A DNA stretch of 42,778 bases. It comes from Solobacterium sp. GTDB taxonomy: Bacteria; Bacillota_I; Bacilli_A; Erysipelotrichales; Erysipelotrichaceae. Numbering within the stretch: position 1 is the stretch's first letter; each line of letters starts with the position of its first letter. The notes below the pieces were generated by a model. It was not told where the DNA came from. It did no database searches and saw only the letters and a list, made by a program, of their open reading frames with translations. The stretch spans positions 1 through 42,778 of the forward strand of contig JAFUFO010000005.1 in assembly GCA_017469885.1 (NCBI GenBank), given 5' to 3'. This document shows positions 1-42,778 of this stretch, piece after piece. The translations under genes were made by a program, and so were the position numbers.

Positions 1-62
1 AAAAATGACATTCGAAAAGGCCGGTCAGCTTCTTGGCTTTCCGGTCCTTATTTGGCTGTAAA

Positions 63-135
63 CCCTACGTTTATTTACAGGGGTAACCCTATGTTTATTT
101 ACAGGTTTTCTTTTCCTGCCCTACGTTTATTTACA
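63..135. repeat. Three direct copies of a 17-bp motif; possible IS21-like element end
   Basis: The motif CCCTACGTTTATTTACA occurs at 63-79 and 119-135, and with one change (ACG to ATG) at 87-103. The copies are in the same orientation, with starts 24 and 32 bp apart. Read on the minus strand, the copy at 119-135 begins TGTAAATAAAC. IS21-family elements have TG...CA ends carrying several internal copies of the terminal sequence, so this could be the right end of such an element lying mostly outside the window. No transposase gene is visible in the first 62 bp. A set of protein-binding sites is the alternative. Confidence 0.5.
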
Positions 136-140
136 ATACC

Positions 141-180
141 AAAAAGAAAAGGAGGAGGACAAACTGTGTGTCATTCCTCC
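141..180 (-). terminator. Rho-independent terminator of the first surface-protein gene
   Basis: On the minus strand, GGAGGA pairs with TCCTCC and GACA pairs with TGTC across a small internal loop. The hairpin is followed by TTTTCTTTTT. It starts about 15 bp beyond the stop of the gene ending at 195. Confidence 0.7.
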
Positions 181-194
181 ATGAGTATCAGGTA

Positions 195-2525
195 TTAATA
201 CTTTTTCAGGATATATGCGGCCGCAACACCGGTGACTGTAGAGAACAGGAATGATACAAAGCTTCCTGTAAGTCCTTTATCACTGGTATTCGGTACTTTC
301 GTTCTGCGGAACCCAGGTACACATGCCTTAACATTTTCGTTCCATACGTAGTCCGCAGGATATCCTGCCATCTGGCACGTTACTACATAATCCGGCGTAG
401 GGGTCGGAGTGGACTTCGGGTTGGATTCCGGTTCCGGTGTTGGAGTCGGCTTCGAAGTAGGTGTAGGTGTAGATGTAGAAGTGGGTGTCGGTGTCGGAGG
501 AGTAGGAGTAGGATCTGATTTCTTTACCGTGTAGCTTACATTCGGTTTGGGAAATTCCTGTGAAGCCCCCTCATCACCAGTTGAATCAACCGGAAAAAGC
601 ACTGCTCTTTGGTTGGTATTCAGGCTCTCGAGTTTTTTTGAACCATCACGATCATATTCACCATATGTGCCGGCTTTGGTTTTCGGATTCATCAGTTTTA
701 CTTTGTAGGTCAGGCTGACATGTTCGAAGTTAGAAACATGAACATTCGTCGTCCATACGATTTTTTCGTTTTCCTTCTTATTATCTGGGACATACGTTAC
801 TTCATACTTATATGTTCCATCGTCTTTTTTGGCGAAGCCATAATGATTATCGCCTATTTTTTCAGCGGAAAATGTCTCGGTTTTTTCATTGTTATCAACC
901 GTCATCTTCATGGTGTCCGGTTCGAAAAGATCAAAGTTGTAATCTCCATCCACATAACCCATGAAATCATCAACATGACTGTCTTTGTCTACCAGGTAAA
1001 GGATATCGTTCGTAATATCATCAAAGTCAATTGCGCCCCCAAGCATCTGTAGAAATGCGATTCCTACAGGATAATTTCCTACACTCTGTGTGTAACAGTT
1101 ATACCCTTTCTCTTCCAGTGCAGCATATGCCTTCCAGGCATTGTAGAAAGCACGGTCTACGCATAATGCATGATCCTGTTGCTCACCTGTACGAACATAT
1201 GGACGGTCACCAATTAGTTGGTTATTTGTTTCAGCGTTAGGATTAATATTATCGACAGAACTCACATATTCATCCTTATCTGCTTCAACCCATTTTTGAA
1301 CATTTGCCCAATATGCATTCCAGTCACCACCCGGAATAGGGTATACTCCCTCTTTTACTTTTCGAGCAGCACTCCAGCCACCCAATGTGCCTTCATATTT
1401 ATTCCTTTCTGTCTGCGCAAAGATAGAACTGTTTTGTCCATTCACAAAAAACGTACGAGTGAGACCATCACTGACCAATATTACATATTTACGATGGTCT
1501 TTTACATCAGAATCGGCACTCAATACTTCATTTGCTTTAACTAATCCAGCCTCAATATTGGTTCCTTGTCCATCAGGTCTTTTTCCAATCACGTCAACAA
1601 TCTGGCCTTTGCTTTCATCGGTCAATTCAGTAAGTTCGACTTGAGTTGTCGCTGCTGAACGGAAAGATATTACCGCAACTTTAATAGATGCGCCGCTTTT
1701 CTCTTTGGCGTCGATGAGCTGATCCAAAAGGGCTGCTGCCTTTTCCTGCGTATTTTTATTACATGATGACTTATCAAGTACAAATACTACGTCAGAAGAA
1801 AGCTTCTCTTCTGCGGACGGCATGGAGAGTGTTACTTCCGAAATATAGTTACTGTCAAGGTTCGTTGCGGTCTTTGCCTTTGAAATCCACTTATCCTTCG
1901 AAGTATCTGAATTCGTTGTCTCAGAAGCAGGTGCCGCTTCAGCAACCTCTTCACTGACTGCTTCCTCTTTTTCTGCTTCCTTTGCGAGGTTTGCGGAAAC
2001 TTTTTCCTCAACCTCTTCCGGTGATGCAGCTTCAGCAGTTTCTAACATGAGGTCTTCTACTGATAATTCAACAGTTTCTGTTTTTTCTGTTTTCTGATCA
2101 ACGGCTTCAGGCTCTTCTGCCGCTTCTTTGACAGGTTCGGTTTTTTCTTCTGTTTTTTCTTCTGTCTTCTCTTCAGCAGTTGCAGGTTCCGTTCCCGGTT
2201 CTGATGAAGCACCAGTTCCTTCATCTGTATCAGAACCGTCTATAACTGTTGATCCGCCTGTCTCTTTGCCAGGCTCACCTTCCGGTTCACCCTCTTTTGT
2301 CTCTGATTCGGGGTTTTCTGTGAGATCCTTAGATTCTTCTGCTTCCGGAGTTGTGGATGACTCTACTGACTCTACTGTCTCTGTGATAGGTTCATCATTG
2401 TTTTCCGTTCCCTGTCCATTTTCCGCTGTCAGAGATGTCGCGTTTGCGCCAAGCATGACCAGTACAGCCATTCCTGCCGCAATCATTCGCCGCATTCCAA
2501 AGAATGCATTCCTGTTGTTTTGCAT
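195..2525 (-). CDS. Surface protein with von Willebrand A domain and atypical sorting signal
   Basis: Predicted exported protein of 776 residues, probably attached to the cell wall or membrane. Residues 1-34 form a signal peptide (FFGMRR, then a hydrophobic run ending ANATSLTA). Residues 40-210 are an acidic, Glu/Thr-rich low-complexity stalk. A vWA domain spans about 244-500, with the GTNIEAGL loop (T322) and the VSDG aspartate (D353). The first metal-site motif is DKSSC (251-255) instead of DxSxS, so metal-dependent ligand binding may be altered. A Pro-Thr spacer follows. Near the end come C717 and C735 (C-X17-C), then VPNTSD (744-749), a hydrophobic segment and KKY. The start is supported by GTAGGAGG upstream. 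It is paralogous to the next two genes. vWA domains usually bind proteins in adhesion; the ligand is unknown. Confidence 0.85.
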   Translation of the reverse strand: MQNNRNAFFGMRRMIAAGMAVLVMLGANATSLTAENGQGTENNDEPITETVESVESSTTPEAEESKDLTENPESETKEGEPEGEPGKETGGSTVIDGSDTDEGTGASSEPGTEPATAEEKTEEKTEEKTEPVKEAAEEPEAVDQKTEKTETVELSVEDLMLETAEAASPEEVEEKVSANLAKEAEKEEAVSEEVAEAAPASETTNSDTSKDKWISKAKTATNLDSNYISEVTLSMPSAEEKLSSDVVFVLDKSSCNKNTQEKAAALLDQLIDAKEKSGASIKVAVISFRSAATTQVELTELTDESKGQIVDVIGKRPDGQGTNIEAGLVKANEVLSADSDVKDHRKYVILVSDGLTRTFFVNGQNSSIFAQTERNKYEGTLGGWSAARKVKEGVYPIPGGDWNAYWANVQKWVEADKDEYVSSVDNINPNAETNNQLIGDRPYVRTGEQQDHALCVDRAFYNAWKAYAALEEKGYNCYTQSVGNYPVGIAFLQMLGGAIDFDDITNDILYLVDKDSHVDDFMGYVDGDYNFDLFEPDTMKMTVDNNEKTETFSAEKIGDNHYGFAKKDDGTYKYEVTYVPDNKKENEKIVWTTNVHVSNFEHVSLTYKVKLMNPKTKAGTYGEYDRDGSKKLESLNTNQRAVLFPVDSTGDEGASQEFPKPNVSYTVKKSDPTPTPPTPTPTSTSTPTPTSKPTPTPEPESNPKSTPTPTPDYVVTCQMAGYPADYVWNENVKACVPGFRRTKVPNTSDKGLTGSFVSFLFSTVTGVAAAYILKKY
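271..467. repeat. Near-identical DNA tract shared with 2896-3092
   Basis: The DNA coding for the Pro-Thr spacer, Cys module and sorting signal of the first surface gene aligns without indels to 2896-3092 in the second surface gene (constant offset 2625). The match is much closer than in the middle parts of the two genes, which suggests recent duplication or gene conversion of the 3' ends. Confidence 0.75.
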
Positions 2526-2565
2526 ATACTATTGCCTCCTACACCCGCGCGTGGGGTACGATTCG

Positions 2566-2581
2566 ATTTATTTTAACAAAT
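2566..2581 (-). promoter_or_regulatory. Shared upstream element with extended -10, first surface gene
   Basis: On the minus strand this reads ATTTGTTAAAATAAAT, 41 bp upstream of the start codon. An identical 16-bp element lies upstream of the third surface gene (8494-8509). It contains TGTTAAAAT, which fits an extended -10 promoter (TGn plus TAAAAT). No good -35 box is visible. Promoter function is inferred from the conservation. Confidence 0.5.
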
Positions 2582-2770
2582 ACATTGATTTTGTAACAGA
2601 TGTTTTGCGGCATTTCCTGGCAAAATTTTTGCAGTTCCTGAGTTTTTTACAGAATTGTTTCTGTATTTTGTAATATTCGTGCTTTACGTGCGTATAGGGT
2701 TCATAAATTCAGCTCAAAACACTAAGAAATTCAGGTCTGCCGCAACAATAACAACTTTTCAATATACACA

Positions 2771-2805
2771 AAAACAGGAGGTATGACGTTATGTCATACC
2801 TCCTG
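2771..2805 (-). terminator. Rho-independent terminator of the second surface-protein gene
   Basis: A perfect 13-bp stem (2775-2787 with 2793-2805) with a 5-nt loop is followed on the minus strand by TTTTTGTG. It lies 15 bp past the stop of the gene ending at 2820. The rest of 2526-2770 holds the upstream region of the first surface gene and nothing else I recognise. Confidence 0.85.
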
Positions 2806-2819
2806 AATGTTTAGAGAAA

Positions 2820-5429
2820 TTAATACTTCTTAAGGAGTAATACGGCTGCTATACCGATCAGATCTGAAATCAGGAATGTAGTAAAGTTTCCCATCAGTCC
2901 TTTGTCATAGGTATTCGGTACTTTTGTTCTGCGGAACCCAGGTACACATGCCTTAACATTTTCGTTCCACACATAGTCAGCCGGATATCCTGCCATCTGA
3001 CACGTTACTACATAATCCGGTGTCGGTGTCGGAGTGGACTTCGGGTTGGATTCCGGTTCCGGTGTCGGTGTCGGTTTTGAAGTAGGTGTAGGAGTCGGAG
3101 TTGGTGTTGGTGTTGGTGTTGGTTTCGGCTCGCTATATGTTACTACTGGAATTTCAAATGTAAACGTGCCTGTTTGCCCATCTGATGTCGTATAATCCAG
3201 CACAGCGCTGACATTTGTATCATACGACTTCCCATCTTCTGCGCCTTCCTTCAGGTAAAGAGTGTAGGACAGCGTCACTGGATTCGCGTTTTCAATTGGT
3301 ACATTGATAGCCCAGGTAATCGTTTGCGAAGCATTATCATAGTTTACGACATACGGATATACACCTTCCGCATTCTTTGTGCCAAATGACCACTCATGAT
3401 CACCTGTTTTTTCAACCGGAAGAGTTTCTCCGCTTTTTGTCATCGTAAATCCATCATCTTCAACTAATGTGAAATCAGAAGGAACGATATCCGTTACTGT
3501 ACCGGTATTTACCATGTACCGAATTGAGTTATCGATGTCTGAAAACAGTTTTTTTACATCACCCGGACTACTCTTATTGGCACTGTATAAACTGTTTTCT
3601 CGCAGCCAATTTTTGAACGGTGCTACCAGTTCAAGACCGCCTCCAGTGCTGCTGTCATAAGTGATGGTAGCCACTTTATATTTCTGACCCATCTCTTTCC
3701 AAAGATGGCCGGTTTTGTACAGACCTTTCTGCAAGCAGTCTACATGATACTGGTAATAATTGGGGTTGATAGCGTCTGTATCAAATGTGTATGTTCCATC
3801 TCCATTATCAATAACCATATACGGGTTGCCTTCTTGATAATTTACCCCTTCCCAGCTTGCATTTGGAGTGAACTCATACCAGTACTGATAATCCGCGCGA
3901 TTTCCAAATGTTCCTTTAGTTCCAAAAAGCTCTGCGCCATTAGTGGTTGTGTGCTTAACAATAGTTCCATCTGGTTGTCCTGCTTTATAGGTTTCACCAA
4001 AAGCATACGGACATGGCTGATCCCATTTGGTTACGCCTGTCAGCTCAGGGTCGGTAGAATTGTACAGGGCTTCATAAGAGTCAAAAAGGTATATGTTACT
4101 TTTTTCACTTGGGTCCTGAACATCAACGGAATAGGAAGCTTTATTATATCCCATGGTCTGTGATAAAGTCGGTTTGCCTCCTGAAGCTAACGTATATTTA
4201 TTACTTGTATAATACTGTGCATAGATTGTTGTAGGCTCATGTTTTTCATTTGCCCAAATATATCCCTTACCATCTGTGAAAAAGACCACGTATTTGTGAC
4301 TATCTTCAACTTCGGAATCTGCCTCTAACCACATATTCGCAAGATCAAGACCGACATGAGGACCAGAACCACGACCGAATGCATCGCGGAATGTATCCTT
4401 ATCCATGGCATCAGAAAGCTGAAATGAATTTGTGATGTACGCTTTTGTGTCCTCATTATAAGGTGTCAATCCGGAATACGAACCATTAGAAGTATATTTA
4501 ATTGCATCATTTGCGCTTCCTGTAAACAGCACGACACCAACTTTCAGGTCGATTGATGGATTGTTTTCAATAATGCTTTCAAATAATTCCGTTGAAGCAT
4601 CAATAAATTCCTTTCCCAAATCAGTAGAATTGGAACTATCCGTCACAAAGACGACATCCACTTTGTTTTTATATTCTCCCGAAGGAAGCGATAACGTTAC
4701 AGTCGTTTCACGCTGCTCCGGTGTCAGTTCAGTTGGTGAGGCCTTTTTAGATCCGCTGACATCCGGCTGTGTCACAGGCGCAGACGGTTCTGAAAGAAGT
4801 GAAGCACCGACAGGCTGAGACATTAAAGTCATCGGCTGTTCTTCCGACTTCTCTTCTTCGTTTTCTTCTTCCTCTGCAGGTTCTTTCTCAGCTTCTGCCG
4901 CAGGTTCTTTCGCAGCTGGCTCTTCCTTCACAGCAGCCTTCGGAGCCACTGTCAGTTTACTTTCAGCCAGCTCTGCAGGAGCCGCTTCAGGAGCGGATTC
5001 AGGTAAAGAATCAGTGACAGTATATTCAACTGTTTTGTCTTCTGATTCACCCTCTTTGGCTTCCGGAGTTCCTTCCTGGTTGTTATCCGCAGGAGCTGCA
5101 TTGCCATCCGGATTCAGATCAGTGCCCGGATTATCGATCGGTTCTTTGGCTTCCTCCGAATCTTCCGGCTTGCCTTCTGTCTGACCTTCGGGCTGGTCTT
5201 CTTTTTTCTGATCTCCAGCCGGGTCCCCAGTTGGTTCATCGTTCAACTCTTCTGTTGTTTCCGGAGACGGTTGTGTAACAGTCTCTGTTACTGTTTCATC
5301 TCCGGTACCGGGAGTCTGTTGGCCCTCTGCTGTAAGGGCAGTTCCATTTGCGCCCAGCATGACCAGCATTGCCATGCAGATAGCTATAAAGCGACGCAGT
5401 GTGAAGCCTTTCTGTTTGTTGTTCCACAT
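2820..5429 (-). CDS. Surface protein with intact von Willebrand A domain and atypical sorting signal
   Basis: Predicted surface protein of 869 residues. The frame is open upstream to 5558, but the start at 5429 is preferred: it is preceded by TTGGAGAGG, and it gives MWNNKQKGFTLRRFIAI, which matches the N-termini of the two paralogues. After the signal peptide there is an acidic Glu/Pro/Ala-rich stalk to about residue 220. A vWA domain follows, with an intact metal motif DSSNS (264-268) and a long insertion rich in Tyr, Asn and Gly. Then come a beta-rich region, a PTPTPT spacer, C810 and C828 (C-X17-C), VPNTYD (837-842), a hydrophobic segment and KKY. A role in adhesion or host-protein binding is inferred from the domain family; the ligand is unknown. 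Confidence 0.85.
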   Translation of the reverse strand: MWNNKQKGFTLRRFIAICMAMLVMLGANGTALTAEGQQTPGTGDETVTETVTQPSPETTEELNDEPTGDPAGDQKKEDQPEGQTEGKPEDSEEAKEPIDNPGTDLNPDGNAAPADNNQEGTPEAKEGESEDKTVEYTVTDSLPESAPEAAPAELAESKLTVAPKAAVKEEPAAKEPAAEAEKEPAEEEENEEEKSEEQPMTLMSQPVGASLLSEPSAPVTQPDVSGSKKASPTELTPEQRETTVTLSLPSGEYKNKVDVVFVTDSSNSTDLGKEFIDASTELFESIIENNPSIDLKVGVVLFTGSANDAIKYTSNGSYSGLTPYNEDTKAYITNSFQLSDAMDKDTFRDAFGRGSGPHVGLDLANMWLEADSEVEDSHKYVVFFTDGKGYIWANEKHEPTTIYAQYYTSNKYTLASGGKPTLSQTMGYNKASYSVDVQDPSEKSNIYLFDSYEALYNSTDPELTGVTKWDQPCPYAFGETYKAGQPDGTIVKHTTTNGAELFGTKGTFGNRADYQYWYEFTPNASWEGVNYQEGNPYMVIDNGDGTYTFDTDAINPNYYQYHVDCLQKGLYKTGHLWKEMGQKYKVATITYDSSTGGGLELVAPFKNWLRENSLYSANKSSPGDVKKLFSDIDNSIRYMVNTGTVTDIVPSDFTLVEDDGFTMTKSGETLPVEKTGDHEWSFGTKNAEGVYPYVVNYDNASQTITWAINVPIENANPVTLSYTLYLKEGAEDGKSYDTNVSAVLDYTTSDGQTGTFTFEIPVVTYSEPKPTPTPTPTPTPTPTSKPTPTPEPESNPKSTPTPTPDYVVTCQMAGYPADYVWNENVKACVPGFRRTKVPNTYDKGLMGNFTTFLISDLIGIAAVLLLKKY
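2896..3092. repeat. Near-identical DNA tract shared with 271-467
   Basis: Partner of the tract at 271-467; it encodes the spacer, Cys module and sorting signal of the second surface gene. Simple GGTGTCGGTGTC-type repeats at about 3015-3125 encode the Pro-Thr spacer and could vary in length by slippage. Confidence 0.75.
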
Positions 5430-5902
5430 AGTGTAGTTGCCTCTCCAACCAATCTGATAATGGTTTCTATTTGGATATATATTATCAAAAAAAGGTTGGC
5501 ACAATAATTGTAAATTTGTGATGGCGAACCAACATTCTACATGTATTTCATTTTTCATGCATGCAATGTACCCTTGTGTTTTTACAGTGCAGTATTTTAT
5601 TGCTTTTTACATAAGCATGCGTTCATGCGATAAAACAGTCACTATTTTTGCACAAATTAATATTAATCAATGCAACATTTTTCTTTAACAGTACCTTATA
5701 TTCGATTGATTGGTCTCCCATCGAAAATTTTATTTACAATTTTCACAAAATGTTAATAATCCGGTGTAAACAAGATAAATCTGTAATCTTCCGAATCGTT
5801 ATTCTTTTTACGTTTCTTCTAATTAATACTGCATGATTTCAAACAGGTACTCTGAATCCGCATGCACTTATTTCCCGGTGAATATGCAGTCTGCCAATTA
5901 CG
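5430..5902. other. AT-rich intergenic region
   Basis: About 470 bp, visibly richer in A and T than the genes. It holds the promoter of the second surface gene (5479-5507). No convincing gene was found: short open frames here lack ribosome binding sites. No RNA gene was recognised. Confidence 0.6.
5479..5507 (-). promoter_or_regulatory. Candidate sigma-A-type promoter of the second surface gene
   Basis: On the minus strand TTATTG and TAATAT are separated by 17 bp, with the -10 about 50 bp upstream of the start at 5429. This gene lacks the ATTTGTTAAAATAAAT element of its two paralogues, so it may be controlled differently. Confidence 0.45.
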
Positions 5903-5942
5903 AAAAAAGCCTGATTCCTGTATATGCATTCAGGAACCAGGC
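5903..5942 (-). terminator. Rho-independent terminator of the third surface-protein gene
   Basis: A 12-bp stem with one G-T pair (5909-5920 with 5931-5942) and a 10-nt loop is followed on the minus strand by six T. It lies about 25 bp past the stop of the gene ending at 5968. Confidence 0.8.
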
Positions 5943-5967
5943 CTTGGCCTCCTTTGTGTGTGGAGTA

Positions 5968-8454
5968 TTAATACTTCTTCAGGATTAATACAATCGCAAT
6001 GCCGAGCAGATCAGAAATCATGAATGTGATCAGATTTCCCATCAGTCCCTTGTCATAGGTGTTCGGAATTACGCGTCTTGCGGCTGTGCTGTGGAATACT
6101 CCGAAGTCATCGATGTATCCCGGCTGACATGCCTTAGCGGCTTCGTTCCATGCGTAGTTTGCAGGATACCCGGCCATCTGGCAGGTTACTACATAATCCG
6201 GTGTCATGGTAGGTGCCGGTGTCTTATCCGACTTGCTTTCGGGTGTCGGCGTAGATGTAGGTGTCGGCGTTGCCGTAGGCTTCGGGGTTGTTGTAGGAGT
6301 AGGTGTAATCGTCGGCGTCGGAGTCGGGTTTATTGTATGCGCGTTTGTGATCGTAACCGTGTCTTCTTCAGACACAACCGTTTTGGTATAACCTCTTGGT
6401 ACTTCGACTTCATCAATGGTGTATTCAATCTCACTGCCGTCTTTATCGTAAGCAGTCAGATCTTCAAATGTATAAGTCCACTTATTGTCTGCACTCAGAG
6501 TAACAGGTTCACCGGAGGCTTCCCCGGCCTTATTCAGCTGAACCTGAACGCTTGCAGGACGGATACCATCCTTGTCATCAGTATCGTCCCAGACCTTGCT
6601 TACAGTCTTTGCAGTAACAAAGCGTGCGTAGACATCTACAACTTTGGCAGTGTCCTTATCTTTTGTGATAGCGGGAGCTGTTTCAACAGCTGATTCATCG
6701 ATTCGCTGTGTCAGCTCAGGGTCACTGTACCAGCCTTCAAAATGAATATTTCCCTTATCTTCCGGCGTGTAGTCATAGACTTTCACCTCAGAATAGTTTT
6801 TCTCAGATTTCGCAACACTTCCCATCACATGGTAATTTACTGTTATCGCCGGCTGCCAGTAAGCATAGACATTAATCTCAGTATCTGTCCCCGCAGGGAG
6901 ACCTGAATTCACCCAATAAACATGTGATTCTCCAGCATAATACTTTTTCTCCGGTGTCTTTATTTCTTTACTTCCATTCGGATATTTGATGATTTCCTCA
7001 TCTATTTCCCAGTACTTAAACTGATAGTCTGAGACAGGTGTTTTCTCTGATGGATCAGCGTACGTATGAGTCAGTGACCCGACCTGAGACCTGTACTCAT
7101 AAGCATTCGCATTGGACCAGGAACCGGATCCTGTAGAAATGTTATCGATATAGTTATAATCCAGTCCGCGAATCTTGCTGGGTATATACTCCGGAGTAAA
7201 GCTGATTACCGTATCTTCATCCACATAGTAATGATTACCAGATGTTGTTCCTTCAGAATTCGTAAAACTGATTGTTGAAGAAGCATCTATTACATTTCCC
7301 CTGTCATCTGTCCAGTAGCCGGTATATTTATATTCATAACCCGTATAGGAAAATACCTCACCCACTCTGAGAGCAGTTCTTGTCTCCAATTTTTTCTTTG
7401 TAAAATTCCAACCAACTTCTGCAGAGAGTATATTGCTTTCGGAGCTTGTAGTTGTCGTCCCGTCATGATGTCGAATATCAAGAAAGATAAGTGTAACTTG
7501 GACATCAGGTCTGTATCCCGCATAAACACTGTACTCTGCCACACCGGCTTCGTCAGTAATCGCTGCAGCATCTTCATACTTCACCGCAAAATAGTTTCCA
7601 CTTCCGGTTCCGTCTGGTTGTGTTCTTGGAATCCGCGTTCCATCCGCATACTTCCATGATGAACTACTGAATTTATACTGTTTTCCATCTTTGGTTACTG
7701 TCGTATTCTTAACTTTACCGCCGAAATATGTGGGTATATACCAACTGGCAGTATCTCCTTCGGTCAGTCCTGATTTACTTAGTGTACCAACTTTCTCATA
7801 TTCACCGTTTTCATCCCACGCATAAATATATATTTTTACGGTTAGTGGTTTGCTCGCTTCATCAGCAGCATTCAACAGTTTCACACCTTTCAGAATCGGC
7901 GTATCTGCCTTCAAAGGTATCTGTTCTACATTCAAAGGAGTTGTTTCAACTGTGCCATTATCTTGAGATATATCCGTATTGTCCGAAGGCAATGACCCTT
8001 CAGTATCAGAGACAGCCGAATCTGCATTATCCAAAGGTAATATTTCTTCAGTATCAGAAATCTCGGAATTCTCAATATCTGATGCAGTAGCTGTTTCTTC
8101 CGGCTCACCTTCTGTCTTTAGTTCACCTTCCGGTTCCGGATTATCTTCTGCTTTTGGTTCCGTTTCCGGTTCGCCTTCTGATATGATTTCCGTTTCCGGT
8201 TCGCTTGCGGGTATATCCGTTTCCTCGATTTCTTCCTCCGAATCTTCAGATGTGATTTCTTTTTCATCCGTATCCTTGGTTGTTTCCGGAGTCGATGAAA
8301 CAGCGGTTTCTGTTACAGGCTCATCACCAGTAGTGATATCCTGACCGCTTTCTGCCGTAAGAGCTGTAGCATTTGCGCCCAGCATAACCAGCATTGCCAT
8401 GCATATCGCTATGAAGCGGCGCAGTGTGAAGAATGTGTGTTTGTTGTTTCGCAT
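5968..8454 (-). CDS. Surface protein with InlB-like and Cna-B-like domains and atypical sorting signal
   Basis: Predicted surface protein of 828 residues. The signal region FTLRRFIAICMAMLVMLGAN is almost the same as in the second surface gene. An acidic stalk follows to about residue 190, then beta-rich unique domains. Next comes a segment resembling the InlB/Listeria-Bacteroides repeat (FEGWYSDPELT motif), then a Cna protein B-type domain (KVWDDTDDKDGIRP at its start, IEYTIDE near its end). Cna-B domains often form internal Lys-Asn bonds and act as stalks or pilin parts. The C-terminus has a Pro-Thr spacer, C758 and C776 (C-X17-C), IPNTYD (796-801), a hydrophobic segment and KKY. There is no vWA domain. 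An AAGGAG sequence precedes the start. An adhesin or pilin-like role is inferred. Confidence 0.82.
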   Translation of the reverse strand: MRNNKHTFFTLRRFIAICMAMLVMLGANATALTAESGQDITTGDEPVTETAVSSTPETTKDTDEKEITSEDSEEEIEETDIPASEPETEIISEGEPETEPKAEDNPEPEGELKTEGEPEETATASDIENSEISDTEEILPLDNADSAVSDTEGSLPSDNTDISQDNGTVETTPLNVEQIPLKADTPILKGVKLLNAADEASKPLTVKIYIYAWDENGEYEKVGTLSKSGLTEGDTASWYIPTYFGGKVKNTTVTKDGKQYKFSSSSWKYADGTRIPRTQPDGTGSGNYFAVKYEDAAAITDEAGVAEYSVYAGYRPDVQVTLIFLDIRHHDGTTTTSSESNILSAEVGWNFTKKKLETRTALRVGEVFSYTGYEYKYTGYWTDDRGNVIDASSTISFTNSEGTTSGNHYYVDEDTVISFTPEYIPSKIRGLDYNYIDNISTGSGSWSNANAYEYRSQVGSLTHTYADPSEKTPVSDYQFKYWEIDEEIIKYPNGSKEIKTPEKKYYAGESHVYWVNSGLPAGTDTEINVYAYWQPAITVNYHVMGSVAKSEKNYSEVKVYDYTPEDKGNIHFEGWYSDPELTQRIDESAVETAPAITKDKDTAKVVDVYARFVTAKTVSKVWDDTDDKDGIRPASVQVQLNKAGEASGEPVTLSADNKWTYTFEDLTAYDKDGSEIEYTIDEVEVPRGYTKTVVSEEDTVTITNAHTINPTPTPTITPTPTTTPKPTATPTPTSTPTPESKSDKTPAPTMTPDYVVTCQMAGYPANYAWNEAAKACQPGYIDDFGVFHSTAARRVIPNTYDKGLMGNLITFMISDLLGIAIVLILKKY

Positions 8455-8493
8455 GTTGCTGTCTCCTTCCCCTATTGGGTGAAATATAAATCA

Positions 8494-8509
8494 ATTTATT
8501 TTAACAAAT
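8494..8509 (-). promoter_or_regulatory. Shared upstream element with extended -10, third surface gene
   Basis: Identical on the minus strand to the 16-bp element at 2566-2581 (ATTTGTTAAAATAAAT), 40 bp upstream of the start codon, nearly the same distance as in the first gene. This suggests co-regulation of the first and third surface genes. Confidence 0.5.
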
Positions 8510-8611
8510 GAAAAGGTACATTAATAGCATTTCCACCGCATTAAATGCGCTGTTTTCCTCACTTTTTGCGTGTTTTTCCGGTTATTTGTTGAAAGAGTAC
8601 ATTTACACATG

Positions 8612-8644
8612 AAAAACATGGCGCAGAACACTGTCTGCGCCATG
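8612..8644 (-). terminator. Rho-independent terminator of the protease gene
   Basis: A perfect 11-bp stem (8617-8627 with 8634-8644) with a 6-nt loop is followed on the minus strand by TTTTTC. It lies about 30 bp past the stop of the protease gene. Confidence 0.85.
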
Positions 8645-8675
8645 TGGCACCCAATCATATTATTCTGCTGTATTT

Positions 8676-10724
8676 TCAGGCTTCTGACGGTTTCCGTTTC
8701 CTGAATATGTAATACACAATGCAGCCAGCGATGATCGCCCAGCCGATTGCTTTCTGTGCTGAGGAAGGACCTGCAGTTCCCATCTGCGCAGTTTTTGCAT
8801 GATCGTTATCGACCGTATATGCCTTGATACAGGCATTGCCGAATTCAAATACGTCTGCGGCATCGGTTTCCTGATTCAGTGTTTCGATATCGGTCCAGGC
8901 ATACCCGTCTGCGGCTTTTACACAGGCATAACTCTCATTCGGATTGCTTACTACTTTTAACCGGCATTCGCCGATATTGTCATCGGTCTGAAGGGATGGC
9001 TTTATGATATGTTCCAGGTTGAGCCAGGAGAGCTTCCGTCCTTCATGTTCTGTCACGACCCGCTCAACCACCGCAAAGGATTCGCCCTTCTTCAGACTGA
9101 CCGGTGTTTCCAGCGCAACGGTATGAAACCCTTTTTCCTTCAGGGAGACATCCATCATGGACGCATACTCCCCGGAGGACAGGTCACTGGTCTCATTGAT
9201 CTTTATGATCCGGATCTCTGCCTGCGCACCGGCAGCCGGCGCATAGACCGATACCGCGGTAAGGATTTCATCATTCTCCGCCGTAAAGATATTCGCCACT
9301 CTGGTCTCTTCATTATCCGTCGGCAGGGATACCGGATCGATGCTCATCTGTACCGCAAAGTCATACTGGTAGATGTTGTCATAATCAAACCCATCCTGTG
9401 CGTCATCTGCGCTCAGTGCGCAGGCACCGGTCATGGATCTGTCATAGTAACTGAGCCAGAAATAGCCGGTCCCATGGCCGTTTTCATCCTTGATGCCATA
9501 GTTGTATCTGCGATTGGTGATTGCCTCATTCTCGGTTCCCTCTGCCTCCGCAAGCATGGAATCCAGCTGGTCTTCATAGGTTTCATAGTTGGTGTCATAG
9601 CTTCCCCAGCTGTTCTTGATCAGAAATGCACCGTCTCCTTCGGGAATGGAATTGCGGTTTGCCCTGAAATTTTCTTTTGGAAAACTGTCATTCCATCCCA
9701 CGATGGACACCATGTGATTCAGCTTGAGCGTTTCTTCATCGTAATACTGCGCCCAGTTGGAATAGTTATAGTATTCGCCGTTTCCGGATTCCGTGGGCAT
9801 GGAGGAATCCGAGCCGTATTCCAGCATGACTGCCCCGTATGTGATCACGGCCTGTTTCAGACGGCGGATCGCGTCCGGATCATAGCCCGTCGTCACATAC
9901 CGTTCCTTCTTCCGGTCCACGTGAATGATATTCGGCGCATCCAGATAGACAAACTGCTGGATATGGGCAGCCGGGACGGCTGTTTTATCTTCCTCTGGAT
10001 TGCGCAGTCCGTATGCACTGACCCCTTCCGCTTCTTCCCGCATCGGTTCATACGGTTCCTGCTCTTCTGTCAGAGGTCCGGTCCAGTTGGTAAGCAGGTT
10101 CTGATTGGCACCGCCGAACCCGTTAAAGGAAAACTGTACGTTTGGTTCTTCCGTATGGAGCGGCATTGCGCCCTCTCCCTTCTGGGAGCCGTCTTCCTTT
10201 GGGACCATGTTCATATAGGCATGGTAAAACTCACTGAGATCGATCTCATCCGAGGCATTGGCAGGTTCAAACTGATCTGCGTTATTCACAATCATTCCGG
10301 CTGTTCCATTCCGTTTCCGGAGAAGATTGCTTTCAACGGAGGATATGGCACTGAATGCCCAGCAGGAACTGAACGCCCCCTGGGATTTTGCGATCGTGGA
10401 ATCCCCGACGGAAGGCAGATAATACTGCGGCAGAGCAGAAACATCAACTCCGTAATCCTCCGTCTGCCGGTTTCCGTAATATTCGTTGATCATTAATCCG
10501 ATGGTCGCAGGAACTTCCTGCTTGGTGTAGTATTCCCCATCCTCATCTTCCATCCGGTATGTTTTTACCCATGCGGAAAGTTCATCCCAGTCCTTCCGGT
10601 CTGTGATGCCGTCCTGGTTAAAATCAAATTCGATGCCTGCGGTTTCCACCGTTCCCTCCGCATGCGGAAAGATCAATGACATCCCAAGCACAATACATGT
10701 CAGAACCAGCAGTTTTGGTTTCAT
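8676..10724 (-). CDS. Exported papain-family (C1) cysteine protease with dockerin-type calcium loop
   Basis: A 682-residue secreted protease. Residues 1-24 form a signal peptide. Residues 34-45 match a dockerin/EF-hand calcium loop (D34, N36, D38, G39, D42, D45). The C1 catalytic residues are all present: Q115 and C121 (QGAFSSCWAF), H337 (NHMVSIVGW) and N371 (IKNSWG). The region after the catalytic domain resembles the beta-sandwich lectin-like domain found in bacterial C1 proteases. The C-terminus has a hydrophobic helix followed by FRKRK, so the enzyme should be membrane-anchored facing outside. It has its own terminator and sits between the atp operon and the surface proteins. It might process those proteins or degrade host peptides; the substrate cannot be told from sequence. 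Confidence 0.88.
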   Translation of the reverse strand: MKPKLLVLTCIVLGMSLIFPHAEGTVETAGIEFDFNQDGITDRKDWDELSAWVKTYRMEDEDGEYYTKQEVPATIGLMINEYYGNRQTEDYGVDVSALPQYYLPSVGDSTIAKSQGAFSSCWAFSAISSVESNLLRKRNGTAGMIVNNADQFEPANASDEIDLSEFYHAYMNMVPKEDGSQKGEGAMPLHTEEPNVQFSFNGFGGANQNLLTNWTGPLTEEQEPYEPMREEAEGVSAYGLRNPEEDKTAVPAAHIQQFVYLDAPNIIHVDRKKERYVTTGYDPDAIRRLKQAVITYGAVMLEYGSDSSMPTESGNGEYYNYSNWAQYYDEETLKLNHMVSIVGWNDSFPKENFRANRNSIPEGDGAFLIKNSWGSYDTNYETYEDQLDSMLAEAEGTENEAITNRRYNYGIKDENGHGTGYFWLSYYDRSMTGACALSADDAQDGFDYDNIYQYDFAVQMSIDPVSLPTDNEETRVANIFTAENDEILTAVSVYAPAAGAQAEIRIIKINETSDLSSGEYASMMDVSLKEKGFHTVALETPVSLKKGESFAVVERVVTEHEGRKLSWLNLEHIIKPSLQTDDNIGECRLKVVSNPNESYACVKAADGYAWTDIETLNQETDAADVFEFGNACIKAYTVDNDHAKTAQMGTAGPSSAQKAIGWAIIAGCIVYYIFRKRKPSEA

Positions 10725-10794
10725 GAAAGTATTCTACCGCAAACAGGTAATGCATGTTTCCGAAATACACAAAAAGTACAAACGGATGGCACAG

Positions 10795-10823
10795 AAAAAG
10801 GATGACCGATATCAGTCATCCTT
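10795..10823 (-). terminator. Rho-independent terminator of the atp operon
   Basis: A 9-bp stem (10798-10806 with 10815-10823) with an 8-nt loop is followed on the minus strand by TTTTT (the first two of these T lie within the stem). It starts about 20 bp past the atpC stop and ends the long minus-strand gene run. Confidence 0.85.
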
Positions 10824-10843
10824 CATTCATGATCATTCGTAAC

Positions 10844-12651
<1,808 letters not shown>

Positions 12652-13497
12652 TCAGACTGCTTCGGAGCCGCCGACGATTTCGGTGATCTCCTGGGTAATC
12701 GCAGCCTGTCTGGCTTTGTTATATTCCAGCAGCAGTTCACTGCTGAGTTCATCTGCGTTGTCGGTAGCCGTCTTCATGGCCATACGCCGGCTTCCCTGTT
12801 CACTGGTTGCGGATTCCATCCATGCGCTGTAGACCATATCCGCCAGCATCATGGGCATGATCTCGTTGAGGATCGTTTCCGCATTCGGCTCAAACAGGGT
12901 TTCCGCCTGCGGGCCTTCCTTTACTTCCTGTTCCTCAAGTTCACACGGCAGCAGCTGCAGTGTTTCCGGACGGAAGGACATCGTATTCACGAAGCGGGTC
13001 CGGATCAGCTGCAGGGTGCCGAACTCATGGTGGAAGTACATCTCCATTGCGGACTGGATGTATTCCCGGATCTTCTGCGGCGTTACCGCATCCGTGGATA
13101 CCGGCTCCTTGTTCAGGAGTTTATATCCGTTTTCCGTCATGGTCCGGTACAGGGATGTGCCGACCAGGAAGATCGGGTCTTCCTTGGTCAGGGTATCCTT
13201 GACATACCGCATGATATTCATGTTGTACGCACCGCATAATCCCATGTCACTGCAGAAGACGATCGTCACCTTTTTATCGGTGTTTCCCTTCTGCATATAC
13301 GGACTGTCGATCCCCGGGTTGTTCGCAACGATCTCATTGACGGTTTCCCGCAGACGCATCGCGTATTCCCGGTTAGCCTCCATCGCAGCACGCTGGCGGA
13401 AGAGTTTCGCATTGGCGATCATCTCCATGGCCTTGGTGATCTTGCGGGTGGAGTTTACCGAGCGGATCCGGGTGCGCAGTGCCTGCATCGACTGCAT
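12652..13497 (-). CDS. atpG: ATP synthase F1 gamma subunit
   Basis: 281-residue rotor shaft of F1. The conserved N-terminal helix RIRSVNSTRKITKAMEMIA and a C-terminal helix with NATDNADEL-like sequence (here KTATDNADELSSEL) are present. The gene starts 1 bp after the atpA stop. Confidence 0.97.
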   Translation of the reverse strand: MQSMQALRTRIRSVNSTRKITKAMEMIANAKLFRQRAAMEANREYAMRLRETVNEIVANNPGIDSPYMQKGNTDKKVTIVFCSDMGLCGAYNMNIMRYVKDTLTKEDPIFLVGTSLYRTMTENGYKLLNKEPVSTDAVTPQKIREYIQSAMEMYFHHEFGTLQLIRTRFVNTMSFRPETLQLLPCELEEQEVKEGPQAETLFEPNAETILNEIMPMMLADMVYSAWMESATSEQGSRRMAMKTATDNADELSSELLLEYNKARQAAITQEITEIVGGSEAV

Positions 13498-13498
13498 A

Positions 13499-15550
<2,052 letters not shown>

Positions 15551-15561
<11 letters not shown>

Positions 15562-16063
15562 CGGTCGCTTCCTTCACAAAGGCATCGATTGCCTTTTCGT
15601 CCAGTTCCTCTGCACTGTCTTTCGCAAGGAGCTTGCCGGCGGCTGCCATCGCAACCTCGACCATCTCCCTCTGCATATCACTGTACATGGCATCCCGTTC
15701 CGCCTGCATCTGCTCGCGCGCCTTTCTGCGGACCATGTCCGCTTCCTTGTTGGCTTCCGCAAGAATGCTTTCCTTGCGGCTTCCGGCTTCCTTCACCGCC
15801 GCCGCAACGATTTCCTCGGACCGGCTTCCCGCGTTCTTCAGCTGAAGAGCTGCCGCTTCACGGTCACTCTCCGCCGCCTGACGCGCCTGTTCACCCGCCG
15901 CAAGGTCTTCCTGCATTTTCTCACCGCGCTTTGCGAGGAATTCCTTTACGGAACTCCAGAGGTATTTCCTCATCATGAGAAACAGTACGAGCGTACTGCA
16001 GAGCTGTACGATCATCGTCACAGGATTGGGTACCAGCTGTCCTACGATGTCGACATCAATCAT
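15551..16063 (-). CDS. atpF: ATP synthase Fo b subunit
   Basis: 170 residues. One N-terminal membrane helix (about 15-33, MIVQLCSTLVLFLMM) is followed by a long charged, Ala/Glu-rich coiled coil. This is the peripheral stalk, which dimerises and contacts delta. It lies between atpE (18 bp away) and atpH (overlapping). Confidence 0.95.
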
Positions 16064-16081
16064 TGTGTCTTTGTCTCCGTA

Positions 16082-16321
16082 TTACAGGCTCGGATATACG
16101 AACATCAGCAGGATCGCAACCAGCAGTCCGTAAATCGCGCAGGTCTCCGAAAGCGCGATACCGAGAATCATTGTCGAACGGATCTTCGACTCCGCTTCCG
16201 GATTTTTTCCGATCGCGTCGCACGCGTGTGCAGCGGCAGTACCTTCACCAAGACCGGTCATCATACCGGCACAAACTGCGAGTCCTGCGCCAATGGCAAT
16301 TAAACCCTTATTGATATCCAT
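16082..16321 (-). CDS. atpE: ATP synthase Fo c subunit with two membrane carboxylates
   Basis: 79-residue two-helix proteolipid of the rotor ring. Helix 1 contains GLGEG with E26, and helix 2 contains the ion-binding SET motif with E59, T60 and Y64. The loop has the usual N-P-E (40-42). In sodium-coupled c subunits the helix-1 position is Gln or Glu and is followed in helix 2 by E-S/T...Y. The Glu/Glu form is known from the Fusobacterium-type ring. This sequence fits that pattern better than a simple proton type, so sodium coupling is likely but inferred. Confidence 0.96.
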   Translation of the reverse strand: MDINKGLIAIGAGLAVCAGMMTGLGEGTAAAHACDAIGKNPEAESKIRSTMILGIALSETCAIYGLLVAILLMFVYPSL

Positions 16322-16333
16322 AATTTATCCTCC

Positions 16334-17047
16334 CTATGCGATACCTTTTCTGACCTCTTCGGGCATATCGTTCCCGATGAGGACCATTGTTAATGTGACA
16401 AATACCAGCGTCTGAATGAAGCCGGAGAAGAGATCGAAATACGCGTGCAGCACCGGCGCGATTACCGGCGCCATGAAGTTGAACACGTTGTCTGCCCCGA
16501 AGAGCTTTCCGATCATATTGGAGAGACCCTGGGTCGCTCCGTAAATCAGCTGCATCATGATCGTTCCGCACAGAATGTTTCCGAACAGACGGATCGACAT
16601 CGAGATCATCGTGGAGAACTTACCGATTATGTTCATCGGTAACATCACCGCGATCGGCTCGAGGAATCCATGCAGGTAACCCTTGATGCCCTGGTACTTC
16701 AGTTCCGTGATCTGAATCAGCAGCCAAGTGATAAAGGCGAGAAACAGCGTGACGGAAAGATTGGACGTCGGAGAATTCAGTCCGAACAGCGAGATCGTGT
16801 TCGAACAGAAGATATATACCCACAGCACCAGGATGTACGGGGTAAGAATATCTGCGGTCTTTTCACCGACATTGTCCGTGACACTGCGGTGGACCATCTG
16901 TACGCCGAGGATCACCGGCAGGATAATTCCCTTCGGCTCTGCCAGGGGATCTGCTTTATCAATTTTCTTTGATAACAGAATGATGCCGATGCCGAGAATG
17001 ATGGTCAGAAGAATAATGACATATACATCTGACTGTATCTTCATCAC
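16334..17047 (-). CDS. atpB: ATP synthase Fo a subunit
   Basis: 237-residue polytopic membrane protein forming the ion channel with the c-ring. The essential arginine is R153 in SMSIRLFGN. Several membrane helices are evident, including one at about 8-26. It overlaps atpI by 4 bp and is followed by atpE after 12 bp. Confidence 0.96.
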   Translation of the reverse strand: MMKIQSDVYVIILLTIILGIGIILLSKKIDKADPLAEPKGIILPVILGVQMVHRSVTDNVGEKTADILTPYILVLWVYIFCSNTISLFGLNSPTSNLSVTLFLAFITWLLIQITELKYQGIKGYLHGFLEPIAVMLPMNIIGKFSTMISMSIRLFGNILCGTIMMQLIYGATQGLSNMIGKLFGADNVFNFMAPVIAPVLHAYFDLFSGFIQTLVFVTLTMVLIGNDMPEEVRKGIA

Positions 17048-17409
17048 ACCGCCTCCTTTCGCTTGAATAATTCACTGATAATAATAGCGGATTTTACCGC
17101 CGTTAGTCCCACTGCAGTTGAAAAAATATTCAAAATGCCCGAATTGTTTACCGCATACAGCAGGATTCCGCCCATCAGGGCGAAGTTGATGAGAAAATGC
17201 GGAAGTCCGGTGAACTTTCCGGCAGTACGCCGGTCCATCACCCTGTTCCAGTAATACACGTTCCATTCATAGATGATGACCGAAAGCACCGTGCCTGCGA
17301 TCATGCCCAGCCCGACCGGCCGTTTCCAGAAACACAAGAGAATGCCGATGAGCAGAAACCCATAGATACTATACCGCATGAAGCGGCTGTCCGGGTGACG
17401 CAGTGACAT
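17044..17409 (-). CDS. AtpI-like membrane protein
   Basis: 121 residues with four likely membrane segments and short loops. The position at the head of the atp genes and the topology fit the AtpI/ATP synthase I family, thought to help assemble the c-ring or transport Mg2+. Sequence conservation in this family is low, so the call rests mainly on context. It starts 3 bp after parB and overlaps atpB by 4 bp. Confidence 0.7.
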   Translation of the reverse strand: MSLRHPDSRFMRYSIYGFLLIGILLCFWKRPVGLGMIAGTVLSVIIYEWNVYYWNRVMDRRTAGKFTGLPHFLINFALMGGILLYAVNNSGILNIFSTAVGLTAVKSAIIISELFKRKEAV

Positions 17410-17412
17410 GCG

Positions 17413-18303
17413 TTACTCCTCGATCATTCCGAGCAGATCGAGAATGCGGTTGAGATCAGCCGTATCCGTGAACCGGATGTTCAGATTCTTTCCGCTGATC
17501 GAAACCTTCGTGCCAAGCTTTGACGTCATCCGGTTTTCCAGATCCCGGATGAGCGGATCCTTTTCCGGTTCCCGGCGGAGTTTCTTTTCCGGTTTGTTTC
17601 CGCCGGCAAGCTCCTTCACATAGCGCTCGACTTCGCGGACGGACATGCGTTCCTTCCGGATCTTTTCTGCCGCCTCGATCATTTCCTCTTCGTCATTCAG
17701 CCCAAGCAGCGGACGGACATGGCCCATGGTCAGCTGCTTTTCGGTGACCATCTCCTGGACGGGATACGGCAGCTTAAGCAGCCGTAACATATTCGCACAG
17801 TATTCACGGGATTTTCCGACCCGCTCTGCGAGCTGTTCCTGCGTATAGCCGAGCCGCTTGATCAGCGATTCATAGGCCGCCGCTTCTTCAATCGGATTGA
17901 GGTTTTCACGCTGCACGTTTTCGAGCAGGGAAATCTCCATCATCTCTTCATCGGTGAAGTCCACCGAGATTGCCGGCACCGTCGCAAGACCTGCGATCTT
18001 TGCGGCCCGTAAACGGCGTTCGCCCGCGATCAGCTCATAGCCCTGAACGCTGGGCCGTACGAGCAGCGGGGTAAAGATGCCGTGCAGGCGGATCGAATCC
18101 GCCAGTTCATTCAGGGACTTCTCCTCAAATTCCTTACGCGGCTGGTAGGGGTTCGGACGGATCTCCGATACCGGGATCTCCACTTCCTTGCGTCCCGGCG
18201 CATCGCCGCCGTTATTCTGAATGTCTTCCAGGAACTGTTCGACATCGGAACCGAATATGGAATTCAGTCCTCTGCCAAGTCCGCTCTTTTTCTTATCTGC
18301 CAT
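17413..18303 (-). CDS. parB: Chromosome-partitioning protein ParB (Spo0J)
   Basis: 296-residue DNA-binding CTPase that loads at parS sites and spreads. The basic N-terminus (KKKSGLGRGLNSIFG) is the usual ParA-contact region. The CTP-binding motifs GERRLRA (94-100) and ENVQRENL (128-135) are intact. A helix-turn-helix follows (TQEQLAERVGKS...), then a C-terminal dimerisation domain. It lies 3 bp after parA and 3 bp before atpI, in the same direction. Confidence 0.95.
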   Translation of the reverse strand: MADKKKSGLGRGLNSIFGSDVEQFLEDIQNNGGDAPGRKEVEIPVSEIRPNPYQPRKEFEEKSLNELADSIRLHGIFTPLLVRPSVQGYELIAGERRLRAAKIAGLATVPAISVDFTDEEMMEISLLENVQRENLNPIEEAAAYESLIKRLGYTQEQLAERVGKSREYCANMLRLLKLPYPVQEMVTEKQLTMGHVRPLLGLNDEEEMIEAAEKIRKERMSVREVERYVKELAGGNKPEKKLRREPEKDPLIRDLENRMTSKLGTKVSISGKNLNIRFTDTADLNRILDLLGMIEE

Positions 18304-18306
18304 ACG

Positions 18307-19092
18307 TTACCTCTTTTCGTTCTGCGCGATGACTTCCTTGACGAGGCCGACATATGCCTTGGCCCCTTCGGAACGGGTGTCGTATTCGAAGATGCTTTCC
18401 CCACGGCTGGGCGCTTCGGAAAGACGCACGTTGCGCGGGATATAGCACCGGTAAACCTTTTCCTTGAAGTACTTGCGCACTTCCTGCTGGACTTCCACGG
18501 AAAGCTTGGTTCTTACATCGAACATCGTAAGCAGAACGCCTTCGATGGAAAGCTGCGGATTCCATAACCGCTGGACAAGCCGGATCGTGGAAAGCAGCTG
18601 GGTCAGACCTTCGAGTGCGAAGTATTCACACTGTACGGGAATCATGACCGAATCCGCCGCGGTCAGCGCATTGGTGTTAAGCAGACCGAGGCTCGGCGGG
18701 CAGTCGATGATAATGTAGTCATACTTCCAGCGCACCGCGTCGAGCTTCTGTTTCAGAAGATGTTCACGGCCCACCTCATAGAGGTTGGAAGCCATCTCGA
18801 CATCCGCACCGGACAGATCGATCGTCGCCGGAAGCACGTCCAGCGGCGGCATATCCAGGGTAATGGCGTCCTGTTCGACGGTGTCGTTTCCCATCAGAAC
18901 CTGATAGACGCTGTGATTATGGTCAAATCCGGCCGCTCCGGCACCGATGCCGTTGGTCGCATTTCCCTGCGGGTCAAAGTCCACAAGCAGGACGCGCTTG
19001 TCCGCATAAGCAAGACCCGCCGCAAGGTTGATCGATGTCGTCGTCTTTCCGACGCCGCCTTTCTGATTCGCTACTGCGATAATTTTCCCCAT
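18307..19092 (-). CDS. parA: Chromosome-partitioning ATPase ParA (Soj)
   Basis: 261-residue ATPase with the deviant Walker A KGGVGKTT (11-18), the LLVDFDPQGN motif and IIIDCPPSLG. It drives segregation with ParB and, in Firmicutes, modulates DnaA. It lies between noc and parB, the same order as in Bacillus. Confidence 0.96.
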   Translation of the reverse strand: MGKIIAVANQKGGVGKTTTSINLAAGLAYADKRVLLVDFDPQGNATNGIGAGAAGFDHNHSVYQVLMGNDTVEQDAITLDMPPLDVLPATIDLSGADVEMASNLYEVGREHLLKQKLDAVRWKYDYIIIDCPPSLGLLNTNALTAADSVMIPVQCEYFALEGLTQLLSTIRLVQRLWNPQLSIEGVLLTMFDVRTKLSVEVQQEVRKYFKEKVYRCYIPRNVRLSEAPSRGESIFEYDTRSEGAKAYVGLVKEVIAQNEKR

Positions 19093-19110
19093 AGTTTCTG
19101 TATCTCCGTT

Positions 19111-19917
19111 TTATTTGGGGAAGCGGATGATGATCCGGACATCCGTCAGGGATTCTTCCTGTTCGGCCACCACATCGATTCCCATTTTCTTAATCATATT
19201 CACGCACTGATTCACGGAGTTGATTCCGATCTGTGTGCTGCGCGCAAATCCTTTTGTCTTCGTTTTGCGCCGGTTCTTCTTTTTCGCTCCGGCGATCTTT
19301 TCCACATAGGCCTCTGTCTGACGGACATTGAGGCTGCGGTCTTCCACATAGTGATAAGCAGCTGCCTGTTTCTCTGCCGGCAGTGCGAGTAATGCCCGGG
19401 CATGACGCTCGGAAAGCTTGCGGTCGGCAACTGCCTCCTGCACTTCCTGCGGAAGGTTGAGCAGCCGGATCTTGTTTGCGATGGCGGACTGCGATTTGCC
19501 CACCCGCTTTGCGAGTTCCTCCTGGGTCAGATTGGCCTGCCGCATGATCTGCACATAGCCCTTGGCCTCTTCCACCGCGGTGAGGTTTTCCCGCTGGATG
19601 TTTTCCACCATGGCCATTTCCGCCGCCTGGTTTTCACTCGGCGAAAGAATATAGCACGGCACGGTCTCAAACCCCGCATCCATGCAGGCACGCCAGCGGC
19701 GTTCGCCCGCAATGATCTCATAGTGGTCTTCCACCTGCCGTACGGTGATCGGCTGAATCAGACCGTTTACCCGGATCGAGTCCGTCAGCTCCTTCATTGC
19801 GGTCTCATCGAAGTGAAGCCGCGGCTGATAACGGCTGGCACGGATATCACCGATCGGCAGATCCACCGTTTTTCCGGTGCGGTCCCGTTCAAAGATGTCG
19901 AATATCGAGCGTGCCAT
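19111..19917 (-). CDS. noc: Nucleoid-occlusion ParB-family protein Noc
   Basis: 268-residue ParB paralogue. The short N-terminus (MARSIFDIFERD) could form an amphipathic membrane-binding helix, as in Noc, and lacks the basic ParA-contact sequence seen in ParB. The CTP-binding motif GERRWRA (71-77), ENIQRENL and a helix-turn-helix are present. A basic linker (KKKNRRKTKTK) leads to the C-terminal domain. Noc couples division-site choice to chromosome position. Its place between rsmG and parA supports Noc over a second ParB. Confidence 0.88.
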   Translation of the reverse strand: MARSIFDIFERDRTGKTVDLPIGDIRASRYQPRLHFDETAMKELTDSIRVNGLIQPITVRQVEDHYEIIAGERRWRACMDAGFETVPCYILSPSENQAAEMAMVENIQRENLTAVEEAKGYVQIMRQANLTQEELAKRVGKSQSAIANKIRLLNLPQEVQEAVADRKLSERHARALLALPAEKQAAAYHYVEDRSLNVRQTEAYVEKIAGAKKKNRRKTKTKGFARSTQIGINSVNQCVNMIKKMGIDVVAEQEESLTDVRIIIRFPK

Positions 19918-19918
19918 A

Positions 19919-20629
19919 TCAGTGTTTCTCCTTCAGCGGCTTCTGCTTGATCTTCGCATACGGACGCGGATAACCGGCCGGGGTCGGCTTCTGCTTTTCC
20001 GCAAGGATCAGCGTCCTTGTTTCCCCGCACGGAAGCGTATCTTCATAGACCTTCGGTTCCCCGCATCCAAGCAGCTTCAGCGCATAACCCGCTTCCTGCA
20101 GTTCTTCTTCCCCATGCAGGCCCTTCATCGCCGCAAAGGTGCCGCCCGGTTTTACCAGCGGAACACACAGTTCGGAAAGCATCGTGAGATTTGCGACGGC
20201 ACGGGCCGTCACCATATCAAACGCTTCCCGGTGCTTCGCCGCAAACTCCTCTGCCCGGCCGTTGACGACCGTCACATTGGAAAGGTTCAGTTCATTTTTA
20301 GCGGTATTGAGAAACGTGCACCGCTTGGCGATCGGTTCAATCAGAGTGAACTGCACGTCCGGCAGTGCGGATGCCCAGACAAGCCCCGGAAAACCGGCGC
20401 CGCTGCCGACATCGCATACCTTCCCCTCCGGATGAACATGACAAAGCGGGATCAGGCAGTCCAGGAGGTGCTTTTCATACGCTTCCTCCGGATCCCTGAT
20501 CGCCGTCAGGTTCATTCGCTGATTCCAGTCCAGAACCAGATCAATGAGGCGGATCATGGTATCGATTCCGGATTCAGAGGCGGGAAGTTTCCGCCGCAGG
20601 ATTTCCATTCGCAGTTCGTCGGGTGTCAT
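19919..20629 (-). CDS. rsmG: 16S rRNA (guanine527-N7)-methyltransferase RsmG
   Basis: 236 residues, the normal size. The SAM-binding motif is VCDVGSGAGFPGLVWA, and the family motif RMNLTAI is near residue 40. It methylates G527 of 16S rRNA; loss of this enzyme gives low-level streptomycin resistance in many bacteria. It starts 1 bp before noc begins. Confidence 0.95.
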   Translation of the reverse strand: MTPDELRMEILRRKLPASESGIDTMIRLIDLVLDWNQRMNLTAIRDPEEAYEKHLLDCLIPLCHVHPEGKVCDVGSGAGFPGLVWASALPDVQFTLIEPIAKRCTFLNTAKNELNLSNVTVVNGRAEEFAAKHREAFDMVTARAVANLTMLSELCVPLVKPGGTFAAMKGLHGEEELQEAGYALKLLGCGEPKVYEDTLPCGETRTLILAEKQKPTPAGYPRPYAKIKQKPLKEKH

Positions 20630-20670
20630 AAGATGAACTCATTTTACACTATTATTTCCCAGGCTGAGGC

Positions 20671-21885
20671 TTATCCTCTGCGTTCCAGGAAATTTTTTAT
20701 GTGGATAATTTCGTTTTCCACAATTTCAAGGGTCTCCTCATCCGGCGCAAAGAAGCTCGAATAGGAGAAATACACCACGCCGTCTCCGCCGCCGGAGAAT
20801 ACCGTCTCCATCTGGCGTGCCATCATATCATCGTGTTCCACCCATTCATTATTAATAGATTCATTATTATCGGAGAGGTTCATACGCAGACCGATGACAT
20901 AGGCCGCAAGACCGACAAGCAGGCGGACATCGGAATCCCCGATGACCCCTTTCCACTCTTCAAACGTCGGTTCAAACGGTTTGATCGGATGGAGATAGCC
21001 CCAGTAGATCTGGGGAATCAGATAATCCACCGTTCCCTGTTCGACCCAGTGATACGGGTTGGCATACAGGAGGGTGATGCAGTTATCGATATTTCCCGCC
21101 GGGGAAATACCGAATTCGATGTTCGGATCAAACGCTTTTACCGTGTCATGGATCTGTTTCACCATCGTATCCGTATTGTTCATCCGGAAGTCTTCCAGGG
21201 TCAGGCTTTCATTTTCTTCCTGCGCTCTGGAAAAGATGTAGGCATCGAAGCTGCGCTCCGTCCCGTACGGATAGAAGTAGTCATCCATATGGATGCCGTC
21301 GGGCTGATACTTCTCCAGCAGTTCCTGCACAACCGAACAGATCAGGGAACGCACTTCCGGATAGGCCGGATTCAGATAATACCGGTCCCCGTTCTGACGC
21401 ACCCGCTCATCGTTGGATTCGATCCATTTGCGGATGATGAAATCCTGCGGAAGGTTTTCCGCTTCACTGACGAGCACCGAGCGCATCGGGTTGATCCAGG
21501 CATGAACGGAAATATCCGCGGCCTTTGCGCTTTCCGCAAAGATCTTAAACGGGTCATAGTCCATTCCGCTGATCACGGATGATTTCGGATAGATATCCGA
21601 GTCATAGAAGGCATCCGTAAAGGCAACCGTATGGAGGTAGAGGGTGTTGACTCCGACTTCCTTCATGTTGGATACCGCCTGACGCGTGAATTCCGTGAAT
21701 TCCTCTTCATTCATGCCGGCGCAGAGGTCACGGTATTCGATGTAGGAAAACCAGATGCCAATGGTTTCTTCGTGTTCGGCAGGGGTTTCACTCGCCGCAG
21801 GTTCCTGCGGTGCCTCCTCTTTCTTACAGCCTGTCATGCATAACAGGCTTCCCGCAAGCAGGAAGGTCAGAAGCTTACGGAACAC
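20671..21885 (-). CDS. Glycosyl-hydrolase-like lipoprotein (DUF187/YngK family)
   Basis: 404 residues with a lipoprotein signal (lipobox MTGC, C20) and a short Glu/Ala linker. The rest is a TIM-barrel of the DUF187/GHL10 type: NTLYLHTVAF, HAWINPMR, YLNPAYPEVR, DGIHMDDYFYPYG and GISPAGN are characteristic. Members act on, or bind, cell-wall or extracellular polysaccharide; the exact substrate is not known. It overlaps the next upstream gene by 11 bp and is 41 bp from rsmG. It is an unusual resident of the mnmG-rsmG interval. Confidence 0.85.
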   Translation of the reverse strand: MFRKLLTFLLAGSLLCMTGCKKEEAPQEPAASETPAEHEETIGIWFSYIEYRDLCAGMNEEEFTEFTRQAVSNMKEVGVNTLYLHTVAFTDAFYDSDIYPKSSVISGMDYDPFKIFAESAKAADISVHAWINPMRSVLVSEAENLPQDFIIRKWIESNDERVRQNGDRYYLNPAYPEVRSLICSVVQELLEKYQPDGIHMDDYFYPYGTERSFDAYIFSRAQEENESLTLEDFRMNNTDTMVKQIHDTVKAFDPNIEFGISPAGNIDNCITLLYANPYHWVEQGTVDYLIPQIYWGYLHPIKPFEPTFEEWKGVIGDSDVRLLVGLAAYVIGLRMNLSDNNESINNEWVEHDDMMARQMETVFSGGGDGVVYFSYSSFFAPDEETLEIVENEIIHIKNFLERRG

Positions 21886-22504
21886 GGGTAATGAACTCCG
21901 CTCTTGGCAGGGTCTCGATCCACTTACAGAAGGCGCGCCACTCCGGAAGCCGGTGGTTTCTGCGCTGGAAGTAGATCGTCTTCAGCTGCCGGTAATTCGT
22001 TGTCATCCGGGCGGTCAGCCGGAAGCCCGCCGGGTTGGAGTAGAGAATCTCAAGATATTTCTGCGCCGCCACATCATCGAGGGTCGTCGTATCCTTGCCC
22101 TCATCGCGAAGCGCCTTGATGTCTGCCTTCAGTTCGTTGTATTCGCGCGTCTTTTCCTTCATGATCGCAATGATGCGCGGATCCACATACTGGTTGTACA
22201 CCTGATCAAGGTCAAAGGCCGTGATCCGATGCATCGTTGACTGGGAGCTCACAAAGTCGAGAAAGTGGTAGCGCTCCGCCTCGACCCATGCCTTGTTGGA
22301 GAAGGTCAGATCGAACTGCACGATCACGCCGTTGAGAAAATTGTCATGGCCGCTGCCCGTCTCTGCCTGGGCCAGCTGGATCGTGCGTTCCGTAACCGTC
22401 TCATCCACTTTTGAAAGGTCGGCCGCCATCGGATACTTTGATCCTCTGACCGAATCTTCCAGTCCGTAAATCTTCACATTCGAAACAACTTCCTGCCAGT
22501 TCAC
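21875..22504 (-). CDS. Conserved protein, possibly ThyX-like
   Basis: 209 residues, no signal peptide. I recall close relatives in Firmicutes and their phages that are sometimes labelled FAD-dependent thymidylate synthase. Recognisable segments are NFLNGVIVQFDLTF, ERYHFLDFVSSQSTMHRI and TNYRQLKTIYFQRRNHRLPEW. The classical ThyX motif (RHRxxSxNxxSxR) is not present as such; the HRLPEW segment may sit in its place. Enzymatic function is therefore doubtful. It lies 3 bp from mnmG and overlaps the lipoprotein gene by 11 bp. Confidence 0.6.
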   Translation of the reverse strand: MNWQEVVSNVKIYGLEDSVRGSKYPMAADLSKVDETVTERTIQLAQAETGSGHDNFLNGVIVQFDLTFSNKAWVEAERYHFLDFVSSQSTMHRITAFDLDQVYNQYVDPRIIAIMKEKTREYNELKADIKALRDEGKDTTTLDDVAAQKYLEILYSNPAGFRLTARMTTNYRQLKTIYFQRRNHRLPEWRAFCKWIETLPRAEFITRVP

Positions 22505-22507
22505 AAT

Positions 22508-24376
22508 TCATTCTCCTTTCCGTTGTTTTAATGCGACGGCGATTACCGCGATATCTGCCGGGTTGACCCCGGAAATCCGGGATGCCTGGCCAATCGTCAT
22601 CGGTTTGTACAGCTTCAGCTTCTGGCGTCCCTCCAGGGACAGATGCTCGATCGCATCGTAGTCAAAGTCCGTACCGAGCACGATATTCTCCATTGCCTGG
22701 AGTTTCTGCGCTTCCCGCCGTGCCTTTTCAATGTAGCCTTTGTATTTGATTTCAATATCGCACTTTTCACACAGTGCGTCATCCGCCTCTTCCCCCAGCA
22801 TTCCCATGAGCTTCTCAGTGGTAATGCCCGGACGTTTGAGCAGTTCATAGCCGCTTTCGCCGCGGTGTTCGGGAATAAAGTTCTTATCTTTCTGCAGGAT
22901 CTCCATCAGCCGGGGATCATCGAGGTGGAACCGTGCTTCCGCCATCGTCTGTTCGAGGGCGTTGAGCTTTTCCATCTTTGCCTCATACGCCGCATAGCGC
23001 GCATCGCTGATCAGACCGACCTTCCGTCCGTACTCAATCAGACGCTGTTCCGCATTGTCATGCCGCAAGAGAAGACGGAACTCCGCCCGTGAGGTAAGCA
23101 GACGATACGGTTCCAGTGTTCCCTTTGTCGTAAGGTCATCGATCAGAACGCCGATATATGCCTCGTCTCTTCGGAAGATGAGCGGTTCTCTTCCTTCGAG
23201 TTTCATGGCGGCGTTGATGCCGGCCATGATGCCCTGTCCGGCTGCTTCCTCATAGCCGGAAGTGCCGTTGATCTGGCCTGCCGTAAACAGATTTTCAATG
23301 TATTTGTTTTCCAGCGTCGGCTTCATCTGGATCGGATCCACCGCATCATATTCAATCGCGTAGGCGTACTTTTTGATAATGCAGTGTTCAAAGCCCGGAA
23401 GCGTATGCGTCATCTGTTCCTGGACGTCACGCGGCAGCGAGGTGGAAAAGCCCTGGACATAGGTGGTGTCCATGGACAGGCTCTCCGGCTCCAGGAATAA
23501 CAGATGTCTTGGCTTGTCCGCAAAGCGCACAAGCTTGTCTTCAATCGAGGGGCAGTAACGCGGGCCGACGCCCTTTACCACGCCCGAATACATCGAGGAT
23601 TTATGCAGGTTGTCATGAATGATCTGATGGGTTTCCGGCGTCGTCCAGGTCATGTAACAGGGGACCTGTTCTTCATACGGACGGATTGTCTTCGTCGTTT
23701 CGGAGAATGTCACAAAGCCCGGTGTACCAGGCTCCAGCGCGGTCTTCGAAAAATCGATCGACTTCGTCAGTACCCGCGGCGGGGTTCCGGTCTTGAGACG
23801 GAAGGTCTTGAGACCGAGGTTCCGCAGGGATTCCGAAAGTTTTCCGGTCGTCGGTTCCCGGTCGGGACCGCCCGGCACGACCTCATCGCTGATCATGTTC
23901 AGCCCGGCCATATAGGTGCCGGTGGTCAGGATCACCGCGCGGGCGGAAAGAAAGGAACCGTCGCTGAGGGTTACGCCGCTGACACGGTTCTCTGTTACAT
24001 TCAGTTCCACGCTCATGCCCTCGATCACCGTCAGGTTTTCCTGACGGGCAAGCACATCCTGCATCATCTTTCCGTAGGCGATCTTGTCCGACTGTACCCG
24101 CAGCGCACGCACGCCCGGCCCTTTGGCCGTATTCAGCATCTTGAACTGCAGGGCAGTCGCATCCGCCGTCACCGGCATCTGGCCGCCGAGGGCGTCGATC
24201 TCACGGACGACGATTCCCTTGGCAGGTCCGCCGACCGACGGATTGCACGGCATCTTTCCGATATTCTCTTTTCGAAGTGTGATCAGTGCGGTGGAGTGAT
24301 TCAGACGGGCCGCCGCAAGTGCGGCCTCAATGCCCGCATGTCCGCCGCCGATCACGAGGATCTCAAAATCAGACAT
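22508..24376 (-). CDS. mnmG: tRNA uridine-34 modification enzyme MnmG (GidA)
   Basis: 622-residue FAD protein that works with MnmE to make carboxymethylaminomethyl-uridine at tRNA position 34. The dinucleotide-binding motif VIGGGHAGIEAALAAAR is at the N-terminus, and the family motifs CNPSVGGPAKG, FRLKTGTPPR and AGQINGTSGYEEAAGQG are intact. It overlaps the upstream gene by 8 bp. mnmE is not in this window. Confidence 0.97.
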   Translation of the reverse strand: MSDFEILVIGGGHAGIEAALAAARLNHSTALITLRKENIGKMPCNPSVGGPAKGIVVREIDALGGQMPVTADATALQFKMLNTAKGPGVRALRVQSDKIAYGKMMQDVLARQENLTVIEGMSVELNVTENRVSGVTLSDGSFLSARAVILTTGTYMAGLNMISDEVVPGGPDREPTTGKLSESLRNLGLKTFRLKTGTPPRVLTKSIDFSKTALEPGTPGFVTFSETTKTIRPYEEQVPCYMTWTTPETHQIIHDNLHKSSMYSGVVKGVGPRYCPSIEDKLVRFADKPRHLLFLEPESLSMDTTYVQGFSTSLPRDVQEQMTHTLPGFEHCIIKKYAYAIEYDAVDPIQMKPTLENKYIENLFTAGQINGTSGYEEAAGQGIMAGINAAMKLEGREPLIFRRDEAYIGVLIDDLTTKGTLEPYRLLTSRAEFRLLLRHDNAEQRLIEYGRKVGLISDARYAAYEAKMEKLNALEQTMAEARFHLDDPRLMEILQKDKNFIPEHRGESGYELLKRPGITTEKLMGMLGEEADDALCEKCDIEIKYKGYIEKARREAQKLQAMENIVLGTDFDYDAIEHLSLEGRQKLKLYKPMTIGQASRISGVNPADIAVIAVALKQRKGE

Positions 24377-25274
24377 GGTTTACTGCATTCAGAAGGAATT
24401 CCTTCGTCTCCTCTTTCTCTTCGCAGATGATCCGGAATTCCGGTGTGCCTCCGCGAAGTTCTTCTGCCTCTGCGGCAGTTTTGTATATCACCAGTTTTCC
24501 AAGCAGCTCCTGGATGCGTTTTGCCTTATCCGTGACCTGCGCCGCAAAGGGAACGATAATCGTCACCTTTCCGTCCCGCACAAAGAACGCATCGGCTTCC
24601 GTGCCGCGGATCTTTTCCGCCTCCCCTTCCTGCAAGAGCGGGCGGATCAGCTTCTTCGCTTTGCGAAGCTCGGTTTTCGAGCGGTCTTCCGGCGCCAGTT
24701 TCTCACTGATGAGGGAGAGCTGCTGGCGGACTTCATCCAGTTCGAAGATGGAGTCCGGTTCATAGTTCTGGCTTCCTGCCCAGATGTCGATCCCGCGCTT
24801 CTCTGCGATCCGCAGGATCCGCAGGGTCGCGGTCGGGTCATTCCGGTCCAGGTAGGTGAAGCTTTCGAGCTTTTCATTGATCGATAAGCCTGCCTCCTTC
24901 GGATAGACCGGGTCATTGAAATAGACGCAGTCCTTCAGATGAAGACAGTTCATGGTATCCGGCACCGCCCCGGTTCTTGAGGCGAGCTCGATCGCCTCTT
25001 TCAGCCGTTCCTTACTGCTGTAGCCGTTGGCCGTGCCGTACCGTTTCCACATTTCATTCAGGGAGAGCCGGCTCGTGCTTTCAAAATGCGCATAGCCGAC
25101 AAATCCCTTCTTCCGCTTCGACTGCCCGTAGGCATAGAAAAACAACAGATCACCGCGTTTAAAATCGGTGAAACCGGCCCGTGCGGAAAGACGCCAGAAG
25201 TTGACGTCCCGGTTTCCGCACAGACGGTGATACTCAATCATTTCCTGATCCGTTGTATAGGCAATCGAGCTCAT
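24369..25274 (-). CDS. Unknown protein with PUA/EVE-like N-terminus
   Basis: 301 residues, not recognised by name. The N-terminal part (NFWRLSARAGFTDFKRGDLLFFY...KKGFVGYAHF, about 24-65) resembles PUA/EVE-like folds, which bind modified nucleic-acid bases. The middle is helical and charged. The last 80 residues (DAFFVRDGKVTIIVPFAAQ) look like a compact alpha/beta domain. It overlaps mnmG by 8 bp and lies 18 bp after fhs, so it is probably co-expressed with tRNA-modification genes. An RNA-related role is only a guess. Confidence 0.7.
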   Translation of the reverse strand: MSSIAYTTDQEMIEYHRLCGNRDVNFWRLSARAGFTDFKRGDLLFFYAYGQSKRKKGFVGYAHFESTSRLSLNEMWKRYGTANGYSSKERLKEAIELASRTGAVPDTMNCLHLKDCVYFNDPVYPKEAGLSINEKLESFTYLDRNDPTATLRILRIAEKRGIDIWAGSQNYEPDSIFELDEVRQQLSLISEKLAPEDRSKTELRKAKKLIRPLLQEGEAEKIRGTEADAFFVRDGKVTIIVPFAAQVTDKAKRIQELLGKLVIYKTAAEAEELRGGTPEFRIICEEKEETKEFLLNAVNHV

Positions 25275-25292
25275 GACAGGGTTCCTTTTCTC

Positions 25293-26960
25293 TTAGAAAA
25301 TACCGTAGCTGTCGCCGTTTTCGTCGACGCCCATGTGCACCGCAGCCGGTACCTTGGGCAGACCCGGCATCGTCAGAATCGAGCCGGTGTAGGCGACGAT
25401 AAATCCTGCGCCGCGCGAGATCGAAAGATCCTGCACGTGAATGGTGAAGTGTTCCGGACGTCCCTTGATGTTGGGATCATCGGTGAGGGAAAGCGGTGTC
25501 TTCGCCATGCAGACAGGGACACGGTCCCAGCCGTTGGAAATAAAGATCTTGATCTTTTCAAGCGCAGTCTCGCTGTATTCCACATCCGCTGCGCCGTAGA
25601 TCTTCTGCGAGATCGCAAGGATCTTGTTCTGGATGGTGTCATTGACATCATAGACCGGCGCATAGTGTGTCGGCTCATCGCACAGTGCGCATACGTGCTG
25701 CGCAAGCTCGATCGTTCCGTTTCCGCCGTTTGCCCAGCCGTCGCTCTCCTCTGCCGGATAGCCGTTTTCCTTACACCAGGAAAGCAGTGCTTCGACTTCC
25801 TTCGGGGTATCGGCCGAGAACTTGTTAATCGCGACAAGGAACGGCACGCCGAATTCCTTGATGCTTTCGACATGCTTGGCAAGGTTCTTTGCGCCTTCCA
25901 GCATTGCCTCAACGTTCTCTTCCTGCAGGTGTTCCGCATCGACGCCGCCGTGCATCTTGAGGGCACGTACGGTTGCGACGATGACAACCGCATTCGGTGT
26001 CAGTCCGCCGAGACGGCACTTGATGTCGAGGAACTTCTCCGCGCCGAGATCTGCGCCGAAGCCAGCCTCCGTGACAACGTAATCCGCAAGCTTGAGCGCG
26101 GTGCGGGTTGCGATCAGGGAGTTGCAGCCATGGGCGATATTTGCGAACGGTCCGCCGTGGACAAATACCGGCGTATGTTCGAGGGTCTGTACGAGGTTCG
26201 GCTGAATCGCATCCTTCATGACGACAGCCGCTGCGCCGTCGGCTTCGATGTCCTTTACGGTGACAGGCTTGTTGTCATAGGTGTAGGCAACGATACAGCG
26301 GGCAACACGCTCGCGGAAATCATCGAGGTCCTTTGAGAGGCAGAGAATCGCCATGATTTCTGTCGCAACGGTGATGACAAAGTGGTCCTTGCGCTCCACA
26401 CCGTTGGTTGCCTTTTCCTGGGCAATCGTGATCGTACGCAGTGTACGGTCATTCATATCAAGGCAGCGTTTCCACTCGACTCTTGCCGGGTCGATGTTCA
26501 GCGGGTTGCCCTGATAGATGCTGTTGTCGAGCATTGCCGCAATCAGATTGGTCGCGGTTGTGATCGCATGCATGTCACCGGTGAAGTGCAGGTTGATTGC
26601 CTCCATCGGAACGACCTGTGCGTATCCGCCGCCGGCTGCGCCGCCCTTGAGACCGAATACCGGTCCGAGGGAAGGCTCACGCAGACATGCCATGACCTTC
26701 TTGCCGATTTTGTTCATGCCATCCGCAAGACCGATCGTTGTGGTGGACTTTCCTTCGCCTGCCTTGGTCGGGTTGATTGCCGTCACAAGGATGAGTTTGC
26801 CGTCGGGACGGTCACCGATTTCATCGGCGATCTTCAGGGATACCTTTGCCTTGTCGTTGCCATAGGGAATCAGATACTTCCGGTCGATGCCGGCCTTGTC
26901 CGCGATGGTGTAGATGTCTTCCAGGACTGCCGCCTGGGCGATTTTCAGATCGTTGTTCAT
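25293..26960 (-). CDS. fhs: Formate-tetrahydrofolate ligase
   Basis: 555 residues, the family's normal length. It joins formate to tetrahydrofolate using ATP, giving 10-formyl-THF for purine and formyl-Met synthesis. The P-loop TKAGEGKS lies at about 65-72, and EPSLGPVFGLKGGAAGGGYAQV is a signature. It lies 35 bp after recR with a good ribosome binding site (TTTAGAGGAG). Confidence 0.97.
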   Translation of the reverse strand: MNNDLKIAQAAVLEDIYTIADKAGIDRKYLIPYGNDKAKVSLKIADEIGDRPDGKLILVTAINPTKAGEGKSTTTIGLADGMNKIGKKVMACLREPSLGPVFGLKGGAAGGGYAQVVPMEAINLHFTGDMHAITTATNLIAAMLDNSIYQGNPLNIDPARVEWKRCLDMNDRTLRTITIAQEKATNGVERKDHFVITVATEIMAILCLSKDLDDFRERVARCIVAYTYDNKPVTVKDIEADGAAAVVMKDAIQPNLVQTLEHTPVFVHGGPFANIAHGCNSLIATRTALKLADYVVTEAGFGADLGAEKFLDIKCRLGGLTPNAVVIVATVRALKMHGGVDAEHLQEENVEAMLEGAKNLAKHVESIKEFGVPFLVAINKFSADTPKEVEALLSWCKENGYPAEESDGWANGGNGTIELAQHVCALCDEPTHYAPVYDVNDTIQNKILAISQKIYGAADVEYSETALEKIKIFISNGWDRVPVCMAKTPLSLTDDPNIKGRPEHFTIHVQDLSISRGAGFIVAYTGSILTMPGLPKVPAAVHMGVDENGDSYGIF

Positions 26961-26995
26961 TGGTCGTGTTCTCCTCTAAAATCCTCTGGTTCGAT

Positions 26996-27592
26996 TCACA
27001 TGGCACGCCGGTCCGCAAGTGCATGGGACAGCGTGATCTCGTCTGCGTAGTCAAGCATCCCGCCCGCCGGAAGTCCGTGGGCAATCCGCGTGACAAGCAG
27101 GTCCGGGCATTCCTTTTTCAGAAGCCGGTCAAGGTACATCGCGGTGGTCTCTCCGTCCATCGTTGCGCTGGTCGCAATAATGACTTCGCGCGCCTGTTTT
27201 GCGCGTTCCACCAGCTGATCGATGTTCAGGTCCTCGGGCAGGATTCCCTTGGACGAAGAAATCAGTCCGTTCAGTACGTGATATAACCCCTGATACTCTC
27301 CGGTCCGCTCCATCGCCGTTACATCACGCGGTGACTGAACCACAAAGATCAGTGCACGGTCCCGGTCCCGGTCCTTACAGACATCGCATTCCTCGCCGTC
27401 TGTGAGGTTTCCGCATACCGGACACCGATGCAGTTTTGTTTTGACATTGATCAGCGCTTCCGAGAACTGCCGTACATCCTCTTCCGGCTGCTCGGCGATC
27501 ATCAGCGCATACCGTTCCGCGGTTTTCTCCCCGACGCCGGGAAGCCGGCGGAACTGTTCGATCAGTGTCTGCAGGCTCTGCGGATACATCAA
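26996..27592 (-). CDS. recR: Recombination protein RecR
   Basis: 198 residues. It has an N-terminal helix-hairpin-helix (LPGVGEKTAERYAL), a four-cysteine zinc finger (C57, C60, C69, C72) and a Toprim domain. It acts with RecF and RecO in gap repair. It directly abuts ybaB, as in the conserved dnaX-ybaB-recR cluster. Confidence 0.97.
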   Translation of the reverse strand: MMYPQSLQTLIEQFRRLPGVGEKTAERYALMIAEQPEEDVRQFSEALINVKTKLHRCPVCGNLTDGEECDVCKDRDRDRALIFVVQSPRDVTAMERTGEYQGLYHVLNGLISSSKGILPEDLNIDQLVERAKQAREVIIATSATMDGETTAMYLDRLLKKECPDLLVTRIAHGLPAGGMLDYADEITLSHALADRRAM

Positions 27593-27901
27593 TTACATCC
27601 CCGGGATGGAGATGCCCTGTGTGATCGCGCCCATCTTCTGTTCACGGTCTGCCTTCGCCTGGTCTACCGCACTGTTGAACGCGATTAATAACATATCCTG
27701 GAGCTCTTCCTTATTTTCCTTTGCGAGCAGGTCGTCATGGATCGAGATCTCAACGGTTTCGTTGTTTCCCTTGATCTTTACGGTTACGCCTTCGCTTCCG
27801 CCGGTCGTTCCCTCGTAGATCGTTTCATCCAGTTCTTCCTCAATCTTCTTCAGCTTCTTCTGCATCTGCTGTGCCTGTTCCATCAGTCGCTTCATGTCCA
27901 T
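27593..27901 (-). CDS. YbaB/EbfC nucleoid-associated protein
   Basis: 102 residues from the preferred start at 27901 (MDMKRLMEQAQQMQKK). This start has GAAGGAGA upstream and matches the family; the longer open frame to 28015 overlaps dnaX. The protein has the typical Lys/Glu-rich N-terminal helix and a compact beta-alpha core. Family members bind DNA as dimers. It lies 4 bp from dnaX and directly before recR. Confidence 0.93.
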   Translation of the reverse strand: MDMKRLMEQAQQMQKKLKKIEEELDETIYEGTTGGSEGVTVKIKGNNETVEISIHDDLLAKENKEELQDMLLIAFNSAVDQAKADREQKMGAITQGISIPGM

Positions 27902-27905
27902 AATC

Positions 27906-29657
27906 CTATTTGTCTCCTTCATCGATAATTTCGACATTCTCTGAACCGAACAGGCCGATGACCGCCTGTTCGCTGTTAAACAGCTCTTCTTCCTGTTTTG
28001 TGTCACGAAGATCATACCGCGTGATCTTCATGGCTTCCGGCAACGTGCCCGCACGGCTGCGGACACGGAATTCATCCACCGCATTCTTATATGCCGCATC
28101 GCTGATCACATAGGGCATGCGGTCGATGCCGTTTTCCGTCAGACAGCGGTACAGCTCCTTCGCAAATTCCTGCTCACTGAGCAGATGCACAGCTGCCTCG
28201 GGTCCGCTGAACAGCAGGACATCCTTTCCTGCCGCACGCAGTTCCACCTGACGGAGCGATGCCGTATAGCGGTTGATCTTTCCCGGCACCATCAGTCCGG
28301 AAATACCCGCTTCGGCGGACGCTTTCTCACTCTTATTGCACTGAACGAGGAGGCTGAGAATCTCATCCACGCTCAGTTCCCGGATCGGTTCGGGTTCCGG
28401 CTTCGGTTCACTCACCGGTTCCGGCGAAGGTTCCGGTTCCTGTATCGGAGCCGCAGGTGCTGTTTCGCTCACCGGCACTTCCTTTTTTACCGCCGGTTCC
28501 GCCGGTTTCGGGGCCGGCGCAGGCGGCGTTACGGTGCGTACCGGAGCTGTCCGGACCGGCGCTGCCTGTACGGCAGGTTCTGTCTGTCCGGGATTCATCA
28601 GTTCAAGGCATGCGATCTCGAATACCGCTGTGACCGAACGGGCGGAGCGGTAACGCTCCTGTGCCTTCATCAGTACATCGATCATTGCGAGCAGCTGTGA
28701 GACCGGGATATTCCCGAAGGATTCCGCATGGTCTTCCTTTAATGCATGGAGGTACGCCGCATCATGGGTATACTGCCAGATGATGCCGTCCTTGAGGTCC
28801 TGAATCAGGTCCTCCGTCAGTCTTCTTAGATCCGTGCCATGCGCTTCGCACTCTTTGATTCTTGTCAGCACCTCGCCAAGGTTTCCCGCAAGAATCCCTT
28901 CCAGCAGGGCAATCTGTTCACTCTGGGAGGCGAGACCGAAGATCGAATCGATCACTTCCTCCGTGATCTGTCCGTTTCCGTAGGCACGGGCCTGTTCGAG
29001 AATCGACAGGGAGTCGCGCATTCCGCCGTCAGCGAGCTCCGCGATCTTTGCGGCGGCTTCCGGTGACAGTTCAAATCCTTCCTGTTCTGCGATGCTGAGC
29101 AGATGGGTCTGGATCTTCGGCGTATCGACCTTGGAGAAGTCAAACCGCTGGCAGCGGGAGATGATCGTCTTCAGTAATTTCTGCGGGTCCGTCGTCGCCA
29201 GAATAAAGATGACATGTTCGGGCGGTTCTTCCAGCGTCTTAAGCAGTGCGCTTGCGGCACTGGAGGAAAGCTGATGGACCTCGTCGATGATATAGATTTT
29301 ATGTTTCCCCATCATCGGAGAAAGACGCGCCCGGTCAATCAGGTCACGGATATCTTCGACATGGGTTTCATTCGCCGCATTGATTTCAATGATGTCCGGG
29401 TGGGTTCCTTCGATCGCCGCCCGGCAGTTTTCGCATTCATTGCATGGGGCGTGATCCGGATTCGAACAGTTGACCGCACGCGCAAGCAGTCTTGCCATGG
29501 AGGTCTTGCCGGTTCCGCGGGGTCCGCAGAAAAGATAGGCGTGTCCCACCTTGTTTTCTTTCACTGCGTTGCGGATCGCCCGAACGACATATTCCTGACC
29601 GACCAGTTCATCAAAGGACTGGGACCGGTATTTCTGATACAGCGCTATACTGCTCAT
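27906..29657 (-). CDS. dnaX: DNA polymerase III tau/gamma subunit
   Basis: 583-residue clamp-loader ATPase. Start 29657 is preferred to 29666 because the AAGGA box is 9 nt from it but directly abuts the upstream ATG. Motifs: Walker A GPRGTGKT (45-52), zinc cysteines C64, C72, C75 and C78, DEVH (125-128), and SRC (167-169). A Pro/Ala/Glu-rich linker of about 60 residues follows domain III, then a C-terminal domain thought to bind polymerase. A TATAAT sequence (29682-29687, minus strand) lies upstream, but no -35 box is visible. Confidence 0.96.
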   Translation of the reverse strand: MSSIALYQKYRSQSFDELVGQEYVVRAIRNAVKENKVGHAYLFCGPRGTGKTSMARLLARAVNCSNPDHAPCNECENCRAAIEGTHPDIIEINAANETHVEDIRDLIDRARLSPMMGKHKIYIIDEVHQLSSSAASALLKTLEEPPEHVIFILATTDPQKLLKTIISRCQRFDFSKVDTPKIQTHLLSIAEQEGFELSPEAAAKIAELADGGMRDSLSILEQARAYGNGQITEEVIDSIFGLASQSEQIALLEGILAGNLGEVLTRIKECEAHGTDLRRLTEDLIQDLKDGIIWQYTHDAAYLHALKEDHAESFGNIPVSQLLAMIDVLMKAQERYRSARSVTAVFEIACLELMNPGQTEPAVQAAPVRTAPVRTVTPPAPAPKPAEPAVKKEVPVSETAPAAPIQEPEPSPEPVSEPKPEPEPIRELSVDEILSLLVQCNKSEKASAEAGISGLMVPGKINRYTASLRQVELRAAGKDVLLFSGPEAAVHLLSEQEFAKELYRCLTENGIDRMPYVISDAAYKNAVDEFRVRSRAGTLPEAMKITRYDLRDTKQEEELFNSEQAVIGLFGSENVEIIDEGDK

Positions 29658-29782
29658 AAAGTACATTCCTTACCGCATCTTATTATATATAAAAAATGCC
29701 GGAGCGCGCAGGGATATCGTTTTCCCGTTGGACAGGCATGGTAAAGTAGAGATACCGGTCCACTCCGGACAATCTCAGATAC

Positions 29783-31636
29783 ATGCCAATGGAACTCAGT
29801 GACCTGCTGGAATACGCAAAGAATACGTATCACATCGAAGAAGAACACAAATGGGCAGACTGGCCCGGTTTTTCTGTGCTTTCCCATCCGGATACCGGCA
29901 AATGGATTGCCTTATGCATGCGGCAGTGGGACAGCGAGACCGGCGAACTGCTTGAACGCATCGATCTCAAATGTGAACAGAGCTGCCTGCGGGAATTCCG
30001 TGCCCCCTGGCTGACCCTGCCCCTGCGCATGAAGGGATATCACTGGGTCGGCATTGCCTTTACGCATGAGACCAGCGAAACAATCGTACGCACGCTGTTT
30101 GACCGGGCAATCACCTACGGAAAGCCGCGCGGCTATACCGTTGTCCTCGATCAGAATACTGTTCCTTCGGAAACCGTGCACCGTGATACCGCCCTGCCCT
30201 TTTCCGGCAGTTCCTACCGCCCGGACAAGGTCAATGTGCCGGTTGAAATCACGCAGATGCGGAAGATGAACTCCACGCTCGGGGATCTCAAATCCGTCCG
30301 GAATAAAACCTTCTATAAACAGGCCGTCTTCATGAAGGACTATGAAGATGACTATCCCTGGCAGGGAGACTTCTTCCATTACTTTTCCACCTACCGGGAT
30401 CTGAATACACCCCAGCTGCGGGGGTACTTTTCCTGGCGCACCAAGATACGCAAGGGAATCTATGAACCGATTCCCTTATCCGCGGCTTATATTTATGTCT
30501 ATGAACTGCTCAACGGCATCGGTGCCGCTTCCGACGAAGACCGTCTGGCAAAGATCCGTGATTTTGTGAATCAGTCGGTGAAAGCCGGAATCTTCTCACA
30601 ATCCGACTTTCGGACGGTGGAAGACTGGATTCCCGCATTGGGCATCCTGCTGGGATTAAGTCCGGAAATAATCGCAAAGTATGCGGATGATTCGTTTTTA
30701 AAACGGGATGCGGTGCTTGAAAAGCTGATGAAACCGCGGGAATACAGCGATGCAGAAGTTCTGGAGGCACTGAAATTCGTGGCCGGAAAGAAGCTGGACA
30801 AAAGTCCGGTTCTGAATCATGAGCGCGGTGCGTTTCTCTTTGCGGAAGCGTGGCGCATCGGCACGGAAACAACCTTTGACAGCGGAAATACGCTCTTTGC
30901 GCTCTGTTTCGGAGCCCGGGGCACCACCCGCTGGTATCCGCTGATCAATGCGGTATATTATGAAGAACACGCCCCGAAAGATCAGGACTATGTCCTGAAT
31001 TCCATGCATTCCCTGCACTGCCGGAACGGCATCTGGACGCAGGAGGGCTATGACCCGCGCAAGGAACAGAAATTCCTGCTTTCCGCCTTCCTTCATGAGG
31101 CAGACTGCCGGTTCCGTCGGTATCTCAAAACCGGCCGTTACCTGCAGGAAAAAGAAGCGGATGCCTGGGCGCTGCCGATCATCAATGCGGCGATTCAGGC
31201 TGACCGTAAAGCAGAGCTTGAGGCATCGCGTCCGAAGATCACGATCGATCTCTCCGGACTTGAAAAGATCCGCAGCGACGCCCTGACAACGCAGAACAGT
31301 CTGCTTACGGAAACGGAAACCATGCCGGATCTTCCGATCGAAGCGCCGCATACGGAAGAACCTGACGTGCCCGAACGGATTGAAGAACCGGAACTGAACA
31401 CCGCCCTTCCGCTGGATCCGGTGTATGTAAAGATCCTGCGGAAACTGCTTAAGGACGAACCGGTTCAGGATATGATCCGGGAACAGCACCTGATGCCCGC
31501 ATTGATTGCGGATACGGTGAATGAACTGTTTTATGATGAAATCGGTGATACGGTTCTCTTATGTGAAGACGACCGTCTTGCGGTAGTGGATGACTACCGT
31601 GAGGACATCGAACAGCTGATTGGAGGTACGAAGTGA
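29783..31636 (+). CDS. sngA: Shango-type defence protein SngA (TerB-N/TerB-C) with MmcQ/YjbR-like N-terminus
   Basis: 617 residues; a start at 29789 is also possible, and neither has a clear ribosome binding site. Residues 1-115 resemble the MmcQ/YjbR fold (WPGF, GKWIALCM, DLKC, GYHWVGIAF). Residues about 175-260 match the TerB-N domain (MKDYEDDYPW, QLRGYFSWRT, YIYVYELLNGIG). The last 75 residues match TerB-C (INELFYDEIGD-like, here VNELFYDEIGDTVLL). A helical TerB-like region lies between. In the Shango antiphage system a TerB-domain protein acts with an ATPase and a helicase, and both follow here. The N-terminal fold is my own recognition and may not occur in all SngA proteins. Confidence 0.8.
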   Translation: MPMELSDLLEYAKNTYHIEEEHKWADWPGFSVLSHPDTGKWIALCMRQWDSETGELLERIDLKCEQSCLREFRAPWLTLPLRMKGYHWVGIAFTHETSETIVRTLFDRAITYGKPRGYTVVLDQNTVPSETVHRDTALPFSGSSYRPDKVNVPVEITQMRKMNSTLGDLKSVRNKTFYKQAVFMKDYEDDYPWQGDFFHYFSTYRDLNTPQLRGYFSWRTKIRKGIYEPIPLSAAYIYVYELLNGIGAASDEDRLAKIRDFVNQSVKAGIFSQSDFRTVEDWIPALGILLGLSPEIIAKYADDSFLKRDAVLEKLMKPREYSDAEVLEALKFVAGKKLDKSPVLNHERGAFLFAEAWRIGTETTFDSGNTLFALCFGARGTTRWYPLINAVYYEEHAPKDQDYVLNSMHSLHCRNGIWTQEGYDPRKEQKFLLSAFLHEADCRFRRYLKTGRYLQEKEADAWALPIINAAIQADRKAELEASRPKITIDLSGLEKIRSDALTTQNSLLTETETMPDLPIEAPHTEEPDVPERIEEPELNTALPLDPVYVKILRKLLKDEPVQDMIREQHLMPALIADTVNELFYDEIGDTVLLCEDDRLAVVDDYREDIEQLIGGTK

Positions 31637-32964
31637 TGAGTGAACCAAGAAAAGTACCGAAGCGCATTGCCCAGACGGTGCTCAACTCCCTCAAGGGTGG
31701 CGTTGTGCCGCGCATCGGGCTTCCCTATATCATGGTCGGCCGCAAACGTGAGGTCGAAGCGTTATTACATGACGTCGATATCATTTCCGAAGGCGGTGCC
31801 TCCTTCCGGTTTGTGGTGGGAAAGTACGGTTCCGGAAAAAGCTTTTTACTGCAGGCGATCCGCAATTATGTCATGGACCGCGGTTTTATCGTGGCCGATG
31901 CGGACCTCTCGCCGGAGCGGCGTTTACAGGGAACCCGCGGCCAGGGGCTGGCCACCTATCGGGAACTGATCTCCAATCTTTCCACCAAGACCAAACCCGA
32001 GGGCGGTGCCCTGACCCTCATCCTCGATCGCTGGATCAGCGCAGCCCAGAGTGAGGCAGCCCTTGAGACCGGTCTCTCGCTTGGCGATCCCGCCCTTGCG
32101 CAGGCAACGGAGCGGAAGATCATGGAAGTGACATCCTCGATCCGCGAACTCGTGCATGGCTTTGAATTCGCCAAGCTGCTTACCGCCTACTATCAGGCGT
32201 ATATCAGCGGCGATGATGAAACCAAGGCAAAGGTCGTCAAATGGTTCCGCGGAGAATATCCGCTCAAAAGCGAGGCAAAGGAAGCGCTTGGGGTAAATAT
32301 CATCATTTCGGATGATGACTGGTATGACTACCTCAAACTGTTTGCGGTATTCTTCCGTCTGGCAGGTTATGCGGGCATGATGATCATGGTCGATGAACTC
32401 GTCAATCTGTACAAGATTCCAAATTCCATTACCCGTCAGTACAACTATGAAAAGATCCTGACGATGTATAACGATACCCTGCAGGGAAAGGCGTCCTACC
32501 TCGGCATCATCATGGGTGCCACGCCCCAGGCCCTTGAGGACAAACGCCGCGGCATTTACAGCTATGAAGCGCTGCGTTCGCGGCTTGCGGAAGGACGCTT
32601 TTCGAAGCCCGGTGCCCGGGACCTGCTTGCGCCGGTCATCCGGCTTGAACCGCTGACCGCGGAAGAGATGCTTGTCTTATGTGAGAAGCTTGCGGACATG
32701 CATGCGGGGCTGTACGGCTATCCGCGCACCGTCAATGCGGAAGACCTTGCGGGCTTTATCAAGACGGAATACAGCCGGATCGGCGCGGATACGAATATCA
32801 CGCCGCGTGAAGTGATCCGTGACTTTATTGAACTGCTCGATCTCCTGTATCAGAATCCCGGCATGAAGATTGCGGAGCTTCTGGAGTCCGATGAATTTTC
32901 CTATGCCCAGTCCGAAGCTGTCAGTGATGAGGCAGCACCGGAATTTGCGGAGTTTACGATATGA
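31636..32964 (+). CDS. sngB: Shango-type ATPase SngB (BrxD/DUF2791-like)
   Basis: 442 residues from ATG at 31636, which has GGAGG nine bases upstream and overlaps the sngA stop (TGATG). A GTG at 31633 is the alternative. Walker A is GKYGSGKS (62-69) and Walker B is MIMVDE (249-254). The N-terminal SLKGGVVPRIGLPYIMVGR and the DLSPERRL...GQGLATYREL segments are typical of the DUF2791/BrxD AAA-type ATPases of BREX and Shango. It probably works with the helicase encoded next; the genes overlap by 4 bp. Confidence 0.82.
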   Translation: MSEPRKVPKRIAQTVLNSLKGGVVPRIGLPYIMVGRKREVEALLHDVDIISEGGASFRFVVGKYGSGKSFLLQAIRNYVMDRGFIVADADLSPERRLQGTRGQGLATYRELISNLSTKTKPEGGALTLILDRWISAAQSEAALETGLSLGDPALAQATERKIMEVTSSIRELVHGFEFAKLLTAYYQAYISGDDETKAKVVKWFRGEYPLKSEAKEALGVNIIISDDDWYDYLKLFAVFFRLAGYAGMMIMVDELVNLYKIPNSITRQYNYEKILTMYNDTLQGKASYLGIIMGATPQALEDKRRGIYSYEALRSRLAEGRFSKPGARDLLAPVIRLEPLTAEEMLVLCEKLADMHAGLYGYPRTVNAEDLAGFIKTEYSRIGADTNITPREVIRDFIELLDLLYQNPGMKIAELLESDEFSYAQSEAVSDEAAPEFAEFTI

Positions 32965-35204
32965 ATGTATTTGAACGCTATGCGCCGTTTATTCAGGATT
33001 ACATTTACCGTTCGGGCTGGAAATGTCTGCGCGGGGTTCAGAATGCGGCCGGAGAAGCGATCTTCGGAACCGATCAGAATGTGCTTCTGACGGCTTCCAC
33101 CGCATCGGGCAAAACCGAGGCTGCCTTCTTTCCGATTCTCACCCTGCTGGAAGAGGAGCCTTCCGAAAGTATTGCCGTGCTGTATATTGCGCCGCTCAAG
33201 GCACTGATCAACGACCAGTTCGGCCGTCTTACCGAACTCTGTGAAGAGGAAGGCATTGCGGTAAACCGCTGGCATGGCGATGCCAGCCAGACCGCCAAGC
33301 GGAAGCTGTTACGAAAACCGCGTGGCATCCTGCAGATCACACCGGAGTCCCTTGAATCCCTGCTTATAAACAAGCACATGGAGATTCCTTCCATGTTTCA
33401 TGATCTGCGCTTCATTGTCATCGATGAGATTCATTCCCTTCTTCGGGCCGACCGCGGTCTTCAGACCTTCTGTCTGATTGAACGCTTATGCCGGACCGCC
33501 GGCTGTAACCCAAGACGCATCGGTCTTTCCGCAACGATCGGAAATCCGGAAGAAGCCGGGAAGTTCCTGGCGGCGGGAAGCGGACGCGGCACCGTCATTC
33601 CGAAGTTTGAGGGCGGCAGTGAAGTCTGGCGGCTCAGTATGGAACACTTCTATACGACCGATCCGCAGGCGGATGAAGACAAGGATATATCTGCCATCGA
33701 AGAAACACCGGTGATAGAAGAGGCCACCGATACCGCACCTGCGGCCGCAGATCCCGGCATCGGTTATATCTTTGAACATACCCGGGGAAAGAAGTGTCTT
33801 GTCTTTACCAATTCCAGAGAAGAATGCGAAAGCGTCTGCCAGAGCTTACGGCAGTATTGCGAAGTGACACATGAACCGGACCGTTTCCTGATTCACCATG
33901 GAAATCTTTCCGCCGCCTATCGGGAAAGTGCGGAGATGGACATGAAGGATGATGATTCCACGATGTCGGTCTGCGCCACCGCAACGCTCGAACTCGGCAT
34001 TGATATCGGACGTCTGGAACGGGCGTTTCAGATCGATGCGCCGTTTACGGTATCCGGCTTCCTGCAGAGAATGGGACGTACCGGACGCAGAGGTGATCCT
34101 TCTGAAATGTGGTTTGTCATGCGGGAAGACCATCCCGAGGCAAGAGACATGATCGGACGCTTTGTGCCGTGGTATCTCGTGCAGGGCATCGCGCTTGTGC
34201 AGCTGTATATCGAAGAGCGCTTTGTCGAACCGCCCCGCACCGGACGGTATCCGTACAGCCTGCTGTATCATCAGACGATGAGTACGCTTGCCTCCCAGGG
34301 TGAGATGACGCCTGCCGAACTTGCCTCACGGGTGCTTACCCTCAACTGTTTCAAAACCATCTCCCAGGAGGACTACCGCATTCTTCTGCGGCATCTGATT
34401 GAGAATGATCATATCAACCGCACGGAAAACGGCGGTCTCATCACCGGGGTTACCGGTGAGCGCATTGTGAATAACTACAAGTTCTATGCGGTCTTCCAGG
34501 AGAATGTGGAATATACCGTGCGGACAAATTCCGAACAGCTTGGAACGATCGTCAAACCGCCTCCCGTCGGAGACAAGATCGCGATTGCCGGACGCGTCTG
34601 GCTGGTGGATGAAGTGGACCACAAGCACCGGACGGTATACTGCACGCTGGTCAAGGGAAAAATCCCCGCCTACTTCGGGGATGTGGCGGGTGATATCCAT
34701 ACCCGCATTCTCGAGCGGATGTACGGTGTGCTGAATGAAGAAAAACAGTACCCGTATCTGATGCCGCATGCGGTCTTCCGTCTGCAGGATGCACGGGATG
34801 TCTTCCGCAAATCCAACATGGCAGAAAAACCCCTGATCCATCTTGGCGGAAAGATGTGGGCATTGTTTCCATGGCTTGGAAGCTACGCCTTCCTTGCGCT
34901 GGAGCGCTTCCTGAAGCTGCGCTGCGGAAAACGGCTTGGCATCAAGGGACTCAACCCCTTCCGTCCGTATTACATGGAATTCACGATGAACGTCGAGGAA
35001 GCGGAATTCTATGAGATCGTACGGGAAGAAGCACAGAAGGAATTTGACCCGCTGGAACTTGTTTATCCAAATGAAGTTCCGGTCTTTGAAAAATATGATG
35101 AGTATGTGCCGGATGAGCTGATCCGCAAGGGATTTGCGTACGGCGTGCTCGACATTGAAGGCATGAAAAAACGTGTCCTTTCCTGGAACGGAGAACAGAA
35201 ATGA
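32961..35204 (+). CDS. sngC: Shango-type superfamily 2 helicase SngC (Lhr/BrxHI-like)
   Basis: 747-residue DEAD/DEAH-type helicase. Motif I is TASTASGKTE (44-53), motif II DEIH (155-158), motif III SAT (190-192) and motif VI QRMGRTGRRG (369-378). The C-terminal half is Lhr-like (winged-helix and beta domains), as in BrxHI of BREX. An acidic insertion (about 233-263) interrupts the core. It overlaps sngB and the downstream lipoprotein gene by 4 bp each (ATGA). A role unwinding or translocating on invading DNA is inferred from the system. Confidence 0.85.
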   Translation: MNVFERYAPFIQDYIYRSGWKCLRGVQNAAGEAIFGTDQNVLLTASTASGKTEAAFFPILTLLEEEPSESIAVLYIAPLKALINDQFGRLTELCEEEGIAVNRWHGDASQTAKRKLLRKPRGILQITPESLESLLINKHMEIPSMFHDLRFIVIDEIHSLLRADRGLQTFCLIERLCRTAGCNPRRIGLSATIGNPEEAGKFLAAGSGRGTVIPKFEGGSEVWRLSMEHFYTTDPQADEDKDISAIEETPVIEEATDTAPAAADPGIGYIFEHTRGKKCLVFTNSREECESVCQSLRQYCEVTHEPDRFLIHHGNLSAAYRESAEMDMKDDDSTMSVCATATLELGIDIGRLERAFQIDAPFTVSGFLQRMGRTGRRGDPSEMWFVMREDHPEARDMIGRFVPWYLVQGIALVQLYIEERFVEPPRTGRYPYSLLYHQTMSTLASQGEMTPAELASRVLTLNCFKTISQEDYRILLRHLIENDHINRTENGGLITGVTGERIVNNYKFYAVFQENVEYTVRTNSEQLGTIVKPPPVGDKIAIAGRVWLVDEVDHKHRTVYCTLVKGKIPAYFGDVAGDIHTRILERMYGVLNEEKQYPYLMPHAVFRLQDARDVFRKSNMAEKPLIHLGGKMWALFPWLGSYAFLALERFLKLRCGKRLGIKGLNPFRPYYMEFTMNVEEAEFYEIVREEAQKEFDPLELVYPNEVPVFEKYDEYVPDELIRKGFAYGVLDIEGMKKRVLSWNGEQK

Positions 35205-35977
35205 AACAGTATTTTAAACAGTTATTAGGCATCACGGCAGCACTCTGCCTCTGCGCATGCGGAACAGGCGCACAGCCGGAGGAAGAAGCTGCGCCGGCCG
35301 AAGTCAGCGAAACACCCGCCGCAGAAGCTCCGGCCGAAACCGCAGCGCCGGAAGCACAGACAGCGCCTTCCCGCCTGACGTATATCGGGCATGCGAGCAT
35401 ATGCATCACCACACCGGAAGACAAGGTCATTTACATCGATCCGTATGCGCCGGGTGACTACAGCGCTCCGGCAGATCTGATTCTCGTAACGCATGACCAC
35501 TATGACCATAACAATGTCGACATGGTTTCGGAGCGAAATGAAGACTGTCAGATCATCACACAGAACGAAGCACTGAAGGACGGTACCCATCAGACGTTTG
35601 ATCTGGGGTATGCGACAGTGGAAGCCGTGGAGGCGGGAAACAACCCCAACCACTCCATCACCGAATGCGTCGGCTATGTGATTACCCTGTCGGACGGATC
35701 CCGCATCTATGTCAGCGGTGATACTTCAAAGACCGAACAGATGGCGAAGATGTCAGACATGAACATTGATTATGCGTTTCTGTGCTGCGACGGTAATTAC
35801 AACATGGACCTTTTGGAAGCTGCCGAATGTGCAGCGCTCATCAACGCCGGTGTCATCGTTCCGTATCATACGATCGTGCAGGAGGGAGTATATTTCTCAT
35901 ACGAACAGGCGGACGCCTTCCCGGTGGAAAATAAGATGATCCTCGAACCGGGAGATGAGATCGAGCTTCACAAATAA
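35201..35977 (+). CDS. Metallo-beta-lactamase-fold lipoprotein
   Basis: 258 residues. Lipoprotein signal with the cysteine at 20 (LCAC lipobox), then a Glu/Ala/Pro linker to about 57. The rest is an MBL-fold hydrolase: GHAS, IDPY, the metal motif THDHYDH (97-103), a later PNHS histidine and the SGDTS aspartate. It most resembles UlaG/YtnP-like MBL proteins. It should be tethered outside the membrane. The start overlaps the helicase stop (ATGA), so it is translated with the Shango genes, although no such subunit is part of the described system. Substrate unknown. Confidence 0.85.
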   Translation: MKQYFKQLLGITAALCLCACGTGAQPEEEAAPAEVSETPAAEAPAETAAPEAQTAPSRLTYIGHASICITTPEDKVIYIDPYAPGDYSAPADLILVTHDHYDHNNVDMVSERNEDCQIITQNEALKDGTHQTFDLGYATVEAVEAGNNPNHSITECVGYVITLSDGSRIYVSGDTSKTEQMAKMSDMNIDYAFLCCDGNYNMDLLEAAECAALINAGVIVPYHTIVQEGVYFSYEQADAFPVENKMILEPGDEIELHK

Positions 35978-36015
35978 CCGTTGGAACCCTGTGCTATTAT
36001 CACAAAGATATATTT

Positions 36016-36042
36016 AAAAAGCGCTTCGGCGCTTTTTGTTTT
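36016..36042. terminator. Rho-independent terminator of the Shango-lipoprotein operon
   Basis: A stable 9-bp stem (36016-36024 with 36029-36037) with a TTCG tetraloop is followed by GTTTT on the plus strand. A-runs on the left also give a T-run on the minus strand, so it may also terminate the convergent gene ending at 36091. Confidence 0.88.
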
Positions 36043-36090
36043 GACCAGAAAAAGCCGTCTCTGTCATGAGGCGGCATTCGGTAGAACAGG

Positions 36091-36363
36091 TTATCTTCCC
36101 TCGCGTTTTCTGGCGAGTTCGTCCCATTTGATTTCCTGTGAGGAAACGCCGAGCTCATCGCAGCGGCGGAAAATGAACATATCAAACTCATATGCATCTT
36201 TCCCCATGAATTCGGGACTGTAGTAGTTATGCGACTCCAGCACATTGCCGGTTTTGTCATCGATGATTTCAACCTGCATGCGGTCATGTTCTTTCGGCGC
36301 ATAGATTGCGCCGGCAGATGTTTCACTGAGTTCTTCTTCGGAAAGCGGTTTTTTTGCGATCAT
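36091..36363 (-). CDS. Small protein of unknown function with leader-like N-terminus
   Basis: 90 residues with a strong ribosome binding site (CAGGAGGAAG). The first 20 residues (KPLSEEELSETSAGAIYA) recall the LSEEEL...GG leaders of peptide precursors, but the double glycine is replaced by Ser-Ala-Gly-Ala. The rest is soluble, with many Asp/Glu and aromatic residues (YEFDMFIFRRC). It lies just downstream of tadA. No transporter or modification enzyme is nearby, so a peptide-precursor role is weak. Confidence 0.7.
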   Translation of the reverse strand: MIAKKPLSEEELSETSAGAIYAPKEHDRMQVEIIDDKTGNVLESHNYYSPEFMGKDAYEFDMFIFRRCDELGVSSQEIKWDELARKREGR

Positions 36364-36427
36364 GGTGATTTCTTCCTCCTGTTAATCAGGATACGAAGCT
36401 GCGGTTCCCATTCCGCGGCACATGCCT

Positions 36428-36922
36428 TCAATCCCCGGCATTCCGCGGATTCTGTTTCGTTTTTGCGCGCTTCTCCCGGAAGAAGTCCGAAAGAATTGAA
36501 GAACATTCCTCTTTCCGGATCCCGCCGGTGATTTCCTTTGGATAAACGCCGATGTGGGGAATCTCCTTTACCCGGATCCGGCTGACGGTGGCGCCGCCCT
36601 TGGGATCTTCCGTGCCGTAGTACAGATGATGGATGCGGGACAGACTGATTGCGCCGGCACACATCATGCATGGCTCCAGCGTGACATAGAGATCGCAGTC
36701 GTTCAGACACCAGTTGTTCAGCTTTTTTGAGGCTTTCTGAATTGCCAGAAATTCCGCATGCGCGGATGCCTGCTGGTTTTTCTCCCGCAGATTATATGCA
36801 CGCGCGATGATCTTCCCGTTCTGCACGATGACCGCGCCGACGGGAACCTCGTCCTTTAATCTTGCCTTTTCTGCTTCCTTCAAGGCTTCCCCCATGAAGT
36901 ATTCCGGTGTCGTCTTATCCAT
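36428..36922 (-). CDS. tadA: tRNA-specific adenosine deaminase TadA
   Basis: 164 residues from the preferred start at 36922 (MDKTTPEYFMGEAL), with AGGAA upstream; a longer open frame to 37042 lacks support. Zinc and catalytic motifs are HAE (55-57) and PCMMC (84-88). It makes inosine at the wobble position of tRNA-Arg. In many Firmicutes tadA sits directly upstream of dnaX; here the Shango operon separates them. Confidence 0.95.
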   Translation of the reverse strand: MDKTTPEYFMGEALKEAEKARLKDEVPVGAVIVQNGKIIARAYNLREKNQQASAHAEFLAIQKASKKLNNWCLNDCDLYVTLEPCMMCAGAISLSRIHHLYYGTEDPKGGATVSRIRVKEIPHIGVYPKEITGGIRKEECSSILSDFFREKRAKTKQNPRNAGD

Positions 36923-36943
36923 ATTGATTCCTGCACTAAGTAT

Positions 36944-36967
36944 AATACCGCCGTCTCCGGCGGTATT
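36944..36967. other. Perfect 10-bp hairpin upstream of tadA
   Basis: AATACCGCCG and CGGCGGTATT pair around TCTC. It lies between the micro-ORF (ending at 36993) and tadA (starting at 36922). There is no clean T-run on the minus strand, so it could be a weak terminator, an RNA-stability element or a leader structure. Confidence 0.6.
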
Positions 36968-36992
36968 GGTTTGTTTCTGTGTTTTCTTCCTG

Positions 36993-37120
36993 TCAGAGCT
37001 GCACCGAAGGCGCCGCATCCCAGTTCGCGTTGATATAGTCAACGATTACCGGAATATCCTTTGGCTCAAGAGGGCTGTCTCCGCCGACACCCATTTCTTC
37101 AGTTTGTTTTCATTCATCAT
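36993..37120 (-). pseudogene. Micro-ORF, possibly frameshifted
   Basis: A ribosome binding site (GAGGAG) precedes ATGATG at 37120. The first frame encodes 24 residues (MMNENKLKK then WVSAETAL...) and stops at 37046. From codon 10 the -1 frame opens as MGVGGDSPLEPKDIPVIV and continues to a stop at 36993, 33 residues, with natural-looking composition but no ribosome binding site of its own. Joining the two at AAGAAATGG would give a 42-residue protein. It may be a frameshift mutation, a sequencing error or real frameshifting. Product unknown. Confidence 0.45.
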
Positions 37121-37175
37121 GTGTCATTTCTCCTCACCAACAGTTAATACGAACCAGCTCCGGTTTTGCCACGGC

Positions 37176-38039
37176 TCAGCGTTCTGTTCCGAGAAAGAAC
37201 AGTCCCAGCATGCCCGGTCCGACATGGGCGCCGGAGAACGGTTCATGCGCGCAGATCGTCACGTCTGCGTCCGGGGTCTCCGCAAGGATCAGCTCCTTTA
37301 ACATCTCCGCATCCCCCAGACAGTCGCCGTGCGAGATAAATACCTGCGGGTTTGTCAGATTCATATGCTTTTCACGGTAGTTGTCCGCCAGTGCCTTGAT
37401 GGATTTCTTGCGGCCATGGACCTTTGCGCAGGAGACGATATGTCCGGTATGGTCGCCATAGAGGATCGGCTTGATGTTCAATGCCGTTCCGATTGCGGCG
37501 GTGGCACCGCTTACCCGTCCGGTGCGCTTCAGAAAATTGAGATCATCGACCGTAAAGTACTGGTCGCAATGCGGCACCAGATCATCCAGAATCTTCGACG
37601 CTTCCTTACAGGACATTCCTTCTCTGCTTAATTGTGCAGCTCTGATTGCCAGGATGCCGTTGCCGAATCCGCATCCGAGGGAATCCACGATGTGGACAAA
37701 CCGTTCTGGATATTCCTCCATCAGCTGTTCTGCGGCGATGCGTGCCGCATTGTACGTACCGCTGATATGCGAGCTCATCGCAATATAGATGATATCGGTT
37801 CCTTCCTTCAGGACCGGCGCGAATTCACGGAGAAACAGTTCCGTATTCAGCAGACTGGTCTTTACACTGGCGCCGTTGCGCAGAGCGTCGTAGTACGTCT
37901 TCGCATCGAAGTGTTCGATATCTCCTGTATACGTATGGGATACATCATTCATCGTATAGGTGATCGGCAGAAGGGTAATGCCTTCCAGAAGACTGCCCGG
38001 AAGATTCGCTGTCCCGTCCGCATATACCGCAAAACTCAT
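37176..38039 (-). CDS. DegV-family fatty-acid-binding protein
   Basis: 287 residues from 38039 (MSFAVYADGTANLP), with GGAGG nine bases upstream; an in-frame start at 38072 would add 11 residues and place the start inside a hairpin. The sequence follows the DegV/FakB pattern: an N-terminal D-G-T-A-N region, KTSLLNTELF, MSSHISGTYNAARIAAEQL, VDSLGCGFGNG, DDLNFLKRTGRVSG and a C-terminal HVGPGMLGLFF. Such proteins present fatty acids to FakA kinase for phospholipid synthesis. The gene has its own candidate promoter (38103-38132). Confidence 0.92.
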   Translation of the reverse strand: MSFAVYADGTANLPGSLLEGITLLPITYTMNDVSHTYTGDIEHFDAKTYYDALRNGASVKTSLLNTELFLREFAPVLKEGTDIIYIAMSSHISGTYNAARIAAEQLMEEYPERFVHIVDSLGCGFGNGILAIRAAQLSREGMSCKEASKILDDLVPHCDQYFTVDDLNFLKRTGRVSGATAAIGTALNIKPILYGDHTGHIVSCAKVHGRKKSIKALADNYREKHMNLTNPQVFISHGDCLGDAEMLKELILAETPDADVTICAHEPFSGAHVGPGMLGLFFLGTER

Positions 38040-38053
38040 CGTTTCATACCTCC

Positions 38054-38085
38054 AAAAAACAGTTTCTGTCATGCATAACAGAAAC
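38054..38085 (-). terminator. Hairpin and T-run in the degV leader
   Basis: An 8-bp stem (38062-38069 with 38078-38085) with an 8-nt loop is followed on the minus strand by TGTTTTTTGGAGG. The T-run directly abuts the DegV ribosome binding site. It may end the upstream nucleoside-hydrolase transcript. It also lies downstream of the candidate degV promoter, so it may act as an attenuator. The stem is A/T-rich, so strength is moderate. Confidence 0.6.
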
Positions 38086-38102
38086 CATTTTTATTCAATG
38101 AA

Positions 38103-38132
38103 ATTATAGTACCGTACAAATTATTTGACCAA
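38103..38132 (-). promoter_or_regulatory. Candidate promoter of the DegV gene
   Basis: On the minus strand TTGGTC and a perfect TATAAT are separated by 18 bp. The -10 is at 38103-38108, about 64 bp upstream of the start at 38039. The terminator-like hairpin lies between promoter and start codon. Confidence 0.5.
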
Positions 38133-38144
38133 GGAAGATTCGAA

Positions 38145-39077
38145 TCAGATCCGCTCCAGCAGATCTTTGAATACTTTGATGAATGCCTCCCGGTCCACTT
38201 CCAGCATCACTTCCGCATTATTCTCCGGGTACTTTTTGGCACTCCAGATATCCGTCACAGTCATTCCGCTGGTGATCACACCTTCGGTTTCGACATGCAC
38301 GCCGCAGGTGACACCTTTGAACAGTTCGGGATAATCATAGGACAGTACCGGAAGAACATCATGAACTGCGACAGCTGTCCGTCCGAACCGCTCGCTGTTG
38401 GCAATCGTCGCAAGATCCATACAGTCCGCAAACAGCCTGCCGGCTTTGGATGTCATGGCTTCGATTGCCTCGATATCCTCTTTTTCCACGGATGCCTTCA
38501 TCGTGACATCGATGCCGAACATCATAATGGGGATGCCGCTCTGGAAGACGATTTCCGCCGCATGGGGATCGACACAGATATTGAATTCGCCGCACACACT
38601 CCAGGTTCCGCCCTGCGCCACACCGCCCATGATGCGGATCTTTTTCACATGATCTTTGATATCCGGATGTTTCTGAATCAGGATCGCAATATTGGTTAAC
38701 GGACCGACCGCGACAATCTCAAAGTTTTCATGCGTGCATGCGGCTTCATGGATTGCCTCCCAGGCCGGTGTTGTTTCAACCGGCGCATCCGAGTCCGGCA
38801 GGATCACGCCGCCAAGGCCGTTGTTGCCATGGATGTAGGCTGCGGTCTGTAACGGAATTTCCAGCGGCTGTTCGGCGCCGGGATAAACCGGAATTTCCGG
38901 ATGACCGAAATAGGTCAGGACATTGCGCGCATTGCGGAAGGTCTTGTCATGTGTAACATTGCCCGCAACCGCTGAGGCGCCGACCATTACCGCATTCTTC
39001 AGATACAGTGCCGCAAGCAGCGCAAAGGCATCATCGACGCCGGTATCGGTATCCAGCCAGAACGGAATCTGTGTCAT
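38145..39077 (-). CDS. Inosine-uridine-type nucleoside hydrolase
   Basis: 310 residues. The calcium-binding signature DTDTGVDD (9-16) is intact, as are the GGVAQGGTWS and EFNICVDPHAAEIVF motifs of the family. It splits ribonucleosides into base and ribose for salvage; base preference cannot be told from sequence. Its start overlaps the stop of the upstream coiled-coil gene by 1 bp. Confidence 0.93.
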   Translation of the reverse strand: MTQIPFWLDTDTGVDDAFALLAALYLKNAVMVGASAVAGNVTHDKTFRNARNVLTYFGHPEIPVYPGAEQPLEIPLQTAAYIHGNNGLGGVILPDSDAPVETTPAWEAIHEAACTHENFEIVAVGPLTNIAILIQKHPDIKDHVKKIRIMGGVAQGGTWSVCGEFNICVDPHAAEIVFQSGIPIMMFGIDVTMKASVEKEDIEAIEAMTSKAGRLFADCMDLATIANSERFGRTAVAVHDVLPVLSYDYPELFKGVTCGVHVETEGVITSGMTVTDIWSAKKYPENNAEVMLEVDREAFIKVFKDLLERI

Positions 39078-39298
39078 CAGTCTGTCTCCTTTTCGCTGGG
39101 TTTCGTTTCTTCCAGCAGGCCGTATTTCCGGTACAGATCCTTTACCCGGCTGTAAAACAGCCGGTTGCCGAGATACTGCCGGTAAGTTGCACTTTTTTCC
39201 TTTCCCTGTGCGCGCAGCTGATCCATTCGGTTCTGCTCGGTTTCCGCCTGTTTCAGGATCTCTTCCCGCATGGTCTCAAAAGCCTCCAGACGATCCAT
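39077..39298 (-). CDS. Small coiled-coil protein, unknown function
   Basis: 73 residues from 39298 (MDRLEAFETMREEILKQ); the frame is open to 39337 inside the DDAH gene, but 39298 is only 1 bp after that gene's stop, which suggests coupled translation. No clear ribosome binding site is visible. The protein is helical and rich in Glu, Lys and Arg (RLFYSRVKDLYRKYGLLEE). Not recognised. Confidence 0.65.
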   Translation of the reverse strand: MDRLEAFETMREEILKQAETEQNRMDQLRAQGKEKSATYRQYLGNRLFYSRVKDLYRKYGLLEETKPSEKETD

Positions 39299-39299
39299 A

Positions 39300-40076
39300 T
39301 CAGAACCGTAATGACAGGCAGCTGAGTCCGCCGTCAAGTTTGCGGAATTCTGAGGTATCCACCGTCAGAGTCTGATAACCCATTTGCTTTACTGCCGCAA
39401 GCACGGCCGGGTAGCCTTCCGGCACAATGACCGTATCATTCACCCAGATACAGTTGGCCGCATAGGCTTCCTCTTCCGGAATGATGTATTTGTGATATGT
39501 CTCAAAGTCCGGCTTGTTTACAAATTCTCCGGAGACAAGCAGATTGTTGTTTTCCAGATAATTGACGCCGGTCTTGAGATGAAGCACTTCCTCCAGCTTC
39601 ACTTCCGAACAGGTATAGCCGTACTTCGCAAGAATCTCTGAAAACTGGCGGATGCCTTCTTCATTCGTGCGGGCCGATCTGCCCACAAAGAAATGATCGC
39701 CGCACATCATCACATCACCGCCTTCCAGTGTTCCCGGATTTACGATATGTTCAATGCGCTCGTCCGGATAGAACTTCCGGACCGCTTCTTCGATCGATAC
39801 CTTCTCCCCGTTTCTTGAGGCAGCGCCGGGATTTGTAATGATCGCGCACTTTGCGGTGAGCACTGCCGGATCCTCCACAAAGCAGGAATCCGGATAGGCT
39901 TCATCTGCCGGAAGCACTGTCACCTGAACCCCGCACTGTTTCAGGGCTTCGATATAGGCATCGTGCTGTTTCAGGGCGAGGTCATAGTCCGGCTTTCCGG
40001 GATAGAGGCCGGAGGTAATGCCTTCGACCATGGCCCTGCAGGGACGGCGCACAATGACGTTGTCAAACTTCTTCAT
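39300..40076 (-). CDS. Dimethylarginine dimethylaminohydrolase-like protein
   Basis: 258 residues of the amidinotransferase/DDAH fold. Features: RRPCRAMVEG near the start, SCFVEDPAVL (ED at 68-69), LEGGDVM, catalytic H166 (LHLKTG) and catalytic C253 in GGLSCLSLRF. These match DDAH, which turns methylarginine or arginine-like substrates into citrulline plus amine. Substrate in bacteria is often uncertain. It lies 3 bp after the glutaredoxin-like gene. Confidence 0.88.
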   Translation of the reverse strand: MKKFDNVIVRRPCRAMVEGITSGLYPGKPDYDLALKQHDAYIEALKQCGVQVTVLPADEAYPDSCFVEDPAVLTAKCAIITNPGAASRNGEKVSIEEAVRKFYPDERIEHIVNPGTLEGGDVMMCGDHFFVGRSARTNEEGIRQFSEILAKYGYTCSEVKLEEVLHLKTGVNYLENNNLLVSGEFVNKPDFETYHKYIIPEEEAYAANCIWVNDTVIVPEGYPAVLAAVKQMGYQTLTVDTSEFRKLDGGLSCLSLRF

Positions 40077-40079
40077 CGG

Positions 40080-40391
40080 TTAACAGCCTTTTCTTCCGCT
40101 CTTATGATCTTCGATTGAGCAGGCAGCCGGAGAGCCGAGTTCAATGAGACCTGCGTCTGCCGGATCGATGGAGATCCGTCCGTCCTCAAAGACAAACGCC
40201 GGGATACCGACATCGCCGATTTCCTTGCAGTGATCAAAGACGGGGCTGGTGTCACGGAGCCGCGTAAAGGCACTCATATTGCGGATATTCTCTCCGATGT
40301 TGATGTACTCAAATTCATCTTCCCGCCCTTTGATCTGTTCGTGCACATAGTCGCAGTAAGGGCATGTGGGCATTCCGTAGATTTTAATCAT
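40080..40391 (-). CDS. Glutaredoxin-like protein
   Basis: 103 residues. The thioredoxin-fold N-terminus carries the redox motif CPYC (10-13), and the cis-proline region is DVGIPAFVFEDG. It probably reduces disulfides or glutathione-type adducts. The C-terminal tail (SPAACSIEDHKSGRKGC) holds two extra cysteines, which is unusual for a short glutaredoxin. Confidence 0.85.
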   Translation of the reverse strand: MIKIYGMPTCPYCDYVHEQIKGREDEFEYINIGENIRNMSAFTRLRDTSPVFDHCKEIGDVGIPAFVFEDGRISIDPADAGLIELGSPAACSIEDHKSGRKGC

Positions 40392-40417
40392 AATTTTTCT
40401 CTCCTGTTATATGTATT

Positions 40418-40795
40418 TTATGCAATCTTTTCTAGAAACGCTTCCAGTGTATCGGATGCGTTCTGATAAGTATCGTCATCGATATTGGAACTGTCGATTT
40501 CACAGTAGCTTCCGCGCTGCGGACTGTATGCCCAGAGGATTCCGCCCATATCCGAGCCAAATACGATACAGCCCGGCCAGCTATCGGAAACCGCATACTC
40601 ATCATTAACTTCCTGCAGTTCTTCCAGCCGGTAAAAACCGCCGTAGCCGTTGTCCCCGATTGGTCCTTCGCCGCCGTTATGTTCCTGCATGAATGCAAGG
40701 TAATCTTCCGGCAGCGGCAGACCGTTTACTTCCGTGATTACCGTTTCCGGTTTTTCATTAAATACAAAGTCTTTGAACAGTTCTTCCTGATTCAT
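40418..40795 (-). CDS. SMI1/KNR4 (SUKH) family protein
   Basis: 125 residues. The SUKH pattern is clear: LPLPEDYLAFMQEHNGGEG near the start, a Y-R-L-E-E-L segment, then SWPGCIVFGSDMGG and WAYSP. In bacteria many SUKH proteins are immunity proteins against nuclease toxins; no toxin gene is next to it here. Its start overlaps the upstream membrane-protein gene by 4 bp (ATGA). Confidence 0.88.
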   Translation of the reverse strand: MNQEELFKDFVFNEKPETVITEVNGLPLPEDYLAFMQEHNGGEGPIGDNGYGGFYRLEELQEVNDEYAVSDSWPGCIVFGSDMGGILWAYSPQRGSYCEIDSSNIDDDTYQNASDTLEAFLEKIA

Positions 40796-41070
40796 GTATT
40801 CAGCTCCTTCCAGTGCATATAGTGAATTCCGATATGCCCGCTCCCAAGAATGATCGAAGATAATATCACGATCTGGTTGCGGGAATACATTCCCATCAGC
40901 AGAAGCGCCAGCACCGGCAGTACCGCGCCGGCAATCGGGACTCCCGCAAATGATGCATACATGTCCTTCATCGTCTTTTTACTGCAGAAATAACGGATCC
41001 AGTATCCTTTATAAAGAATCATCAGGATAAACGCAATCACCAGATACATCAGGTTCCATCTGAAGAACAT
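40792..41070 (-). CDS. Small membrane protein, unknown function
   Basis: 92 residues with three likely membrane helices (about 8-24, 44-60 and 67-81) and a short tail. No ribosome binding site is evident for 41070; a start seven codons later is possible. Translationally coupled to the SUKH gene. Not recognised. Confidence 0.65.
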   Translation of the reverse strand: MFFRWNLMYLVIAFILMILYKGYWIRYFCSKKTMKDMYASFAGVPIAGAVLPVLALLLMGMYSRNQIVILSSIILGSGHIGIHYMHWKELNT

Positions 41071-41093
41071 GCGGAAAAGCTGAAGGCACAGGG

Positions 41094-41112
41094 TTATAGG
41101 GTTTTCCTATAA
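41094..41112. promoter_or_regulatory. Inverted repeat between divergent genes
   Basis: TTATAGG and CCTATAA flank a 5-nt spacer. It lies 24 bp upstream of the minus-strand membrane-protein gene and overlaps a TATAAC -10-like sequence on that strand, so it could be an operator or part of a promoter. Function is inferred. Confidence 0.35.
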
Positions 41113-41153
41113 TCACGTATCCATTCTGCGTATAAAGGTGAATCATGGGGCAG

Positions 41154-41162
41154 TGCTACAAT
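41154..41162 (+). promoter_or_regulatory. Candidate extended -10 promoter of the B3/B4 gene
   Basis: TGCTACAAT fits an extended -10 (TGn plus TACAAT), 27 bp upstream of the start at 41190. No strong -35 box. GGAGG at 41178-41182 is the ribosome binding site. Confidence 0.45.
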
Positions 41163-41189
41163 AGCATCTGAAAAATCGGAGGTGTTGTC

Positions 41190-41885
41190 ATGAGCGATGT
41201 AAAGACGATCAGATTCTTTGTAGAGAAAGCGGTTCTTGATGCAGGCGTTAAAATCGTTTTTCCTGTAATCGAAGGCATGGACAACACATCGGTTTCTTCT
41301 GAATGGATGGAAAAGAGAAACGCATTGATCCGGCAGCTGCTGTCACGTTATGAAGCGCTGGACGTGCATGAAGATCCGGTTCTCGAAGGATTCAATGTTC
41401 TCCATGATCTTACCGGAGTAAAGCGCAGAAAGAATATTCCTGCTTCGGAAAACCTTATCAGACTGCTCAAAAAGAATCACGACGTCTTTTTTATCAATCA
41501 GGCGGTCGATATTTACAACATCATTTCGATGGACTCAAAACTCGCCCTCGGGGCACATGATATTGACCATATTGACGGCAATGTGACCTTGCGTTTTACA
41601 GACGGCAGTGAGAAGTTCATCCCGATCGGGCAGAGTGAACCTACCTTGGTAAATGCGCATGAGTACTGCTATTGTGATGACAATAACGAAATCCTCTGCC
41701 GGCTGGAGATCCGTCAGGTCGAAAAGACCAAAGTCACCGAAAATACGAAAAACGTATTTTACATCGTGCAGGGCAATCAGGCCGTGAGTGATGAGTATGT
41801 TATCGAAACCGCGCAGAAGATCATCGATGAAACGGTGAAATACTGCGGAGGAAGCGGTCGTATCATCATTCCCGAAGTGATCTGA
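41190..41885 (+). CDS. B3/B4-domain protein
   Basis: 231 residues resembling stand-alone B3/B4 domains, which are related to the phenylalanyl-tRNA synthetase beta-chain editing region. Features: VHEDPVLEGFNVLHDLTG, RRKNIPASENLIRLL, FFINQAVDIYNIISM and FIPIGQSEP. These proteins are thought to bind or edit aminoacyl-tRNA or amino acids; the substrate is unknown. It is divergent from the gene cluster on the left. Confidence 0.85.
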   Translation: MSDVKTIRFFVEKAVLDAGVKIVFPVIEGMDNTSVSSEWMEKRNALIRQLLSRYEALDVHEDPVLEGFNVLHDLTGVKRRKNIPASENLIRLLKKNHDVFFINQAVDIYNIISMDSKLALGAHDIDHIDGNVTLRFTDGSEKFIPIGQSEPTLVNAHEYCYCDDNNEILCRLEIRQVEKTKVTENTKNVFYIVQGNQAVSDEYVIETAQKIIDETVKYCGGSGRIIIPEVI

Positions 41886-41939
41886 GATACCTTGTTTTCG
41901 TGCGATAGCAAAACGCATTAATCAAAGTATGCATGACTG

Positions 41940-42713
41940 TTAATCCTGCACGGCGCTCTTCCGGTTCCGGTCGATTACCTGATACGGAATCTGTTTCTCC
42001 TCAAACAGTTCAAACAGCGCCTGCGCACGATGTTCCATTTTGTAGTTCAGCTCTTCCGGATACAGCGGAACGAGCACATAGAAATTGATGACTTTCCCGG
42101 AAGACAGTTTTACACAGATCTCTCCGTCTTTGTTTTTCGCATAATTCAGCACAACACTGTTGAACCTTACGTCCGGCGCATACGGAGAGCCCTCCTCATC
42201 GGACTGGGCAGTATGTCCGTATGACAGCCAGGTATCACAGGTGATCGGAAGCCGTGCAGTTTCCTTGAGCACACGGATCGGCCAGTAGTCGGAATCTTCT
42301 GAGCTGTTCAGATTCCAGTCTTCCGGCACACAGATCACATACTCCGCATGTTCGATCTCATAGTGTTTCCACTGTTCCGGGATGTTCATTTCATAGGCGC
42401 CTGCGCCCATCGTGACCAGCCTGTAATACGGACATTCTTCGGTCGGGTCCACAATACAGACATCGAGATGCACATCGGGCGAGGCAATCTCATGGAATAC
42501 ATTCTGATAGTCGCCGAACGCCTCACAGATGTACTGATCCAGCTCTTCGAGTTCCTTATCACTGTACAGATACTGCGGAATACCCTGCGGTTTTTCCGTC
42601 TGTTTTACCACACCCGCGAGAATACACCATCCATTGGGTTTCACCGCATGGGTGGTGATGAATCGCGCTTTTTCTTTTGAATAGATGATAATCGGTATTC
42701 TCTTGTTAGACAA
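41940..42713 (-). CDS. SUFU-domain protein (suppressor of fused family)
   Basis: 257 residues from a TTG at 42713. The family motifs are YYRLVTMGAGAYEMNIPEQW, YVICVPEDWNL, WPIRVLKETARLPI and TWLSYGHT. Bacterial SUFU proteins are often immunity proteins of polymorphic toxin systems. The TTG start has no ribosome binding site, and the frame stays open to the window edge, so the true start may lie further right or the gene may be altered there. Confidence 0.82.
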   Translation of the reverse strand: MSNKRIPIIIYSKEKARFITTHAVKPNGWCILAGVVKQTEKPQGIPQYLYSDKELEELDQYICEAFGDYQNVFHEIASPDVHLDVCIVDPTEECPYYRLVTMGAGAYEMNIPEQWKHYEIEHAEYVICVPEDWNLNSSEDSDYWPIRVLKETARLPITCDTWLSYGHTAQSDEEGSPYAPDVRFNSVVLNYAKNKDGEICVKLSSGKVINFYVLVPLYPEELNYKMEHRAQALFELFEEKQIPYQVIDRNRKSAVQD

Positions 42714-42778
42714 TGTGCAGATTGTGTACTGCTGTACTTGAAGTATTCGTAATATCAGATATAATATCCGTAATATCG

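Follow-up and report, generated by a model that had tools for sequence, protein, structure and literature searches.

Three genes with a shared C-terminal tail

The window, the whole stretch of 42,778 nucleotides analysed here, corresponds to contig C48 in an assembly of 2.66 Mb; among named relatives, the nearest are MAGs of Solobacterium sp. sampled from reindeer, roe deer, sheep gut and similar sources. Three genes, designated here ORF1 to ORF3, lie on its minus strand with the following features.

195..2525, minus strand: ORF1, predicted secreted protein of 776 aa with a VWA domain, a weak GBS104-like Ig domain, a Pro/Thr linker, a Cys module and a VPNTSDKGL signal
1464..1790, minus strand: VWA domain of ORF1 (aa 246-354; 38-41 bits)
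309..392, minus strand: Cys module of ORF1, DYVVTCQMAGYPADYVWNENVKACVPGF
198..305, minus strand: sorting signal of ORF1, KVPNT-S-DKGL, hydrophobic segment and KKY
2820..5429, minus strand: ORF2, predicted secreted protein with a GBS104-like tip-pilin Ig domain
3141..3512, minus strand: GBS104-like Ig domain of ORF2 (53.1 bits, cut-off 26)
2934..3017, minus strand: Cys module of ORF2 (profile match)
2823..2930, minus strand: sorting signal of ORF2, KVPNT-Y-DKGL, hydrophobic segment and KKY
5968..8454, minus strand: ORF3, predicted secreted protein of 828 aa with a Cna_B domain, a Pro/Thr linker, a Cys module and an IPNTYDKGL signal
6343..6606, minus strand: Cna_B domain of ORF3 (aa 617-704; 88.2 bits)
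6115..6198, minus strand: Cys module of ORF3 (profile match)
5971..6078, minus strand: sorting signal of ORF3, VIPNT-Y-DKGL, hydrophobic segment and KKY
8350..8454 (ORF3), 2421..2525 (ORF1) and 5325..5429 (ORF2), minus strand: putative signal peptide regions, near-identical in sequence

The GBS104-like Ig match in ORF1 scored 18.9 bits, under the cut-off of 26. The start of ORF2 is most likely at position 5429 rather than 5558, as supported at Met44 by a GGAGAGG site and by the conserved signal peptide. A conserved hydrophobic N-terminus, recognized by eye without a signal-peptide predictor, is present in all three proteins, and we expect them to be exported via Sec. A structure model of the ORF2 head reached a pLDDT of only 49 and was left out of use.

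As the first-pass annotation had described, all three proteins end in a common C-X17-C module followed by (V/I)PNT(S/Y)DKGL, a hydrophobic segment and KKY; the motif is thus of the sorting type but not LPXTG. The Cys pair is C717/C735 in ORF1 and C758/C776 in ORF3. When a fourth copy from the same genome was included in the alignment, the tails were 57-80% identical to that of ORF1 over 65-78 aa, and 32 columns were invariant among the four, including both Cys residues, a Trp, the Thr and the Asp. At the DNA level, ORF1 and ORF2 are 60-77% identical over their last 90 nt and 70-100% identical over the next 210 nt upstream, beyond which identity falls abruptly to about 25-30%; the protein bodies are approximately 37% identical. 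As DNA identity is confined to the tail end, the tails were inherited or exchanged as a unit while the heads diverged, which bears out the earlier description of variable heads on a common tail. The sharing of one tail by divergent heads is genuine and goes far beyond what chance would give. We found no close relatives of whole ORF1 among the genome contigs searched, and no relatives in viral contigs or plasmids.

Other genes in the window were also read. Adjoining the three tail genes, positions 8676-10724 encode a C1 peptidase of the papain family that has a lectin-like domain and, at its C-terminus, a transmembrane (TM) helix without a sorting motif. At 17413-19917, a ParA gene lies between two ParB-like genes and adjoins rsmG/mnmG-like genes, resembling the order rsmG-noc-parA-parB that is ordinary near the replication origin. 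Three consecutive plus-strand genes at 29783-35204 encode proteins of 617, 443 and 747 aa, the last two of which resemble a P-loop ATPase and a large helicase; the three genes may form a defence-type cassette.

Residues conserved in the probable sorting signal

The fourth full tail copy, found on contig C13 in a frame of 2645 aa (L067:165-8099), carries VPGTGDRGL, indicating that Gly is allowed after Thr. Part of this frame matches a transglutaminase-related NCBIfam model below cut-off. The genome also harbours signals without a Cys module (VPNTYDEG, IPNTGDLT, IPNTSDNS, VPKTADKS, IPNTSDRI and VPNTSDPF). The residue after Thr can therefore be Gly, Ser, Tyr or Ala within a single genome.

We then tallied the positions flanking the presumed cleavage site in 29 readable tails picked by the Cys module alone, from genomes that are all of draft or MAG quality. 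P2' was Asp in 28 of the 29. The sole exception, VPPTATNN, came from G312, a genome without a Pfam-detectable sortase. P1' was distributed among Gly (8), Ser (7), Tyr (7), Ala (6) and Trp (1). In 57 TM tails selected by homology, P1' was Ser in 21, Gly in 19, Tyr in 10, Ala in 5, Trp in 1 and Thr in 1; the pattern used in that search itself required Asp, so that conservation of Asp is read from the Cys-module-selected set only. Val replaces Pro at P3 in several homologues (VNTYD, VNTWD).

Class B sortase motifs are reported to vary at every position, [ENPQSV][APV][KQS][ST][GNS], and the published enzymes accept varied residues after Thr (PMC11987632). Asp at P2' is required by Bacillus anthracis SrtB (PMC11987632), the one enzyme for which this requirement is known experimentally. 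In Clostridioides difficile, SrtB is the only sortase, and its predicted substrates carry SPKTGDE, SPKTGDS and NVQTGDQ (PMC4155245). Taking into account the P2' Asp, the variability of class B motifs and the C. difficile substrates, the signal of the window proteins, with Thr at P1 followed by a hydrophobic segment and a basic tail, fits class B. Ser at P1' in ORF1 is inside the published range (Gly, Asn, Ser), and Tyr in ORF2 and ORF3, like Trp elsewhere, lies outside it and would represent an extension. The first-pass annotation had argued that Ser or Tyr after Thr implies a dedicated sortase or another anchoring route. Given the Gly, Ser, Tyr and Ala versions in this genome, its class B sortases and the P1' range already reported (PMC11987632), no dedicated sortase is needed.

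Sortases in the genome and genus

A PF04203 search of the genome identified two sortases, both of class B and over the curated cut-off of TIGR03064 (214 and 191 bits). A profile search revealed a third, divergent class-B-like sortase (L307:3083-3901) with a TIGR03064 score of 74 bits, below cut-off. This enzyme had been missed by the PF04203 genome search, although it scored 25.4 bits when scanned as a protein. The three genes are located on contigs C4, C6 and C41, the divergent one on C41. There is no sortase gene among the ORFs of the window, and none of its tail genes is linked to one. A dedicated sortase of class A or class C was also considered for the tail, and with PF04203 and TIGR03064 none of either class was found in the genome.

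Within the genus, the class B profile matched 69 of 70 genomes, 56 of them with at least 275 bits. The catalytic His, Cys and Arg are kept in all 11 aligned class B enzymes, and prmC adjoins the class B sortase gene in 22 of the 30 loci checked. As a class B enzyme is this close to universal in the genus, its co-occurrence with the tail, a check that had been suggested, is non-discriminating. In G001 (92% complete), Pfam detected one sortase, of the prmC-linked class B kind, alongside five Cys-tail proteins; there was only one strong class B profile match, plus a fragmentary one (39.5 bits). G021, of the same genus, has class-C-type pilus loci that use LP(E/S/I)TGG, with VPKTAD and VNTWD tails elsewhere. 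The presence of LP(E/S/I)TGG beside PNTxD-type tails indicates that the two signals are distinct.

The Cys module

The Cys module matched no Pfam family, and neither Pfam nor NCBIfam provided a name for the tail. By profile, the module was found in 16 of 315 genomes of the order, 13 of them in the genus of the window, and among 395 genomes sampled evenly across the class it was matched only in this family. It also occurs without the sorting signal (L012, L029, L032, L035, L203, L205 and L206), including in a subtilisin-like protein and others with a C-terminal anchor of three TM segments. Its occurrence in three-TM-anchored proteins sets the module apart from the sorting signal. The possibility that it forms part of that signal was ruled out, as each occurs without the other. 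In the subtilisin-like protein (L069:3628-6999, contig C41), which has the Cys module and a three-TM C-terminus, the catalytic Asp and His positions look replaced when read by eye. Similar ends with the module and three TM segments were seen in G009, G021, G022, G088, G095, G098 and G122.

In sister genera the module contains an EF-hand-type loop, Dx[ND]xDGxxxCxE, with Cys at loop position 10, and a PDB search with the profile of these modules matched the loop to calcium proteins of the EF-hand type. The two versions detect each other: the window-module profile (A2) finds the EF type at 5e-5, and the EF-type profile (A6) finds the window module at 2.3e-4. The DxDxDG...E ligand loop is present in the sister-genus modules and absent from those of the window, in which the acidic ligands are lost and the Cys pair and Trp are kept. 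The window module is related to the EF-hand-type calcium loop that sister genera retain. A structure model of the tail showed, with modest confidence, a small hairpin at the Cys module, and in ORF3 a helix spanning the hydrophobic segment, at a pLDDT of about 90. A fold search with the tail model returned nothing significant (best E 3). The invariant Cys pair suggests a small hairpin of the disulfide type where the stalk has its base, which would act as a spacer or stabilizer and not as a sorting signal; the first-pass annotation had proposed that it may form a disulfide-closed loop that binds the wall or a partner. A conserved Cys/EF-type module of this kind is missing from Pfam.

Relatives lacking the transmembrane segment

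Tails that end directly after the motif, [VP][ND]T[AGS]x[KRQ]-STOP, were found in the sister genera g22, g23 and g47 and, within the window's genus, in a few genomes. Their endings include VVNTAVK, VVNTAAK, LVNTSDK, IVDTATR, IPNTATK and VPDTADR. With one antisense frame excluded, 33 such TM-less tails were collected, of which 28 follow an EF-type or related Cys module and 5 do not. One of these tails closes a frame that spans at least 2052 aa, carries 11 FctA isopeptide domains and terminates in PTPTPTPSPDTDNHYIPVPNTAAK-STOP. The DNA pattern for V[ND]T[AGS]xK-STOP gave 22 matches across six genomes, compared with 4 matches for its reversal. The window's own genus contains intermediates, which end in VPNTADR-STOP and VPDTADR-STOP. 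The TM-less tails of g22 and g47 have no P2' Asp. A stop-codon or frameshift artefact is unlikely in the cases read by eye, since none of the frames beyond the stop encodes a hydrophobic segment and, in several of them, terminator-like hairpins, also recognized by eye, lie 3' of the stop. Stalk- or adhesin-like proteins of sister genera bearing the TM-less motif were noted at L308:3844-9999, L300:8773-12000, L276, L278, L284, L193-L213 and L236-L253.

With PF04203, no sortase was found in G133 (98% complete), G135 (97%), G228 (100%), G227, G232 or G312, and G134 had one of the pilus type. As the same search missed the C41 enzyme in our genome, PF04203-negative genomes could still harbour a divergent class B enzyme. 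One such divergent class-B-like sortase, a relative of that on C41, is encoded directly after a TM-less tail gene in G106 (L305:294-1151). The first-pass annotation had named occurrence of the tail in genomes without a sortase, together with recovery of the proteins in the membrane fraction with an intact C-terminus, as observations that would speak against its reading. The first of these would apply only to the TM-less relative, carried mostly by PF04203-negative genomes. As a tentative proposal, more doubtful than probable, [VP][ND]T[AGS]x[KR]-COOH on secreted stalk- and adhesin-like proteins of several small-genome sister genera might be a new, TM-independent C-terminal sorting tag with an evolutionary link to the sortase signal in the genus of the window. 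The presence of TM-less tails on typical wall-stalk proteins in PF04203-negative genomes raises the question of how these proteins stay on the cell.

Discussion

ORF1 to ORF3 are paralogues of adhesin-like character, and their heads (VWA, GBS104-like Ig and CnaB) are of the pilin type. Our results make it likely that the tails carry a class B sorting signal in which P1' is relaxed and P2' is Asp, joined to a separate Cys module. A class B sortase would recognize (V/I/A)-(P/V)-(N/D/K)-T | x-D, cleave after Thr and link the Thr to the wall. P1' would be free to vary among Gly, Ser, Ala, Tyr and Trp, with the conserved Asp at P2' serving as the recognition residue in place of Gly. Class B signals would thereby extend to a multi-substrate system found across the genus, with Asp as the constant residue and Gly as an option.

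Possession of a sorting signal is no proof of wall linkage: C. difficile CbpA (NVQTG) is apparently unprocessed, and weakly hydrophobic C-termini may escape processing (PMC5569036). The C-terminal segment could accordingly be a permanent membrane anchor in which PNTxD is no longer cut in the Ser and Tyr versions. Such unprocessed C. difficile proteins (PMC5569036) and the exchange of Pro for Val in VNTYD and VNTWD would agree with this, as would G312, which keeps the Cys module and the TM segment although Pfam detects no sortase there. A plain anchor, however, would have no need for a near-invariant Asp and a strongly kept Thr, and the tail from G312 is precisely the one that lost the Asp; we regard a permanent anchor as rather unlikely. 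A sortase-independent role is also conceivable, in which T-x-D/K would be part of a domain for C-terminal targeting, like that of the TM-less tails, and the TM helix would be a later addition in the window's genus. The frequent pairing of TM-less tails with the EF-type or related Cys module and the intermediates within the window's genus point in this direction, but the missing Asp in g22 and g47, and the resemblance of the Gly-containing tails of the genus to ordinary sorting signals, make it decidedly improbable.

Among readings that retain a sortase, one would assign the Ser and Tyr versions to a dedicated enzyme, either the second class B sortase (C6) or the divergent sortase of C41, and leave Gly to the prmC-linked enzyme. 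With three class-B-like enzymes in the genome there is room for such a division, and in the homology-selected set Tyr occupies P1' in 8 of 21 tails with the Cys module vs 2 of 36 others. G001, on the other hand, has IPNTSD, IPNTYD, IPDSYD and VPKTAD with a single strong class B match, and the window tail genes are unlinked to the C6 and C41 enzymes, so that we doubt this division of labour and judge it improbable. Pilus-type class B sortases are known (PMC3019223), and the neighbouring genes carry GBS104-like tip domains and a Cna_B domain; ORF1 to ORF3 might then be subunits polymerized by a class B sortase, as in Streptococcus pyogenes. We consider this highly improbable, as the cluster has no sortase gene, no class C sortase was detected in the genome, and the same tail occurs elsewhere on many non-pilin heads.

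The preferred reading, a class B signal with relaxed P1', can be compared with known systems. Like the class B substrates of B. anthracis (IsdC, NPKTGDE) and C. difficile (SPKTGDE), the window proteins combine a signal peptide, xPxT-x-D, a hydrophobic segment and a basic tail, and class B sortases with His, Cys and Arg are present in the genome. Unlike them, they belong to a set with Val, Ile or Ala at P4 and sometimes Tyr or Trp at P1', and there are many diverse substrates per genome, with an added Cys module. The tripartite signal after a Pro/Thr-rich linker recalls LPXTG proteins of class A and C sortases, but ORF1 to ORF3 have neither Leu at P4 nor Gly at P1', and the corresponding sortases were not found. 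The VWA domain of ORF1 and the Ig domain of ORF2 resemble GBS104-type tip pilins, whereas the window cluster has no pilus sortase beside them. The sister-genus modules are similar to EF-hand loops, but each has a single loop on its own, with Cys and Trp after it, and the ligands are lost in the window proteins. Finally, a short C-terminal tag common to unrelated proteins is also a feature of MYXO-CTERM/myxosortase and other CTERM systems. MYXO-CTERM carries its invariant Cys inside the tag, beside a TM helix, and is cleaved by a CPBP protease (PMC11980579), whereas the Cys pair of the window proteins precedes the motif, with a spacing that differs from protein to protein. The window tails are therefore best read as a known kind, class B sorting signals, in which the new elements are the relaxed P1' and the undescribed Cys module; the TM-less relatives are the more surprising part.
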